Part shown: one piece after another, positions 1 through 64,000 of the stretch | Layout of the letters: each line of letters opens with the position of its first letter | Numbering within the stretch: position 1 is the stretch's first letter | Virus record (IMG/VR): IMGVR_UViG_3300030419_004954 | Coordinates: 1 to 64,000 of that record | Direction: 5' to 3' (one strand) | Length of the DNA stretch: 64,000 nucleotides | Source: a virus | Notes under the pieces: model-generated | Databases searched by the model: none | Told to the model about the DNA's origin: nothing | What the model saw: only the letters and a program-made list of their open reading frames with translations | Translations under genes and position numbers: made by a program

Positions 1-413
1 AAGAAAGAGCCATTCCAACAGTAAATGGTATAAGTAAGAACCCCGGTAAATACTGCTCTTTTGGCTTCTTTCAGCTAAATGTGTGCGGAGGCGGTGCCGA
101 GGGCATGCTTATTGCTAAAAAATATAAGTTTATGAATGACGATGGTACATGGACCTCCACTGGGCAACAAGATTTTATTACTTTTATTCAAAAAAACAAT
201 GGCCAAGAACAATTAAATTATGTTGGCCCAAGGTTGGTGCAACTGGGATTAGATAGGACCACAACCAATCCTTACACTTTTGGTTATGAAATGTGCGTTA
301 AATTTGAGAACCCTGCGAACGCCAAAGAAAAAGGCAAAGAAAGAGGCGCCACTGCTGAAAAGATATTGCGCGACTACCAAGCTGCCAAAGCAGCCCCCGC
401 AAGCAACAACTAA
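1..413 (+). CDS. Lysozyme-like cell-wall hydrolase, 3' part (left end cut by window)
   Basis: The frame is open from the first base (first whole codon at base 3) to the stop at 411-413, so this is the C-terminal part of a longer gene; the GTG at 81 is not needed as a start. The visible protein contains SFGFFQLN followed by a Gly-rich CGGG, the usual look of the active-site region of lysozyme-superfamily/lytic transglycosylase folds. It then has YEMCVKFENP and a later R-x2-A-x2-I-x3-Y stretch, which resembles the end of phage tail-lysozyme domains. I infer a peptidoglycan-cleaving tail lysozyme or endolysin. The catalytic Glu would lie upstream of the window and cannot be checked. Its place just before spike-like and baseplate genes favours a virion-associated role. 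Confidence 0.6.
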   Translation, partial: ERAIPTVNGISKNPGKYCSFGFFQLNVCGGGAEGMLIAKKYKFMNDDGTWTSTGQQDFITFIQKNNGQEQLNYVGPRLVQLGLDRTTTNPYTFGYEMCVKFENPANAKEKGKERGATAEKILRDYQAAKAAPASNN

Positions 414-449
414 TAAGTTTTTGTTTAAAAAAACATAAAGGAATTACAC

Positions 450-1409
450 ATGGCTGGAAACTTAAAACAAGACGGAAAAGCAATTGACGTACAATGCCTC
501 TCGTTTACAAACGAAGATATTAAAGAGGTTATCGCATCAGGTGAATTTACTGGCCCTTTTCACACACCTTTGGCTGAATGTATTCCGGTTTACGATCAAG
601 CACCATCTGAAACAGTCATGGCTGGTGAAAATAATGCTTTTATGATACTTGGAAGAGACAGACCGTATTCAAACGGCTCCGGCAAAGGTGCGTTTGGTGG
701 TAAGTGTGGCCGTGTCCATCTTATAGCAGGGCTAGCATCTGCCTACAGAGCAAACAATGATGCTTTAGTTACTGGGCCAAATCTAATCACAGATGCAGCC
801 ACTGTTTATATTTCTGAAAGATCAAATATTGATGAATATTTTGGACTACCTACCGGAACAAATAGAAGCGCCAATGATCGCTCAGCAGTTGCACTAAAAG
901 CAGACCACATTAGAATTGTTGGGCGAGAGCACGTTAAAATTTATGCCGGTCCATGCTTGAACTCATCAATCAAAAAAGAGACGCTTTCCACTGGTGGGTC
1001 ACTTGATGCACGTGGAAAAATTGACCTCATAGCAGGAGATTCGGAGAATCTACAGCCAGCAGTAAAGGGAAATGATTTAAAAGAATACCTCGGAACTTTG
1101 ACTGATATATTGGAAGATGTTGTAGCAGGAATGGCTGACTTGAACAATCGAATGATCAGAATGAACAATGCTCTTCTTTTGCATACACATCCTGTAGGTG
1201 GTGTCGGTGTTGGTATTGCCCTTCCAAGTGTCGGAACTCTTCCGTTTGCTATCGGAGCAGACTACCCAAAAGGCTTCAAGGCTTCTCTTAATAACCTTTT
1301 AAATCAATTTAATTTGGTCATTCAGGAGATCAATTTTGGTGACTATGAAGATAGGCTTCCAATTTTAGGAAAGAGAAATTATTTATCAGATAGCGTATAT
1401 ATAACATGA
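450..1409 (+). CDS. Baseplate spike-like virion protein
   Basis: This 319-residue protein starts at ATG 450 after AAAGGAA. It carries a central stretch (about residues 148-175, with KADHIRIVGREHVKIYAG) that looks like short repeating beta strands, then LQPAVKG and a helical segment leading into HTHPVGG. That arrangement, beta-strand body, LQP-VKG, helix and H-x-HP, is one I associate with baseplate/spike-region proteins of large myoviruses. No enzymatic motif is visible. It ends 4 bases inside the next gene (ATGA overlap at 1406-1409), so the two are probably translationally coupled. The position between a lysozyme-like gene and the gp25/gp6 pair supports a baseplate hub or spike role. A precise T4 equivalent cannot be assigned by eye. 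Confidence 0.45.
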   Translation: MAGNLKQDGKAIDVQCLSFTNEDIKEVIASGEFTGPFHTPLAECIPVYDQAPSETVMAGENNAFMILGRDRPYSNGSGKGAFGGKCGRVHLIAGLASAYRANNDALVTGPNLITDAATVYISERSNIDEYFGLPTGTNRSANDRSAVALKADHIRIVGREHVKIYAGPCLNSSIKKETLSTGGSLDARGKIDLIAGDSENLQPAVKGNDLKEYLGTLTDILEDVVAGMADLNNRMIRMNNALLLHTHPVGGVGVGIALPSVGTLPFAIGADYPKGFKASLNNLLNQFNLVIQEINFGDYEDRLPILGKRNYLSDSVYIT

Positions 1410-4400
1410 GCGAATCAAATCCATCAAAATTCTTAAACAAACAAGAAGATGTCTGTTTACCAACCCAAGAAGCGACTCCTCCTCCAAAGGTGTGCCCAAC
1501 TTGTATACCTGATCCAAATGCAATCGAGGTGGTGTGGCACCAAAACGAAGAGCCATATCTTGATAGAAGAACGTGCGAATATGTTGTCCGAGTTAATGTT
1601 AACAACGAAGGCGATTCTTATGATGTGTCTCAAATTAGAGATTCAGGTAAAAGTCTAAAAGAAATCATTGATTCTTATAAGATAGCAGGAATTTATCAAT
1701 TGTTGCGATTCTTTGATAAGGAGATATCAAACGATGTAGTGTTCGCTTTTCCTGATAGCCCTCAAAAACTTCAAAGAATGCTTAAGGAAAAGAACGCAAC
1801 AACCGAACAATTGATTGAGGTTGTAACTCAACAAGTTCAAAACGGAAGTTATGACTCGTACGGTATACAAGAGGCAGTACTTCAAGCTTACAATCTGTCC
1901 AATGCCGATGGTTTTAATCCTGAAGGTCTGGAACTCTATGCAAGATCCGACGACTATTGGATTTCTACATATCAATCTCCCAAAGGGGGCGTGCCTATCT
2001 GGGTAAAGGTTGTAATACCTGCATTTATATTTGATAGAGTCCCTGCTGAACAATTCGTTGAAGAACCAGAGGATGCCGCAACAATTAAAGAGGTTGTCCT
2101 CGACGGTATAAGAGTTAAAGGCCAACTTAGAAGGCTGAAGCGTACCTTGGATGTATACAGCAAATATCAGGCCATGTGGTGGCAAACCGAGAAAGGTAAG
2201 TTGGTATTTCAGAAGGATCCCGTTATTGGATCATACAAGAATTCGTTTTATTGCAAAATATATCCAGAAAAATTAGACACGGCTTTGGACGACATTGAGG
2301 AACTGATTGAGGCTCAAACTCCATACAAGCTTAGATCGATAGTGACTCCCAAATCTGTTATCAAGATTAAGATTACATTCAAGAGCGAAAACGAAAATAA
2401 TCCCTATTATATCAAAAAACTAGAAGTTATGGGCAATGATTGTCCAGAGTACGAAAGAATTAGTTTAAATCGATTAAAAAAATCTGATGGCGTTAAATAT
2501 AAGGCACCGTTCAACAACCCCACCGTGATGGGGTACATAGCACAACTTAACGATATAGAAAGTGATTTAAATTCACGAGAGACCCCTCCGTGGCTTGACT
2601 TCTTGGTGCAATATACTTACCCCGAACTCTCTTTGGATTACGGTAATGAGACAGCAGAGACTTCTGTCGTTGAGGCCGGTACTTCAATATTAGGATGCGT
2701 TATAGACAATCAGGGTGGAACCGAAGGTCTTCGTGATTTCTTCTTCGACCAAATCATTTCGACATGGGATAGTCTTCAATATAAATGGAACCAGAACGCT
2801 TGTAAGATATTAGCCGCTGGAGCAGCCGCCTCCAGAGGAGACGACAAGGCACTCGACAGGCTAGAGAGTGATCTCGCTGATGAAAACTTCAATGCTCAAA
2901 ACCCAAGTTTGTTTGATGCTCGCCGTGACCATCAAGATTCTTTGGGCAGCGAACGTGTTCAAGAGGGGTTTGATAGTCTCAAAAACTTACAGACAACGAT
3001 AGACTCCGAGAATGAGAAAATTGTTGGATTTAAAAGAGAAACAGAGTTCTTGATAGGACGTATAAGTTCCCGAATGCAGGATTTCGCAGCTTACGAACTC
3101 ATACTAAGTTTTGAAAACAAGCCACTTAGGAGCAAACCCGCCGACGCTAGACTTACCGCTAACAATTACGGCATAGATACATTGGATGATATAATCGATG
3201 AACTTGAAGAGGTCATTAAAAAAATTGATGAAAGCCAAAATACTATCGATGAATCTCACGCACAAATGGTGTTTTTAGAAAACTCAAACGCTAGAGAAAG
3301 AGAACGAAAACAAAATCAAGAACGCAGAAAAGCAACCCGAGAAGCAAGATCGGAAAAACGCGCTGCTCGACGCTCGTGGGAAAGTATCTATGATCAGGCT
3401 GACGAGATTGAAAACAAAAGAGATCTACGCAGAGAACAGAGGAAACAAAGAAGAGAAGATCGTCAATTCTTTAAATCTGAGGCGAAAACAAGACGAAGAA
3501 ACCGAGGTTCGGAAAGAGGCGAAGACCCCTTTGTTCGGGCTGCAAGAGACGCAGTGTTAGAATCTTTTGAATTTGAAGGTTCGCTGATTTCTATATTTCT
3601 AACTGAAGAAGAGTTCTCATCTTACGGTTTGGCTGGGTTAAATACCAGTAGACTTGCACGAAAGAAGGGCCTAAGCGCAAAACAGCGTCTTAAAAATTTT
3701 ATAAGCAACTTTGGTCTTTGCGGATTCACCAAGCTTATTCAGAAAGCAATTCGTTGCTTGATGGCTGGTATGGATCTGGACACGGCTCTACGGACTATCA
3801 TACGCTCTACTCTTGAGAACATGGCCCCCGGCGGTATGGAAAAGCTTCTTTTGGGCTTGGATCCTCGCAAACAACAAGACATTAAAGATTATGTTGCTAG
3901 AACTTTTAGAAACATGCCCGCACCGTGGGAAACAAACTATGATCCGGGAAGAATCGTTACCGATCAAGAAGTACAATTACAACAAAACTCGGCGGTCTCC
4001 GATCAATTCAAATCAAAACAAGCACAAGTTGAGGCTAAAAAGTCTGAAATACAACTTATTGAATCATTCTTATCAGAACTAAAAACATATCTTGAAACGA
4101 CTGCTCGGTTTCTTGGAGATGATAGCTCTGCTCTAAGGCTGCCTGAAGGCATTGTCTTGCAACAAGGATCTCAAGGAAAAGACGTCAGTACACTACAGCT
4201 GATGCTTATTGGCTTATACGGGCCACCAATACCAGACGAATTTGAGTGGACTGCTGTAGGTTTTGAAGAAGACGGTAAATTTGGACCTAATACAAAAACA
4301 GCAGTTGAATTTTTTCAAGAAAGAAACCTTTTAGAGAAAACAGGAATTGTAGACGCTGCAACCATAGCCGTTCTGAATCCCCCAAAAGACCCCGGCGATC

Positions 4401-7400
4401 GTATCGATACAGGAGTGATCAACAGGATTACAGCGATTTTGGGCAAGACAGACGAAGAGAGCAGGATTTTAACACAATTCCAGAATCAACTCTTTAGCAC
4501 CGCTGATTCAAGAGGCGCAGATCTCATTTCCAGTCTACAAAAAGAGATAAGAGATTTAGAAGCAGAATCTACAGCATTGGGTGGAGAACAACTAGATTAC
4601 TGGAACTCGCTTTCTACTGAGGAGCAAGATCAAATGATTGCTGATGCCAGAAACCAAACTGGTGCAGTAGATATAACCAACCCAGATCAAGTGCAACAGG
4701 GATCTATTGGTAAAGCATTAGGCAACGTCCAGAAAGCAGTTTTTGATGCGTATGTTGAGGCATTCATGACTTTGGTCGGAATTCAAGATTTGTTCGCTGC
4801 GCTGGACAAAATTCCGGGTGCAAAATTGATCGGACGAATAATTGCTTCTTTTGATTGTCCAAATGTTCACTTTATTTACCCCCCAATTGACTCATTCCTG
4901 AGTACGCTCACTTTCCGACAGTGTTTGGATAACGGAAGGTTTGCCTTCCCACGGATTCCAAATTTAGGAAACATCCGCTCTCTACCCAAGATCATATGGG
5001 GATTTTTAAAAGAGGCATTCAAAAAAGCCATTGAAGAATTAATAGTCAGGGTTATAACGGCGTTTGTTCTAAAAATACTGTTAACAATCGAGAATGCGCT
5101 ATGTAAGGCGCTTGAAGCAGTGGGGCAGTTTGCAGCAGAGGCGGTTAAAGGCCCCGAAGCAAACTTTGGCGGCCTGATGAGAGACTTTTTCTGTGGTGAT
5201 GATGCATCCGACGACGAGATTCAAGACTTTACATCCAGTTTGCTCACATCGATTGGTGTTACTAACAATGAGCTTGATCGATTAGCCAAACAAACAACTC
5301 AAAATGATTTGAGAAACAAACATTTACAAATAACTCAAACTATCGCTCGGATATCATCTCGCAGAGAATTGGAACAGCTTATCGTTGCGAATGATGGAGA
5401 ACAAGACGTAAACACTTTGAGCAGAATATCTTCAACAATCACCCTTCAGTATCCCGAATTTGAAGCGTTCTTTAACACTCCTGAGAAAGTAGCAGCGATA
5501 TTTTCATCGATTGGTAACTTTTTGACTCCTGACCAGCGACAAGCGGTGAGAGAGAATCTTCAACGTCCCGATGTGGATCTGCCTGTTGATGCAAGCATTT
5601 GTTTAACTAACGAACAACTTGAGGATTGGAACAATAAAAGACAAGCACTTCTAACCAACGCTGGTTTAAACCCAGAGGACGCTAAAGACTATGTTGACAA
5701 ACTGAATGAACAAGCAGAGGATGATTTAGGAGACTTAGCAGATCTCGCTAACCAAGGACCAGAACAGATATTGGGCGATGCAATAAACGATGCTCTGTTT
5801 CCAGATACCGGTGGTCGCCTTAAAGACCCATTCTGTGATCCTTCCGCAGGTGGGATTGCACAAATGGAAACTGCGGAATCAGCCGCCGTTGCTGACGAAT
5901 TGGCTGACGGTGTATTTAGATCATTGTCTCTTGCTTTCTCAAACGACATGATCGGAAAAAGAGACTCGCTTTTGGACAACATTCTTGCTGATACTTGTAA
6001 CCTTCCCCTCAAACGTCATCAACAAAGAACCAACAATGTGGTATTTCAAATTGACTGGGCCGATTCGCAAGAGGCGTGGGATGCAAAGAAAGAAAGATTT
6101 GAACAAACAAAGATCGGCGAGATCTATTTCGGAGCACTTTCCTCTGAGGAGCCCGTTGGTGTATTCCCCGAGACGGTAGGAATCCTTACTAAAGACAAGC
6201 TTAATGAAAACGAATTTGATATAAATTACACCTTTGAAACCAAGCGCCGCCCCCAAGTTAAAACAAGGACCGTCAAACAAGTCGGCGATATGAGAGACGT
6301 GAAGGTTAAATATAGAACAAAGTACAAAAAGAACCCTGACTTAACTCTCGACTTCTACAACGACAAGGATAGTGGTGTAAGATTTGAGCACGAACTTTGT
6401 ATGACGTCTTATCAAGATGGAGAAGTCAAGATCGAAAAAGACTTAGGATACAGATCGTTTATTTATTATTACGGCAACGAATACGTCCCAGACCCTGATG
6501 ATCCAGATGATGACGGCAAGGATATGCCTTACGACAATCTACAATATAGAATAAAGGTAGGTGTGCCCACTGATTTGAGTGGTGGTGCTCTATTAGAAAC
6601 TCACGGCGGAATCTCAGAGAAGGCTCTTCAAGAATTACAAATCCCTTATCAGGGTGCAATCTTTGCAAGTTATGTAAACTCGATCCTGTCTGGTGCTGGG
6701 CATCCATCGTTACCAACGAAGCCTATTGCAAAAGAGTCATATAAAAATTACACCAAATACTTGTATTCTGGAATCATGAAAGGTCTGAACACCAGATTGG
6801 ATGGAACCCAACCAGAGGGCTATGATTTTGGCTACGAAGCAAACAATCTCACCCCCGATGACTTAATTTATGTTGACCCAGAAGCCACCAGCGATGAAGA
6901 CACATGGGAGTACACTTACGACAATGAAGAAATGGTCCTCGGCAAGTCAGCCACAGAGAACCCAAGAGTTCACTTTTTAGATCCTTCCATCTACGGAGGC
7001 ACTTACGTCAATCCTCCAATCTATATTGAGCCACAAAATTTCTCTGGTTGGTTGGGTTTTGCGCAAACCATAGTTCCAGAATTCGATGGTTGTGCTCCGC
7101 GACGAACTGACTTCATAGGACTCAGAGAATTAGCAGATAACGTAAGAAAATTAGAGCGTGCAATCCCAATGGACCCAAGACTTAGGGAAGATCCTGATTG
7201 TGTAAAACATATACCATTTGATAAAATTTCTGACCCTTCAACGCTTGCTTATTTGGATACCACAATTAAAGCAACAATTAGAATCTATATCACTGAGGCA
7301 ATGACTAAAACTCTTCCGCTTCTGTCTCACATGAAATATGATAGCAAGAATTACGATTCAGGATTTGAGTCTCTAATTGTTGAGAGGATGCAAGACGGCT

Positions 7401-9091
7401 TGGATGAAACTGAAGCAAGATTCTCTATTTTTGGTGGAAGAATACAAAATTATAATTATTGGCTTTTGTTCTTAGAGCAAGCAGTACAATCATTGGTCCG
7501 CAAAATAGATTTGGGAGAAATTCAATCTAACTCCGAGATCGATGAAGCCCGAAACAAAATAAATAAAGCACAAAGAAACTTTGTTTACCCAAGTAAGGAA
7601 GCATTTATTAAGATCCGAGGCACTTCACCGGCCCTTCTAAGATATACACCGCAAGGCCAAGAAGCAAATGCAAGAGGAGAAGGCGGCATCGAAGTAGTCA
7701 ATCCTTCCAAGATTGAAGAGGAATACCGCAATCAACCAGCGGTCAGACAAATACTGCGCGGACTGTATATCGCTGGTTTTGGATCCTTAGCTAAAATGGG
7801 TAACTTTGTTGACCAAGAAGTCGAATTGAGACCTAACTTTTTGACTCTCAATGGAGCTCGTTTTGCTTCAAAGATAAACACCATACACAATGTTCGAGGA
7901 GCAGCAAAAACTTTGTTGAAATACTTGGTTAAGAGTGAATTAGAAACAATGTCCGTTGAACTAAATGAGAACTTGAAAAACCCACCATACATCGACAGCT
8001 ATCACAAATACACATTTGCACTCAGTGACGTCTATGCTGGTACAACTTTAAGATCTGGCCTTACTGAAACAGAGAAACCAATTGTAGATGGTGAGATAAA
8101 CTACGGTGATGTTCCAAATGTCGGAGAAGCGCAGACATCAACCCTGTTAGCGACCGGTGGATTTTATATTGAAAAATATATTAGAATCGTGGATAAACCT
8201 GAAGAGATGGCGGCAACCAGTCCTTTCTGGAACTCCGGTGATAACCCAGAAAGACAAGAGGGCACCACTGTCCCAGCAACATCAATAGTTACTCAGCGCC
8301 CCGACAGCCTGAGAGGGGTTTGCAGTATTCCCGAGTTTGGAGCGTACTTTGCTCAATCAAAAGACCAATTTGACGATTCAACAAACATTTCGGATATCTT
8401 TGGAGATGCGATTGCAACAACCACATCTTATGAGGGCTCCACTGGATTGAGATTTGGAGTTCGAATTTGCATGGTGTACGATCCGATAATCGGTGCTCAG
8501 ATTGACCCTTCAAAAATAGACCCTGAAGTAATACAAAGAGAGAAGGCATTTATCACTTCAATCCCAATCGCTTCTTACGAGCAGGATATTCCAGATATTA
8601 AATTTAAAGAACTTGAGTTTTCAGACAAAGATCTGGGCCAAGACTTGAAATGCTATATTGATAATCTTGCCGAATCAGAAGAATATTTGTTTGTTATGAA
8701 TTATGCATTTGGTATTACTAAGTTGCCTTCACTTTCAATGATGTATGTAAATGAATCGTTCATCGAATCAATTGGCGCTGATGTTGAGAGGGATTTGGAT
8801 AATATTATAGATCGTTTTGACGATGGCTGGAAAGGAGAAATCTTAAGTGATTCTAAAAGAATATGCCGACAGCTTTTCGCATCTTTTTATAGATCAGACG
8901 ACTTTGAGAAACCAGAACGAGATGACGGGAGGTCATTAAGAGAGATATTAAATCAATTTAAAGAGGGAAGCATCTTCGGTAAAACAGACCCAGCCATGAA
9001 ATGGTGGCGTCGAAGAAGATTGCGCTCTAGGCCGTATGATAAAAACGGTAATGAGTGCGCTGGTGAGTTTGCGTCACTATTTAAGAACTAG
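1406..9091 (+). CDS. Giant baseplate/tail protein with peptidoglycan-binding domain
   Basis: At 2561 residues this is the largest protein in the window. Residues about 912-993 form a PG_binding_1-type domain (QQGSQGKDVSTLQ, then DGKFGPNTKTAVEFFQ), which normally grips peptidoglycan. Residues about 626-709 are an extremely Arg/Lys/Glu-rich segment likely to be helical or disordered. Long helical segments flank the PG-binding domain, and the C-terminal half is rich in Pro, Asp and Tyr like other phage structural proteins. The gene overlaps the previous one by 4 bases and ends 9 bases before the gp25-like gene. The setting suggests a baseplate hub or wedge scaffold that contacts the cell wall during injection. 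No catalytic residues were recognised. Function is inferred from context and the one domain. Confidence 0.6.
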   Translation: MSESNPSKFLNKQEDVCLPTQEATPPPKVCPTCIPDPNAIEVVWHQNEEPYLDRRTCEYVVRVNVNNEGDSYDVSQIRDSGKSLKEIIDSYKIAGIYQLLRFFDKEISNDVVFAFPDSPQKLQRMLKEKNATTEQLIEVVTQQVQNGSYDSYGIQEAVLQAYNLSNADGFNPEGLELYARSDDYWISTYQSPKGGVPIWVKVVIPAFIFDRVPAEQFVEEPEDAATIKEVVLDGIRVKGQLRRLKRTLDVYSKYQAMWWQTEKGKLVFQKDPVIGSYKNSFYCKIYPEKLDTALDDIEELIEAQTPYKLRSIVTPKSVIKIKITFKSENENNPYYIKKLEVMGNDCPEYERISLNRLKKSDGVKYKAPFNNPTVMGYIAQLNDIESDLNSRETPPWLDFLVQYTYPELSLDYGNETAETSVVEAGTSILGCVIDNQGGTEGLRDFFFDQIISTWDSLQYKWNQNACKILAAGAAASRGDDKALDRLESDLADENFNAQNPSLFDARRDHQDSLGSERVQEGFDSLKNLQTTIDSENEKIVGFKRETEFLIGRISSRMQDFAAYELILSFENKPLRSKPADARLTANNYGIDTLDDIIDELEEVIKKIDESQNTIDESHAQMVFLENSNARERERKQNQERRKATREARSEKRAARRSWESIYDQADEIENKRDLRREQRKQRREDRQFFKSEAKTRRRNRGSERGEDPFVRAARDAVLESFEFEGSLISIFLTEEEFSSYGLAGLNTSRLARKKGLSAKQRLKNFISNFGLCGFTKLIQKAIRCLMAGMDLDTALRTIIRSTLENMAPGGMEKLLLGLDPRKQQDIKDYVARTFRNMPAPWETNYDPGRIVTDQEVQLQQNSAVSDQFKSKQAQVEAKKSEIQLIESFLSELKTYLETTARFLGDDSSALRLPEGIVLQQGSQGKDVSTLQLMLIGLYGPPIPDEFEWTAVGFEEDGKFGPNTKTAVEFFQERNLLEKTGIVDAATIAVLNPPKDPGDRIDTGVINRITAILGKTDEESRILTQFQNQLFSTADSRGADLISSLQKEIRDLEAESTALGGEQLDYWNSLSTEEQDQMIADARNQTGAVDITNPDQVQQGSIGKALGNVQKAVFDAYVEAFMTLVGIQDLFAALDKIPGAKLIGRIIASFDCPNVHFIYPPIDSFLSTLTFRQCLDNGRFAFPRIPNLGNIRSLPKIIWGFLKEAFKKAIEELIVRVITAFVLKILLTIENALCKALEAVGQFAAEAVKGPEANFGGLMRDFFCGDDASDDEIQDFTSSLLTSIGVTNNELDRLAKQTTQNDLRNKHLQITQTIARISSRRELEQLIVANDGEQDVNTLSRISSTITLQYPEFEAFFNTPEKVAAIFSSIGNFLTPDQRQAVRENLQRPDVDLPVDASICLTNEQLEDWNNKRQALLTNAGLNPEDAKDYVDKLNEQAEDDLGDLADLANQGPEQILGDAINDALFPDTGGRLKDPFCDPSAGGIAQMETAESAAVADELADGVFRSLSLAFSNDMIGKRDSLLDNILADTCNLPLKRHQQRTNNVVFQIDWADSQEAWDAKKERFEQTKIGEIYFGALSSEEPVGVFPETVGILTKDKLNENEFDINYTFETKRRPQVKTRTVKQVGDMRDVKVKYRTKYKKNPDLTLDFYNDKDSGVRFEHELCMTSYQDGEVKIEKDLGYRSFIYYYGNEYVPDPDDPDDDGKDMPYDNLQYRIKVGVPTDLSGGALLETHGGISEKALQELQIPYQGAIFASYVNSILSGAGHPSLPTKPIAKESYKNYTKYLYSGIMKGLNTRLDGTQPEGYDFGYEANNLTPDDLIYVDPEATSDEDTWEYTYDNEEMVLGKSATENPRVHFLDPSIYGGTYVNPPIYIEPQNFSGWLGFAQTIVPEFDGCAPRRTDFIGLRELADNVRKLERAIPMDPRLREDPDCVKHIPFDKISDPSTLAYLDTTIKATIRIYITEAMTKTLPLLSHMKYDSKNYDSGFESLIVERMQDGLDETEARFSIFGGRIQNYNYWLLFLEQAVQSLVRKIDLGEIQSNSEIDEARNKINKAQRNFVYPSKEAFIKIRGTSPALLRYTPQGQEANARGEGGIEVVNPSKIEEEYRNQPAVRQILRGLYIAGFGSLAKMGNFVDQEVELRPNFLTLNGARFASKINTIHNVRGAAKTLLKYLVKSELETMSVELNENLKNPPYIDSYHKYTFALSDVYAGTTLRSGLTETEKPIVDGEINYGDVPNVGEAQTSTLLATGGFYIEKYIRIVDKPEEMAATSPFWNSGDNPERQEGTTVPATSIVTQRPDSLRGVCSIPEFGAYFAQSKDQFDDSTNISDIFGDAIATTTSYEGSTGLRFGVRICMVYDPIIGAQIDPSKIDPEVIQREKAFITSIPIASYEQDIPDIKFKELEFSDKDLGQDLKCYIDNLAESEEYLFVMNYAFGITKLPSLSMMYVNESFIESIGADVERDLDNIIDRFDDGWKGEILSDSKRICRQLFASFYRSDDFEKPERDDGRSLREILNQFKEGSIFGKTDPAMKWWRRRRLRSRPYDKNGNECAGEFASLFKN
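9077..9083 (+). promoter_or_regulatory. Candidate late-promoter element (CTATTTA)
   Basis: CACTATTTAAG lies in the last codons of the 2561-residue gene, 24 bases before the ATG of the gp25-like gene. The same TCACTATTTAA occurs before the next gene, and related copies precede several other structural genes at 27-39 bases. Its position inside a coding sequence makes this copy weaker evidence than the intergenic ones. Confidence 0.4.
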
Positions 9092-9100
9092 GAGAACAAC

Positions 9101-9514
9101 ATGAGTATCAACCCATTTTTCAAAAAAATAGACCAAACGTCTTACACTTCTATTGCTTACGGCCCTTCTTTAGATGGAGTCACCGACCCATTGGACGATA
9201 TCACAGACCCAAAGGACCAAGTAAAGCAAAACTTTAGAATGTTGTTACTCACCAGACCCGGCGAAAGAATTACGGATTCAAGCTTCGGAATCGGCATCCA
9301 GAATTATTTGTTTGAATTGGCTAACACTGCGACCCAGAGTCAAATAAAGACCAGAATCACAAATCAAGTTGCTATCTATATGCCATACATCACAATAAAG
9401 GACTTGCGTGTCGGTCTTGCAAGCGCAGATTCTCAAGCGCTGCGCGTAATCATCCAATACTACATTCCTAGTCTGGATGTTCTTGATCAGCAAGATATGG
9501 TTTTTCCAACATAA
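9101..9514 (+). CDS. Baseplate wedge protein, gp25-like
   Basis: This 137-residue protein matches the small gp25/W-like baseplate wedge family in length and key motifs. It has QNFRMLLLTRPGER near residue 47, then SSFGIGIQNYLFE, and the characteristic late beta strands around LRVIIQYY. In T4 this protein sits in the inner wedge and joins the gp6/gp7/gp53 complex that triggers sheath contraction. AGGAGAACAAC precedes the ATG. It is followed by the gp6-like gene, the same order as in many contractile injection systems. The assignment to the family is strong. Despite the old name gp25-like lysozyme for this family, I infer no enzymatic activity. Confidence 0.85.
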   Translation: MSINPFFKKIDQTSYTSIAYGPSLDGVTDPLDDITDPKDQVKQNFRMLLLTRPGERITDSSFGIGIQNYLFELANTATQSQIKTRITNQVAIYMPYITIKDLRVGLASADSQALRVIIQYYIPSLDVLDQQDMVFPT

Positions 9515-9527
9515 TTGTGCTCAATCA

Positions 9528-9534
9528 CTATTTA
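9528..9534 (+). promoter_or_regulatory. Candidate late-promoter element (CTATTTA)
   Basis: ATCACTATTTAATTGGTGAG lies in the 40-base gap between the gp25-like and gp6-like genes, 27 bases before the start codon at 9555. It shares TCACTATTTAA with the copy at 9077 and CTATTTA with those at 29757, 48869, 56869 and 60934. Confidence 0.5.
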
Positions 9535-9554
9535 ATTGGTGAGAGGAATGTTAT

Positions 9555-11354
9555 ATGGCCAAGAAGAAAATTGTCCCCATCAAATATACGAGTAGGGATT
9601 TTGAGTCAATCAAAAATGATTTAGTAGAATACTCCAAAAGATACTACCCAGCACGAGTGAATGATTTCTCAAAAGCTTCCTTTGCTTCGTTGATGCTGGA
9701 CACCGTTGCTTACGCCGGTGATATATTGTCTTATTATCTGGATTACCAAGCCAATGAGTCTTTCTTGGATACTAGTATTGAATTTGATAACATTCGAAAG
9801 CATGCTAACACATTGGGATACAAATTTTCCGGTATTAAGAATTCATATGGAACTGTCGCACTGTTTGTATTAGTTCCAGCTAACTCCGCTGGTACGGCAC
9901 CAGACACCACTTATTACCCCATAGTTAAGCGCGGAACTGAATTCATGAGTTCTAACGGTGGCGCTTTTATCCTCACTGAGGATGTAAGATTTGATGATGC
10001 TTCCAATGAAGTTGTCGCAGCCAAATTTGATTCTGCAACCGGTGCAACCACATTTTTCGCTGTGAGGGCTTATGGGCAGGTCGTTTCGGGTAGATTTGAA
10101 ACCGTGACTATTGACCTTACCGATGATGCGTTTGTAAGATTTAGAAAAGTTCGAGTTGGCGGCAACAACATAACAGAAGTATTTTCAGTTATAGACACAG
10201 AAGGAAACAATTATTTTGAGGTTGATTTCCTATCTCAAGAGGTGGTCTTTATTGATACCACCAATAAGAACGCGGCCACCGACGGTGTACGAAGTATTAT
10301 GAAGCCATTCGTTGCAACCCGTCGCTTCGTTGTTGAACAAGATGATACTGGTACGTATTTGCAGTTCGGCTTCGGTTCGGAAACAGCAGAAACCACAGGA
10401 ATCGTGGAGCCCTCCAAAGCAACAATACAAATGTATGGTAAAAGATATATTACAGATCGCTCGTTCGATCCTACGATGCTCCTCAGAACCAATAAACTTG
10501 GCTTATCTCCAGACGGAACAAAGTTAACAGTTGTTTACAAAGTTAATGACTTCACCTCAGCCAATGTGCCCGTAAATGCCCTAAACACAGTTGGTAGAAA
10601 GATTGTTGAGTTTGACAACCCTGATTCGCTGGTTGCCTCTACAAAACGAACTGTCGAAAACTCTCTTGAAGTAACTAACGACGAGCCAATCTCCGAGGAT
10701 ACCTCTGGGATTTCTAACGAAGAATTGAAGGTTCGAGCCAAGAACCATTACGCTGCACAAAACCGAGCAGTAAGTAAGCAAGATTACGAATCTTTGTGTT
10801 ACAGCATGCCTCCTAAGTTTGGATCGGTAAAGAGAGCAAACGCTATCAATGACCCAAGTGGAACGAACAGAAGGCTAGCACTATACCTTATCTCAGCCGA
10901 TAGTAACGGCAAACTAACAACAACCAATTCAGTAACAAAACAAAATCTGAAAAAATGGATCTCAAGCTACAAAATGCTCAATGATGTAATAGACATCTAC
11001 GATGCTAAGGTCGTTAACTTTGGGATCGACTTTGAGATAAGCGTCACACGAGATTCTAATCCAACCGACGTGACCAATCGTGTAATCAATAAAATCATTG
11101 CTGACTATGATTTTGATTTTTATATCGGTGAGCCGATTTATATCTCCGAGATTGCAAACATAATAACCAAAGTCAACGGCGTTTCTGATTTAAAGAAAAT
11201 AAAAATTTATAATAAAACTGGCGGCCTTTATTCTGCTACATCTATTGATTTTGACGACATCAAATCACGAGATGCTACATTCTATAAAGCACCTAAGAAC
11301 GCTATTTTTGAATTAAAATACCCGCTCAAAGATATTAAGGGAGTGGCTAGATAA
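9555..11354 (+). CDS. Baseplate wedge protein, gp6/J-like
   Basis: The 599-residue product opens with IKYTSRDFESIKNDLVEYSKRYYP, then LMLDTVAYAGDILSYYLDYQANESFLDTS in two adjoining pieces. This is the recognisable N-terminus of the T4 gp6/baseplate J-like family found in myoviruses. The middle contains GTEFMSSNGG and beta-rich domains. The C-terminal third (NRAVSKQDYESLCYSMP, then VNFGIDFEISVTRDSNP) fits the J-like C-terminal domain. In T4, gp6 dimers form the inner baseplate ring that holds the wedges together. GAGAGGAATG precedes the ATG at 9555, and the stop overlaps the next start by one base (TAATG at 11354). Confidence 0.85.
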   Translation: MAKKKIVPIKYTSRDFESIKNDLVEYSKRYYPARVNDFSKASFASLMLDTVAYAGDILSYYLDYQANESFLDTSIEFDNIRKHANTLGYKFSGIKNSYGTVALFVLVPANSAGTAPDTTYYPIVKRGTEFMSSNGGAFILTEDVRFDDASNEVVAAKFDSATGATTFFAVRAYGQVVSGRFETVTIDLTDDAFVRFRKVRVGGNNITEVFSVIDTEGNNYFEVDFLSQEVVFIDTTNKNAATDGVRSIMKPFVATRRFVVEQDDTGTYLQFGFGSETAETTGIVEPSKATIQMYGKRYITDRSFDPTMLLRTNKLGLSPDGTKLTVVYKVNDFTSANVPVNALNTVGRKIVEFDNPDSLVASTKRTVENSLEVTNDEPISEDTSGISNEELKVRAKNHYAAQNRAVSKQDYESLCYSMPPKFGSVKRANAINDPSGTNRRLALYLISADSNGKLTTTNSVTKQNLKKWISSYKMLNDVIDIYDAKVVNFGIDFEISVTRDSNPTDVTNRVINKIIADYDFDFYIGEPIYISEIANIITKVNGVSDLKKIKIYNKTGGLYSATSIDFDDIKSRDATFYKAPKNAIFELKYPLKDIKGVAR

Positions 11355-12871
11355 TGGCTATTAAAAGATATTTTGCTACAAAAGACAATACAATTACCAA
11401 TTCGTTTAAAGCGGACTTGGTTACACGAGGTACTGGCTCCAATATGGGTCAGGCAGATATTTTAGAAGTTTTTTCAATATATGGCCAAGCAACAACTTCA
11501 TCGATTGAATTAGAAAGATTTATAGTACAATTCAACACAACTGATATTAACTCCGATAGAGACGACGGCCTTTTACCTGCATCTGGAAGTTTAAAGTGGT
11601 ACTTGAAGCTTTTTAATGCTAGAGGATCCACCACTCTCCCAAGAGATTTTACGCTTAATGTACACCCAATTACCGCAACTTGGGAAGAGGGCTTTGGCTT
11701 AGACATGGACAATTACACCGATATCACTTATGATGTTGAAGGTTCAAACTGGGTTAAGAGCGCTGGAAATACCTCGTGGACAAGCCAAGGCGGCGCATAT
11801 CTGGAGACCCCAAATGCAACCGCATCTTTCCCAGTCGGGAACGAGGATATGGTTCTTGATGTAACCACAATGGTTGAAGATTGGCTTGGTGATGCTCCAA
11901 CTCGTAACAACTACGGCTTTATAGTCAAGTTGCCCCATGCAATTGAAAGCGGCAGCCTTTCTTATTACACTAAGAAGTTCTTTGCAAGAGGGTCCGAATA
12001 TTTCTTCAAACGACCCGTTCTAGAGGCCCGATGGGACAATCGTATAACCGACAATCGTGGTGATTTCTACCTTTCTTCCTCTTTGGTTCCCGCTGAGGAA
12101 AACATCAATACTCTGTACTTGTACAATTTTGTGAGAGGCAAGTTAAGAGATATTCCGGGTCTCGGTGTAAACAAGCACGTATATGTTTCTTTGTTCTCAG
12201 GGACTCTTGATAATACGGCCCCAACCGCCAGTGCTTTACAGTTGGTGGTTGACGGGACTCATGTTAAGTCTACAAACAACTTGGTTGTGACCGGTGGTAT
12301 TGTTTCAACAGGGATTTACTCTGCATCTGTGGCGTTTACCGGATCTTCTACGATGAGCAAACTGTTTGATGTTTGGTTCACTGGAAGTCTGCATGTTTCG
12401 TCTGCCGTAGAAGCCACTCTTCAGTTTCACACTGGAAGTATTGACGTCGAAAAATTTGAGGGCTCAAGCTTCTCTGACTCCAGCAAGTATTTCATAAATT
12501 TCACGAATTTGCAAGACGGATACTATCCAAAGCAATCTGCGCGTTTCCGCATGTTTGCAAGAAAAAAAGGGTGGTCTCCAAATATTTACACCGTTGCTCA
12601 AGCAACCGTACCTACCTTAACTTTTGAAAGTGCATCATACCAAATTAGCCGAGTGGTTGATGATTATATTGTTATACCATACGGCACAGGAAGTATGTAT
12701 TCCACATTGTTGTCTTATGATGTGTCTGGAAATTATTTTGATCTAGACATGGAGATGTTAGAGCCCGGATTTTCTTACAACATTAATGTATCAATTTATG
12801 ATGCTGCTGTCGGCTCTTATATTGAGCAACCGTATCACTTTAAATTTAAGGTAAACGAATATGACTATTAG
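11354..12871 (+). CDS. DNRLRE-type virion protein
   Basis: The 505-residue protein has an N-terminal half (about residues 1-225) with the pattern of a DNRLRE domain: an opening strand set, HPITATWEEGFGLD, a Trp/Gly-rich loop, then LDVTTMVEDWL and NYGFIVKL. In known families this is a beta-sandwich found in extracellular and phage surface proteins. The rest is rich in Ser, Thr and Tyr with short beta-strand patterns. It follows the gp6-like wedge gene directly (1-base overlap) and overlaps the next gene by 11 bases, so it is part of the tail operon. A peripheral baseplate or fibre-attachment role is inferred; no T4 counterpart is assigned. Confidence 0.6.
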   Translation: MAIKRYFATKDNTITNSFKADLVTRGTGSNMGQADILEVFSIYGQATTSSIELERFIVQFNTTDINSDRDDGLLPASGSLKWYLKLFNARGSTTLPRDFTLNVHPITATWEEGFGLDMDNYTDITYDVEGSNWVKSAGNTSWTSQGGAYLETPNATASFPVGNEDMVLDVTTMVEDWLGDAPTRNNYGFIVKLPHAIESGSLSYYTKKFFARGSEYFFKRPVLEARWDNRITDNRGDFYLSSSLVPAEENINTLYLYNFVRGKLRDIPGLGVNKHVYVSLFSGTLDNTAPTASALQLVVDGTHVKSTNNLVVTGGIVSTGIYSASVAFTGSSTMSKLFDVWFTGSLHVSSAVEATLQFHTGSIDVEKFEGSSFSDSSKYFINFTNLQDGYYPKQSARFRMFARKKGWSPNIYTVAQATVPTLTFESASYQISRVVDDYIVIPYGTGSMYSTLLSYDVSGNYFDLDMEMLEPGFSYNINVSIYDAAVGSYIEQPYHFKFKVNEYDY

Positions 12872-15800
12872 GGATTTATTTAGTAAATCAAAAGTAGCAA
12901 TTGTCGAAAGCGCTGAAAGCGCAAGTGCCGACTTAGAATCTACCACATATCTTGATACCAGAATACAAGATAACACCACCTTTGTTCCTTTTTTGGACTT
13001 TGGGGATCCAAGCCTTTTTGCTAAGTTTGGTTCTGCGGAAAAATACTACACCACTGGTATTGAGAGAGTTTACAATACATATCCTTACGATGGATCTAAG
13101 AGTGAAAGACTACAGTTCGAGCTGTCTTCGTCTTACATCGAACAATGGCTCTTCGAGAACAAATACCCAAAAACAACCGGATATGCAATATTCAGTGCCC
13201 CCGGCTGGGGTAACCAAGCATCTACAGCCGATGGTTATGGTTTGCCCGTCACCACAGAATACATTACAGCATTCGGCGGTCTTCACACCGCATCTGATGG
13301 AATGCTTGAGGGTTCATTATTTAAGAACTTTGATAAATCAATAAAGTATGACTCGGCGAAAAACCGTACACAAAACTTTAGAATCAATCCTTCTGAGGGA
13401 ACCACCATTGAGTTTTGGCTTAACAAAAAAGCATTCGCTCCGGCCTTAACACAAAAAGAGGTTATCATCGACCTCTGGAACGGAGAGCTATCCTCTTCTT
13501 CTGATTATGGCCGTTTGACTCTTTATATGTCTGCATCCGGTGTCGGCGACTCTGGTGCAAACCCATTTAGGGCTACGCTGCAAAAAGGCACACAAGGATT
13601 TAGTGATCAAGCGTTAGCCTCCAGCAACCTTACAACTGCTTCGGTTGCAGACTCCAGTTGGCATCATTACGCAGTTTCTTTCCTGTCGGAATCAACAGGT
13701 GTTAGAAGTTATTTCTATGTTGACGGAGTTCTGGAGAATGAAACTTCGTTCGGCTCCTTTGGTGTGGATGAACTCACTGGTCGAATCGATGCTCGCATTG
13801 GTGCTCTTCAAACATCACCATCTGGTAGTTCAGCATCGGCTGCCGCAGGTAAACTTAGTGGCTCGATGGACGAATTTAGATTCTGGAAAACCCGAAGAAC
13901 ATCAAAACAAATAAATATGAACTGGTTCCAGCCCGTATTTGGAGGGGCCAACACACAAGATAACAACGCCCCGCTCGGATGTTACTACAAGTTCAACGAA
14001 GGGATCGTTGGTGATGCATCAACTGATGGTATTGTTTTGGACTTCTCTGGCCGTCTAACCAACGGTATTTGGACTGGTTACGCCGCTTCTCACAGAAACA
14101 CGGGCTCTTGCTTTGTTTCCTCCTCGGTATTATTTGTTGAGCCCGAGGATCCCATAATCTACAGCGCACATCCAGAAGTGGTTTCTTTGACTTCTGAAAT
14201 GACGACCAGTGGCTCAAATCACGACTTGGTAAATTCAACTTATCTTTATAACAAGATTCCTCAATTCATCAGAGATGATGATGAGACAACAAATGATTTT
14301 GAATTAAAGAATCTGATGCAAATAATGGCTTCTTATTTTGATACCCTTTATGCGCAGACCAGAATCCTTCCAGAATTAACGCAGAAGAATTATCTTTCTT
14401 CCTCCAACAAGCCACTTCCTTTCGCAAATCGCCTTTTGGAAAGCAGAGGTTTTGCAACAAGCGAGCTTTTTGTAGACACCGATATCTTAGAGTTTTACAA
14501 CAACAACGATATGAACAACCTGAAGTATCAACAAAACGTCGATACAATAAAGAACTTGATCTATCACAACATCTATAATAACTTAGATTACATAATGAAA
14601 TCAAAGGGTACCGAGAAATCGATGAGAAATCTTCTCCGGTGTTTTGGTATCGATGACGAACTTGTAAAGCTAAACTTGTATACTGATGGAGGAACTCACT
14701 ATTTTAACGATGTATTCAAAAATTCATCAATCACGAAGAAATACATAGACTTTAACAACCCGATTTATTTTGATTCAACCATTTATCAAACATCTTCTGT
14801 GAACAACGCAAATGTTTATATTTCCGGCTCAGGCATGGGCGGAGCCGCCCAAAAGCTTGAGAGATACAATGCTTTTACGTTCGAGATCGATGCTTACATC
14901 CCAGAAAAGATAGATATAGCCGATGAGGCGTTCTTTGATACTCCGTTTATCTCCTCGTCTATCGGTGGTTTCCACCAACCTGCAACAGAGGTCGCGGGTA
15001 AGCAATATCACTGGTCTAGCGAAAACAATATCGCTAACCTTCAAATATACCTCGTTAAAGACAAAATTAACTCCGAGAGAGCAAAGTTTTTAATAACCAA
15101 CGAACATGGTAGCGTATTCCTCACTTCATCTTTTTATGATGATATTTATAGCAATAATAGATGGAATTTGAGCGTAAGGGTTGCTCCGGATCAATACGGA
15201 GTCATTGGTTCTGTTAGTACTGGTTCAAATCCAAATTACGAATTAACCTTTTACGGCTTGAATTATCAATTTGGCGAGGTGAGAGACGAATTTAAATTAA
15301 CCGCCTCTTTGAACTTTGCATCAGGCTCCTCATACATTTGTAATCCTAAGACAGTTTACGCGGGAGCCCATCGAGAGAACTTTACCGGCTCTGTTCTTAC
15401 AAAGACAGATGTCCAGATCGGTGGATGTCGATATTGGTTTGATAAGCTTTCAGACGCAGATCTCAAAGCCCACGGCATGGATGTGACCAGCATCGGTGTA
15501 GACAACGCCACACGAAACGGCACAATGTTTACTTATACGCTTGAAGGCGTCCAGCTACCCCGTGCCGATATGTTAGCCTTATCATGGGACTTCGACACTG
15601 TAACAACCTCAGACACCAACGGCAATTTTGATGTTTTTGACCTGACTTCCGGATCCACTTCTGCCGTGTATGGTTGGATTGATAATATTGTCGAGAGAGA
15701 CCATCCTGCTATTGGTGCAAACTTTGGAACTTCAACCACCGCTTTTGTTGATAACGAATTGATTTACAACTCCAAGAAAGAGTTGCCCGAGATCTCAGTC

Positions 15801-18800
15801 GCTTCAAACATGATCAACATTAAAGGCGATAATGAAATATTCTTTATCAAAGATGATGATGTTTCTGATAATTTTTATTCTCTTGAAAAGAGTATGTACC
15901 AAGTCGTCTCTGAAGAGATGCTTTCCATGTTTGCCTCTGCTGTTGAATTTAACAACTTGATCGGTGAAGCAGTAGACAGATATCGTCCTCGTTACAAGAA
16001 TCTTGAATTCATGAGACAGATCTTCTTTGAAAAGGTTGAATCTGATCTAGACTTTGACAAGTTTACAAATTATTACAAATGGATCGACTCCTCCATCTCC
16101 GAGATGATGAACCAACTTTATCCGTTCTCGGCGCGACATTCTGACTCAATTGCAGATGTAGTTGAGAGCCACATCCTTGAAAGAAACAAATACCAGAACA
16201 AATTCCCTCTTACGACTCGCTTGGCTTCAACCGAAGGCTCAATGCACGGCGTTGCAGAGCTTGATTATAGTTGGAAGTTTGGCCACGCTCCGGTTGGTCT
16301 TGCTGAGGATGAAAACTGCCTCTGGAACAAAGAGCGCAAAGAACGAGACATCGGAGACAGACAATTAATTTTAAATGCTCTGAACAATTACAATGATGTT
16401 GTGCAAGGCCCACTGTTAGCCGAAGCTGATGGAACAATGTATAGCGGATCGACTTTCGCTATCAACCGATTGACGAAACCATACAAGGTAGACATAGGCT
16501 TTAATGACTCAGTTCATGGCGGCACAAATTATTCAAAAATTAAAGACAGAGACTTTGTGTACAATGCAACGTATATCCATGGTCCAGTAACAAAATTCAC
16601 GTCGCTACAAGCTGGTGGTATTCCCCAGAACGTTATGGTTATGGGTCTCGGAGAAGGACAAAGCGTTGATAGTTTTATTGATTGTGATGACGAATTTGTT
16701 CCAAATGAAAAGAGAAAATATAGATTTACTGCAACCGTCGGTCGTTTTACTGAAGGTTTCGGGAACAATCCACGACAAGGTGCTGAATACATCAGCAAAG
16801 TTAAAGGAGAGGCTTATTGGCCATCAAATATAGTTTCTGGAAATGTTGAAGGTGGTTATCATGATTTGGTTACAACAAAGTTCAAAAGCGGCTCTATTAT
16901 AACAAATTTACACTCGGATACTTTCTCTCCCGAAAACGAAATCGGTTTACAATCGCCTTTTACAAATGCATGGGTTGGAGGTCATCAATCTCGTCATGTT
17001 AATTTGAATAAATCAAGCAGCATCAATCCTTTAATGAACGGCCTCAATGATCAATATTCTCGACCTGAAGCATGGCGTCTTTTACTTAAAGAATGCGCCA
17101 ATGATCCAACTCAGACAAGTGGATCTATCTCTGGTTCAAACGACGGGGCAATGGGTTTTGTCGGTCCTGATTATGGTGGCCCTTATCCTGATTACACAAG
17201 AAAATACGCCGTCCGTTATCGCGAGGAAAGAGTCAAAAGACCAGTTAACCTTAGAAATATCCAAAGCACTACTGCTTCTGCCGTTCTTGGTAATTACAGC
17301 AAAAACTATGAGATCATAAGTTCATTTGGTATGCAAGGCAATAGCCCAGTGCTCAAAGATGCGACCGGTTCATTATTGCCTTCAGCTATCGGAGCTATCT
17401 TACCTAAGACGACCAATTATCAGACCTTAATAGGTCAAGCGCCTTTTGTATCTGGAAATGTTTTTGGAACATATCAAAATAATAGACAACCCGATACTGG
17501 GTCTTTAATCATCAGAGATGATGTTATTGGTAAAACTGCAACTCAAGGAGCAGCCTTTAAGGCCCCTGCTCACGATGTTGTCGGTACTGGTTCAATCTTG
17601 AGCGTTCCCAACGCTGCGGGAGGAACATCCACTTTTGAAATCGATGCTGCTGGATCAGACTTTACAGTAAATACTAACGGCAGCGATACAAATTTCTTTA
17701 ATAATTTGCAGACTGCTTTAGTATCAACCTCTGGATTGTATAGCGCTGCCCCATATGCAGTTAGCGGAGGCGCAACTGATAATGTTTTGCAAATATATAG
17801 TCCGCTCGCTGCTGCTGCTCGCCAACCCGCTATGGGAGTCCAGAGCCCACATCTTTTAACTAACGCTACCAATGACGGAACTTTTTATTGGGCTGGCTGG
17901 ATTTGGTATCCATCAACAGCCACAGGTTTAGAAAGATATCTTTGGACAGTTCGCGATACGGACCTCGGCGTGGAAAAAGTGGGTATGTATATTGCTAGTA
18001 ATGGTAACACGCTGCATATTTTCCGTAACGCATCTGGAGGAAGTGGAAAGCAGTGGATATACAACGCTGGTTCAAACTTTGATGATGTTTACGCTAATCA
18101 ATGGATTCATCTTGCGGTGAATTTTAAAACATCTTCTGTCGCAGCGGAAAATTCTGTGACTTTGTACGTCAACGGTGTCTCAGCATCTTTCCGTCAATCA
18201 CCGTCTGTTCCGTACGATTTTCACTCTTGTTCGGTTGGTAGTACATTTGATATTTTCAACGACGGCGCTGGAGGAAACACATCTGAGAGAAAACAGTTTT
18301 CCGGTTCAGTATCGGAGTGGGTATTTGGAACGGGCTCTCTTAGCGCCACTGATGCTTCAAGATTATACAATCATGGATATATTTCAGATGTCCCTTATAG
18401 TGCGTCAAACATTATTGCTAATTGGTCGTTTGGTAATAGTGGTTCATTCGGAACAGATAATATAACAAGACCCGGTGGAAAGTTTTTTAACCAATTAACT
18501 GAGAAATATTTTATCACATCATCAAACGCGATAACAAATTATGAGCCCGGAGTATTCACGATCACGAGTACAGCCCCAGATGCAACAGCAAACCTGAAAA
18601 CAATGAAAGTGGCCACATTCGGCCTTACAGCCTCTTCTGAAGATGCCGACTTCAATGGTACTCCATCTGCGACAGGCGATACAATTTACGTCAATATGAC
18701 GGCACACAATGATCCATTTTTCACTTTCGCTGCGCTTTCAGGTGGTGTGACCCCTGTGACCGGTGACGTTAGGACAGCAAGAGATAATGTTATTGAAATA

Positions 18801-19421
18801 CAAAGAGATGATTTAACTTCCTCAGATTCGATTATTGTAACTAGGTTTTCGGCCCCCGGCGGTCCCGAGATTAATACAAGAGGTTATTTGGACATCGGCT
18901 CCCAAGAATTCTCTGCTTACAATGCTCTTCCGTTTAGAAATCTAACTATAAGAGGCTCAGGCTCAGGGGAAGCAACAACAATCCGAGCAAACAGCCAAGC
19001 TTCAAGAAGAGAAGGTTTACAGACTCACTTGAGAAGACATTCTGGACGATTTGGAGTTGATTCGGTGTACGGCTATGTAACTAACACTTACATTGTCGGA
19101 GATGCCTCATTCGAGAAAACAAATAGAAACACAAGAGTTGTTGTAGAAACAAATTCACTAGTCATCACCGATACTTTTGATAACGGCAACACAACTCGCC
19201 CAGTGCCTTCACAAGATTATGGGTATTCTTGGGTAACTGCCTCACTTGGAGAAGCAATGTCTGTAAGAACAGCGAAACAACAATTAGCTTTTGGCTATTG
19301 GCCAGTTGATGGAATACTTAGTGCATCAGCAGATGTAAATTGGAGAAACAATGGATTTGATTCGGCAGTCCAGTTCCCAACAGCATCATTTGGAAATGGA
19401 TTAGTAGGAGTGTATTCGTAA
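12861..19421 (+). CDS. Giant tail protein with two LamG-like domains
   Basis: At 2186 residues this is the second giant protein. Two concanavalin-A/LamG-like domains can be seen. The first (about residues 175-360) has TIEFWLNK, SSWHHYAVSF, YFYVDGVLE and MDEFRFWKTRRT. The second (about 1668-1840) has FYWAGWIWYP, WIHLAVNFK, VTLYVNGVS and TDASRLYNHG. Such domains bind carbohydrates or proteins. The region between is Tyr/Asn/Ser-rich and unrecognised. The ATG at 12861 lies 11 bases inside the previous gene. I infer a large peripheral baseplate or receptor-contact protein, because this length and these sticky domains are typical of the outer tail apparatus. The exact role is unknown. Confidence 0.6.
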   Translation: MTIRDLFSKSKVAIVESAESASADLESTTYLDTRIQDNTTFVPFLDFGDPSLFAKFGSAEKYYTTGIERVYNTYPYDGSKSERLQFELSSSYIEQWLFENKYPKTTGYAIFSAPGWGNQASTADGYGLPVTTEYITAFGGLHTASDGMLEGSLFKNFDKSIKYDSAKNRTQNFRINPSEGTTIEFWLNKKAFAPALTQKEVIIDLWNGELSSSSDYGRLTLYMSASGVGDSGANPFRATLQKGTQGFSDQALASSNLTTASVADSSWHHYAVSFLSESTGVRSYFYVDGVLENETSFGSFGVDELTGRIDARIGALQTSPSGSSASAAAGKLSGSMDEFRFWKTRRTSKQINMNWFQPVFGGANTQDNNAPLGCYYKFNEGIVGDASTDGIVLDFSGRLTNGIWTGYAASHRNTGSCFVSSSVLFVEPEDPIIYSAHPEVVSLTSEMTTSGSNHDLVNSTYLYNKIPQFIRDDDETTNDFELKNLMQIMASYFDTLYAQTRILPELTQKNYLSSSNKPLPFANRLLESRGFATSELFVDTDILEFYNNNDMNNLKYQQNVDTIKNLIYHNIYNNLDYIMKSKGTEKSMRNLLRCFGIDDELVKLNLYTDGGTHYFNDVFKNSSITKKYIDFNNPIYFDSTIYQTSSVNNANVYISGSGMGGAAQKLERYNAFTFEIDAYIPEKIDIADEAFFDTPFISSSIGGFHQPATEVAGKQYHWSSENNIANLQIYLVKDKINSERAKFLITNEHGSVFLTSSFYDDIYSNNRWNLSVRVAPDQYGVIGSVSTGSNPNYELTFYGLNYQFGEVRDEFKLTASLNFASGSSYICNPKTVYAGAHRENFTGSVLTKTDVQIGGCRYWFDKLSDADLKAHGMDVTSIGVDNATRNGTMFTYTLEGVQLPRADMLALSWDFDTVTTSDTNGNFDVFDLTSGSTSAVYGWIDNIVERDHPAIGANFGTSTTAFVDNELIYNSKKELPEISVASNMINIKGDNEIFFIKDDDVSDNFYSLEKSMYQVVSEEMLSMFASAVEFNNLIGEAVDRYRPRYKNLEFMRQIFFEKVESDLDFDKFTNYYKWIDSSISEMMNQLYPFSARHSDSIADVVESHILERNKYQNKFPLTTRLASTEGSMHGVAELDYSWKFGHAPVGLAEDENCLWNKERKERDIGDRQLILNALNNYNDVVQGPLLAEADGTMYSGSTFAINRLTKPYKVDIGFNDSVHGGTNYSKIKDRDFVYNATYIHGPVTKFTSLQAGGIPQNVMVMGLGEGQSVDSFIDCDDEFVPNEKRKYRFTATVGRFTEGFGNNPRQGAEYISKVKGEAYWPSNIVSGNVEGGYHDLVTTKFKSGSIITNLHSDTFSPENEIGLQSPFTNAWVGGHQSRHVNLNKSSSINPLMNGLNDQYSRPEAWRLLLKECANDPTQTSGSISGSNDGAMGFVGPDYGGPYPDYTRKYAVRYREERVKRPVNLRNIQSTTASAVLGNYSKNYEIISSFGMQGNSPVLKDATGSLLPSAIGAILPKTTNYQTLIGQAPFVSGNVFGTYQNNRQPDTGSLIIRDDVIGKTATQGAAFKAPAHDVVGTGSILSVPNAAGGTSTFEIDAAGSDFTVNTNGSDTNFFNNLQTALVSTSGLYSAAPYAVSGGATDNVLQIYSPLAAAARQPAMGVQSPHLLTNATNDGTFYWAGWIWYPSTATGLERYLWTVRDTDLGVEKVGMYIASNGNTLHIFRNASGGSGKQWIYNAGSNFDDVYANQWIHLAVNFKTSSVAAENSVTLYVNGVSASFRQSPSVPYDFHSCSVGSTFDIFNDGAGGNTSERKQFSGSVSEWVFGTGSLSATDASRLYNHGYISDVPYSASNIIANWSFGNSGSFGTDNITRPGGKFFNQLTEKYFITSSNAITNYEPGVFTITSTAPDATANLKTMKVATFGLTASSEDADFNGTPSATGDTIYVNMTAHNDPFFTFAALSGGVTPVTGDVRTARDNVIEIQRDDLTSSDSIIVTRFSAPGGPEINTRGYLDIGSQEFSAYNALPFRNLTIRGSGSGEATTIRANSQASRREGLQTHLRRHSGRFGVDSVYGYVTNTYIVGDASFEKTNRNTRVVVETNSLVITDTFDNGNTTRPVPSQDYGYSWVTASLGEAMSVRTAKQQLAFGYWPVDGILSASADVNWRNNGFDSAVQFPTASFGNGLVGVYS

Positions 19422-22400
19422 TGTCTCAATTTGTAGATCTTGTTGGTTTAAATACCTTTATTTATGAAGCGAACGGGTATATACCTGAAAGAATTAGCTC
19501 AAACGGTGCGTTCCTTGAATATGTTACTGGAGACGGTATAGCATATAAACTTGGCTCCGTATCAACACAATTAGGATATGCTGTAACTCTTAATAATCAT
19601 ATTGGATCTTACGGCTTCTCTCAGCCAAATACCTACCCGTCAGGAAACACTACAACTCAAATTTTTCAGTATATTGATATTAACCAATTACAAAACCACA
19701 AATTTCCTCTGTTTCTTTCAGCCAGCTTGGTCCCCGGAATCCCATCATCCGCTTCTTATTTCCCAGCGTTGATGTTAAAAAGAAACGGTCCTTATGGGCA
19801 CCCAATGTTTAAACAGATTCGTGTGCATGAGAATCCTCTCACCCGCAGACAAAGAAAGGAAAACATTTTTACTATTGTAGAGATGCCGTCAGATGAGATT
19901 ATAAAAACATTTGGCTCAAACAGACAAACAAAAATAATTCGGTCTCGATATGGAAACATTATCGGCTACAGAGAAGCCCCTTTGACCTCAAAATACAAAC
20001 CACTAGATTGGCTTGTGGGTTTATCCCCAGATAATGAAAGAATAGACAACCAGACGGAATTGACTGTTGATAACATTGAAAGAGTTGTAATGAGAAATTC
20101 TTTTGGTAATGATATAAATTTCTTTGCTAATACCGATCTAAACAATCGCTTGGGCCTTGAGGTCCTAAAGGATGAAGATTACGAAAAGATAACTAATCTT
20201 TATTTAGACGGTGGCTTGGATTCAGATGGAAGCCCCATTTCAACTTTTGAGTTTTTAAAATACTCAGAGACCATTTTTCCTCGTGAGACCAATGCATATC
20301 GAAAGATCGCTCGAAAACGATTTAACTTTGTGAACGGTTTCTGGAGAGACGCCCGCTCAGACAGATCAGTAATCCCAACCAATATTTTTGATTTTAAATT
20401 TGAAGTCAGAACTAACACTGCTTTAGGCTCAACGCATTTACCAAGTATATGGCCGCTTGATGCTGATGTAGAATTTGCAACCAAAACAAGATCAACCATA
20501 TCAGCTTTTTCAGTTGCTTATCTTGGTAGTAGGCAAACTGACGATGGCGCTGGAACTAGTCCAAACTATATTTCTGGTGGTGCCGGTATTTTACAAAATC
20601 AATACTCTCATTTTTCACCCGTTGCTTTAACTAATCAATTGTATGTTGGATCTCTTATGAAACCTGCTCCTGTATACAACAGACGCCACGGCATGGGCGA
20701 TATCTCTTCTGCTACGAACCAAAGGCTCGTAACCAGTTCCGTGGTTGCCCCAGATGGTATTGTAATTCCAGAGACTGGTAGTAGTTATCTGGGCGGCGTA
20801 GGAGTGGGTGCTCCATTCCAAGGTCAAGCCCTTTGGGAAGCAGGAGTCCAATCCGGCAAAAACCCATTTGATTCCTCGTATGGTGTGTGGTACGAAAATT
20901 TGAGACTTAAGGCAAAAGATTACTCTGTTGTCCCAGAATTTACAATATCCAGCTTTGTTCCCACGATCGAGGTATCAGGTGCTCTTAAATTTATTGATAA
21001 TATGTTTGAAGTGACTGGCGGTTCGAGTGGAGAGACAAATGCATTTGATCCGACTGCGGTGTTTTTTGGTAACGACTCTTCAGAAACTAAATTTTATGAG
21101 ACTTACTCAACAAGTGATTTTATGAAACATTTTGCAAAGATCAAAAAAGATCACACAAATTTTGTTGAACCATCAAAGATCACTCTTACTTGTAAGGCAT
21201 TCAAAAAGTTCTTAGCGTATGATTCATTCTACCCAGCGCTTAGAACAGTTGATATCGCTCAACAGTTTTCAAGCTCGTACTCCGAATACATAACAGCGAC
21301 AAGTAGTTTGAACCCAGTCCCCGGCACCGATAACGCTTCATACATCCACGCTCAGAAGTTACAAAACCTGTTAGTTCCTTTGTTATCACCCGGCATTTTG
21401 TTTAATTCAATCAAAGCTGGCGTTGCCTGTGATTACCCGCTTATGACCGGTTCTCTTGCAACAAGAACAAACACCGCCTTTGGCGCATACACAGTTATAT
21501 CCGGCGCTTTTTACGACACCAGAATCCCATTCGAGGCACTGTATCAACCAGAGGCATATCTATCGAATACAGACTTGATATGTAATGAACCATCGTCTTT
21601 TGCAAACACAAAGATAAATTCTGTTTGGACAGGTCAGGGCGATAATTTATACAAAAAAATGATGAACAACTTCTTGGCTGAAACAGTTGAGTTCTTTTTA
21701 GAAGATAGTTCCCTGACCTCTATTGTGTCTGCAAAACAATCAAATTCAAAATTTGGTAACGCTGTTGCGGGAAAAAGCTATGGAATGAGAGTTAAGTTAG
21801 GCAAAACGCTTGACGGCAATAAAGCACTCTTTGCTGGTGAAAAAGGAAACTATTCCCCACCAAATACTTACATCACCGGCGGTGCCTTAGCAGTTGATAT
21901 CACAAGCCCCAGAGAAAACATAACAATGTACTCTAGACCATCTGCGTTTGGTCCCCCGACAGACGGCTTTGGTTCTAAAACTGAACAAAATGCAACCAAT
22001 GGCTCCATTGGCGGACACTATTTTCCATACACTCCGCCTTACTATGATGGAGAGGCATGGTGCGATATCATATTTACCGCCGCCGAAACAAAGAAATATA
22101 CTTTGCGTGAAATTATAGACAGTTCTCAATACAGATTAATACGTGTCGATCCTATGTCGGCAGGATCTAGTTCTGTTTTTATAAACACAATGGAACTACT
22201 CGAAGAGACTCAAGCAGGGATGCAAGCCACAAAATTTACAAGACAGTTTGGAAACGACGCCTCGTTCTTTATTGATAGTAAAGATATTGGTTTATTCACA
22301 GACTCGGACTTAGATTATAAACACCTTCATTCTCCGATCAACATTAACGCAATGAATATTAACTCCTCTGTTAATTTAGCAGGTCAAGGGGTATTGGACG

Positions 22401-23677
22401 GTGGTAACGTCCGGCTCACATCCTTTAGCGATGGAGACCCAGACGCAAGATGGGTTATACAAACAAAATTCGAGTGCCCAATTTTAAATTTCAAAGATGT
22501 AGACGTTACAATAAACACTACCGAGAAAGGCGGAAACTCACAAACCCCTCGCGGAATGTGGCATCAATATGGGTCTATTCCTGCGGATGACGAATCCATA
22601 TTCTTGGAGATAGAAAATATTCCACGAAACTGGAATTACAATTACTATGATCTGGATAAAACGGAAACCCAAAATACTGGTTCTTTGATGAAATTATGTG
22701 GATTCTCCACAGAAAGAAAAAGACTTGGTGCAATTGCTGATAAAAAAATAATAAAAGAAGCAGTGGTTGCTGTTCCTTATACTGAGGTTGATGGAACCAA
22801 AAGGTTTTACTCAATTGGTAAAGATCAGGTGTTTAACGCCAAAAAGTTTTTAGAATCTCAGAGACTTGAAACCGATGGTGGACAACCAGCTGGAACCTTT
22901 GCACCGTCTTCATTTTACCGTGAACAAACCGTAGACACTATCATTAATACAGTTATAGCAATGGAAGAATATGTTTTCCCTCCTACGATGGACTTTGTTC
23001 ATTTTGACGATAAGGTTGATCCCTTCGCGATGTACATCTTTGAATTTTCACATACGCTGGATCAGGATGATATCAAAGATATATGGCAGAACCTGCCTCC
23101 AAAGATAGCTGAAAGTTTTGAGGAATCACAATCAACAATTGAACACCCTCTTTTTGCAAAACAGTTTTTATCAACATTTGATGCTGAAGAGATAGGAAAT
23201 CCCCCAACTGGTGGCGTTCTTAATGAAAAGATTAGGTGGATGGTTTTCAAAGTCAAACAAAGGGCCTCTAAACAATACGCAGCACAAGATGTAACTCAAC
23301 GCATCTCAAGATCAGAATCGAAAAGAAACAGGCTGTTCCCCAACAAAGCCGCTCAAAAAGCAGAGGCAATAGAAAACTTGCTTTCATATAACTGGCCTTA
23401 TGATTTCTTTTCTTTAGTTGAGTTAGTCAAGATCGATTCAGAGATAACATTTTCCGACGTCTCTTCTGATAATCCAAATGCCCCTGCACCAAAAGGGAGC
23501 CCCAAGAAAGACAAATCTGAAAGAACGATGCAGAGAAATCCCACACGCTCCGACGCACCGTCGGCGCAAGCAACTCCTCCAACTCTTCCAATGGCTCAAG
23601 CAGCAGAGGGAACACCAGCCCAAGGCCAAGCTTCATTGCCTGAAGGCGCAGGTCCTGATAGTGGGAGGAGCAGATAA
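19421..23677 (+). CDS. Large virion structural protein, unknown role
   Basis: The 1418-residue protein has no domain I can name. Its N-terminus (LVGLNTFIYEANGYIPER) and Tyr/Asn/Pro-rich composition fit a tail structural protein. The last 80 or so residues are a low-complexity Pro/Ala/Lys tail ending in SGRSR, unlike the rest. The start uses a TAATG overlap at 19421 with a TAGGAG site inside the upstream gene, and its own stop overlaps the next start in the same way. Placement in the middle of the tail operon makes a virion protein likely. I do not assign a function. Confidence 0.45.
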   Translation: MSQFVDLVGLNTFIYEANGYIPERISSNGAFLEYVTGDGIAYKLGSVSTQLGYAVTLNNHIGSYGFSQPNTYPSGNTTTQIFQYIDINQLQNHKFPLFLSASLVPGIPSSASYFPALMLKRNGPYGHPMFKQIRVHENPLTRRQRKENIFTIVEMPSDEIIKTFGSNRQTKIIRSRYGNIIGYREAPLTSKYKPLDWLVGLSPDNERIDNQTELTVDNIERVVMRNSFGNDINFFANTDLNNRLGLEVLKDEDYEKITNLYLDGGLDSDGSPISTFEFLKYSETIFPRETNAYRKIARKRFNFVNGFWRDARSDRSVIPTNIFDFKFEVRTNTALGSTHLPSIWPLDADVEFATKTRSTISAFSVAYLGSRQTDDGAGTSPNYISGGAGILQNQYSHFSPVALTNQLYVGSLMKPAPVYNRRHGMGDISSATNQRLVTSSVVAPDGIVIPETGSSYLGGVGVGAPFQGQALWEAGVQSGKNPFDSSYGVWYENLRLKAKDYSVVPEFTISSFVPTIEVSGALKFIDNMFEVTGGSSGETNAFDPTAVFFGNDSSETKFYETYSTSDFMKHFAKIKKDHTNFVEPSKITLTCKAFKKFLAYDSFYPALRTVDIAQQFSSSYSEYITATSSLNPVPGTDNASYIHAQKLQNLLVPLLSPGILFNSIKAGVACDYPLMTGSLATRTNTAFGAYTVISGAFYDTRIPFEALYQPEAYLSNTDLICNEPSSFANTKINSVWTGQGDNLYKKMMNNFLAETVEFFLEDSSLTSIVSAKQSNSKFGNAVAGKSYGMRVKLGKTLDGNKALFAGEKGNYSPPNTYITGGALAVDITSPRENITMYSRPSAFGPPTDGFGSKTEQNATNGSIGGHYFPYTPPYYDGEAWCDIIFTAAETKKYTLREIIDSSQYRLIRVDPMSAGSSSVFINTMELLEETQAGMQATKFTRQFGNDASFFIDSKDIGLFTDSDLDYKHLHSPININAMNINSSVNLAGQGVLDGGNVRLTSFSDGDPDARWVIQTKFECPILNFKDVDVTINTTEKGGNSQTPRGMWHQYGSIPADDESIFLEIENIPRNWNYNYYDLDKTETQNTGSLMKLCGFSTERKRLGAIADKKIIKEAVVAVPYTEVDGTKRFYSIGKDQVFNAKKFLESQRLETDGGQPAGTFAPSSFYREQTVDTIINTVIAMEEYVFPPTMDFVHFDDKVDPFAMYIFEFSHTLDQDDIKDIWQNLPPKIAESFEESQSTIEHPLFAKQFLSTFDAEEIGNPPTGGVLNEKIRWMVFKVKQRASKQYAAQDVTQRISRSESKRNRLFPNKAAQKAEAIENLLSYNWPYDFFSLVELVKIDSEITFSDVSSDNPNAPAPKGSPKKDKSERTMQRNPTRSDAPSAQATPPTLPMAQAAEGTPAQGQASLPEGAGPDSGRSR

Positions 23678-24654
23678 TGTCGTTTTTTGATAAGAAAGAA
23701 GAAGTTATATCAATTGAGTTAACTCCTTATGGAAGACACCTGCTGTCTTTGGGAAAACTTAAGCCGACTTATTACGCATTTTATGACGATGATGTTTTGT
23801 ATAATGTTGAAGCCGCCGGTTATTCTGAGACAAGCGCTGAGATAAAAACTAGAATTTTAGATCAAACACCTTACATGAAACCCACAGTTATGTTTCAAGG
23901 TTTGGATGATACAGTTCAGAGATCAGAGCTTTACTTAGAAACAGAAAACATACGATACCCGTCAACAACTAACAAGCTCTATTATCTCCAGAACCCTTTG
24001 GGAACGTGCAAAGAGACTTCAACAGAGTCACCAGCGTTCAAAGCGACATTTCTTCTTAACTCTAGTTCTGCTGGTGCTAAGTTTCAAGAGAACACTACTT
24101 TGCCTTTAGAGCAAATCCCTCAAATCGAGGTGGATTACGATTTCACAGTTTCGGTCAAAAACACCAACAAACAAGCGAGCGAAGAATTTGTAAGCAACGT
24201 CCCTCCGGAGTTTAGGTCTAAAATCTTCCCAGATGGAACGTATTTCAACATTGATGACGACAACATGATAGTCCAATTACTAGAGGAGAACGGCTTTTCT
24301 TTATCCGACAGTTTTGAAATCGAGGTATTCAAAGTTGATGAAATAGATTCAGAACAAATGACCCAACTGAAGTTTTTACCAAAACAACAAAAGATTGTTA
24401 ATGATTATATCATTGACGATAGTGATCTCGGGGGCTCGATAGAAGTAACTCCTGAGTTTGTGGAATACTACTTTAATTTATATGTGGATAACGAAATTTC
24501 CATCTCAGACTTATGCAAAGGTGTTAAATCTTTAGATGCACAAGATATTTATATTGATCTTGAAGTAAATTGTCCTGATGTGGTAGATCCGGGCACACCG
24601 AATATTTACAGAACAAGAATTAAGAAATCTGATTTGGAGGTTTGTGATGACTGA
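23677..24654 (+). CDS. Virion protein with GR-x2-L-x2-G N-terminal motif
   Basis: The 325-residue product begins with a compact domain: IELTPYGRHLLSLGK, then YYAFYDDDVLYN. The same pattern, LT-x2-GR-x2-L-x2-G followed by an acidic DD/DDE stretch and Y, opens the 318-residue protein at 29793, so the two share an N-terminal module. I recall this module from many uncharacterised large-phage structural genes but know no function for it. The C-terminal half is acidic. GGGAGGAG immediately precedes the TAATG junction. It belongs to the run of tail-operon genes. Confidence 0.45.
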   Translation: MSFFDKKEEVISIELTPYGRHLLSLGKLKPTYYAFYDDDVLYNVEAAGYSETSAEIKTRILDQTPYMKPTVMFQGLDDTVQRSELYLETENIRYPSTTNKLYYLQNPLGTCKETSTESPAFKATFLLNSSSAGAKFQENTTLPLEQIPQIEVDYDFTVSVKNTNKQASEEFVSNVPPEFRSKIFPDGTYFNIDDDNMIVQLLEENGFSLSDSFEIEVFKVDEIDSEQMTQLKFLPKQQKIVNDYIIDDSDLGGSIEVTPEFVEYYFNLYVDNEISISDLCKGVKSLDAQDIYIDLEVNCPDVVDPGTPNIYRTRIKKSDLEVCDD

Positions 24655-27649
24655 TTTTTTGGTAGGCAACGGTAATCTTCCCAATGTATATTTTAATTCA
24701 ATTAAAATATTTGATGGGAACAATGTTGAGGGAGCAGAAAAATCGATAGTTGTAAAGATCTCGCTCTCAGTTAAAGACAAAAAGATTAACGGCAACTTTC
24801 AATGGTCGGATAATCCAATCATGACTGAGTATCTGGTCATAAACCTTTTGCAATCAACAAGCCAGCCATTCAGTGATCTAATAACAAATGGACAATACAC
24901 TCTTTCAAAATCGGATTACAAAAAGTCTAATTTGTATTCTTCCAGAGATGTAAGTGTTGTAACTAAAAAGCTAAACTTGTATAACCCTGATCAAATAATA
25001 ATGGAAGGGATGGACGACAATAACAATGAAACATATGGCTTTTATTATGACTTTGAGTTTGTTGTAAAGCAAAACAAAGCAATTAATTTAACGTATTTTG
25101 CAAATGTTTCCCCCAATATCACTGATTTAGCCGCAGACTATAGTGCAGACTTTTCCTCTGACTTGCTTTCCTTGTATCAAGGCCCTGTGAGTTCAGAAGT
25201 TGTGTTCTCAAACTCGGAGATACAAAAGCAAACAAACAAAATACTGTTGCCCGATGGTACACAATATTCAGGACCAGTTCACTTTCATGAGCCCACCGGT
25301 TATATGGTCGGCCCCTTCCACACAAAACGTCCTCACTCAACTTTGTTAGTCTCGCAAATAGATAATAAAAAGATTAAAGATTTAAGAAACCCACAACAAA
25401 ACAGCAAAATGCTCAATACCCAAACAGGTCTTAAATCTCTTGTCGTGGATGGGTATACCACAAATGACGAAGAAGGTCGAGTGAAAAAACTTTACTTTAT
25501 TAACTATGATGCAATATTTTCACAAAAGACTAAATTTGGAAATCTTCTTAAACAATTGGATCCTGATGTTTATGCTGAGGTTCTTGCAAATTTTAAAATC
25601 AAAAAACTCACATTTAAACGATCACAGATAAGAATTAGAAAGAAAACCAATCCATACGCCAAAAGCAAAGAGATTGCCGAGGTCATACCCTCAACCAGCG
25701 TGATTCTGGGCACAACAAAAGATCTGGAACCATATAATCTGTCTTCATCGGTAAGCAACCTTTCTACAATCAAAGAGGTGCCCCCAAATGATAATAAGAT
25801 AAGATTTATAAGTTTTACCGATAATCAAGCAAAAGACCTATATACCGGCAAATTTACTTATAGATTGTCTGTCGAGATGATCGACAATACAGTTGATTAT
25901 TTAAATTCAAAGTACTCAGAGTATTCCAGCGATATAAAATCACTTGAATCTTATTATTTAAGGGGATCAAAACGATCAAGCTATGACTCAATCCGTCAAG
26001 AGTTCTTACCTGAGTTTCAAACATCTGAGGACTCGTTGTATGACTTGCAAAATCTAGCCTCAGCTATAAACGTTCCTTGGGTAATCGGAGTTGAGAACTA
26101 TGGTTCGCTTTATAAATTTTTAAATAATGTGACTGATGAGGACATGGATGCAATTAAAGAATCCATCTTTAACTCAATTAATCCCAAAACTGGAAGTCCG
26201 GATGGTATTCTATTGTTTATCGAGAACTATAAAACATTACTAGAGGAATTTGCCTTTAAGTTTGACCTCAATAAAATATTCCAAGGGACTACAAAAAAAG
26301 TTGCCCCTATGTCTAAAAATCCGATCTTGAACAACTTGATCAAAATAGAGTATTCAAATTTAGAATTCGTTGATTTTTCAGAAACCCGAGTGGGATACAG
26401 AGTGATGCCCGAGAACACTGAGAAAGACGACTTCTCAACCATCACGTTATCTGACTACAGAAGACGAGAACAAGAAGAGAGAGATAGATTTTTCCAAGGC
26501 TCTCCCTCTTTGAATAATCAAGAATCTCGGAACATCTCCAGAGCCCAACGAGACGCTTTCAAGGACATCGGTACCTCGGCCCCTTCGTTCATGAGCCCTT
26601 TATCAATTATAAATAAAGGCAAAAAGATTGATCTTTCCAGAGCAGCCCGCGCTGATTCCAAAGAACTTAACAAAATGGTAAACAAAATCAACCGCTCAAA
26701 GAGAAAGAAGAAAAAGTATTTATCAAAAAGGGTCAAGTTTCTAAGACCAGTCAGCACCAAATCTGTGGATCCCAAACCTAAAAGACAACCAGATCCTGAT
26801 GTAAGAGACTATCTTGGCCAAACAACAAAGATGTATTCAATTAACGAGCAGTTTGAGTTGCAAGATATGAATGCTAAAGATACAATCAAGACAGAAGAAA
26901 AAATCAAATCCTCTCTTAACAGAAAACTAAAGAAAAAGATCACTAGAAATTTTGATCTAACGAAAGAAAACAACGTTATCTTTAAAAAGATGAGAAGAAA
27001 AAATGTCGATATGGAAAGACAATTGAGAGATATGCCGATGCATGTTAAGGCTGTTGTTGCTTCAAGGTCAGACACATGTAAAACAAATTTCTTAGATTCT
27101 CCCGTTGATGTCTTAGAATCGGATGAAACCGATAACAAGTTTTTGATGACTCACTTTTTGGTGCAAGAAATGATGTACTTGGAGGGATTCCAACGAGATA
27201 AAGACGGCGATCCAATGATCACGGGACCAATATGGAAACGAATAGATAACGACGTTGTAAAAACAACTAACAAAAGATCAGTCATTTGCAAGATGATTAA
27301 TTATGTTGACGCAGAGTTAGAACTCGATATACCAGACGAAATACGACTACCCGTGTTTGATTCTATTTTTACTATTGAGAACGACACCAATATCTTGCCC
27401 TCGCCTCCACAAGATAAGAGCTCTCAGTTGTTGATATCATACAATAACAACTCCACTGTTAATTACGATTATTGCACGAGCAACATTATTGTACAATCCG
27501 AGAAGCAAAATGGTTTCTTAAATAACTCGACAACCACACAGAGCGAAACAACAATCGCAGTCGCTGACGGTGCTCAGCAGACAACAGTGGTGTCTACCTC
27601 ATCACCAATTACATCCCCATCGGCACCATCAAGTGGTAGGAGCTATTAA
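24647..27649 (+). CDS. Virion-associated protein, unknown
   Basis: This is a 1000-residue protein from ATG 24647; I prefer this to GTG 24644 because GGAGG at 24636-24640 is then 6 bases away rather than 3. The N-terminal half is mixed alpha/beta. About residues 660-720 form a strongly basic segment with clusters such as RSKRKKKK. The end is a Ser/Thr/Pro tail closing in SGRSY, whose codons double as the Shine-Dalgarno site of the next gene. The start overlaps the previous gene by 8 bases and the stop overlaps the next start by one. No known domain was recognised. Context suggests a tail structural or assembly protein. Confidence 0.4.
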   Translation: MTDFLVGNGNLPNVYFNSIKIFDGNNVEGAEKSIVVKISLSVKDKKINGNFQWSDNPIMTEYLVINLLQSTSQPFSDLITNGQYTLSKSDYKKSNLYSSRDVSVVTKKLNLYNPDQIIMEGMDDNNNETYGFYYDFEFVVKQNKAINLTYFANVSPNITDLAADYSADFSSDLLSLYQGPVSSEVVFSNSEIQKQTNKILLPDGTQYSGPVHFHEPTGYMVGPFHTKRPHSTLLVSQIDNKKIKDLRNPQQNSKMLNTQTGLKSLVVDGYTTNDEEGRVKKLYFINYDAIFSQKTKFGNLLKQLDPDVYAEVLANFKIKKLTFKRSQIRIRKKTNPYAKSKEIAEVIPSTSVILGTTKDLEPYNLSSSVSNLSTIKEVPPNDNKIRFISFTDNQAKDLYTGKFTYRLSVEMIDNTVDYLNSKYSEYSSDIKSLESYYLRGSKRSSYDSIRQEFLPEFQTSEDSLYDLQNLASAINVPWVIGVENYGSLYKFLNNVTDEDMDAIKESIFNSINPKTGSPDGILLFIENYKTLLEEFAFKFDLNKIFQGTTKKVAPMSKNPILNNLIKIEYSNLEFVDFSETRVGYRVMPENTEKDDFSTITLSDYRRREQEERDRFFQGSPSLNNQESRNISRAQRDAFKDIGTSAPSFMSPLSIINKGKKIDLSRAARADSKELNKMVNKINRSKRKKKKYLSKRVKFLRPVSTKSVDPKPKRQPDPDVRDYLGQTTKMYSINEQFELQDMNAKDTIKTEEKIKSSLNRKLKKKITRNFDLTKENNVIFKKMRRKNVDMERQLRDMPMHVKAVVASRSDTCKTNFLDSPVDVLESDETDNKFLMTHFLVQEMMYLEGFQRDKDGDPMITGPIWKRIDNDVVKTTNKRSVICKMINYVDAELELDIPDEIRLPVFDSIFTIENDTNILPSPPQDKSSQLLISYNNNSTVNYDYCTSNIIVQSEKQNGFLNNSTTTQSETTIAVADGAQQTTVVSTSSPITSPSAPSSGRSY

Positions 27650-29742
27650 TGAGAGCGATTAACAAACTGGCCATCAAGGACTCAAATTATTCAGATTATG
27701 TTCAGAATAATGCAACTTCAGTCGTAGCTGTTGTAAATACTCGACAAGAGAATGATACTTTTGAAGAGATTAATGTTGTTGATAAAAAACTAAACATAAC
27801 ATACAATTCAACAGAATTTCAAGAAAACCAAACTAACGGTGGTTATTTGGAAACAATTACTTTAACTTCGTTGCCCGGAGGCTATAACAACTTCAATGAA
27901 TTTAAAACAGAGATAGACGAAATCTTAGACACGACTCACTTGAATCACTTAACTTCTTTGTTGGTGCCTCAACGCACTCAGTTAAACAACAATGCTGAAT
28001 TTGTCTACTCTGCACAGTCCACGTACAATTACTACGCCAAAGGCTATGAAGAACAAACTACAGCAGTCACAGAGAAAGAGATTCCGAATTATTACATTGA
28101 AAGCGGAGATGCAAATTCAGATTTGAAAGTATTTAATGTTTCAAACTTCAATGAAGAGCTTTTTAAATCCGTGGGCGTTGATCGATCTTTAACGGTTCCA
28201 GCAACAGCCAGAGTAAGAGAGTCCAATATTATCTTTGACGGTGTTAATACGATACTGTCTAAAGTTGAGGGCTTTCCATTCTTTAATACAATAGAGATGA
28301 GCACATATGCTGCCGGAGATATCACAAACTTTATTAACGACTCGGGATTGTTTGTAGAGTTGACTGACTTCTATATTTCTGGAAATCCAGCGACTACAAC
28401 AGACTTCGATTTGTTAGATTCAAAAAACGCGGTCCAAGTTCAAAGACAAGTCACAACTGAGATATTTTCTTTTAATGATTTCATCACCGACAAGGATTAC
28501 ACATTAGGTAATCAGGAAATAAGCACTGTTATTTCGGACACCCCAGTCCCTGATATAAATGATATGTTCGGTAACTTTTCAAAAGTATTGCTGAATGGTA
28601 TCTTCAGAAACTCAGTTAGAAACAATTTAAGAACAATTCAAGAGGTTTTAGAAAACAGAGTTTGCTACAACGAAGTTCTTTTCTATCGTGTAGACAAGTA
28701 CGTCGGGTCTTTCTTGGGACAACCGGTTCAAACATTCTGGTTTGCAAACAAAAATGAAGCACTTCAATATTGCGACACTCAAGTCAAATATGGAACAGTA
28801 TACGCTTACGATGTTTCGGCATACAGCCTTGTCTTGGGCAATAGCTATTCTTACTCTGATCCAACTTATGCCGAAAGAGACGGGCAGTTTTATGCTGATT
28901 TGACTGTAAACAACTTCTGCTCTGCGCAATTGGTGAGGATCCCACTGCTTCAATTTAGTATTGCTTCGATTCAAAATCCTCCGCTTCGTCCTCATGTTGA
29001 CTTTTCAACCAAAATGAACGCTGAGAATAATATCAAAATAACATTGGGCCATAACCTTGGCGAAGAGTTAGCAGCCTTTATCCCAATCACGAGTCAAGAT
29101 TCTCAACAAGAAGCCTTGATGACTTTAGTTCAATACAACTATAGTGGTGGAGAAAACTTAAAATACTTTAAGTCAGACGGAACAGCACAATATTTTGAAG
29201 TCTTTCGGACAACTGATCCGCCTCAACAACCAGAGAGCTTTGTTGGAAACAAAATTGCTGATGCAAAACAGTTCTTTTCAAATTCAAGAGAATCTTCGTC
29301 TCATATCTCTATCAACGATTTTGTTCTCCCAAATGTAAAATATTATTATATGTTCAGAGCAGTCAATGTTCATAATCATGTGAGCAACCCTACCACTGTT
29401 TATGAGCTTGTTTTAACTCAGGATGCAGACGACTCAAAGGTTACCGTTGTTGAATATGAGTACCCAAAACAGATTAAATTTAACAATTCTAAATCATTCA
29501 ATTCTTTGCTACAAGTCCAGCCAACACTGGATCAGACGATTTTTATGAACAACCAGCCCGCGATAGTTAATGCCGATTCTGCGAAGACAGAACTAAATAA
29601 TATAACTTTGGGTGACGCACAAGAACAAATTTGGGGAAGAGTATTTAAGATAAGGTGTAGGTCTACCACAACAGGTCGTAAAATAGATTTCAATGTGAGA
29701 TTTAACTTAAAAAAGGTGAATTCACAGGACAATTTCGAATAG
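27649..29742 (+). CDS. Virion protein with FN3-like C-terminal stretch
   Basis: The 697-residue protein starts at the TAATG overlap 27647-27651. It is Asn/Thr/Phe-rich with a beta-strand look. Near residues 555-600 the text YYYMFRAVNVHNHVSNPTTV resembles the last strands of a fibronectin type III-like domain, common in tail proteins. No enzymatic motif is visible. It is the last gene of the tightly coupled tail run: a 50-base gap holding a candidate late promoter follows. A structural tail role is inferred from this context only. Confidence 0.4.
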   Translation: MRAINKLAIKDSNYSDYVQNNATSVVAVVNTRQENDTFEEINVVDKKLNITYNSTEFQENQTNGGYLETITLTSLPGGYNNFNEFKTEIDEILDTTHLNHLTSLLVPQRTQLNNNAEFVYSAQSTYNYYAKGYEEQTTAVTEKEIPNYYIESGDANSDLKVFNVSNFNEELFKSVGVDRSLTVPATARVRESNIIFDGVNTILSKVEGFPFFNTIEMSTYAAGDITNFINDSGLFVELTDFYISGNPATTTDFDLLDSKNAVQVQRQVTTEIFSFNDFITDKDYTLGNQEISTVISDTPVPDINDMFGNFSKVLLNGIFRNSVRNNLRTIQEVLENRVCYNEVLFYRVDKYVGSFLGQPVQTFWFANKNEALQYCDTQVKYGTVYAYDVSAYSLVLGNSYSYSDPTYAERDGQFYADLTVNNFCSAQLVRIPLLQFSIASIQNPPLRPHVDFSTKMNAENNIKITLGHNLGEELAAFIPITSQDSQQEALMTLVQYNYSGGENLKYFKSDGTAQYFEVFRTTDPPQQPESFVGNKIADAKQFFSNSRESSSHISINDFVLPNVKYYYMFRAVNVHNHVSNPTTVYELVLTQDADDSKVTVVEYEYPKQIKFNNSKSFNSLLQVQPTLDQTIFMNNQPAIVNADSAKTELNNITLGDAQEQIWGRVFKIRCRSTTTGRKIDFNVRFNLKKVNSQDNFE

Positions 29743-29756
29743 TTTGTGATAAAACA

Positions 29757-29770
29757 CTATTTACTATGAT
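29757..29770 (+). promoter_or_regulatory. Candidate late promoter (CTATTTACTATGAT)
   Basis: The gap before the 318-residue gene contains AACACTATTTACTATGATAT, 36 bases ahead of the ATG at 29793. The 14-base core CTATTTACTATGAT is identical to the element at 60934-60947, 31 kb away. TATGAT also resembles a sigma70 -10 box, but no TTGACA lies 16-18 bases upstream. This identical pair is the best evidence that the element is a promoter class. Confidence 0.6.
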
Positions 29771-29792
29771 ATAACACAAGTGAGGAATATTA

Positions 29793-30749
29793 ATGGGTTT
29801 TTTAGATAACAGTGGCGATATTATTTTGGATGTTGTACTTACCGATTTGGGAAGACAACGACTCGCCAAAGGTGACGGTTCTTTCAATATTACCAAGTTT
29901 GCACTCTCAGATGATGAGATCGATTACAGTTTATATAACAAAAACCACCCAAGTGGTAGTTCATATTATGATTTGGAGATCTTGCAGACTCCTGTATTCG
30001 AAGCATTCACCGACAACGCCGGTTCCGTAAAGAATAAACTGCTTACTTTCGAGAATCCTAACTTGTTGTTTCTCCCAGTTTTAAAACTGAATCAAGCATT
30101 TCCCGGAACTTCTATGCATTCATCCGGATCTTTCATAATTGCAGTTGATAGAAACACAGAAGACAACACTTCGACCACTTCACCAGCAACTTCGATTGGT
30201 ACAACTAGTGATGGTAAAGTAGTGGCTGGTGTTATATTCGGCGAATCTCTGGGTGCTGGAGCACAGTCTGTAAATTATGTAAGACTAGACCAAGGCTTAG
30301 ATACAACACAAGTATCAGCCAAGAAGCGTTTAGATCCCGACTTAGTTGAGACAGAATACATGGTCCAAATTGATAACAGACTTGGAAGCATTGTTAGTTT
30401 TGATGGCGTTAATAAAGCGGTTCCTGACTACATTGATGATGATAATATAGCATATTATACATTTTCTTTGGGAACCGATCAGCAATATGTATTGACCAAC
30501 ACAGTAACTGAGGACTCAGCAACAGAAACAATTAAAGGCCCACGAGGTACTTATCTACAATTTTCTATTGCTTCTTCTCTAGAGTTAAACACCAGCACTT
30601 ATCTATTTGACCAATTGGGATCGACTGCTGGTTTGGATAACGCTGCGGGCACTTCTACTGTTGTAAAATTAATTGATTCGACAATAAAAGTCTCAGGCAT
30701 GACTACTGGATATTCAGTGGATATTCCAGCAAGATTTGTAAAAGTATAG
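29793..30749 (+). CDS. Virion protein, paralogous N-terminus to the 325-residue protein
   Basis: The 318-residue product starts with DIILDVVLTDLGRQRLAKG and then KFALSDDEIDYSLYN. This is the LT-x2-GR-x2-L-x2-G plus acidic-DY module also found at 23677. The central and C-terminal parts are Ser/Thr/Asp-rich, with GPRGTYLQFSIASS near residue 250. GTGAGGAAT precedes the ATG. It opens a group of three small structural genes at 29793-33053, headed by the CTATTTACTATGAT element. I regard it as a virion protein of unknown role. Confidence 0.45.
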   Translation: MGFLDNSGDIILDVVLTDLGRQRLAKGDGSFNITKFALSDDEIDYSLYNKNHPSGSSYYDLEILQTPVFEAFTDNAGSVKNKLLTFENPNLLFLPVLKLNQAFPGTSMHSSGSFIIAVDRNTEDNTSTTSPATSIGTTSDGKVVAGVIFGESLGAGAQSVNYVRLDQGLDTTQVSAKKRLDPDLVETEYMVQIDNRLGSIVSFDGVNKAVPDYIDDDNIAYYTFSLGTDQQYVLTNTVTEDSATETIKGPRGTYLQFSIASSLELNTSTYLFDQLGSTAGLDNAAGTSTVVKLIDSTIKVSGMTTGYSVDIPARFVKV

Positions 30750-30758
30750 GATTAAAAA

Positions 30759-31865
30759 ATGGCAAGTTCATTCAAGCAAATTAAACCAAGCGATAGGGTT
30801 TCTACACGGACTCTTCTTCATGAAGCAATCCCTTTGACCGGTACAATTGTATCAGGTACATATTCAGACGAAAATATTAAAAACTACTCTCATGGTATGT
30901 TTCAATCAGTTTATGATTATCCATACTTAAGTTCATCTGCTAACCATATCTTTGATATTACAGCGGGTTACGCAAATGGTAGTGTTTTGTCCGGCTCATC
31001 CAATGATCAAAATGCGAAAAAAATTAACATTTACACTGAGATGTCTCAAATGTTGGTTGGCTACGATGTTACCGGATCAGTTTTGGACTTTGACGAGGAC
31101 GGTAATCTTCTCGCCGGTGGCGCAAAGCTTAAAGAATGTGTATTTGTAAACTTCTCTCGCCTTCTTTACAAAGACGAAATTAAGAAAGGCACCTTCTCTT
31201 TAGAGCTGGGTATGAGTAGTTCTTACTCTGAAAACGGAAATGTGATGTACGACCGACTGTTGGTTACAGACTACAGTGGTTCCGATGGATATCTTGTTAA
31301 TTCACCACTTGGTGAATACGGCGTTCTTTATGTTACAGCAAGCACCAATCGCGCCGGTGTTAGAATCTTGGCCAATGATCCAAGCACTACAAACCGTCCC
31401 CCTTGTGGATTAATTTATTATCAAGCTGGTGTTGCTGTTCTTTCATCATCTCTGTTCTTGAAATCTCCTGCTGGGCTCTTGACTTACAATGTGTCCTGTT
31501 CAGGTCCTACGAATACCTTTGAGACCTTCACAGCAGTGCTTTCAGGTTCATCGATCACAGGTTCCGCAGACAACTTAAGAACTCGACTTTACAATTTGCA
31601 GTTCAACAATACAGTAGAACTTAACTCAACAATCTACTTCTGCCGTGCAAACCACAATGAGTTTAACTATTCTGGTAACCCAACATACTTGAGCAGTTCT
31701 CAGATCAGAGTAAAAGATGTTTCCACAGATGCACCAATTTCATATATCACAACAGTTGGTCTCTACTCCGAGAACAATGAATTGTTGGCCGTTGGTAAAC
31801 TCAGCGAACCTCTCAAGAAGAGCACAGCCAACGAGTTTACCATTAGAACAAGGTTAGATTATTAA
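30759..31865 (+). CDS. Virion structural protein (paralogue of the next gene)
   Basis: The 368-residue protein is clearly related to the 393-residue product of the following gene. Both carry IKKG-x-(F/V)-SL, a (F/L)NYS-x-NPTYL motif, and a C-terminal block I-x-YI-x-x-VGLY-x-(E/D)N followed by V-(G/A)-K-(L/V) and ending in LDY/LDI. The family is familiar to me as an uncharacterised structural protein of large phages, often in tandem copies. Start ATG 30759 follows TATAGGATT. It probably forms part of the tail or baseplate periphery; this is inference from the neighbours. Confidence 0.5.
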   Translation: MASSFKQIKPSDRVSTRTLLHEAIPLTGTIVSGTYSDENIKNYSHGMFQSVYDYPYLSSSANHIFDITAGYANGSVLSGSSNDQNAKKINIYTEMSQMLVGYDVTGSVLDFDEDGNLLAGGAKLKECVFVNFSRLLYKDEIKKGTFSLELGMSSSYSENGNVMYDRLLVTDYSGSDGYLVNSPLGEYGVLYVTASTNRAGVRILANDPSTTNRPPCGLIYYQAGVAVLSSSLFLKSPAGLLTYNVSCSGPTNTFETFTAVLSGSSITGSADNLRTRLYNLQFNNTVELNSTIYFCRANHNEFNYSGNPTYLSSSQIRVKDVSTDAPISYITTVGLYSENNELLAVGKLSEPLKKSTANEFTIRTRLDY

Positions 31866-31871
31866 AATGCT

Positions 31872-33053
31872 ATGTCATTTTATAAGTTTACAGAAGACGA
31901 TCTTTTTACAAACACGATAGAGGCGTATCCTGAATACAGCTTCTATGTCGTTACTAGCTCAATTTATATAAATAATGTTCCAAATCTTTCAGGTGCAGCC
32001 ACGAGCAACATCTTTGGTGTGCCTGATGGGTTTATCTCACTTTATGAATATAACATCGATCGTGGTGCTGGTTACAGCATATATCCCTTCTTGGTCAAAG
32101 ACGGATTCAAGAACACATTTAAGTCTTACAATACGGGATCTTACAGGATAGCGCAGTACGGCACGCAGATAACATCAAGTTATCAATTATCCTCATCAAT
32201 TAAGAGATTTTACTACGACACCAGTGCAACGGGTTCTTCTCGAAAGTATTTGTTTCCGCTCAAGAATACTTTAAATTATTACACGTATTTGTCTCCACGA
32301 TACGCTTATTCAGGGTCTTTTGGAAACAAGGACGAAGAAATTGTAAATTTAATTGATGTCCCATCTATCTTTTACGGATCTTCAATCAAGAAAGGTTCCG
32401 TCTCGCTTAAACTGTATGTCTCTGGTGCTTTGATCGCAGAACTCCAAGACAAAAACTACAACGGTGATTTGATCCAAGTATCTGGTTCAACTTACGCTCA
32501 GGCACAAGGAAGCGGCAAGGTTGCTGGGTCTGTTTTATATAACGAAGGATTCATAGTCCTTACCGGCTCTTGGGACCTCGATGGTACACTCATTGACTAC
32601 CTCGGCACCGGCACAGGTGTGAAATCAAAATGGATCTACTTCGCTGCTGGTGCAAATGATTCGTTGGGTGCAACGAATGTAGGTTTTGGAAGCGCAAGTT
32701 TTGCTATCGATTATAAGGGAACAACGCATACACAGACCATGACCATGTTCGCCCACGCCAGAGCCGGAGAGCTTAATTATTCAAACAATCCCACATATTT
32801 AAAATATAACGAACCAAACTACAAGAATGCATCAACCGGATCGTCAGTCTATGGCGAAAGACCAGTGGGAATAAACAATAACGTAAATTCAGACTTTACA
32901 GATGTAGAACCAGATTTCCAAAAGATAACTTATATTTCAAAAGTAGGCTTGTATGATGAGAATAAAAACCTTATCGGCGTCGCCAAAGTTGCAACGCCTG
33001 TAAGAAAGACACCAAAAAGTAACTATACTTTTAAGTTAAAGCTTGATATTTAA
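31872..33053 (+). CDS. Virion structural protein (paralogue of the previous gene)
   Basis: The 393-residue protein is a diverged duplicate of the 368-residue gene ending 7 bases upstream. Shared landmarks are SIKKGSVSLKLY, GELNYSNNPTYLKYNEPN and ITYISKVGLYDENKNLIGVAK near the C-terminus. The ATG at 31872 has only a weak upstream AAGG, and another ATG 5 bases earlier is in a different frame, so translation probably depends on coupling to the upstream gene. No catalytic motif is present. Confidence 0.5.
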   Translation: MSFYKFTEDDLFTNTIEAYPEYSFYVVTSSIYINNVPNLSGAATSNIFGVPDGFISLYEYNIDRGAGYSIYPFLVKDGFKNTFKSYNTGSYRIAQYGTQITSSYQLSSSIKRFYYDTSATGSSRKYLFPLKNTLNYYTYLSPRYAYSGSFGNKDEEIVNLIDVPSIFYGSSIKKGSVSLKLYVSGALIAELQDKNYNGDLIQVSGSTYAQAQGSGKVAGSVLYNEGFIVLTGSWDLDGTLIDYLGTGTGVKSKWIYFAAGANDSLGATNVGFGSASFAIDYKGTTHTQTMTMFAHARAGELNYSNNPTYLKYNEPNYKNASTGSSVYGERPVGINNNVNSDFTDVEPDFQKITYISKVGLYDENKNLIGVAKVATPVRKTPKSNYTFKLKLDI

Positions 33054-33070
33054 TATAAAGGAATGTGTAA

Positions 33071-33703
33071 ATGGCCTACTATAAAAAGTGGAAACAATTT
33101 TTGAAAGAAGCAACTTTAAACGAAGCGGCAAAAGGAATCAACGACCTTACCGATAATATGTATATTAAGATAACTGATACAAGTGATCCTTCGTCCGACT
33201 ACCAAGGTTTTGAAATTGATCTTATCGACCAGTCAAGAGAGGAAGGCAAAATCGGTGGAATTAATATGATTATACATGATTTACCAGACGGCAATCGTCT
33301 CGCTGTACCTCACTCGCATGCAGAAAAAGGCTGGGGACCTTTCCTTTATGATATTGCAATGCAGTTAGCAACAGAAAATCTTGGCGTTTATCTTGCCTCC
33401 AATGAAACCCTTTCTGCTTTGTATCGCATCCGCGACCCCGATTACGAATTTTTGCGGCGGCCCGATACAAGCGAAAAAGCTCAAGCAGTTTACAAGTATT
33501 ATTATGATAACAGAACTGATGTTAGACGTGAGCACATAACTGATGTTTTGTTTGATATGGACATCAATATAAAAGAACTTGGCCCCGATGCAAAAGAAAA
33601 TATAAAAAACCTACCGGAGGAGCTTCGATATTTTTATGCGTGGGACGGTGATGATCTTATTGGAGAACTTGAAGATATTGGTGCAGTTGATTACGTCAAA
33701 TAA
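33071..33703 (+). CDS. Uncharacterised protein, possibly acetyltransferase-like
   Basis: The 210-residue protein begins with an amphipathic YYKKWKQFLKEATLNEA, a tag-like start I recognise from many aquatic-phage proteins. It contains GWGPFLYDIAMQLATE followed by YLASNETLS and SEKAQAVYKYYYDNR. The GPxLYDIA helix and the following SEKA-x-AVYKYY pattern recur in phage proteins that resemble GNAT acetyltransferases, but I see no convincing acetyl-CoA loop, so this is weak. It lies at the boundary between the tail block and the replication genes; its 3' end is followed at once by a sigma70 promoter. Confidence 0.35.
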   Translation: MAYYKKWKQFLKEATLNEAAKGINDLTDNMYIKITDTSDPSSDYQGFEIDLIDQSREEGKIGGINMIIHDLPDGNRLAVPHSHAEKGWGPFLYDIAMQLATENLGVYLASNETLSALYRIRDPDYEFLRRPDTSEKAQAVYKYYYDNRTDVRREHITDVLFDMDINIKELGPDAKENIKNLPEELRYFYAWDGDDLIGELEDIGAVDYVK

Positions 33704-33708
33704 AATAC

Positions 33709-33737
33709 TTGACAAACTAAAAAAAATATGTTATAAT
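33709..33737 (+). promoter_or_regulatory. Consensus sigma70 promoter for the RuvC-like gene
   Basis: TTGACA (33709-33714), a 17-base spacer ending in TGT, and TATAAT (33732-33737) make an extended -10 promoter that matches the consensus at every position. A start of transcription about 7 bases downstream would fall at 33743-33745, at most a few bases before the ATG at 33746, so the transcript would be leaderless or nearly so. Confidence 0.85.
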
Positions 33738-33745
33738 ATACTATT

Positions 33746-34297
33746 ATGAGTTTAAATAGAGTTATTTTAGGTTTGGACATTAGCACCTCACGAATTGGTA
33801 TTGCCGCCGTCACAACAGATGAAAATCTTGTGTTTGCCGATACAATATCATTTAAGAAGAAAGAAATGCCGCTTCTCACCCGTGCCTTTTTATTTGAGAA
33901 TACGATTGGGAAGATTTTAAAAGTAGAGCAGATGCACCCGATGGCTGTGTATGTTGAAGAACCATTTACTATGTTCTCTGGCGGACGCACCACTGCTAAC
34001 ACTATGGCCAAGCTTCAGCGGTTCAATGGTATGTGTTGTTACGCCATCCGACGAGGCATCTATAACATGGATCCCGAATTGATCCCTGCGCGGACTTGCC
34101 GATCCCTAAACGAGATCAAGATACCCCGAGGTTCTAACACAAAGCAGTTGATCATCGATTGGGTCTCACAGAAGTATCCAAAAGACTTTAAATACGAACT
34201 GACCAGACACGGCAACCCAAAGCCCGGAACTGATGATAAAGCAGATGCTGTTGTTGTTGCCCTTGCAGGACTGAAGAAATTCAAAGAAAACGCTTGA
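33746..34297 (+). CDS. RuvC-like Holliday-junction resolvase
   Basis: The 183-residue protein has the RuvC/RNase H-like layout: a first strand with LGLDISTSRIG (Asp11), an acidic pair after strand 4 (VEEPF, Glu71/72) and a C-terminal DDKADAVVVAL (Asp163/164/167). These are the metal-binding residues expected of a four-way-junction endonuclease. In phages such enzymes resolve branched replicating DNA before packaging. T4 uses an unrelated endonuclease VII (gp49), so this is a functional replacement. There is no Shine-Dalgarno between promoter and ATG. The primase and SbcCD-like genes nearby support a role in recombination-dependent replication. Confidence 0.88.
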   Translation: MSLNRVILGLDISTSRIGIAAVTTDENLVFADTISFKKKEMPLLTRAFLFENTIGKILKVEQMHPMAVYVEEPFTMFSGGRTTANTMAKLQRFNGMCCYAIRRGIYNMDPELIPARTCRSLNEIKIPRGSNTKQLIIDWVSQKYPKDFKYELTRHGNPKPGTDDKADAVVVALAGLKKFKENA

Positions 34298-34321
34298 CAA
34301 ATTTTCTCATCATGTTATATT
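34294..34321 (+). promoter_or_regulatory. Sigma70 promoter for the primase gene
   Basis: TTGACA (34294-34299) overlaps the stop codon of the RuvC-like gene (TGA at 34295-34297). A 16-base spacer ends in TGT before TATATT (34316-34321), again an extended -10. The predicted leader is about 9 bases and includes GAGG before the ATG at 34337. Confidence 0.8.
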
Positions 34322-34336
34322 ATAGATGAGGCACAC

Positions 34337-35272
34337 ATGAACGAGAAAATTAAAATCATCAACGACATACTTGGTTCATATCATCGATCCAAGAATGAAC
34401 ACTTATATTCTTGTCCATATTGCGGTCATCATAAGAAGAAGATGTCCGTAAACTTTAGCAAGAATTATTTTAAATGTTGGGTTTGCGATACCCGTGGTAA
34501 AAACATTTACCGCATGGTACGCAGATTCGGAACATATGATCAGCGCCAAAAATGGCTTCAGCTTGATGGGCGTCTTGATTTATCTGAATTCGATAAATTC
34601 TTTTCAGAAATAAATGATGAGGTGGTTGAGCAAACTGTTTCCATACCTGATGAATTTGTCTCATTGTGCAACAAGAAGCTTCCAATGTCTTCAATAAAGG
34701 CGATAGAATATCTAAAGTCTAGAGGACTATCCAAGGAAGATATACTCAAGTGGAAAATCGGATACTGCACAGGAGGAAAGTATGGTGGTCGAATCATTAT
34801 CCCCAGTTTTAACTGGGACGGTAGCGCTAATTATTTTATTGCTCGTTCTTTTGTTAATAACAACAGACGATACCTAAATCCACCAGTGGGAAGAGATATT
34901 GTCTTTAATGAACTTTATGTTGATTGGGATGAAGATGTTGTATTGGTTGAGGGCGTTTTTGATGCAATAACTGTGGGCTCTAATGCAATACCCATTCTTG
35001 GGTCCACTTTGCGTGAAAACTCTCGTTTATTTCAACAAATTGTTCTCAACGATACACCAGTCTACTTAGCACTCGATCACGATGCTGAAAAGAAAAGAAA
35101 TTGGATAATTAAATCCTTTTTAAGGTACGACATAGAACTATATATAATTGATACATCAGGTTATGAGGATATTGGATCAATGAGCAGAGAAGAGTTCTTA
35201 ATCAGGAAGGAAGCCGCTCGTGTTGCTGATCTAGATGAAATTATGATTTTTGATAAGTTGAGAGCAATATAG
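34337..35272 (+). CDS. DNA primase (zinc finger plus Toprim)
   Basis: The 311-residue protein has an N-terminal zinc ribbon (Cys26-x2-Cys29, then YFKCWVCDTRG with Cys47/Cys50), the DnaG/gp61-type template-recognition finger. A Toprim domain follows, with VLVEGVFDA near residue 202 carrying the catalytic Glu, and YLALDHDAEKK near 242 carrying the metal-binding DxD. Around residues 120-190 the helical N-terminal part of the catalytic core is recognisable (YLKSRGLSKEDILKWKIGY). It would lay down RNA primers for lagging-strand synthesis with the phage helicase, which lies outside the window. It is slightly shorter than T4 gp61. Confidence 0.9.
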   Translation: MNEKIKIINDILGSYHRSKNEHLYSCPYCGHHKKKMSVNFSKNYFKCWVCDTRGKNIYRMVRRFGTYDQRQKWLQLDGRLDLSEFDKFFSEINDEVVEQTVSIPDEFVSLCNKKLPMSSIKAIEYLKSRGLSKEDILKWKIGYCTGGKYGGRIIIPSFNWDGSANYFIARSFVNNNRRYLNPPVGRDIVFNELYVDWDEDVVLVEGVFDAITVGSNAIPILGSTLRENSRLFQQIVLNDTPVYLALDHDAEKKRNWIIKSFLRYDIELYIIDTSGYEDIGSMSREEFLIRKEAARVADLDEIMIFDKLRAI

Positions 35273-35274
35273 GC

Positions 35275-35469
35275 ATGGAAATAGGAGACTTGGTTCAATT
35301 CAATGAATCAATGAGAAAGAAACGTTTATCATACTATTTATCTGCGCATCATTCAATAGATGATATTGGAATCGTTGTTGATGTTAAGGAGTTCATGGTT
35401 GACGTTTATTGGATCAAGAAGAAAAGAATCACACCAATTTCAAGACCACTTCTTATAAAAATTACTTGA
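35275..35469 (+). CDS. Small SH3-like hypothetical protein
   Basis: The 64-residue protein starts 2 bases after the primase stop. It begins MEIGDLVQFNES and continues with GIVVDVKEFMVDVYWI, the alternation expected of a small SH3/KOW-like beta barrel; such proteins are common in phage genomes with no known role. The last codons ACT-TGA form part of the -35 box of the next promoter. It has only a weak Shine-Dalgarno (GAGAG), so it is probably coupled to the primase. Function unknown. Confidence 0.55.
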   Translation: MEIGDLVQFNESMRKKRLSYYLSAHHSIDDIGIVVDVKEFMVDVYWIKKKRITPISRPLLIKIT

Positions 35470-35494
35470 CAGAATATACAAAATAGGTTATATT
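35466..35494 (+). promoter_or_regulatory. Sigma70 promoter for the lipoprotein genes
   Basis: TTGACA (35466-35471) overlaps the TGA stop (35467-35469) of the 64-residue gene. After a 17-base spacer comes TATATT (35489-35494). The predicted leader of about 23 bases contains AGGAG at 35511-35515 before the ATG at 35524. Confidence 0.82.
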
Positions 35495-35523
35495 ATAAAC
35501 ACTCAAAAATAGGAGACTGACTA

Positions 35524-35670
35524 ATGAGTATTTTACTTTATGGTATGCTTTTTGCATGCTCCGGCGATAAAGCCGATGATAGCGCCGTTGCTGAAGAACC
35601 AGCATCAGAACCAGCAGCAGAGATTGTTGATTCAGGCGAAGATACAGCAGAAGAATCAGGAGAAGAATAA
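35524..35670 (+). CDS. Tiny acidic predicted lipoprotein 1
   Basis: This 48-residue gene has its own promoter and Shine-Dalgarno site. The product starts MSILLYGMLFACSGDK: LFAC is a plausible lipobox, giving a mature lipoprotein of about 37 residues after cleavage before Cys12. The mature part is almost entirely Ala, Glu, Asp, Ser and Pro, so it is very acidic and probably disordered. The signal segment is short and lacks the usual basic residues. It is followed directly by a second lipoprotein gene. Phage lipoproteins of this size are sometimes superinfection-exclusion factors (T5 Llp is a known case); here that is only a hypothesis. Confidence 0.6.
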   Translation: MSILLYGMLFACSGDKADDSAVAEEPASEPAAEIVDSGEDTAEESGEE

Positions 35671-35946
35671 ATGACTATGCTATTATCACTACTCATTGCT
35701 TGCGGTGGAAACACCACAGACAATACTGAGGAACTTGTTACTACCGAAGCAACGGTAACTGATGAGGGACTTGAAGTTGTTGAAACCACCACAAATGAAG
35801 ATGGTAATACAACAACTACTACAAACGTTAACGGTACGACTACTGAGAATACCGAAGGCGTTGAGGGCGAAACTACTGGTGAAAACACTGGTGGCGAAAC
35901 CACAGAAAATACTGAAAATACAGAAACTACGAACGATAACGAGTAG
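35671..35946 (+). CDS. Thr/Glu-rich predicted lipoprotein 2
   Basis: The 91-residue product starts MTMLLSLLIACGG, with LIAC as the lipobox and Cys11 as the acylated residue. The rest is a low-complexity Thr/Glu/Asn/Gly tail with TTEN, TENT and GGET repeats, likely to be disordered on the cell surface or in the periplasm. It abuts lipoprotein 1 (TAAATG) and is closed by a rho-independent terminator, so the pair forms a small two-gene unit. No homologue is recognised. A role in blocking superinfection or altering the envelope is possible but unproven. Confidence 0.6.
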   Translation: MTMLLSLLIACGGNTTDNTEELVTTEATVTDEGLEVVETTTNEDGNTTTTTNVNGTTTENTEGVEGETTGENTGGETTENTENTETTNDNE

Positions 35947-35958
35947 TTCACAGGGTTT

Positions 35959-35988
35959 GCGGCTCCCTTCAAAAGCCGCTTTTCTTTT
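35959..35988 (+). terminator. Rho-independent terminator after the lipoprotein pair
   Basis: A perfect 6-base stem GCGGCT (35959-35964) / AGCCGC (35974-35979) with a 9-base loop is followed by TTTTCTTTT. It lies just before the Shine-Dalgarno site (GGAGG at 35991) of the thioredoxin gene, so that gene probably relies on read-through. Confidence 0.75.
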
Positions 35989-35999
35989 ATGGAGGACAA

Positions 36000-36317
36000 A
36001 TGAAAGAGATAGCAGACGGAAACTACAGGGATTCAATACGAGACGGCATCACATTGGTAGATTTTTTTGCCCCATGGTGCATGCCTTGCCGACGAATGGA
36101 ACAACACATAGAAGCATTAGCAGATGCTAATCCGGAGCTAAATGTTTATAAATATGATGTAGATAAAGGCGTAGACATTTGGAACAAAGTTAAAAACGAA
36201 TTTGGGATTATGTCCATTCCTTTCGTGATTATTTATCGCGAAGGCGAAGTCGTATCCACGTCAATAGGGTTTAGAACAAAGGAACAATTACAAAATTTAC
36301 TTGACAACATCCGATAA
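36000..36317 (+). CDS. Thioredoxin-like protein
   Basis: The 105-residue protein is the size of a single thioredoxin domain. It has VDFFAPWCMPCRRME (active-site Cys27-Met-Pro-Cys30), the Asp-containing strand YKYDVDK, and SIPF with the expected cis-proline (Pro74). The CMPC dipeptide differs from the CGPC of housekeeping thioredoxins and may shift redox potential. Phages use such proteins for ribonucleotide reductase or as polymerase cofactors; no partner is in the window. GGAGG lies 4 bases before the ATG. The 3' end of the gene contains the -35 box for the SbcDC-like gene. Confidence 0.9.
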   Translation: MKEIADGNYRDSIRDGITLVDFFAPWCMPCRRMEQHIEALADANPELNVYKYDVDKGVDIWNKVKNEFGIMSIPFVIIYREGEVVSTSIGFRTKEQLQNLLDNIR

Positions 36318-36329
36318 ATGTGATACACT
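36301..36329 (+). promoter_or_regulatory. Sigma70 promoter for the SbcDC-like fusion gene
   Basis: TTGACA (36301-36306) lies in the last codons of the thioredoxin gene. A 17-base spacer ending in TGA precedes TACACT (36324-36329), an extended -10. GCAGGAGG then precedes the ATG at 36346. The layout mirrors the promoters at 33709, 34294 and 35466. Confidence 0.78.
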
Positions 36330-36345
36330 ATAAGCAGGAGGTTGT

Positions 36346-39300
36346 ATGCTAATCGCACACATTTCAGACACACATATTAGAAACTTAAAATATCATTACG
36401 AATACCGACAGGCATTTGAAGATTTATATGATAAACTCAGAAACCAGAAGCCAGATATAATTGTACACACGGGCGACATAGCCCATACAAAAACTCAATT
36501 ATCACCAGAATACTTCGAGCTAACCTCGGAGTTTCTTGCTTCATTGGCTAATATTGCCCCGCTTTATGTGATCCTTGGAAACCATGATGGAAACCTTAAA
36601 AACTTCGAACGACAGGACGCTTTAACTCCAATCGTAGAGGCTTTGGATCACAAGAACATTCATCTCCTTAAAGATTCAGGCGAGACGTTTTTGGACAACG
36701 ATATTGTCTTAAACGTTCTTTCGGTTTTTGATAGAGAGAATTGGGTCAAGCCCACAGACAATTCAAAGATAAACATTGCGCTTTATCACGGATCTATTTC
36801 AGGTTGTGAAACGGGCCAAGGGTTTGTTATTTCGCATGGTGACGACACAGCGAACATCTTTAGCGATTTTGACTTTGCGATGCTTGGAGATATACACAAG
36901 CGTCAACAGATGGACACAGAGGGTCGTGTGTGGTATGCAGGATCAACCGTCCAGCAGAACTTTGGCGAATCCCTTCGTAAAGGCTATTTGCTTTGGAACA
37001 TTAGAACAAAAGACGATTGGGACATGGAGTTCCATGCGATCAGAAATCCTCGTCCATTCATCACAGTCAGACTAGAACAAGATGGGACACTGCCTGAGAC
37101 GCATGTGCCTCGTGATTCATATTTAAGAATTGTATCCAGTTACAATCTGCCTTTGACCAAACTTAGGCAAGCAGTATCAACTGCTGAGGCCAAGTGGCGC
37201 CCTCATTCAATTACTTATGTAAACAAAGGTGTTGCAGGGTCATCACAGAACCAAGGTATGCTTGCTGATGGTAGATTTGAGAATCTTCGAGATATAAACA
37301 TCCAAGAAGAAATGATAGAAGAATATCTTATTAATAAAGAACTTGATGATGGAGTTCTTGATAAAGTCTTGGAGCACAACCGACATTATAACCGCGTTGC
37401 TGAATCTCAAGAAGAGGTCTCTCGTAATGTAATATGGTCTGTAAAAGAGATGCAGTGGGACAACTTGTTTAACTACGGAGAGAAGAATAAATTAAGTTTT
37501 GAAAACCTCAACGGTATTGTTGGGATCTTCGGCAAGAACTATTCAGGCAAGTCATCAATTGTTGACTCTGCCCTTTACTCTCTATTCAACACCACTTCAA
37601 AAGGTGAGCGTAAAAATGTTCACATTATCAATCAAAATAAAGACAAAGCACGCGGTCGCATAGATATCCAAGTTGGAGACAATCTGTATAGAATTACTCG
37701 TAATCTGGCGAAATATGAAAAGAAACTGCGAGGTAAAACGACCGTCGAAGCGAAGGTGGAACTTGACTTTGCCGTTTATAATGGTGAGGAGTGGGAGTCT
37801 CTCAACGGGACATCTCGCAACCAGACCGATGCAAACATCCGGAGACACTTTGGTACAATTGAAGATTTTCTTTTGACCTCCATGGCTTCGCAGATGGACT
37901 CCCTATCTTTTGTAAAAGAGGGATCAACCAAACGAAAAGAGATTCTTGCAAAGTTTCTTGACCTTGATTTGTTTGACGCCAAGTTTAAATTGGCTAAAAA
38001 AGATTTATCAGAAAAAAAATCTGTTATTAAACATTTGCGTTCAATGAATTGGGATCTTGAGATTGGTAAAAAACAAGATATTCTTGATGATATTGAAATC
38101 GATATCAAAGAGAAGACTGAAAGGTGCAAAGAGATAGACATTGAATTAAAAACAATGATTGCTCAACTTGAAGAGATCAACGAAGCGATTGATGCAATTC
38201 CCGCAGAGATTATTGACATAGCCGATGTTAACAAACGGATTCAACAAAAGGAGAATCACACCGCATCACTGCTTACTAAAAACGCTTCTTTATCGTCGAA
38301 AACTTCTAACAATAGGCAAACTTTACAAGAGGTTATTGCCTTCGTCGATACATTTGATCTGAATGTGCTGTTAGAGGAAAAACAAAAGCATTCTGAACTA
38401 CTTGACTCTAAATTTTCAAATTCTTCGGACATTCGTGAAGCAGAGACCGAAAAGAAAAGATTACAGAAGAAAATTAAGATGCTGGACAGCCATGAGTATG
38501 ATCCTGATTGTAAGTTCTGTATTAATAACAAATTTGTTAAGGATGCAAAGAAAGCCGAGTCTGGCTTGAAGGACCTAAAAGGTCAGATGTCCAATCTGAA
38601 GATGCATGCCGAGAATATTGAGGGCAAACTATCTGAGTTAAACATTGAGGACATTGAAGAAAAGATTGCTTCTTATCACGAAGTTGTGTCTCGACGTGAC
38701 TCTTTACAAACAGAGATAGAGCGAGATGCATTACAATTAGAAAGCAACATCAAACAGATCCAGATTAACAATACGGCTCTTGATGGCTTGATTAACTCTC
38801 GGGACCTATATGAAGAAAACCGAGAAGCGATTGAGAACAAAGAGGCATTCCTTGCTAAGCGTGATGAATATTCTCGACTGAGAGCAAGATTAATTGGGGA
38901 GCAAAAGGATTGTGAAGCACAACTTCAAGAGTTTTATATTGAGAAAGGCTCAACCCAACAAGCCATCCAATCCTATGAAGAGCGCAAACAAGAACTCTCG
39001 TCCATAGAAAAAGAATTTATGGCTTTGGATTTATTTCTTCAGTGCATGCACCCGAATGGTATTGCGTACAATGTAATTCGTCAAATGCTTCCGGTAATTA
39101 ATGAAGAGATTGCTAAAGTTTTGACCTCTATTGTTGACTTTGAGGTATTCTTCGTGGACAATGGAAAGTCTTTAGATATTATGTTAAAACACCCAAAATA
39201 TGATGCTAGACCCATGTCTATGGGCTCTGGCGCAGAGAAGACACTATCCGCTATGGCTATCCGTCTTGCTTTGATTTCAATAACGAATTTGCCAAAATCG

Positions 39301-39495
39301 GAACTATTTATATTGGATGAACCAGCCACTGCTTTGGATCAAGAACATATGGATGGGTTTGTTAAGATGCTTGAGATGATTAAGTCTCAATTTAAGACCG
39401 TCTTGCTTATCTCTCACCTTGATTCTTTAAAAGATTGCGCTGACTTAACTATTGATATTCAAAAGAAAAAAGGATATGCGAGGGTAAATTTATGA
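36346..39495 (+). CDS. SbcD-SbcC (gp47-gp46) fusion recombination nuclease/ATPase
   Basis: The 1049-residue protein joins two enzymes that are normally separate. Residues 1-340 are an SbcD/Mre11-type phosphoesterase: SDTH (Asp8/His10), HTGDIAH (Asp44), LGNHDG (Asn79-His80-Asp81) and MLGDIHKR. From about residue 375 an SbcC/Rad50-type ATPase follows: Walker A GKNYSGKSS near 395, long coiled coils, a zinc-hook CKFC (Cys722/Cys725), the ABC signature MGSGAEKTLS near 960, and Walker B LFILDEPATALD near 987. In T4, gp46/gp47 resect DNA ends for recombination-dependent replication and host DNA breakdown. There is no internal stop or frameshift. It has its own promoter and overlaps the next gene by 4 bases. 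Confidence 0.95.
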   Translation: MLIAHISDTHIRNLKYHYEYRQAFEDLYDKLRNQKPDIIVHTGDIAHTKTQLSPEYFELTSEFLASLANIAPLYVILGNHDGNLKNFERQDALTPIVEALDHKNIHLLKDSGETFLDNDIVLNVLSVFDRENWVKPTDNSKINIALYHGSISGCETGQGFVISHGDDTANIFSDFDFAMLGDIHKRQQMDTEGRVWYAGSTVQQNFGESLRKGYLLWNIRTKDDWDMEFHAIRNPRPFITVRLEQDGTLPETHVPRDSYLRIVSSYNLPLTKLRQAVSTAEAKWRPHSITYVNKGVAGSSQNQGMLADGRFENLRDINIQEEMIEEYLINKELDDGVLDKVLEHNRHYNRVAESQEEVSRNVIWSVKEMQWDNLFNYGEKNKLSFENLNGIVGIFGKNYSGKSSIVDSALYSLFNTTSKGERKNVHIINQNKDKARGRIDIQVGDNLYRITRNLAKYEKKLRGKTTVEAKVELDFAVYNGEEWESLNGTSRNQTDANIRRHFGTIEDFLLTSMASQMDSLSFVKEGSTKRKEILAKFLDLDLFDAKFKLAKKDLSEKKSVIKHLRSMNWDLEIGKKQDILDDIEIDIKEKTERCKEIDIELKTMIAQLEEINEAIDAIPAEIIDIADVNKRIQQKENHTASLLTKNASLSSKTSNNRQTLQEVIAFVDTFDLNVLLEEKQKHSELLDSKFSNSSDIREAETEKKRLQKKIKMLDSHEYDPDCKFCINNKFVKDAKKAESGLKDLKGQMSNLKMHAENIEGKLSELNIEDIEEKIASYHEVVSRRDSLQTEIERDALQLESNIKQIQINNTALDGLINSRDLYEENREAIENKEAFLAKRDEYSRLRARLIGEQKDCEAQLQEFYIEKGSTQQAIQSYEERKQELSSIEKEFMALDLFLQCMHPNGIAYNVIRQMLPVINEEIAKVLTSIVDFEVFFVDNGKSLDIMLKHPKYDARPMSMGSGAEKTLSAMAIRLALISITNLPKSELFILDEPATALDQEHMDGFVKMLEMIKSQFKTVLLISHLDSLKDCADLTIDIQKKKGYARVNL

Positions 39496-39791
39496 GTTTA
39501 GAAGATATAAAAGACGAAGCAAAAGAAGCAGTAGCTTCTGTCGCCAAAGGTCGCATCCGTAGAGTTGCCGACAGCGTTGTTAAGGGCGTCGCCTCTTTGG
39601 GAAACAAAGGCGGCTTACTTGATACCATTCTTGGTAAAGTAATTTCTCGCAAATTGTTGGTATTTGGAACAGCCACTTACCTTCTTGCAACCGCTGGTCT
39701 TGATTCTGATACTTGGGGCTTGATCGCCATTGTTTACATTGGTGGCCAATCTGCTGTTGATACCATGAAGGCTTGGAGACACGGAAGATAG
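39492..39791 (+). CDS. Holin-like small membrane protein
   Basis: The 99-residue protein has a charged N-terminal helix followed by two hydrophobic stretches around residues 52-68 (LLVFGTATYLLATAG) and 72-88 (WGLIAIVYIGGQSAVD), then a basic end. The W-x2-IA-x2-YIGGQ-x-VD segment is one I associate with small phage holins. It overlaps the upstream recombination gene (ATGA) and is followed without a gap by a membrane-anchored coiled-coil protein. Holin function would be timed membrane permeabilisation. No endolysin is adjacent, so a lysis role is plausible rather than proven. Confidence 0.5.
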   Translation: MSLEDIKDEAKEAVASVAKGRIRRVADSVVKGVASLGNKGGLLDTILGKVISRKLLVFGTATYLLATAGLDSDTWGLIAIVYIGGQSAVDTMKAWRHGR

Positions 39792-40192
39792 TGACGCTGC
39801 TTGCAATCAAAAAGTACTGGGATCTGACTTGCTCTTTCTGCAAAAACTATTGGAGGGGCTTAGTAGTTCTCGGTGCTATGTTGGTTTGCATATTATACGG
39901 CAAGAAAGTTGAAAAGAGATTAAAACTTGATCGTGCAATGGCTTCGGCACAATGGAAAAAAGAAAAAAAAGCAATTGAAAAATCTTATGAGAATGAGATC
40001 CAAAAACGGCAAACCGCTAAAGAAACCTATGATAAAGCGATTCAGGCCGCAGAAGAGAAGAAAGCCACAGCGACCTCTGAACTTGAGAAGACAAAAGCCG
40101 AAGAAGTAAAGAGCTTGCTTAAGAAAGCACGAGAAGATGCAGACGAGATCGATCGCATTTTAAAACAACAGTTTAACATAGAGGAAATATGA
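39791..40192 (+). CDS. Membrane-anchored coiled-coil protein (i-spanin-like)
   Basis: I take GTG 39791, which overlaps the holin-like stop by one base and has GGAAG just upstream; a TTG at 39773 would add six residues. The 133-residue product has one N-terminal membrane segment (GLVVLGAMLVCILYG) and then about 100 residues of Lys/Glu/Ala-rich coiled coil. This is the layout of an Rz-type inner-membrane spanin, though other phage membrane proteins look similar. It overlaps the following exported protein by 4 bases. Together the three genes look like a lysis cassette. Assignment is from topology, not from a specific sequence motif. Confidence 0.45.
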   Translation: MTLLAIKKYWDLTCSFCKNYWRGLVVLGAMLVCILYGKKVEKRLKLDRAMASAQWKKEKKAIEKSYENEIQKRQTAKETYDKAIQAAEEKKATATSELEKTKAEEVKSLLKKAREDADEIDRILKQQFNIEEI

Positions 40193-40584
40193 TTTTACTA
40201 TTATTATGTTCGCTGGCTTACGGCGAACCACAATTCACCCAACTTGCGAAGGGTGAACCTGCTCCGTTTTCTGGTCGCTTGTTTAACGATGAAGCGGTAG
40301 CAAACCTAATTGTAGACCAAAAATCAATTGAAGAGGCTTGTTCGATCGAAGTTGATTTCGAATTGGACAAAGCACAAGCAAAATGGAACTATGATTATCA
40401 AATCATGCAGATTAGCCTTGAAGGCAAACTTGAGAGGGCAAACGCCGTAATTGAGTCACAATCACAAGAAATAGACTATTTAAGGAGTGAACATAAGCCC
40501 GCGAGAACATTTCTTTGGGTTTCAACTGGTTTTGCCGTTGGGACACTATCGTCGCTGGGGATATATCATTCTGTAAAGGACTAA
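40189..40584 (+). CDS. Exported/membrane protein with C-terminal TM helix
   Basis: The 131-residue protein begins MILLLLCSLAYGEPQ, a very short signal-like segment with a possible cleavage after AYG. It has a conserved-looking KGEPAPFSGRLFNDEA block, a coiled-coil middle with a single internal Cys, and a C-terminal membrane helix (FLWVSTGFAVGTLSSLGIYH). I have seen the APFSG-type start in phage proteins next to lysis genes but know no tested function. It may be a spanin partner or an assembly membrane protein. It overlaps the upstream gene by ATGA. Confidence 0.45.
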   Translation: MILLLLCSLAYGEPQFTQLAKGEPAPFSGRLFNDEAVANLIVDQKSIEEACSIEVDFELDKAQAKWNYDYQIMQISLEGKLERANAVIESQSQEIDYLRSEHKPARTFLWVSTGFAVGTLSSLGIYHSVKD

Positions 40585-40588
40585 CAAA

Positions 40589-41023
40589 ATGATCAAGGTA
40601 AGAATCTCAAAAGCCATAAAAAATATGATGGACATGGTTTGCCCAAAACCAACCCAAGATCTAGAATTAAATACAAAGAATAGAAACGCTGCTATACAAG
40701 CAAAACACATTCAGTATGGCCCGCTTAATTTATCAGACACTGCTTACTGGGACAGAGCAGCAGAACACTGGAATACAACACCAGAAGTTGCTAAGGAATC
40801 GAGATGTTCTAATTGTATAGCATTTGATATTTCACCAAGAATGCTTGAGTGTTTGCCGGGTCCTGTATCAGAACCAATCGAGGATGCCGATGGATATTTG
40901 GGATATTGCTGGATGCATCATTTTAAATGCCATAGTGCGAGAACATGTTATACATGGGCCGCTGGTGGGCCAATAAGCGAAGATAAGAATTCATACGAGT
41001 GGCAAAAGAAGTCGGAGGGATAA
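40589..41023 (+). CDS. Cys-rich protein, HiPIP-like spacing
   Basis: The 144-residue protein has six clustered cysteines in its second half: C73-x2-C76, C88, C107, C114 and C120. The segment RCSNCIAFDIS ... LGYCWMHHFKCHSARTCYTWAAGGP resembles high-potential iron-sulfur proteins, which use CxxC, a GYC and a final C-x-x-W to hold a 4Fe-4S cluster. The match is by eye and loose, and the extra cysteines could bind zinc instead. The protein is a recognisable uncharacterised phage family. TAATG couples it to the next small Cys-rich gene. Confidence 0.5.
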   Translation: MIKVRISKAIKNMMDMVCPKPTQDLELNTKNRNAAIQAKHIQYGPLNLSDTAYWDRAAEHWNTTPEVAKESRCSNCIAFDISPRMLECLPGPVSEPIEDADGYLGYCWMHHFKCHSARTCYTWAAGGPISEDKNSYEWQKKSEG

Positions 41024-41430
41024 TGTCGAAAGACCCAAACTACGTTGTTAAAATAGAACAAGCAATAGCCAAAAAATATGGTGAATCCACAGTTCAAAAC
41101 CCAAAGAAAACATGGACGGAAGAAAAAGACCAACAGTACTTTGACCAACTTAAGGAATTCTACCGAGGACAGAAACAAGAAGAGGATTACGACAAAAAAG
41201 AAGTAAATGGTGTTTTCATACCAAAAAAACTACTTAATAGTGATTCTAATCGTTCCTGTCCTGTTTGTTCTGTCTATACTACAAAAGCGCAAGACGATCT
41301 ATACTTCACAAAGTTTGATTGCTGCTTTAAATGTTATGTTCAATGGGTTGAGGGTCGAGAAGAAAGATGGAAAACTGGCTGGAGACCAAACAATGAAACT
41401 AACGACCAAACTCCTCAAAGAGATTATTAA
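41023..41430 (+). CDS. Zinc-ribbon-like small protein
   Basis: Taking ATG 41023 (TAATG overlap, GGAGGG just upstream) gives 135 residues. A longer frame from 40999 is possible but unnecessary. The N-terminal half is charged and helical. The C-terminal half has CPVC (79/82) and FDCCFKC (100/101/104), a four-Cys zinc-ribbon arrangement, then WVEGREERWKTGWRP. Such proteins could bind nucleic acid or act in assembly. Function is unknown. Its last 38 bases overlap the next gene in another frame. Confidence 0.5.
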   Translation: MSKDPNYVVKIEQAIAKKYGESTVQNPKKTWTEEKDQQYFDQLKEFYRGQKQEEDYDKKEVNGVFIPKKLLNSDSNRSCPVCSVYTTKAQDDLYFTKFDCCFKCYVQWVEGREERWKTGWRPNNETNDQTPQRDY

Positions 41431-41710
41431 AGAAGAACTTAATAACATGACCGAAAATGAAAGCCCAATATTACAGGTGGCCAAAGCGGTTGGTGTTCCC
41501 CAAAAAGGCGAAGAACTTAATGAAGGCTTTGAGGCCCTCGATTATTTGTCTAACCTACCACCAGAACAATTAGAGGCCATAATATCTTACGTTGTTAAGA
41601 TGATTGGCGGCGGAGCCGCTGCTATTGGTGGACTTGTTGCTGCTGATGCCGCAACTGACGGTGGCGAGAAAGTTGACACTCGCGACGATTTATATGATGA
41701 TGAGGACTAA
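41393..41710 (+). CDS. Small protein with LLKEIIKEEL tag and hydrophobic segment
   Basis: ATG 41393, with GGAGACC upstream, gives a 105-residue protein starting MKLTTKLLKEIIKEELNNM. An in-frame start at 41207 would read for 62 codons through the frame of the previous gene and is rejected. The amphipathic K-LLKEIIKEEL opening is a recurrent N-terminus in phage proteins of this type; a related start is seen at 48239. A Gly/Ala-rich hydrophobic stretch (IGGGAAAIGGLVAADAA) could cross a membrane. The end is acidic. It sits just before the packaging genes; function unknown. Confidence 0.5.
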   Translation: MKLTTKLLKEIIKEELNNMTENESPILQVAKAVGVPQKGEELNEGFEALDYLSNLPPEQLEAIISYVVKMIGGGAAAIGGLVAADAATDGGEKVDTRDDLYDDED

Positions 41711-41713
41711 GCA

Positions 41714-42250
41714 ATGAGCAGTACAACATTAGAAATTATTCAGGGCCTTGCCCAAGCCGCTTCAAAAGCATACGATGGATCACACGATCCTCGTTATAAT
41801 GATGACGGCAAAGAAAGATCCGCCGGACTTGCAAGAGAAGAGGGGCACCCTCTTATTGACCGTCGCGTCATTGATGGATTTAAGGTTCGCTTCTCCGGAC
41901 CAAACATGATCATTACATACCAAAGCGAGATCAAACTGAAAGATGTTTATGCTGGTGGTTTTGAAAATGAGATCAATCGAAGAATAAATGAAATTAAAAA
42001 GTTTCTACAAAAAGAATATAAAGCCATTACAGGGAACACTGTTACACTTACAACAGATGGCGAGGCAAAGGTTCTAGTCCAATCTTCTTCTCGTGTGCAT
42101 TCTTGGGTTCAAGCAACCCAGTACTACAAAATTGGTAAAGTTGATGCCGAAGGTATCCTTCAGCCATCTGAGCCAAGTGTTCGTGAGATCACACGAAAGT
42201 TTCTTGATCAAGCATCAAAGAAACGCCCGACTAACGATACAAGGAAATAA
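41714..42250 (+). CDS. Uncharacterised protein before the terminase
   Basis: The 178-residue protein has a helical N-terminus (LEIIQGLAQAASKAYDGS), then a basic/acidic alpha-beta body with FKVRFSGPNMIITYQSEIKLKDV split over two strands, and FLQKEYKAITG. Immediately preceding the terminase large subunit, with a 1-base overlap (TAATG at 42250), is a usual place for a small terminase subunit or head-completion factor, but I see no DNA-binding helix-turn-helix or coiled coil characteristic of gp16. I leave it unnamed. Confidence 0.45.
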   Translation: MSSTTLEIIQGLAQAASKAYDGSHDPRYNDDGKERSAGLAREEGHPLIDRRVIDGFKVRFSGPNMIITYQSEIKLKDVYAGGFENEINRRINEIKKFLQKEYKAITGNTVTLTTDGEAKVLVQSSSRVHSWVQATQYYKIGKVDAEGILQPSEPSVREITRKFLDQASKKRPTNDTRK

Positions 42251-43833
42251 TGGGATTTGAGTTATCAAAGAAAGAAATTGTAAAAGAAATTGTAAAATCG
42301 GGTAAAGATCCGGTTTACTTTATTAATACTTATTGCCGCATTTCGCATCCTCAAAAGGGTCTCATAAAATTTGATACTTTTCCATACCAAGACGATCTTC
42401 TCCAAGATTTTAATGATTTCCGTTTCACGGTTATCTTAAAGGCCAGACAGTTAGGCATCTCAACGATTACTGCCGCCTACATTGTCTGGCTCATTTTGTT
42501 TCACCGCGATAAGAACGTAATGGTGCTTGCAACCAAGTTTGCAACCGCTGCGAACCTCGTAAAGAAAGTAAAGGCAATCATGAAGAATCTGCCTGACTGG
42601 ATTCGTATCACCGACATCGCAATCGACAATAGAACTTCGTTTGAGTTGTCTAATGGGTCTCAAATTAAAGCATCGTCCACCTCTGGAGATGCTGGACGTT
42701 CGGAGGCCCTTTCGCTCCTCGTGATTGACGAGGCTGCTTTCGTTGATGGCCTTGACGAACTTTGGACTGCTCTTTATCCCACACTATCAACAGGTGGTCG
42801 CTGTATCGCACTGAGCACACCCAATGGTGTCGGTAACTGGTTTCATAAAACCTATGTTGACGCTGTGGACAACCAAAATGATTTTAAATCCGTAAATCTT
42901 CCATGGGATGTTCATCCCGAAAGAGACATGGCTTGGTTCAGAAATGAGACAAAAAACATGTCCAAACGGCAAATTGCCCAAGAGCTTGAGTGCAACTTCA
43001 ACTCCTCCGGTGAAACTGTTTTGCAGTCAGAGGACATGGAATGGGCGAACTCCTGCGTCTGCGATCCTATTTACAAGACAGGGTTCGACCGTAACTTCTG
43101 GATTTGGGAGAAATACCAAGATGATTCTAAATATTTGCTTGTTGCTGACGTTGCTCGTGGTGATGGAGCAGATTATTCTGTTTTTCATATCATTAAATTG
43201 GAGACCATGGAAGTCGTCGCAGAATACCAAGGAAAACCAACGCTAGACCACTACTCAGATATTTTATTTGATGCTGGTCGAGAATATGGAAGTTGTCTTC
43301 TAGTCGTTGAGAATAACGGCATAGGAATATCGGTTCTTGAGAAACTCATAAACAAAGAGTATCCAAATCTTTATTATTCAATTAAGGGATCACACGAATA
43401 CATAGAACAACATAAAGCAGAGTATGCCTCAAACTCCGTTCCGGGATTTACTAACTCATCGAAGACAAGGCCGCTTATTGTGGCTAAAATGGAAGAGTAC
43501 ATAAGAAACAGACTAATTACTGTTAGATCTTCGCGACTTTTTCATGAATTTAAGACTTTTATCTGGCACAACGGGAGACCACAAGCAATGCGCTCGTACC
43601 ATGACGACTTGGTTATGTCCTTATCTATTGCTTGCTGGGTGCGAGATACAGCGATAGAAGTAGACCAGAGAGACGTTGCCTATAAAAAGGCAATGATGGA
43701 TGGTATGTTTTTAAATTCAACTAAAATGAATACTGCTATTAAAGGGCAAGAAGGATACGACCAATCCTTCGAAGACAAGTATCGCGAACAATTACAGCAA
43801 AAGAAAGACTTTCTTTGGATTTATAAGGGATAA
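42250..43833 (+). CDS. Terminase large subunit (gp17-like)
   Basis: The 527-residue protein has both halves of a packaging motor. The ATPase has an adenine-side QDDLLQDF, a modified Walker A LKARQLGIST near residue 65, Walker B LLVIDEAAFVD near 157 and the coupling motif ALSTPNG. The RNase H-like nuclease has VADVARGDGADYS (first Asp near 300), LVVENNGIG (Glu near 354) and YHDDLVMS (Asp near 452). It docks on the portal and pumps and cuts concatemeric DNA. It is a little shorter than T4 gp17. No intein or intron interrupts it, although terminases often carry one. The portal gene follows 3 bases later. Confidence 0.95.
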   Translation: MGFELSKKEIVKEIVKSGKDPVYFINTYCRISHPQKGLIKFDTFPYQDDLLQDFNDFRFTVILKARQLGISTITAAYIVWLILFHRDKNVMVLATKFATAANLVKKVKAIMKNLPDWIRITDIAIDNRTSFELSNGSQIKASSTSGDAGRSEALSLLVIDEAAFVDGLDELWTALYPTLSTGGRCIALSTPNGVGNWFHKTYVDAVDNQNDFKSVNLPWDVHPERDMAWFRNETKNMSKRQIAQELECNFNSSGETVLQSEDMEWANSCVCDPIYKTGFDRNFWIWEKYQDDSKYLLVADVARGDGADYSVFHIIKLETMEVVAEYQGKPTLDHYSDILFDAGREYGSCLLVVENNGIGISVLEKLINKEYPNLYYSIKGSHEYIEQHKAEYASNSVPGFTNSSKTRPLIVAKMEEYIRNRLITVRSSRLFHEFKTFIWHNGRPQAMRSYHDDLVMSLSIACWVRDTAIEVDQRDVAYKKAMMDGMFLNSTKMNTAIKGQEGYDQSFEDKYREQLQQKKDFLWIYKG

Positions 43834-43836
43834 ATA

Positions 43837-45795
43837 ATGGCTCCACGTAGAAAAATTAGAAATGGTAAGAACCCAAACAACCCTGAGAACGATTTATTTA
43901 AAGCGTTAACTCGTTTGTTTTCGGGACCAATAACCACGAGAAGAACAGAGACAGGCCGACAACTCAGACGCAGACACTTAGACAGATACGCAAGTCAGTT
44001 TAAGTCTGCAAGTGGTAAACAATTTAAGAAATTAGATTACAATACCCCAATGGCCCAACTGACGATTAACGCAATGGCCAACAGAGCCCGTACTGAACGG
44101 TACGTAGATTTTGATGAGATGGAGTATACTCCAGAAATAGCGTCTTCATTGGACATATACGCTGATGAAATGACTACACATTCGGCATTACAGCCAATGT
44201 TGAGGATAAATTGCTCTAATGACGAGATAAAATCGATATTAGATAACCTATATCACAATGTGCTAAACATAAATTACAATCTTTTCAGCTGGTGTCGAAC
44301 GATGTGTAAATACGGAGATCTGTTTTTATATATGGATATTGATGAAAAGATGGGCATACAAAACGTAATTGGTATACCTCCGCAAGAAGTTGAGAGATTA
44401 GAAGGCGAAGACCCAATGAATCCCAACTACGTTCAATATCAATGGAACTCAGCAGGTATGACCTTTGAGAACTGGCAAGTCGCCCACTTCCGAGTGCTTG
44501 GTAACGATCGGTTCCAACCATACGGAACTTCTGTCCTCGAACCCGCTCGTCGCATTTGGAGACAACTTACAATGCTTGAGGACGCAATGATGGCTTATCG
44601 TATCGTCCGAGCACCAGAAAGACGACTTTTTAAAATTGATGTTGGTAACATTGCTCCTGAAGATGTAGAGCAATACATGCAGAAGGTAATGACTCAGATG
44701 AAGCGTCATCAAGTCGTTGACCCAACAACTGGACGTGTCGATCTACGTTATAATCCTTTATCAGTTGAAGAAGATTACTTCATCCCCGTCCGTGGTGGTA
44801 CTGCCTCAGACATCACGAACCTCCCCGGCTCTTCATATAATGGCGGGATTGACGATGTGAAGTATCTCCGCGACAAATTATTTTCCGCGCTAAAAATTCC
44901 CCAATCTTATCTCTCGATGGGAGAAGGGGCAACCGAGGACAAAACGACCCTCGCTCAAAAAGATATTCGATTCGCAAGAACGATCCAAAGACTACAGCGT
45001 GTTGCTGTTTCAGAGTTGGAAAAGATTGGAATTATCCATCTGTTCACTCTTGGATTCCGTGGAGATGATTTACTTAACTTCAGTCTCTCCTTGAACAACC
45101 CATCAAAGATTGCAGAACTTCAAGAACTCGAACACTGGAAACAGAAATTCGACGTTGCAGGTGCTGCGACTGAAGGATTCTTTTCTAAGAGATGGCTTGC
45201 CGAACACATGTTCGGACTATCTGCCGAGGAGTTTGTGCGAAACCAAAGAGAACTGTTCTTCGATAAAAAATACGCTGCTGCTCTTGAAGCCGCAGGTCAA
45301 CCTGATGAAGAAGGCGCCGCCGCTGGTGGTGGAGGCAAGACTCCTGATCTTGGCGATGCAGGTGGTGGACTAGGCGATCTTGATCTAGGCGATGACGATA
45401 CACCCACAACACCTGAGCCTGATGCTGGTGCCGACGCTGGTGGCGGAGACGATGAAGAGCCGACTCTTCTCGCAGAGCCCCCCGCAAAAAGAGATGATGA
45501 TGCTCGACCGAAGAAACGAGGTCCATATAAAAGACACCAGAAGTCTTACGACAAAGGCGGTCGCACTAAGAGTTATAAAAACATGGCCACAAGTGGCGAA
45601 GTTCGCGGCTCAACCGCAAGAACAAAGTTCCCCGGATATCAAGGACCCGGAGGTCTTTATACGCTCGGTAAAGGAATAGTGGAGGAAAATTCACAAACCG
45701 AGGATTTGGAAGAGCAAAAACTATTTAACATTAGCAATGATGTAAAAACATTACTAGAAAGTTTAGCAAACAGGGAAGATGAGCATGAAACATAA
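43837..45795 (+). CDS. Portal protein (gp20-like)
   Basis: The 652-residue protein shows the T4 gp20 family features: RYVDFDEMEYTPEIASSLDIYADE, FSWCRTMCKYGDLFLYMDID, VAHFRVLGNDRFQPYG, APERRLFKIDVGN, and YFIPVRGG followed by KLFSALKIPQSYLS. Twelve copies would form the head vertex through which DNA enters. The last 150 or so residues are unusual: an Asp/Gly/Ala low-complexity stretch and a basic KKRGPYKRH segment follow the conserved core. A late start for the next gene lies in its last 17 bases. Confidence 0.95.
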   Translation: MAPRRKIRNGKNPNNPENDLFKALTRLFSGPITTRRTETGRQLRRRHLDRYASQFKSASGKQFKKLDYNTPMAQLTINAMANRARTERYVDFDEMEYTPEIASSLDIYADEMTTHSALQPMLRINCSNDEIKSILDNLYHNVLNINYNLFSWCRTMCKYGDLFLYMDIDEKMGIQNVIGIPPQEVERLEGEDPMNPNYVQYQWNSAGMTFENWQVAHFRVLGNDRFQPYGTSVLEPARRIWRQLTMLEDAMMAYRIVRAPERRLFKIDVGNIAPEDVEQYMQKVMTQMKRHQVVDPTTGRVDLRYNPLSVEEDYFIPVRGGTASDITNLPGSSYNGGIDDVKYLRDKLFSALKIPQSYLSMGEGATEDKTTLAQKDIRFARTIQRLQRVAVSELEKIGIIHLFTLGFRGDDLLNFSLSLNNPSKIAELQELEHWKQKFDVAGAATEGFFSKRWLAEHMFGLSAEEFVRNQRELFFDKKYAAALEAAGQPDEEGAAAGGGGKTPDLGDAGGGLGDLDLGDDDTPTTPEPDAGADAGGGDDEEPTLLAEPPAKRDDDARPKKRGPYKRHQKSYDKGGRTKSYKNMATSGEVRGSTARTKFPGYQGPGGLYTLGKGIVEENSQTEDLEEQKLFNISNDVKTLLESLANREDEHET

Positions 45796-46588
45796 TAAGA
45801 AAAGAAATACCGCTTTTCTTTACGAATGCTTGGTAAAAGAACTAACCAAAGCCGTCGTAAGAAACGATAACCAAACCAAGGAAAAATTGGTCGAAGTTTT
45901 AAAAGAAAATTTCAAAAATGGATCAATTCTAAAACGAGAATTAGACATTTACAATTCACTTTTAGAAGGCACCGGCGAAGCGGAATATTCTCGATCACTT
46001 CGAGTAATATATGAGATCAAAAAAGATTTTGATAATCTCGACAGAAAAGAAGTGTTCAATGCTCAGACTGGTCTAATAAAACAAATGAACGAATCATTTA
46101 ATTCAGCCATTTGGTCAAGCTTTCTTCCAAATTATAAAAACATAGCCACAGCAGGAATGTTTTTTAATCAAAATAAATTACCGGCAAAGAAGCGATTGTT
46201 AATTGAAAACCGAGTAGTGCAATTTCGTCAAGCTCGTTTGGTTGAATCCAAAATGGAGCATGTCGATAACTTAACATATAAAACATTTGTTAATAAGTTT
46301 AACAAGACTTATGGAGAACACTTGAGACCCGAACAAAGAGAGTTGCTCACGAACTTCATTATATCTTTTTCAGACAACGGTCTTGGGCTAAAGAGCTACA
46401 TTAACGAGGAGATCCATCGTCTTAGATCTTCTCTTCAAACTCTTAACGAAAGCATGCATAGCCAAAATGCCTCAAAAGTTGTTGAAAAACTCAATAGTTT
46501 TGGTGAAAGACAAATAGACGAACAAATGCTTAGGGATTTGTTTTACATTCAAGATTTAGTGCATGAGGTAACAAAAAATGGCGATTAA
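45779..46588 (+). CDS. Head-assembly-associated protein, unknown
   Basis: The 269-residue protein is highly helical and charged. It opens KHNKKRNTAFLYECLVKELTKA, a start I recognise from proteins between portal and protease genes in related phages. Position matches that of prohead core genes (gp67/gp68 region in T4), but the sequence is not recognisably any of these. It overlaps the portal gene by 17 bases and the next gene by 11 bases. AGGGA lies just before the ATG. Function is inferred only from position. Confidence 0.45.
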   Translation: MSMKHNKKRNTAFLYECLVKELTKAVVRNDNQTKEKLVEVLKENFKNGSILKRELDIYNSLLEGTGEAEYSRSLRVIYEIKKDFDNLDRKEVFNAQTGLIKQMNESFNSAIWSSFLPNYKNIATAGMFFNQNKLPAKKRLLIENRVVQFRQARLVESKMEHVDNLTYKTFVNKFNKTYGEHLRPEQRELLTNFIISFSDNGLGLKSYINEEIHRLRSSLQTLNESMHSQNASKVVEKLNSFGERQIDEQMLRDLFYIQDLVHEVTKNGD

Positions 46589-47201
46589 TGTTAAAATTGA
46601 TGGTGGCTTCGAACCCGTTATTCAAGATAACAGTGTTACTGTTAGAGTTGACTCGTCACCCTCTGTTGGAGTCAAGATCATTGACCCTTATCTTCACGAG
46701 ATAAAGTTTAAACTTAACATGCGTCGTTCAATGAATGGCGACCTTATGATCTTCGATCACCCAGACATTGATATTGTTTACATGATCGAGAAAAAGAAAA
46801 TCGTTACATTTGCAAAAGATTTGATGTCTGATATGACTTACGGGACATCCAGCAGACTTTTGGAAAGACTTAGTAAAAAAGGTCTTCTAGTGTATGAATC
46901 AATTCAGGGCGGTAACGTTTATGGTTCTCTTGAGGGCAAGCTTCAGGAAGCCACTGATGATGACGCCAAAGATAAATATGTTGGCTTAGTGCTAAACCAA
47001 ATCTCAGAATGGATCGAGACCGAAAGACCTTACTTCAAAGCAGCACAACAATATGATGATCTGCTTGATACTAACTTTGCTGATCCACCCGATGACGAAA
47101 CCACTCGACTGGGTAAAGTACCACAAGAGGTGGAAAAAGGATCAATGATGCAAAGCTCACTATTTGGACCATATTATTATGGAAGGTACGTGTACGAATG
47201 A
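46578..47201 (+). CDS. Head-region protein, unknown
   Basis: The 207-residue protein has a beta-rich start (VTVRVDSSPSVGVKIIDPY) and an alpha-beta body with FKLNMRRSMNGDLMIFDHPDID, MIEKKKIVTF and a helix LLERLSKKGLLVYESIQGG. It contains no named motif. It is embedded between portal and protease genes with overlaps on both sides (ATGA at 47198), so it probably takes part in prohead assembly. I do not know its role. Confidence 0.45.
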   Translation: MAINVKIDGGFEPVIQDNSVTVRVDSSPSVGVKIIDPYLHEIKFKLNMRRSMNGDLMIFDHPDIDIVYMIEKKKIVTFAKDLMSDMTYGTSSRLLERLSKKGLLVYESIQGGNVYGSLEGKLQEATDDDAKDKYVGLVLNQISEWIETERPYFKAAQQYDDLLDTNFADPPDDETTRLGKVPQEVEKGSMMQSSLFGPYYYGRYVYE

Positions 47202-47545
47202 ACGTAAATTTTTTACAACTTGATGTTGGTTGGTTGTGGTTTATTCTGGCTGCATACGGACTAACTCAAATTCTTGTATATAGCTCGATCTTTGCTCAGA
47301 TCAGACCTGCTAAAGATGCATACCGAGGATGGGGTAAAGTTTGGCATTGTCCTATGTGCATGGGATTTTGGGTGGGAGCGCTTTTGTTTACGCTAAACGG
47401 CTTCACAGAACTATTTACATTTGATTACACATTTGCTAATTTTTTAATTTGTGGATGGATTTCATCAGGAACATCGTATTTTATAAGCATGCTTGTGAAT
47501 GATGATGGTATTAAAATAAACAAAGGAGCGAAAAATGATGACTAA
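47198..47545 (+). CDS. Membrane protein, DUF1360-like
   Basis: The 115-residue protein has about three hydrophobic segments (residues about 11-33, 50-68 and 78-100). The second opens with HCPMCMGFWVG, the CxxC-x-GFW signature I associate with DUF1360 membrane proteins, which occur in Bacillus (YjcA) and many phages. Function is unknown. Its presence in the head-assembly block is odd but may be related to membrane-associated prohead assembly. A short frame starts inside its last 11 bases. Confidence 0.6.
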   Translation: MNVNFLQLDVGWLWFILAAYGLTQILVYSSIFAQIRPAKDAYRGWGKVWHCPMCMGFWVGALLFTLNGFTELFTFDYTFANFLICGWISSGTSYFISMLVNDDGIKINKGAKNDD

Positions 47546-47591
47546 GAAATGGATGCTACAACCAGTTCGTCGTTGTTGCAGCGGCTCTTAA
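47535..47591 (+). CDS. Possible 18-residue peptide ORF
   Basis: ATG 47535, placed 7 bases after AGGAG (47523-47527), opens an 18-codon frame ending TAA 47591: MMTKKWMLQPVRRCCSGS. The product is basic and carries a CC pair. It sits between the membrane protein and the prohead protease gene, which has a poor Shine-Dalgarno site. It could be a translated leader or a real micro-protein; with so few codons I cannot tell. Confidence 0.35.
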   Translation: MMTKKWMLQPVRRCCSGS

Positions 47592-47596
47592 CTCGG

Positions 47597-47611
47597 GCGG
47601 GAAAGACCCGC
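47597..47611 (+). promoter_or_regulatory. Small GC hairpin before the protease gene
   Basis: GCGGG AAAGA CCCGC forms a perfect 5-base stem with a 5-base loop, 18 bases before the protease ATG at 47630. No T-run follows (ATTATTTG), so it is not a typical terminator. It may tune translation or be an RNA-processing site. Confidence 0.4.
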
Positions 47612-47629
47612 ATTATTTGAGAATACAAT

Positions 47630-48238
47630 ATGTCTAAAAGATTATTAACAGAATTTTATGAACTATGCCCCGATGGTATGTGTCCCGATCTTCTTACCGA
47701 AAGAGAGAAGAAAGAGATCGCCAACGGAGCTATGTATTTGACCGGTCGTATCCAAACTGCCGATAAGCAGAACGGAAACGGTCGTGTTTATCCTTACGAG
47801 GTTCTAAAGCGCGAGATAGACAATTATAAAAAAGTTGTTGAAGACAATCGTGCTTGTGGAGAACTCGACCACCCAGATGACTCAGTAGTCAATCTAAAGA
47901 ATGTGTCGCACATGGTTGTTGATTGCTGGTGGGAAGGAAAGGATGTTATGGGCAAGATGAAAATTCTTGACACCCCTTCTGGACAAACAGTCAAGGGGCT
48001 TATTAATTCTGGTGTAAAACTGGGGATCTCATCTCGTGGTCTCGGATCAGTAAGAGAAAGCATGGGCAAGACTGTCGTCGAAAGCGACTTTCAACTCATT
48101 TGCTTTGATATTGTTTCCGAACCTTCAACACCAGACGCTTTTGTTTATCCAGAGAATAAAGGCGGTTCCCCAATACGGATGCGAGAAAACAAAGAAAACA
48201 AGATCGACAATCTATTTACCAAGATCTTGGGAGATTAA
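47630..48238 (+). CDS. Prohead core protease (gp21-like)
   Basis: The 202-residue protein belongs to the T4 gp21/herpesvirus assemblin-like serine proteases. It has GRIQTADKQNGNGRVYP, a His in GELDHP (His81), the Ser in LGISSRGLGSV (Ser134/135) and FDIVSEPSTPDAFV (Asp160). It would cleave scaffold and capsid N-termini after Glu during head maturation. The likely substrates are encoded downstream at 56908 and 58111. The ATG at 47630 is preceded only by GAGAATACA, a weak ribosome site. The gene is followed without a gap by a small core-like gene. Confidence 0.92.
   Translation: MSKRLLTEFYELCPDGMCPDLLTEREKKEIANGAMYLTGRIQTADKQNGNGRVYPYEVLKREIDNYKKVVEDNRACGELDHPDDSVVNLKNVSHMVVDCWWEGKDVMGKMKILDTPSGQTVKGLINSGVKLGISSRGLGSVRESMGKTVVESDFQLICFDIVSEPSTPDAFVYPENKGGSPIRMRENKENKIDNLFTKILGD
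48212..48218 (+). promoter_or_regulatory. Possible late-promoter element (CTATTTA)
   Basis: AATCTATTTACCAAGAT lies in the last codons of the protease gene, 27 bases before the next start at 48239. The spacing equals that of the copies at 9528 and 48869, but it falls in coding sequence and could be chance. Confidence 0.3.
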
Positions 48239-48661
48239 ATGAACAAGAGCGAATTAAAAAAAGTTTTAAAACCATTGATTAAAGAGTGCATCAAAGAAGT
48301 AATGTTCGAGGATGGAACTCTTTCCTCTATTATTGCCGAAGTTATGAAAGGCACAAACGTTATGTCCGCTCAGCCAATAGTTGAGAGCAGACAAGTAACC
48401 CAGCCACAATCTCGACTGGAAACTGATGAGGAAGCAAAAGCGCGGTTGACCAACAAGAAAAGACAACTTATGGATTCAATCGGCAATGATGCTTATAATG
48501 GTATTAATCTCTTTGAGGGAACCACTCCAACCTCAGCTCAAACAAGTGGCCACAATCAAGGCGCACTTAGTGGAGTATCTCCCGGTGACCCCGGAGTGGA
48601 CATAAGCAACTTAATGAACAAGACATCAGCCATCTGGCAGAAGATGAACGAGAAAAAATAA
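48239..48661 (+). CDS. Small core-like protein, unknown
   Basis: The 140-residue protein starts MNKSELKKVLKPLIKECIKEV, an amphipathic helix like that at 41393, followed by Gln/Ser/Thr-rich sequence and a helical end (NLMNKTSAIWQKMNEKK). It lies between the protease and the bS21 gene with 0-1 base junctions. The location suggests an internal core or scaffold component that might be processed by the protease. There is no named domain. Confidence 0.45.
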   Translation: MNKSELKKVLKPLIKECIKEVMFEDGTLSSIIAEVMKGTNVMSAQPIVESRQVTQPQSRLETDEEAKARLTNKKRQLMDSIGNDAYNGINLFEGTTPTSAQTSGHNQGALSGVSPGDPGVDISNLMNKTSAIWQKMNEKK

Positions 48662-48867
48662 TGGGATACAACTACGAATACAAACTAAGAAAAGGTGAAT
48701 CAGTTGAGAGAGCCGTAAAGAAGTTTTCTAGAAAGTGTAAGAAGCTGGGCATCATCCAAGATGTTAGAGATAGACGGCACTACCAAAAACCTTCGGTCAA
48801 AAAAAGATTAGCCAAAAAAAGGGCTATCGCTCGTCATCGCAAAGAGATGGCGAAAAGACGCCGTTAA
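48661..48867 (+). CDS. Ribosomal protein bS21 homologue
   Basis: The 68-residue protein matches bacterial S21 in length and layout: GESVERAVKKFSRKCKKLGI, then DVRDRRHYQKPSVKKR and a strongly basic tail. Cellular S21 binds the 30S platform near the anti-Shine-Dalgarno region and helps initiation; phage copies have been reported from aquatic phages and can enter host ribosomes. The ATG overlaps the previous stop (TAATG), making it the last gene of the terminase-portal-protease run. A candidate late promoter begins 2 bases after it. Assignment is strong. Confidence 0.93.
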   Translation: MGYNYEYKLRKGESVERAVKKFSRKCKKLGIIQDVRDRRHYQKPSVKKRLAKKRAIARHRKEMAKRRR

Positions 48868-48868
48868 A

Positions 48869-48875
48869 CTATTTA
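48869..48875 (+). promoter_or_regulatory. Candidate late promoter (CTATTTA)
   Basis: AAACTATTTAATACGATAGG fills most of the 28-base gap after the bS21 gene, 27 bases before the ATG at 48896. CTATTTA is followed by a TACGAT that resembles the TATGAT of the copies at 29757 and 60934. Confidence 0.5.
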
Positions 48876-48895
48876 ATACGATAGGAGATTAGAAT

Positions 48896-49315
48896 ATGGG
48901 TTATCAAAACATTTACACCGCCGGTCTAAACAATGTTGGATCATACGAGGTATCCGGTGTACCTTATGCAACTGGTAGTATTGATGCTAGTGGTGGCGTG
49001 TTGATTAACTTTCCCACTGTTACTCGATGGGTTGTTGTTCATTATTCTGCTTCAGACTCCGGAAATCCTGATTTGAAACTCGGCTTCAGCGAAAACGGTG
49101 TTGGCTCAGTAGAAGAAAATTACTTTTTCGCAATGAAGCCAAATACTACAAGTCCGCGTTTTGAACTCAAACTCACTGAGTTGGCTCTGTTTGGGGGTGA
49201 TGCCGGTGAACAAGGCGTCTCCGTAATGGCGGGGCTCACATACATACCTACATTAAGGCTCGATTCAATCGGCCCTTCAGGATCTAACTGGTCTGGTTCT
49301 ATCGGAGTAGGTTAA
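48896..49315 (+). CDS. Small virion-type protein ahead of the fibre block
   Basis: The 139-residue protein is Gly/Ser/Thr-rich and beta-like: YQNIYTAGLNNVGSYEVSG, RWVVVHYSASDSG, FELKLTELALFGG. The style fits a capsid decoration or fibre-attachment protein. It heads the fibre block behind a candidate late promoter and ATAGGAG. Its stop overlaps the next ATG by one base. I cannot choose between head and tail. Confidence 0.45.
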   Translation: MGYQNIYTAGLNNVGSYEVSGVPYATGSIDASGGVLINFPTVTRWVVVHYSASDSGNPDLKLGFSENGVGSVEENYFFAMKPNTTSPRFELKLTELALFGGDAGEQGVSVMAGLTYIPTLRLDSIGPSGSNWSGSIGVG

Positions 49316-49944
49316 TGGGTGAATTTGGATGGGCCTATATTACTTGCGACGATCAAGTTGGTAACGCCACTGGTCCAACAGGATCTCTTCAATTCCACCA
49401 TGCTGGACAAGAGATTACTGGTTCCGATTATTTGGTTTTCAAAACGGGATCATCACCTTTTTCACTTGATCTAACTGGTACACTAAACGTTAGTGGAACC
49501 ATTAATGCCGATATTATGAATATCGCGGTTACTAACAAAAACGTTATTAACCTTTCGGCTTCGGGTGATACAAAATTTGGAAACACCGTAAACGATAGTC
49601 ATGTATTCACAGGAAGCGTGTTTGTAACAGGCGGAGTAACCTTTAATTACTACAAGGTTACATCAGCAACATACGCAATTACGCCAACAGATTATATATT
49701 GGGCATATCTGGATCTGGTTACATAAGCCTAACTCTGCCCACATTCAGCTCATATAAAGGAAGATTCATAACTATCAAAGATGAATTTGACTTTTCTGGA
49801 TCTGGACGTCCCGCTATTCACCCAATCGCAATAACGGCATCCAGTGGCTTGTTAGACGGTAATGGTACTTACGAAATATCTAATGGTGACTTTGCTGCCG
49901 TTAACTTATACTCTGATGGTACTACTGGGTGGTTTGTAGTCTAA
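49315..49944 (+). CDS. Fibre-like protein, short, with shared C-terminal module
   Basis: The 209-residue protein has a short N-terminal part followed by LNVSGTINADIMNIAVTNK, SASGDTKFGN and HVFTGSVFVTGG, then a C-terminal knob-like domain (YILGISGSGYISLTLP ... YSDGTTGWFVV). The same order recurs in the 320-residue gene that follows. The N-V-SG-x-I-x-A and FGN-x2-x-D-x-H repeats are usual in phage fibre shafts. It probably trimerises as part of a tail or head fibre. Confidence 0.55.
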   Translation: MGEFGWAYITCDDQVGNATGPTGSLQFHHAGQEITGSDYLVFKTGSSPFSLDLTGTLNVSGTINADIMNIAVTNKNVINLSASGDTKFGNTVNDSHVFTGSVFVTGGVTFNYYKVTSATYAITPTDYILGISGSGYISLTLPTFSSYKGRFITIKDEFDFSGSGRPAIHPIAITASSGLLDGNGTYEISNGDFAAVNLYSDGTTGWFVV

Positions 49945-49962
49945 ATATTATAGGAGAAAATA

Positions 49963-50925
49963 ATGTCCTATAACCTATTGTCCGCCAGTGTTACAATGCC
50001 GACCACATATAACGGCGACACTGCTATTAATCTGAGCAATGTCTACATGAGTGGTTCGATCGCCGGTGACGGCACCGGACTAATAAATGTAAACCACACT
50101 TTACAATCTAACACAAGCCCCGGAAGAATACCATTCTTTGATACAACAGAAGCAGTAGGCCCTCTTGGTAACCAGTTTAATACAAGGGGAGACCGAAACT
50201 TTACATTTAACCGATCTAATGGTGTTATGGCTCTTAATGGGACAGCCTCGTTAAGTGCAATAACTCTTAATAGTGCTTCCAGCGAAGTTGCGGTAACAAC
50301 AAAATATCTTGCACTGAACTCTAATGATGAAGTTGTTCTAACTTCTTCGGTAACAACCGGAGGACCAGTTAGTTCGCTTCAGTTTAGTACGGGGCCAACA
50401 GCGCTGTCTGGTTCTCCAATGATGACGTTTGATAATTCCAAGAACCTGTTGGCCTTAACTGGCTCAATAGAAGTATCGGGGTCTATAACAGCACATGAAT
50501 TAAACATTGTTGTAATCAATGAGAGAAAAATAAATCTTGATATCTCCGGTTCAACTATATTCGGTGATTCCTTGGACGATACTCACCAGTACACTGGGAG
50601 CATTTTGGTCAATGGAACGATTGTCAGAAGCCGTGTATCTGTAACTTCTAGCCCTTTTTCGATAGGTGCGACAAATTATTATGTTGGAGTTCGATCTGAT
50701 ACCATTGGTGCTGCCAGTACGATTAATCTCCCTGTGGCTAACACTTTACAGAATGGACAATCTCTGATTATAAAAGATGAAGGCGGATCTGCTCAAAGTT
50801 ACAATATTAAAATAACAGCCTCAGCAGCAGATTTAATTGATGGACAGTCAGAAATCTTTATAGAATCGCCATATGGTTCGGTGAACCTGTATACTGACGG
50901 ATCTAGTAAATATTTCATCTACTAG
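49963..50925 (+). CDS. Fibre-like protein with the same C-terminal module
   Basis: The 320-residue protein contains SIAGDGTGLINVNH, a motif common in aquatic phage fibres, and a C-terminal 160 or so residues collinear with the previous gene: IEVSGSITAHELNIVVINE, SGSTIFGDSLDDTHQYTGSI split over two strands, then YYVGVRSDT and VNLYTDGSSKYFIY. The two genes are diverged duplicates of one fibre module with different N-terminal parts. ATAGGAG precedes the ATG. It is a likely receptor-contact or fibre-shaft component. Confidence 0.6.
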   Translation: MSYNLLSASVTMPTTYNGDTAINLSNVYMSGSIAGDGTGLINVNHTLQSNTSPGRIPFFDTTEAVGPLGNQFNTRGDRNFTFNRSNGVMALNGTASLSAITLNSASSEVAVTTKYLALNSNDEVVLTSSVTTGGPVSSLQFSTGPTALSGSPMMTFDNSKNLLALTGSIEVSGSITAHELNIVVINERKINLDISGSTIFGDSLDDTHQYTGSILVNGTIVRSRVSVTSSPFSIGATNYYVGVRSDTIGAASTINLPVANTLQNGQSLIIKDEGGSAQSYNIKITASAADLIDGQSEIFIESPYGSVNLYTDGSSKYFIY

Positions 50926-50961
50926 CGCGTCGATTACAAGTTGGTTCCTCTAATTATAGTA

Positions 50962-51020
50962 GCGCCAAAGATGTTTGCGGATCCCGTATTCGTCGGTATC
51001 TTACGCCATGGCGCGTTTTT
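50962..51020 (+). terminator. Structured element/terminator before the 727-residue fibre gene
   Basis: GCGCCA (50962-50967) pairs with TGGCGC (51009-51014) and, inside it, AAGAT (50968-50972) with ATCTT (50998-51002), enclosing a GC-rich loop. GTTTTTA follows at once. It could be a rho-independent terminator separating the short fibre genes from the next one, or a structured 5' leader. The inner CGCCATGGCG palindrome offers an alternative fold. Outer and inner stems are separated on the right side by ACGCCA. Confidence 0.45.
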
Positions 51021-51036
51021 ATGGAGGATATAAATT

Positions 51037-53220
51037 ATGGCTTATAAATTTCAAGTTGGTGTAGCCCAACTCTCGGGTAACTTAACCCAAGAGGGCGCAC
51101 TAACTGCTGAGGGACTTGCGTCTCTCGACGGTGGTATTGACGTTAATGGTTCAAACTTCACCGTTTCAACCGCTGGTGCTCTTAGTGCTGCCGGTCTTGC
51201 TAACCTCGATGGTGGTATCGAAGTTGATAATGGTGGTAATAAATTCACTGTTTCTACTGCTGGTGCTGTTGTTGCGGAAGGCTCCGTTTCTGGTGCTGCG
51301 GGTACATTTGATACTCTTGCTGGTACTTCTTTAGCACTTCAAAGTGGTGGTATTACTGCTGCTGGTGCAATTGCTGGTGCAACTACAATTGCTGCAAGTG
51401 GTCTTGCTAACCTTGACGGTGGTATCGAAGTTGACAATGGTGGTAACAAATTCACTGTTTCAACTGCTGGTGCTGTTGTTGCTGAAAGTTCTATATCTGG
51501 TGCTGCTGGTACATTTGATGCTCTTGCTGGTACTTCGTTGGCTCTTCAAAGTGGTGGTATTACTGCTGCGGGTGCTATCGCTGGTGCAACCACAATTACT
51601 GCAACTGGTTTAGTTTCATCTTCTGCTGCTCTTAATGGACTTTCATTAGACATTAATAGTGCTGCAAGCGTTTCTAGTGCTGGTGCTGCAAGCTTTGCTA
51701 GTGCAAATCTTAACGCTGGTGGTATTACTAATGCTGGTTCTATTGTTGGTGCAACCACAATTTCTGGTTCTTCTACCATTTCTGGTCTTGAATTAGACAT
51801 TGAAAAGAGCGCGAACATTGCTCAAGCGGCTGATATTGGAGGCAAACTTACTGTTGTAGGTGTTTCCGATCTCGATGGTGGTATTGATGTTAATGGTGGT
51901 AACTTCGCTGTTAATGCTTCTGGTGAAATTACTGCTTCACCATCTGGTTCTATCACCGATCTCTATGTAGGTGATGATGCTCAAATTGCTGGTACTGCTA
52001 CTATCGAAGGTGCTTTCCGTGCAGATGCTGCTGCTACTTTTGCTAGCACAGTTGCTGTAAACGGTCTTTCTAACCTTGATGGTGGTATTGAGATTGATAA
52101 CAGTGGTAACAAATTTACTGTTTCTACTGCTGGTGCTGTTATGGCCGCTGCTCTTGCTAACCTTGATGGTGGTATTGAGGTAGATAATGGTGGTAACAAA
52201 TTTACTGTTTCTACTGCTGGTGCTGTTATGGCTGTTGGTGCAATTTCATCTTCTGCTGCTCTTGAAGGTCTCTCGTTAGATATTAATAGTGCTGCAAGTG
52301 TTAGCTCTGCTGGTGCTGCAAGCTTTGCTAGTGCAAATCTTAACTCTGGTGGTATTACTAATGCTGGTGCTATTGTTGGTGCGGCTGCGGTTTCTGGTTC
52401 TGGTGTTTTCAGTATGTCTGCTATCGATAATGATGGTGTTTTAAACAACGCTGGTGCTGCTAACATTGTAGGTAAACTTACTGTTACTGCTGTTTCTGAT
52501 CTCGATGGTGGTATTGATGTTAATGGTGGTAACTTCGCTGTTTCGACTGCCGGTAATATTACTGCTTGTCCATCTGGTTCTATTACTGATCTTCTTGTTG
52601 GTGATGATCTTCAGGTTGTTGGCGATTCTCGTTTTGACGGCGATGTTGCCTTAATAAGTTCCACTACTGCATCATTCGGTCTTCATATTATGAATAGTGT
52701 AGGTCTTGTTGTAGGTTCTACTGGTCAATTCCAAGTTGATCCATCAAACGGTGACATTTCTACCTCTGGTGATGTAACTGGTTCTGCCTTTAACTTCGGT
52801 AAAGGTGCTGATTTCAAAATCGCTCAAAGCCTCTTACCAGATCGTACTGGTGCGCTTGATCTTGGTAGCTCTGCGCTTCCTTATCGAGCAGTTTACGCTG
52901 ATACCTTCATTGGTAACATCGCATTTGATACTCAAACCGTAACTGACTTCGGTCCAGTTGAATCGGCTTCTGATATCGTTTACGTTAACATGGCCTCAAC
53001 CGGTCTTACTCTTGAGCTCCCAACTGGTTCTGCCGGTAAGGTACTCAGAATTAAGATGAGCGGTGAAAGACCATTCCAAATTTCTGGTGCTGCTGGTACT
53101 GGTGATACCGTATTTGATCAACCTGCTGATTCTATACTCGTAATGATGGAAGCACTTGGTGCTGCTATGACTTGTGTGTACTCTGGTTCTGCTGGTTCCG
53201 GTAAGTGGCACATCATCTAA
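51037..53220 (+). CDS. Repeat-rich fibre protein, highly expressed codon use
   Basis: The 727-residue protein is built from imperfect repeats of (G/A)LANLDGGIEVDNGGNKFTV and ITAAGAIAGATTI, giving a Gly/Ala-rich beta-helical shaft, and ends in a non-repetitive head (LDLGSSALPYRAVYADTF ... WHII). Repeats are two adjacent 69-residue units (residues 53-190) and a longer duplicated block (about residues 194-312 and 404-522). Codons are strongly biased to GCT, GGT and CTT like the major capsid gene, unlike the flanking fibre genes. GGAGG is 9 bases before the ATG and a strong terminator follows. It is probably an abundant fibre, tail or head. Confidence 0.65.
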   Translation: MAYKFQVGVAQLSGNLTQEGALTAEGLASLDGGIDVNGSNFTVSTAGALSAAGLANLDGGIEVDNGGNKFTVSTAGAVVAEGSVSGAAGTFDTLAGTSLALQSGGITAAGAIAGATTIAASGLANLDGGIEVDNGGNKFTVSTAGAVVAESSISGAAGTFDALAGTSLALQSGGITAAGAIAGATTITATGLVSSSAALNGLSLDINSAASVSSAGAASFASANLNAGGITNAGSIVGATTISGSSTISGLELDIEKSANIAQAADIGGKLTVVGVSDLDGGIDVNGGNFAVNASGEITASPSGSITDLYVGDDAQIAGTATIEGAFRADAAATFASTVAVNGLSNLDGGIEIDNSGNKFTVSTAGAVMAAALANLDGGIEVDNGGNKFTVSTAGAVMAVGAISSSAALEGLSLDINSAASVSSAGAASFASANLNSGGITNAGAIVGAAAVSGSGVFSMSAIDNDGVLNNAGAANIVGKLTVTAVSDLDGGIDVNGGNFAVSTAGNITACPSGSITDLLVGDDLQVVGDSRFDGDVALISSTTASFGLHIMNSVGLVVGSTGQFQVDPSNGDISTSGDVTGSAFNFGKGADFKIAQSLLPDRTGALDLGSSALPYRAVYADTFIGNIAFDTQTVTDFGPVESASDIVYVNMASTGLTLELPTGSAGKVLRIKMSGERPFQISGAAGTGDTVFDQPADSILVMMEALGAAMTCVYSGSAGSGKWHII
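51193..51606 (+). repeat. Two tandem 207-base repeats
   Basis: Units 51193-51399 and 51400-51606 encode nearly identical 69-residue segments differing at a handful of residues (for example GSV/SSI and FDT/FDA). Synonymous differences are visible, so the duplication is not brand new or has been corrected only in part. Further partial copies begin near 52066 and 52150. Confidence 0.85.
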
Positions 53221-53254
53221 TCTTCGGATTGGATTATTGTCCTATACTTTATGT

Positions 53255-53284
53255 GGAGGTTGCCTTCGGGCAACCTCCCTTTTT
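53255..53284 (+). terminator. Strong rho-independent terminator after the 727-residue fibre gene
   Basis: A perfect 10-base stem GGAGGTTGCC / GGCAACCTCC with a TTCG tetraloop is followed by CTTTTTATT. It lies 35 bases after the stop codon. Confidence 0.93.
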
Positions 53285-53324
53285 ATTATCAAAAGCCTAA
53301 TTATGGATAGCACGAGGTAACGAA

Positions 53325-54395
53325 ATGGCTTTTAATTTTTCAATTGGTGGACAAATCATTGGTGACCTGTCTGGATCTGATGATTCGGATAGAAACACAG
53401 TCATAGATTTTGAAGAAGATTACATTGGATTTGTAACCAGCGGATCAACCATATTAAGCATATCAGGCAGCGATGTATATTTAGCAAATGGTTCAAATTT
53501 ATATTTAGACGGAGGATCAAATCTTTATTTTGATTCAACCCCAACCCCCGCTTCGGTTTTTATAAGCGAGGTTGGCGATGGTTCTAATTCTTTAAACATT
53601 GATGCAAATAATGTTTTATATCTTACGGCTGACGAAAGCGTAAGAGTAATGAACAACAGTTCAACAAAAGTTAAATTTGACTTTAGTAATGATGTTGCTG
53701 AAGTTGAGATGCCTATTTCATCGTCTCAGTCAATCTCCGCATCAATACTCCATCTTCAAGAAGGTATTAGTCTCGGAGGACAAAGTGTTCTTGATAGCCA
53801 AGCTAGCCTTTCTGTTGGAAGCATTACCTTAGTTGATCAGAGCGGGCCAGTATATCAACTCCCAGATGCTGATGGAACTAGTGGTCAAGTTATCATGACC
53901 GATGGTTCTGGTAATCTAACTTTTTCAAATGTCTCCGGAGCAAGCGGAGGCACCAGTCAGTTTTTTCAAGGCCATGTTGAGATTGATACTACAGCAAAGC
54001 CTGTTAACTTTCACAATGTTGTTTCAATTGGCGGCAATGCCCCAGAAAATATAAAAAGTTGGTTTATTGCACCCTTTACTGGTCAAATAAATAAAGTTAT
54101 TCTCTCTGTTAAAGCAAATAATTTTTCTACATCAAACCACGGGACCATTACAGTTTCCATCTACAAGAATCAATCAAATTTTAATTCTGCAACATCTATT
54201 GCAGTAGCTGCTGACGATTTCACACAAACAGTTAACAACTTAGGAAGCGGCAACACCGATGTCAACACAGGTATTTTTAATACCAATGTGTCCATACAAG
54301 AGGGCGACCTTATTCAAATAAAAGTAGGAAAATCAACAGGCACGTCTGGGGATACCAACGCTGCCGTCGTAACACTTAGGTTGACTGAACAATAA
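53325..54395 (+). CDS. Fibre-like protein
   Basis: The 356-residue protein begins FNFSIGGQIIGDLSGSDDSD and continues with short strand repeats (SGSDVYLANGSNLYLDGGSN), a middle with LQEGISLGGQSVLDSQ, and a C-terminal 150 residues that look like a compact beta domain (NHGTITVSIYKNQSN ... VVTLRLTEQ). The repeats and Gly/Ser content are typical of phage fibres. Codon use is ordinary, unlike the gene before it. ACGAGG precedes the ATG. It follows a strong terminator, so it should have its own promoter, which I did not recognise. Confidence 0.55.
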   Translation: MAFNFSIGGQIIGDLSGSDDSDRNTVIDFEEDYIGFVTSGSTILSISGSDVYLANGSNLYLDGGSNLYFDSTPTPASVFISEVGDGSNSLNIDANNVLYLTADESVRVMNNSSTKVKFDFSNDVAEVEMPISSSQSISASILHLQEGISLGGQSVLDSQASLSVGSITLVDQSGPVYQLPDADGTSGQVIMTDGSGNLTFSNVSGASGGTSQFFQGHVEIDTTAKPVNFHNVVSIGGNAPENIKSWFIAPFTGQINKVILSVKANNFSTSNHGTITVSIYKNQSNFNSATSIAVAADDFTQTVNNLGSGNTDVNTGIFNTNVSIQEGDLIQIKVGKSTGTSGDTNAAVVTLRLTEQ

Positions 54396-54426
54396 CACAA
54401 CAAATTAGTTATAACGAGGATAAAAA

Positions 54427-56838
54427 ATGTCATATAATATTTTTAGCAAGAGGGCTGCCTTTCAGGGGACCACAAAAACCGCTGATGGTGATATAGTATC
54501 TGGTACTATTGAATACATGGTTGATAACCATTCAAACCAGACTATTGATGGACAAAAGACCTTTACTGATCTATCGGCTAGTAATATTTCAATTGGTGAG
54601 AGGATTTCTCACACAGGAGATAGTGATACAAGAATACAGTTTGGCACAGATAATATTGCTTTTATGGCTGACGGCGGAACTCAAATATTTACAGTTTATG
54701 GTAACCTAAATCCTGATCGAGTACAAGTTAACACTGGAAACCTTGTTATTGCTACTGGTAATATAGGGATTGGGGTCACTGTACCAACTTTTGAACTTGA
54801 GGTCGATGGTAATGTCTCTGGTTCCGGAACATTCCATAACGTTGGTGCTGCAACCTTTGGTAATAACTTAAGCGTCACTGGGACAATATCTGGTAACGGA
54901 TCTGGTCTTACAAATGTTGGTTTGGCTGGAAACCTATTGGCTGAAAGTATAATCGGTTCTGTTAGCGGTTCTCAAATCAGCGCATCAAACGGTCTTTCTA
55001 CAAGCGGCAACAATTTGGTTGTGCAAGTGAGTGGAACGGCATCTGGTCTTGTTTCTGAGACAAATGGTATTAAAATAGATTTAACTGGACTCGGAACGGT
55101 AGCGTACTCCGATAACGATCACATACTCATAAGTTCCTCCGCCGGTAACAAGAAGATGCAACTGGGAACCCTTGAATCAGGGTTCGACAGTCTTGCGGCA
55201 GGGCAAGTAACATCAGGGAGATTTGATACAGCTCGACTTCCCACAACTATCAGCGGGATTAGTTTCTTAACATCCTCCGTTATTTCTGCCTCGACCTTTC
55301 ATGGAAACGGAGAGAACCTAACTGGTATTTCCGGAGCACCCACTCCCGGAGGGTCCAATACACAAGTTCAGTTTAATGATGATGGTGATCTCGCAGGTGA
55401 TGCACAATTATTCTTCCTGACCGGATCAAACACATTGGCGACGACTGCGCTATCAGCATCAGGAGATCTTTCAGGATCCTCACTTCGTATTTTGAACTCT
55501 ATTTTTACCGGAGGCAATACTTTCTTGGACAACAACGGAAATGTATTTGCATCAAGCATATCTGGTTCTGGAACAATTCATGTGGTTGGAAGCGCATCAT
55601 TTGGTAATGATGTATCAATCACGGGTGCTTTCTATGGTGACGGTAGACAACTAACGGGGCTACCAATAGCCAACGCTGCTGCTAATGCTGTTGTAACAGT
55701 TAACAATGCAACAACTAAAACAGTAGATTCTAATTCAAACTTTACATACGATGGTTCGGATGCCGTCGTTACAAGTGGTGATGTAAAGGCAACAAACCTT
55801 TCGGCCTCCTCTGACCTTAAAGCAGGTGGTAATCTTGTAATTGGTGTCGCCGCTACAACTCTATCAGCAACCGAACTTGGTGTGCTTGATGGTGTAACAG
55901 CAGGAACAGCCGCCGCCAGCAAAGCGATGGTTCTTGATTCAAATGCAGATATAACAGGATTTAGAAAATTAATTTCTGCAACTAATGGCGCTTCTGTTCT
56001 GGAGATAACCTCTTCCGTAGGAAAAATCTCCATAGCAAGTGAGGCCATGGCTATCAGAAATGTAGCCAATACAGCAGTTTTCAATGTTGCTGTTACTGAT
56101 GGAGATATAACTAGTGCTGGCTCTGTTCAAGCGGCTTCTCTTTCTGCCTCTGCCGACATTCAAGCCGGAGGACACATAACAGGCTCTGGGGACTTGGTTT
56201 TTGCTGGTCCAACGTCGAAAATACATTTTGATCCCGCAGGGTCCAGTGCTACCAACGGCCCCTTCATTTCAACGAGTAATCTCACTACTTTAATGATTGA
56301 TGGTGATAGCATATTGAACATGCAAGCCGATACTAATATTAGATTGAGAGTTGCTGGTGGTAGCTCGGCAACACACGATATGAGAGTGGATATTACAGAA
56401 ACACATTTCTCCTCAAGTGTTGACCTATCTTCCTCGGCGCTCCACTTTGCGGATAGCCCGTCAGCAGTGATTACATCCGGAGGGAATACTTTCCTTGATA
56501 ATAACGGAAATATCTTCACCGGCGGTATAACCATGCAAGCTGACGCTGATGTAGCTCTCAACTTCAACAATAACCAAATCTCCGGCTCTGGTCACATTTC
56601 CGGTTCATCATTTTATTTTGAAGATTCAATAAACCTTAGTGGAAATCCAATCATAACCGGAGACGGAAACGCTTCTTTTGGACAATTGACCTGTTTTGTT
56701 GACGCCAAGGGCAGTACCAATCTTCCAACCGACAATAGTAGGGCAACATTTTATGTTGATGAATCAGCAAATAAATTCTTTGTTTATGTAAAATATTCTG
56801 GTGGAGCAGTGAAATCTGGCTCTATCGACCTCACATAA
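54427..56838 (+). CDS. Long fibre/spike-like protein
   Basis: The 803-residue protein has the patterns of long tail-fibre shafts: NIGIGVTVPTFELEVDGN (the NIGIGTTSP-type repeat), several (G/N)G-x2-L-T-(N/G) motifs such as SGNGSGLTNV, HGNGENLTGI and YGDGRQLTGL, and a duplicated GGNTFLDNNGN block near residues 362 and 685. A T-x-LSATELGVLDGVTAG segment, frequent in fibre proteins, lies near residue 478. There is no C-terminal S74 intramolecular chaperone, which many proteins with NIGIG repeats have. It probably forms a receptor-binding fibre. Confidence 0.6.
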   Translation: MSYNIFSKRAAFQGTTKTADGDIVSGTIEYMVDNHSNQTIDGQKTFTDLSASNISIGERISHTGDSDTRIQFGTDNIAFMADGGTQIFTVYGNLNPDRVQVNTGNLVIATGNIGIGVTVPTFELEVDGNVSGSGTFHNVGAATFGNNLSVTGTISGNGSGLTNVGLAGNLLAESIIGSVSGSQISASNGLSTSGNNLVVQVSGTASGLVSETNGIKIDLTGLGTVAYSDNDHILISSSAGNKKMQLGTLESGFDSLAAGQVTSGRFDTARLPTTISGISFLTSSVISASTFHGNGENLTGISGAPTPGGSNTQVQFNDDGDLAGDAQLFFLTGSNTLATTALSASGDLSGSSLRILNSIFTGGNTFLDNNGNVFASSISGSGTIHVVGSASFGNDVSITGAFYGDGRQLTGLPIANAAANAVVTVNNATTKTVDSNSNFTYDGSDAVVTSGDVKATNLSASSDLKAGGNLVIGVAATTLSATELGVLDGVTAGTAAASKAMVLDSNADITGFRKLISATNGASVLEITSSVGKISIASEAMAIRNVANTAVFNVAVTDGDITSAGSVQAASLSASADIQAGGHITGSGDLVFAGPTSKIHFDPAGSSATNGPFISTSNLTTLMIDGDSILNMQADTNIRLRVAGGSSATHDMRVDITETHFSSSVDLSSSALHFADSPSAVITSGGNTFLDNNGNIFTGGITMQADADVALNFNNNQISGSGHISGSSFYFEDSINLSGNPIITGDGNASFGQLTCFVDAKGSTNLPTDNSRATFYVDESANKFFVYVKYSGGAVKSGSIDLT

Positions 56839-56868
56839 AGTACAATCTTCCTTTTCTCATTAAAAACA

Positions 56869-56883
56869 CTATTTACTTGTGAT
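56869..56883 (+). promoter_or_regulatory. Candidate late promoter for the scaffold-capsid genes
   Basis: AACACTATTTACTTGTGAT lies 39 bases before the ATG at 56908. It matches the CACTATTTACTATGAT element of 29757 with a one-base insertion and one change. It is the only promoter-like sequence seen before the scaffold-like and major capsid genes. Confidence 0.55.
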
Positions 56884-56907
56884 AAACTATTTCTAGGAGA
56901 AACCTTA

Positions 56908-58086
56908 ATGTCTTCAATGTTAGAACAAGCAATTGTTGATGCCGCCGCACTTCGCGACGCTGCTTTAAAAAATGCTGAACAGGCTATTATAGAAAAATAC
57001 GCCCCACAAATAAAAGATGCCGTAGAGTCGTTACTTGAAGGAACGACGGGGGATCTTAGTGTTGGGTCTACTGTTCGAGAAATTTCAACGGGTGCTATTG
57101 GCACAATTAGAGAAATTGATGAAGATGGCGTACAAGTTGAAGGCCAAGACGGTGGTGTATTTCTTGCTGAAGCAGGAAACCTAGAAGAGACACAGTTAAT
57201 TAATGAAGAAGAAATGAGTTTGGGCTCAAGTCCCCAACCAATGCAAGTTAATGCACCATTGGGCGCATCACCAGAAAGTATTGTAAATCCTAACGCTGAG
57301 GTCAGCGCAGAATTTGAATTTAACTTTAATCCGGGTGATTTCTTTGATCTCGACCTTGATCAAGTGGCTGCTGCCGCTGAAGAAAACCCCACCTCGGATG
57401 GTGAACAACAAGAAAGCACCGAAGACCTCCTTGATGACCTCGGAGCAGAAGAAGAAGGCGATGCATTAGGTGATCTAAATCTCACAGAGATGGTCGCTGA
57501 ATTAGCCAAAACCCTCTTAGAAGAAGAGGAAGTGATCGAAGAAGAACTTGTTGTTGATATGGCCGCTGATAAATTGGGTTTTTTCACAACCAATGAAACA
57601 GAGGTTGGATACCAACAAGATCGTCAACTTGCTCAAATGGAAGATACCAAATACAAAGAAGAAAACGAAGCACTTCTTAAGAGAGTATCTGAACTTCAAG
57701 AATCCTTAGATAAAAGAACTGAGGATGCTACTAAACTTTTAGGAGTTGTTGAACAACTCAAAACTACGTTAGATGAAGTACTTGCCTCAAATGCAAGGCT
57801 TATATATTCTAATAAAACTTTAAGCGATGCCTCCCTGAATGAGCGACAAAAATCTAAAATTGTTGAAGCCATCGCTCAGGCAAAATCTGCTGAAGAAGCA
57901 AAAACTCTTCATGAGACTCTTACTGCTACAGTGGGTTCCTCTCAAAGTAAAGGACCACAATCACTGAGCGAGTCTGTAAACAGAAGATCTAACCTCTCAG
58001 CCATTATGCCTCGGCGCAAAGAAAAAGTGGTTAACGAGTCCATGTCCTTTGCTGACCGAATGAAAAAACTCGCTGGCATTAACTAA
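56908..58086 (+). CDS. Prohead scaffold-like protein (gp22-like role)
   Basis: The 392-residue protein is acidic and helical. It opens with AIVDAAALRDAALKNAEQAI, has a Glu/Asp-rich middle (residues about 170-215), a coiled coil (EENEALLKRVSELQESLDKR) and a C-terminal half with LASNARLIYSNKTLSDASLN and QKSKIVEAIAQAKSAEEAKT. The N-ARL-x-Y-x-N and LNERQK-x-KIVEA parts resemble the core scaffold of T4-like phages, which is digested by the prohead protease. It sits 24 bases before the major capsid gene, the classic place for gp22. Identity is inferred from position and composition plus these motifs. Confidence 0.7.
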   Translation: MSSMLEQAIVDAAALRDAALKNAEQAIIEKYAPQIKDAVESLLEGTTGDLSVGSTVREISTGAIGTIREIDEDGVQVEGQDGGVFLAEAGNLEETQLINEEEMSLGSSPQPMQVNAPLGASPESIVNPNAEVSAEFEFNFNPGDFFDLDLDQVAAAAEENPTSDGEQQESTEDLLDDLGAEEEGDALGDLNLTEMVAELAKTLLEEEEVIEEELVVDMAADKLGFFTTNETEVGYQQDRQLAQMEDTKYKEENEALLKRVSELQESLDKRTEDATKLLGVVEQLKTTLDEVLASNARLIYSNKTLSDASLNERQKSKIVEAIAQAKSAEEAKTLHETLTATVGSSQSKGPQSLSESVNRRSNLSAIMPRRKEKVVNESMSFADRMKKLAGIN

Positions 58087-58110
58087 TCATTTAATGGAGG
58101 TATTATAAAA

Positions 58111-59940
58111 ATGTCTATTATACAAACTCTCACAGAAGGGATGGTCCAACGCGATATGCGTAAAGAAGGCGAAGCTCTTTTGAATAAGTGGGGCCAAACT
58201 GGTCTCCTTGAGGGTCTTACCGATGAGCGTGAACGTTCATCAATGGCCCGACTTTTGGAAAACCAAGCAAAAGAACTTCTTCGCGAAGCGTCTTCTATGA
58301 CCGCTGGCGATGTTGACGGTTTTGCTGCTGTTGCTTTCCCTATCGTTCGTCGTGTATTCGCCGGACTTATTGCTAACGATCTTGTTAGCGTTCAACCAAT
58401 GAGCCTTCCATCAGGTCTCATTTTCTTCCTTGACTTCTCGTTTGGTGACGAGCAGAACGGAAGAACCGCAAGCTCTCCTCGTATGGGTAACACCGCCGAT
58501 GGTACTGCTTCTATTTATGGTGGTAATCAACTTGCTTCTGGTATCGCTGATGGCGTTAGCCTTGTTGGTGCGACCTACAAAGAAGACCTTTCCGGTCCTC
58601 GCACAACTGTTGGTTATGCTTACGCATCTCCATCTGGCTCTAACGATGGTAACATTACTCAAGCCCACATTACAGTTAACGCTGCTTTCTTGTGTAACGG
58701 TGCTGTAACTGATGCTAATGCTAAGTTCATTGAATTTGATGCTGATCTTCTTGCTAGCACTGATAGCTCTATTGGTGTTGTTGTGTTTGAGGTTGATGAA
58801 GCCGAAATGGCAAGTGCTAACGGTGTTGGCGAAATCGACTTCGACAACATGGGTGCTTTCCAAATCAGTTCTACTGCTCTTGCTACTCTTGATGCAGTTA
58901 TCGATGCTGCTGGTGCTAACTTCAACGCTCAAATTCGTCGTTTAACACGTCGTGTTGCTGCTGCTGATTCTGGTACTGGTAACGCTGCTACTCGTTTTGT
59001 CTGTGTTATTGCTGGTGGTTCTTTGACCGCAGGTGATACTACTGTATCTTCTGGTACTGCTATCGGTACTGGTGAATTGAGTTATCCTGCTAAGGACCTC
59101 TTCACTGCTTCTGGTTCACCTGTTGGTGCTATTGATGGATACAGCATGCTTCTTGAAGGCAACGCTGCTATTCCAGAAATCGACATCAAAGTTGATTCAA
59201 TCGCTATCACAGCCGAAACTAAAAAGTTGAAAGCCAAGTGGACTCCAGAATTGGGTCAAGACTTGAATGCTTACCACAACTTGGATGCTGAAGTAGAGCT
59301 TACTTCTATCCTCTCTGAGCAAATTGCTCTTGAGATCGATCGTGAAATCATCGCTGACCTCGTTATTGGTGCTACTGCTGCTACCTATTACTGGTCACGT
59401 TCTCCGGGTCTCTTTGTAAATCGTGAAACTGGTGCCGAACTTGGCGCAACTTCTGCTGTTCCTGATTTCACTGGTACTGTTTCTGAATGGTACGAGACCC
59501 TTATTGAAACCATTAACGATGTTTCTGCTCAAATTCACAGAAAGACACTTCGTGGTGGTGCTAACTTTGTTGTTTGCTCTCCAGCAGTTGCAAACATTCT
59601 TGAGTTCACCGCAGGTTTCCGTGCTAATGTTACCGCTGACGCTGATAAAGGCGAAATCGGTGCTGTTAAGGTTGGCTCACTTAACCGTAAATTCGACGTA
59701 ATCGTTGATCCTTACTTCCCACAAGGACTCGTTCTTGTTGGTCGCCGTGGTTCTTCATTCCTCGAAAGCGGATATGTGTACGCTCCTTACGTGCCTCTCC
59801 AAGTAACACCTACCATCTTCGGTCCAGAGGACTTCGTTCCTCGTAAAGGCGTAATGACTCGTTACGCTAAGAAGATGGTTCGTCCAGATATGTACGGTGT
59901 TGTTATCATCCGTGGTCTCCTTGGTGAGTCTGGTTCCTAG
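58111..59940 (+). CDS. Major capsid protein (gp23-like)
   Basis: The 609-residue protein has the N-terminus of the T4-type capsid family: NKWGQTGLLEGLTDERERSS, MARLLENQAKELLREASS and FAAVAFPIVRRVFAGLIAND. A long HK97-fold body and the end FVPRKGVMTRYAKKMVRPDMYGVV (two pieces) also match. Candidate maturation sites of the (L)-x-E type lie at Glu34 (LLE) and Glu50 (LLE), to be cut by the gp21-like protease. Codons are extremely biased to GCT, GGT, CTT and TCT, as expected for the most abundant protein. It is preceded by GGAGG and followed by double hairpins with T-runs. Confidence 0.93.
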   Translation: MSIIQTLTEGMVQRDMRKEGEALLNKWGQTGLLEGLTDERERSSMARLLENQAKELLREASSMTAGDVDGFAAVAFPIVRRVFAGLIANDLVSVQPMSLPSGLIFFLDFSFGDEQNGRTASSPRMGNTADGTASIYGGNQLASGIADGVSLVGATYKEDLSGPRTTVGYAYASPSGSNDGNITQAHITVNAAFLCNGAVTDANAKFIEFDADLLASTDSSIGVVVFEVDEAEMASANGVGEIDFDNMGAFQISSTALATLDAVIDAAGANFNAQIRRLTRRVAAADSGTGNAATRFVCVIAGGSLTAGDTTVSSGTAIGTGELSYPAKDLFTASGSPVGAIDGYSMLLEGNAAIPEIDIKVDSIAITAETKKLKAKWTPELGQDLNAYHNLDAEVELTSILSEQIALEIDREIIADLVIGATAATYYWSRSPGLFVNRETGAELGATSAVPDFTGTVSEWYETLIETINDVSAQIHRKTLRGGANFVVCSPAVANILEFTAGFRANVTADADKGEIGAVKVGSLNRKFDVIVDPYFPQGLVLVGRRGSSFLESGYVYAPYVPLQVTPTIFGPEDFVPRKGVMTRYAKKMVRPDMYGVVIIRGLLGESGS

Positions 59941-59950
59941 ATAGCACTTT

Positions 59951-59997
59951 AAGCAAAATGCTTTTTAAGCCCTCGGTCTTCGGATCGGGGGCTTTTT
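59951..59997 (+). terminator. Tandem terminators after the major capsid gene
   Basis: A small hairpin AAGCA-AAA-TGCTT with TTT (59951-59966) is followed by a 12-base stem with a TTCG tetraloop (59967-59978 / 59983-59994, two G-T wobbles) and TTTTT. The second is a strong rho-independent terminator of the same design as the one at 53255. Confidence 0.92.
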
Positions 59998-60010
59998 CTA
60001 TTTTAATAAA

Positions 60011-60023
60011 CTACTTACTATTG
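60011..60023 (+). promoter_or_regulatory. Possible variant late promoter (CTACTTACTATTG)
   Basis: AAACTACTTACTATTG follows the capsid terminator and lies 60 bases before the ATG at 60071. It differs from CTATTTACTATGAT at three positions. The next gene needs a promoter after so strong a terminator, which makes this variant worth noting. Confidence 0.35.
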
Positions 60024-60070
60024 TTAGGGCAGTTAGCCCACGATATTATTCTATTAAGGAGAATTTAATT

Positions 60071-60541
60071 ATGGCTAAAGTAGGAAGAGCGGCTTATATC
60101 GCAAGTCGTCAAAGAATTGAGACATTGGGAAATGGAACTAGTGCCGCCACTGCCAAAACAATCGCAAAAGCAGAAACTGGTGAACTTTATTTCATTGATC
60201 ACAACCATGCTAGTGAACTATTGATTACACTACCACCAAAACAAGATGGCGCATATTTCAAATTTGTATTGAAGACTAATCTAACGGCTAATGGAACTAT
60301 TAAGATTACCTCTTCCGAAGAAGTCGATGGCGATATGGTTGGTTCTGTTTTTGTACAGGTAACCGGTGGCTCAAATGCTGACTCTGCCGTGCAGCAAGAT
60401 GATGATGCAGATCACCAACTTACGTTATCCGACGATGTTCATCAAGGTTCTTACTTGGAATGTTATTGCGACGGAACAACATGGATCATGACTGGTCATC
60501 TTAATGCTGATGCCGTTGGCGCAGCAGCGTTTGGAACTTGA
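60071..60541 (+). CDS. Candidate head decoration/structural protein
   Basis: The 156-residue protein is Ser/Thr/Asp-rich: a basic helix at the N-terminus (VGRAAYIASRQRIETLGN), then a beta-rich body with LYFIDHNHASELLITLP and YFKFVLKTNLTANGTIKIT. Many T4-like phages encode a small decoration protein next to the major capsid gene, and this size and place fit. The sequence is not recognisably Hoc or Soc. TAAGGAG precedes the ATG. It is followed after 12 bases by a Lys/Ala-rich gene. Confidence 0.5.
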   Translation: MAKVGRAAYIASRQRIETLGNGTSAATAKTIAKAETGELYFIDHNHASELLITLPPKQDGAYFKFVLKTNLTANGTIKITSSEEVDGDMVGSVFVQVTGGSNADSAVQQDDDADHQLTLSDDVHQGSYLECYCDGTTWIMTGHLNADAVGAAAFGT

Positions 60542-60553
60542 TAGAGGTAACTA

Positions 60554-60907
60554 ATGGGTCGCAGATCTAAAAGAAAAAGGCTTTTACTAAAAAAACACAG
60601 ACTCTTGGGGATTGAGTTAGATTCCCAAGAGGCTTCTCGTGTTGGGCTTGGTTATTTGCTCGAAGAACAAGAAGCAGCCAAAGCAGCGGAACAAGCAAAA
60701 CTTGAAGCAGAAGCCAAAGCGAAAGCAGAAGCCAAAGCGAAAGCAGAAGCCAAAGCGAAAGCAGAAGCAGAGGCTAAAGCAAAGGCTGCCGCTGAAGCTA
60801 AAAAGAAAAAGGATGCTGAAGCCGCTGCAAAGAAGAAGGCGGCTGCTCAAGCGAAGAAGAAGACACCTGCTAGAAAGAAAGCAGCAGCAAAAAAGTCTGA
60901 TAAATAA
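60554..60907 (+). CDS. Lys/Ala-rich histone-H1-like or TolA-like protein
   Basis: The 117-residue protein has a basic start (MGRRSKRKRLLLKKHRLLG), a helical central part of AEAKAK repeats (about residues 38-90) and a very basic Ala/Lys/Pro end with KKKTPARKKAAAKK. The tail resembles bacterial histone H1-like proteins; the AEAKAK part resembles the long helix of TolA but no membrane anchor is present. It could bind DNA in the head or coat host DNA, or be an assembly factor. The DNA contains three exact 18-base repeats. Function unknown. Confidence 0.6.
   Translation: MGRRSKRKRLLLKKHRLLGIELDSQEASRVGLGYLLEEQEAAKAAEQAKLEAEAKAKAEAKAKAEAKAKAEAEAKAKAAAEAKKKKDAEAAAKKKAAAQAKKKTPARKKAAAKKSDK
60707..60760 (+). 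repeat. Three exact 18-base tandem repeats
   Basis: Three identical copies of an 18-base unit coding AEAKAK lie at 60707-60724, 60725-60742 and 60743-60760, with a diverged fourth after them. Exact copies suggest recent slippage or unequal recombination. Confidence 0.9.
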
Positions 60908-60933
60908 TAACAGGAAACTTGCCCCTCTTCTAA

Positions 60934-60947
60934 CTATTTACTATGAT
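60934..60947 (+). promoter_or_regulatory. Candidate late promoter (CTATTTACTATGAT)
   Basis: TAACTATTTACTATGATCGG lies in the 54-base gap before the 414-residue gene, 28 bases ahead of its ATG at 60962. The 14-base core is identical to the copy at 29757-29770. GGAGGG follows as the ribosome site. Confidence 0.6.
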
Positions 60948-60961
60948 CGGAGGGTTCATGC

Positions 60962-62206
60962 ATGTCATTTCCAACTTTAACACCAGCGTCTCAGACATCA
61001 GCAATCGTTCTTCCTGTAACAGGTACGCACAGTGATGTATTATCTTCATTACCCTTTAGTATTTATACATCAAGTGCTTTTATATCTGGTGCTGTGGATC
61101 AGGTTGCTTATACTTACCGTAAGCTTGGTGGGGATGTACTTGATCTTGAAATCAAGGCCGAAAATGTCTACGCCAACTACGAGGAAGCAGTTCTTGAGTA
61201 TTCTTACCTCGTTAATTTACATCAAGCAAAAAATATTCTTGGTTCTTCCCTTGGAAACCCAACAGCATCGTTCAACCAAGACGGATCAATAACAGAGGGC
61301 CAATCTGGGTCTATCGAACTTAGATATCCTAAATTTAAATTCGATTACGCGGTTAAGATTGGACAACAGTTTTCAAACGAAGCTGGGTTCGGAGGTACTA
61401 CTCCTATATACTCAGCGTCTTTCTATACAACCGCTAGTAAACAAGATTACGATTTGCAAGCGATTATTGCCTCAAACGCTGCGGCAGGTGGTGTTCCTTA
61501 TGAAGATATAGACACCAACAAGAGGGTTCGAATCCGAGAGGTATTCTATGTCTCTCCTCGACAGATGTGGAGATTCTATGGATACTATGGTGGCCTTAAT
61601 GTTGTGGGTAACCTCCAGACATATGGGCAGTATGCTGACGACTCAACTTGGCAGATAATTCCGGTGTGGCAGAACAAGCTTCAGGCCATGGCCTTTGAAG
61701 ACCATTTATACACCAGAACTTCTCACTATTCGTATGAAATTATAAACAACAACCTTCGTTTGTATCCAGACCCCGATGCACAATCACCGAGTCAATTTTG
61801 GTTCAGATTCTCAATAAATGAGAACAGTTGGGATGATGAATATGATGATGGCCAATTGGGTGTAAACAATATGAATACACTTCCGTTTGAGAACATCCCA
61901 TATAAAAACATCAATTCTATTGGTAAACAATGGATTCGCAGATTTGCACTTGCGCTTAGTAAAGAAACACTCGGACAGGTTCGTTCTAAATTTGGTAATA
62001 ATGTTCCAATCCCCGGTGATAATGTAACACTTAATGGCTCCGACCTCATGTCTCAGGCCAAAGAGGAACAAAACGCGCTGCGTACAGAATTGAAAGAACA
62101 ATTGGAAGCAATGACTTACGACAAACTTATCGAGACAGATAAAAACATTGTTAACAATACAAACGAAATACAGAGAAACATACCCACAGGCATTTTTGTA
62201 GGATAG
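60962..62206 (+). CDS. Neck/head-completion-like virion protein
   Basis: The 414-residue protein has PRQMWRFYGYYGGLN in the middle and a conserved-looking C-terminus, WIRRFALALSKETLGQVRSK, then PIPGDNVTLNGSDL and EQNALRTELKEQLEAM. The (A)LA-x-x-KE-x-LG-x-(V/I)R-x-K and PIPG-x-x-x-LNG pattern is one I associate with neck or head-tail connector proteins of T4-like and related phages. Following the capsid genes, it could seal the portal after packaging. The specific T4 equivalent (gp13 or gp14) is not settled. Confidence 0.5.
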   Translation: MSFPTLTPASQTSAIVLPVTGTHSDVLSSLPFSIYTSSAFISGAVDQVAYTYRKLGGDVLDLEIKAENVYANYEEAVLEYSYLVNLHQAKNILGSSLGNPTASFNQDGSITEGQSGSIELRYPKFKFDYAVKIGQQFSNEAGFGGTTPIYSASFYTTASKQDYDLQAIIASNAAAGGVPYEDIDTNKRVRIREVFYVSPRQMWRFYGYYGGLNVVGNLQTYGQYADDSTWQIIPVWQNKLQAMAFEDHLYTRTSHYSYEIINNNLRLYPDPDAQSPSQFWFRFSINENSWDDEYDDGQLGVNNMNTLPFENIPYKNINSIGKQWIRRFALALSKETLGQVRSKFGNNVPIPGDNVTLNGSDLMSQAKEEQNALRTELKEQLEAMTYDKLIETDKNIVNNTNEIQRNIPTGIFVG

Positions 62207-62209
62207 AAA

Positions 62210-64000
62210 ATGAAAATCAAAGTAAAACTAAAAGAGAACAAGCAACTCGTTCAAGAAATCACCGAAGAAGAATATGAATTTGTCGAGGAGGCATTGGAGA
62301 TTCCTGTTGAGGATTTGCCTTATTCAAACATCTTTGGAAATAAATACCGAATCATTCGTGAGTTTGGAACTCTCAGCGATGGGAATCCTTTTGGAAAAAT
62401 GATAAAGAGATTGGGTGAGTTCGGGTGGAACCTTGCAGAGCACGAGGGCGATAAAGCCATTGAACTATACAAAGAATACACATTGATAAAACCCAATCCT
62501 AAATACGGTCAAGACTCAATAGAAGGACAATACATTAGAAATCCTCAGTATGTAAAGATGACTCTCCAAAAGCTTATTCAGAAAATGAATGCCTTTGCTA
62601 CAAAGGGTGTAACCTCAATGTTTGCAAAGAGGCAGAATGTCACTAAAAGAAACTATGAAGACCAAAATGCTTTAAGAGATAAACTTCGAGCCAAATCCCC
62701 AGATGGGACAATTAAAGGCGAACTGACAGATGAATACAAAGAGGGATTAGCAGCTCTTGATAAGAAATATGGGCTTCCAGCAAGAGCATTGGTCGCCAAA
62801 ATGAGAACAGGGATTAATCTTTACTTTGGCCGCACTTCTGGAATGACTTATGAAGTACTAGCTATGAAGAATCGCTCACGAGTCGAGGACTTATTAGAGG
62901 ACCTTGAAGAGTATTCTAAATTGATAAGCGACGAAAGGGAGATGTATCAAATACAATCTAACTTTGACAGACTTTTTGAGCCCACTTATGTGATCTACTC
63001 AAGACATCCAGTTGATGTGTTCCGTATGTCTGACTTCGTTCAGGTTCAATCATGCCACTCTCCACCCTCTAGAAAGGGAGACATGCGGGGTTTTGACGAG
63101 TATAACATTTGTGCTCTTGCCGAGGCTTATGCGAATGGTATGATTGCTTATGCTGTCCCAGCAAAATCATTTGAGGACGTGGATCTTGAGCCCACACAAG
63201 AGTCTCTTGATGAAATCGGTGAGGATGAATTGTTCTGGGATGAGGAAAGAGGGGAAGGCCAAGTTGAACCTGTTGCTCGTGTGAGGATTAGAAATGTTGC
63301 TTTTACAGACCGCGAGACAGGAGAAATAACACGGGTTGCCGTTCCAGACCAAAAGACTTATGGTAAGCCTCCTGCTAACTTTAACACTTATGTTCGCAAC
63401 TTTGTTGCTGCCGCACAAAGACAAGAGATCAACCAGATCGCCAACTCCGATGCTGTTGATAGGTTTGATGATGGCGACATTAACATTCCGCTTGAAAACT
63501 TTGAAAGGTTTGGTGGAAGTTATGAAGATGGTGGAGCGGCTGTTAGAGACAACATGCCTCTCATGTTTGCGAGTGCTCTCAATATACCAGCAGCAAAGAT
63601 AACAATGCCCGGCAATCTTACCTACGATCACACACTTCAGAGGGAGCTAAAAGACAGATTTCAAACAGGCTTGAGTCAAGAAGATCTAGACCAAATGGTT
63701 AATAGACAAGCTGCTGACTTAGGCGGTCCCGGTCGATATAAAGTAACCGCAACCGCATACTTGAGTGATGATTACCATCCAATCATGGACTCGATTGATG
63801 TTATAGCCTATGCTGTGCTTCCAATGACGGATGACGAACTTAGAGAAAACTACACCGACATCGCAGATATGTTTGAAGCACATAGTGATTCTTTTGCCGT
63901 TTGGTTTAATGACGATCAAATTTATCCTGATAATATAATTCCAATGTATTCTGGCCAAGGTCGCGGAGCCAAGCCTGTCCTTGAACTTGGTTTTCAAAAT
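62210..64000 (+). CDS. Large uncharacterised phage protein, 5' part (cut by window)
   Basis: An open frame from ATG 62210 runs 597 codons to the window end with no stop. The start is 3 bases after the previous stop. The N-terminal third is helical and charged. Near residues 262-312 it reads YSRHPVDVFRMSDF, QSCHSPPS and then CALAEAYANGMIAYAVP. This RHP-(I/V)DV-RMSDF / SCHSP / AEA-x-x-x-G-x-IAY arrangement is familiar from uncharacterised proteins of large phages and may mark an active site with Cys and His, but I know of no tested function. A structural or assembly role is suggested only by location. Confidence 0.55.
   Translation, partial: MKIKVKLKENKQLVQEITEEEYEFVEEALEIPVEDLPYSNIFGNKYRIIREFGTLSDGNPFGKMIKRLGEFGWNLAEHEGDKAIELYKEYTLIKPNPKYGQDSIEGQYIRNPQYVKMTLQKLIQKMNAFATKGVTSMFAKRQNVTKRNYEDQNALRDKLRAKSPDGTIKGELTDEYKEGLAALDKKYGLPARALVAKMRTGINLYFGRTSGMTYEVLAMKNRSRVEDLLEDLEEYSKLISDEREMYQIQSNFDRLFEPTYVIYSRHPVDVFRMSDFVQVQSCHSPPSRKGDMRGFDEYNICALAEAYANGMIAYAVPAKSFEDVDLEPTQESLDEIGEDELFWDEERGEGQVEPVARVRIRNVAFTDRETGEITRVAVPDQKTYGKPPANFNTYVRNFVAAAQRQEINQIANSDAVDRFDDGDINIPLENFERFGGSYEDGGAAVRDNMPLMFASALNIPAAKITMPGNLTYDHTLQRELKDRFQTGLSQEDLDQMVNRQAADLGGPGRYKVTATAYLSDDYHPIMDSIDVIAYAVLPMTDDELRENYTDIADMFEAHSDSFAVWFNDDQIYPDNIIPMYSGQGRGAKPVLELGFQN

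Follow-up and report, generated by a model that had tools for sequence, protein, structure and literature searches.

Why does a phage carry, among the genes that build its head, what looks like a gene for a ribosomal protein? No ribosomal protein is encoded by viruses more often than bS21, and what phages use it for is not settled. The window analysed here, from an uncultured T4-like phage (the whole stretch of 64,000 nt, nearly all of a fragmentary 64,439-base IMG/VR record classed as linear), holds an intact, ATG-start open reading frame at 48661-48867 on the + strand that encodes a 68-aa protein, MGYNYEYKLRKGESVERAVKKFSRKCKKLGIIQDVRDRRHYQKPSVKKRLAKKRAIARHRKEMAKRRR. An earlier note on this DNA had read the protein as a bS21 on the basis of its length and core motifs, and had proposed that it is swapped into host ribosomes late in infection.

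The first question is whether the protein is bS21. It matches Pfam PF01165 (Ribosomal_S21) over residues 9-60 (E 7.5e-15; 54.8 bits, cut-off 27) and TIGR00030 (30S ribosomal protein S21) with 44.7 bits (cut-off 28.95), its match in PHROGs is PHROG 21469, 'ribosomal protein S21', and 36 of 36 matches to sequences of solved structures are bS21 or organellar bS21. Against an HMM made from bacterial bS21s only, the protein scores 59.8 bits, vs. a best score of 9.7 bits among 5000 shuffles of the same composition; because the shuffles score so far below it, the match cannot be put down to the Lys/Arg-rich composition, and a chance basic ORF is ruled out. The core bS21 residues F22, G30, R38, Y41, K43, P44, and S45 are present, comprising the aromatic-x-KP-S/T motif and the central F and G. 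An AlphaFold2 model (pLDDT 83, pTM 0.37) has helices at residues 15-29 and 46-67, and 15 of 15 Foldseek matches to the model are ribosome entries, with E. coli at the top, the best E being weak (0.033) and the two-helix fold poorly discriminating. We conclude that 48661-48867 is a genuine bS21 gene, as first read: Pfam, NCBIfam, PHROGs, PDB sequences, and the shuffle control all confirm it.

The second question is what the gene's setting says of its use. The gene lies in a run of + strand genes that includes the following:

42250-43833, + strand: terminase large subunit, TerL (PF03237, E 1.9e-12; phrog_2, E 7.9e-52)
43837-45795, + strand: T4-like portal protein, gp20 (PF07230, E 1.6e-77)
45779-46588, + strand: 269-aa conserved head-block gene, syntenic in relatives
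46578-47201, + strand: 207-aa conserved head-block gene, syntenic in relatives
47198-47545, + strand: 115-aa conserved head-block gene, syntenic in relatives
47630-48238, + strand: prohead core protein serine protease, T4 gp21-like, Peptidase S77 (PF03420, E 6.8e-31; phrog_207)
48239-48661, + strand: 140-aa conserved gene directly upstream of S21, with a homologue adjoining S21 in 80 of 80 S21-seeded relatives; no family match in Pfam or PHROGs
48661-48867, + strand: bS21, 68 aa (Pfam, NCBIfam, PHROGs, PDB sequences, shuffle control)
48896-49315, + strand: 139-aa gene with its own AGGAG site, 28 nt past S21, with which the gene run goes on beyond S21
56908-58086, + strand: 392-aa gene immediately upstream of the capsid gene, called scaffold-like from its position, and downstream of S21 in several relatives; no family match in Pfam or PHROGs
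58111-59940, + strand: major head protein, gp23-like (phrog_138, E 3.6e-72)

S21 had been described as closing the terminase-portal-protease operon. It does end the TerL-to-protease block, but the gene run goes on past it: the next gene, with its AGGAG site, follows after 28 nt, no terminator-like site was found on the + strand after S21, and the gene for the major head protein comes further along on that strand. S21 thus stands inside the head region, not at its end. The start of S21 and the stop of the 140-aa gene share bases (TAATG), and the Shine-Dalgarno (SD) site of S21 is weak (-3.0 kcal/mol, among the weaker sites of the window phage), which together suggest that S21 is translationally coupled to the 140-aa gene. 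Gene order and this putative coupling point to late expression of S21 with the head genes; matches to the T4 late-promoter consensus are not clearly enriched in the window (7 vs. 3.1 expected), the head cluster contains none of them, and no late promoter was identified.

Three further features of the region are recorded here. Between S21 and the scaffold-like and capsid genes, at 48896-56838, lie ~8 kb of repeat-rich proteins encoded on the same strand (with motifs such as LDGGIEVDNGGNKFTVSTAG); because the corresponding gap between S21 and the scaffold-like gene is only ~0.5 kb in L084 (PBOB01000007.1), a 24-kb contig of the same phage family, this segment has the look of a variable site of insertion, where fibre or decoration proteins may be encoded. 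A 1049-aa protein with SbcC-like and metallophosphoesterase matches (phrog_77, phrog_1649) is encoded at 36346-39495, ahead of the head block. No tRNAs were found, whether in the window or at the loci of six long relatives.

To what extent is this arrangement shared? A scan of IMG/VR seeded with S21 found 103 relatives, of which 80 were kept, and in these the order and strand of the head-block genes, the small upstream gene, and S21 are preserved wherever the contig reaches. Because this sample had been picked by S21, the scan was repeated with the prohead protease as seed: S21 is present, downstream and on the same strand, in every one of the 55 protease-seeded contigs whose downstream sequence is 2 kb or longer. 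When presence of S21 is mapped on a tree of 85 contigs built from the protease, 6 changes are required. The window's side of that tree comprises 23 rows, each with S21, but most of them derive from the S21-seeded scan, and the unbiased S21 frequency is the protease-seeded 55/55. The results indicate that phage S21, which the earlier note had called rare, is not so in the window's clade; its placement beside the prohead genes, which the note had considered informative, proves to be so and by synteny extends to the clade as a whole. We conclude that S21 is a core, fixed head-block gene of this clade and not an occasional acquisition. Synteny across tens of independent contigs also rules out contamination or assembly artefact.

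The gene is also under strong purifying selection: dN/dS among close relatives is ~0.04-0.06, values that are approximate because many dS values are near saturation. The closest bacterial S21s (from Desulfobacterota, Bdellovibrionota, and Clostridia) are ~48-52% identical to the window S21, the top matches from Pseudomonadota are mostly 36-41% identical, and none of the bacterial S21s found exceeds ~56% (partial match) or 52% (most of the protein). In a tree, phage S21s, that of Pelagibacter phage HTVC008M included, separate from the sampled bacterial S21s (support 91, from few columns). The low bacterial identity and the separation of phage from bacterial sequences give no sign of a recent pick-up of S21 from a host. 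That the gene is a functionless passenger from a bacterium, or an artefact of assembly, is therefore extremely improbable: bS21 is a cellular family, but here it occupies the same place in tens of independent contigs with dN/dS of ~0.05, occurs in a cultured phage, and has no close bacterial match, so that conservation and selection both contradict such an origin.

The same comparison bears on the host. The proposal that the phylogeny of this S21 would suggest one came to nothing, with a best bacterial match of ~50% and phage and bacterial sequences lying apart, and a first genome scan with phage-only peptides returned no matches. A gapless alignment to 7jil_z, extended by two residues, places A57 of the window S21 at Tyr54 of the F. 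johnsoniae protein; in Flavobacterium, bS21 controls access to the anti-SD, in work that also discusses phage bS21 (McNutt 2023, PMC9976891). The alanine in place of the Bacteroidia tyrosine, together with strong SD usage, argues against a Bacteroidia host and leaves Bacteroidia-type occlusion of the anti-SD unsupported for the window S21. Across the S21-seeded set (81 loci), no aromatic residue occurs at this position. Elsewhere, some S21-bearing relatives (L202, L224, L238, and many of L276-L324) have Y or F at this position, and most of them have SD-rich gene starts. The L084 contig is binned in an Acidiferrobacteraceae MAG that also has an S21 of its own; this binning, which is weak evidence, is either the only hint of a host or a binning error.

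The window S21 belongs to an already published kind of head-cluster phage bS21, within which the same-strand layout is standard for its clade. In the cultured Microcystis phage Mel-JY01 (PP395634), as in the window, an annotated RpsU S21 follows the protease on the same strand, with one small gene between them, and both have the order TerL - portal - small genes - protease - small gene - S21; Mel-JY01 differs in having a divergent bS21 sequence and a portal and protease only ~42-44% identical to those of the window, and is a separate lineage in the protease tree. Bacteroidetes jumbo phages likewise have bS21 within the TerL/portal/protease/capsid block, where it is transcribed with the structural genes, and among 900 published phages, 310 have a prohead protease close to bS21 (Chen 2022, PMC9723584). 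In the five clades of that study, however, bS21 is on the opposite strand to the structural genes and has an aromatic residue at F. johnsoniae Tyr54, whereas S21 is on the same strand in the window, in its S21-seeded relatives, and in the 55 protease-seeded contigs, and the window phage has A57 and strong SD sites. HTVC008M, a marine phage, shares with the window a T4-like phage bS21, but one of another sequence type, closest to the bS21 of its own SAR11 host (PMC6375957), and its gene adjoins CobS, Hsp20, and clamp-loader genes and not head genes. Flavobacterium phage immuto (MW353176) shares the TerL-portal-protease-capsid block, with a portal (39.8% identical) among the nearest in the phage collection, but is without bS21, and head genes of the immuto type are without SD sites.

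What, then, would a phage gain from bS21 made with its head proteins? Packaging of bS21 into virions has been raised as a possibility (Chen 2022, PMC9723584), and a basic protein that is packaged or active in prohead assembly, with the bS21 fold reflecting origin only, would fit a gene fixed between the prohead protease and capsid genes, on their strand and tightly coupled to a small head-block gene; a packaged copy could even act on ribosomes at the next infection. We regard such a role as very unlikely, since the conserved positions of the window S21 are those of ribosomal bS21, HTVC008M has its bS21 outside the head block, and immuto-type relatives build heads without S21. A ribosomal role has precedent. 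The bS21 of HTVC008M enters E. coli 70S ribosomes, and replacement of host bS21 by a phage copy has been proposed (Mizuno 2019, PMC6375957); late co-expression and a ribosome swap have also been hypothesized for the head-block bS21 of Bacteroidetes phages (Chen 2022, PMC9723584). The swap hypothesis is thus already in print, and from this published work on other phages we infer that the window S21 would be incorporated into ribosomes; a late swap in its clade is plausible.

E. coli ribosomes with HTVC008M bS21 have in vitro activity of only ~5% (PMC6375957), from which it follows that such a swap could inhibit, and not favour, translation. One reading is host shut-off, in which phage bS21 enters ribosomes and lowers initiation in general, so that host translation falls late with no selection of phage mRNAs. 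Charge changes that phage S21s share where the sampled bacterial S21s are conserved are in line with this, but the HTVC008M result comes from a heterologous ribosome and may reflect incompatibility, and production alongside head proteins would be a poor time for a general block, virion proteins being needed in bulk; we consider shut-off unlikely.

The charge changes emerge from a comparison of 183 divergent phage S21s with 26 bacterial S21s. Residues common to bacterial bS21 (F22, R38, Y/F41, K43, P44, S45) are largely kept across the phage set, and four other positions distinguish the two groups: position 27 is K in 97-100% of phage sequences and E, A, or S in bacteria; position 37 is mostly D/E in phages vs. 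K/R in bacteria; position 39 is mostly R/K in phages vs. E in bacteria; and position 42 is rarely E in phages vs. E in all bacterial rows. The changes are common to phages of different lineages. Phage-specific changes have been described in the N-terminal helix of Bacteroidetes-phage bS21 (Chen 2022, PMC9723584); the present ones (such as K27), which are absent from the sampled bacterial sequences, are possibly new, and the signature is a lead only, because the bacterial sequences are few and skewed towards those close to the query.

These observations bear on a reading in which phage bS21 merely keeps the 30S stocked at a time when host genes are not expressed, without selecting among mRNAs. 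Plain replacement accords with the strong purifying selection and with retention of the core residues, and bS21 belongs to those ribosomal proteins that are bound loosely and can be exchanged (PMC6375957); however, replacement does not require shared phage changes at conserved bacterial positions, as seen in this small and biased bacterial sample. SD sites that are strong throughout the phage add that no special selectivity would be needed. Supply of this kind seems to us unlikely.

SD usage in the window phage is indeed strong, with strong sites at 31 of 43 starts vs. 8 of 180 internal ATGs. The earlier note had placed strong AGGAG sites on late mRNAs; the strong sites are there, but they are general across genes and not confined to late ones, and that of S21 itself is weak, so that as an argument for favoured late mRNAs they carry little weight. 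Contigs with S21 almost all have SD-rich starts, with SD sites at 73% of starts in the S21-seeded set and at 43-47% elsewhere, vs. 6-10% at internal ATGs, whereas immuto-type contigs (L253-L275, L162), which are without S21, have head-region SD sites at 5% of starts vs. 19% of internal ATGs; S21-less contigs outside the immuto type have mixed SD usage. With near-copies removed, 58 contigs have both S21 and SD usage, 16 have neither, 6 have SD usage without S21, and 5 have S21 without SD usage. Presence of S21 is suggestively associated with SD usage in this T4-like superclade; with only 3 independent pairs on supported branches of the protease tree, the association is not statistically established, and it is most simply read as following host type. 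The SD-depleted contigs without S21 are possibly a new observation. Since some related lineages without S21 keep strong SD sites, S21 is not indispensable for SD-led head genes.

Taken together, we favour, with some reserve, the reading in which the window gene encodes a working bS21 that is co-made with head proteins, enters the host 30S, and supports SD-led initiation on phage mRNAs. Phage bS21 would be made together with the head proteins, would enter the host 30S by replacing or topping up loosely held host bS21, and the resulting 30S would support initiation on SD-bearing phage mRNAs while virion proteins are being made in a burst. Family scores, kept core residues, dN/dS, synteny, the start/stop overlap, and the position of S21 in Mel-JY01 favour this role; a search of the literature found no demonstration that a phage bS21 prefers phage mRNAs. 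A more ambitious version, which we hold to be unlikely, is one in which S21 would be an ancient component of the head operon, inherited vertically and lost together with SD-led initiation, and in which K27, D/E37, R39, and the lack of E42 would retune the anti-SD-side platform of the 30S to give a late preference for strong-SD virion mRNAs.

With S21 as a core head-block gene that shares its strand with the virion genes and lies beside SD-rich genes, the window's clade is useful for testing whether phages build specialised ribosomes, and the S21-less, SD-depleted immuto-type relatives provide its natural comparison.
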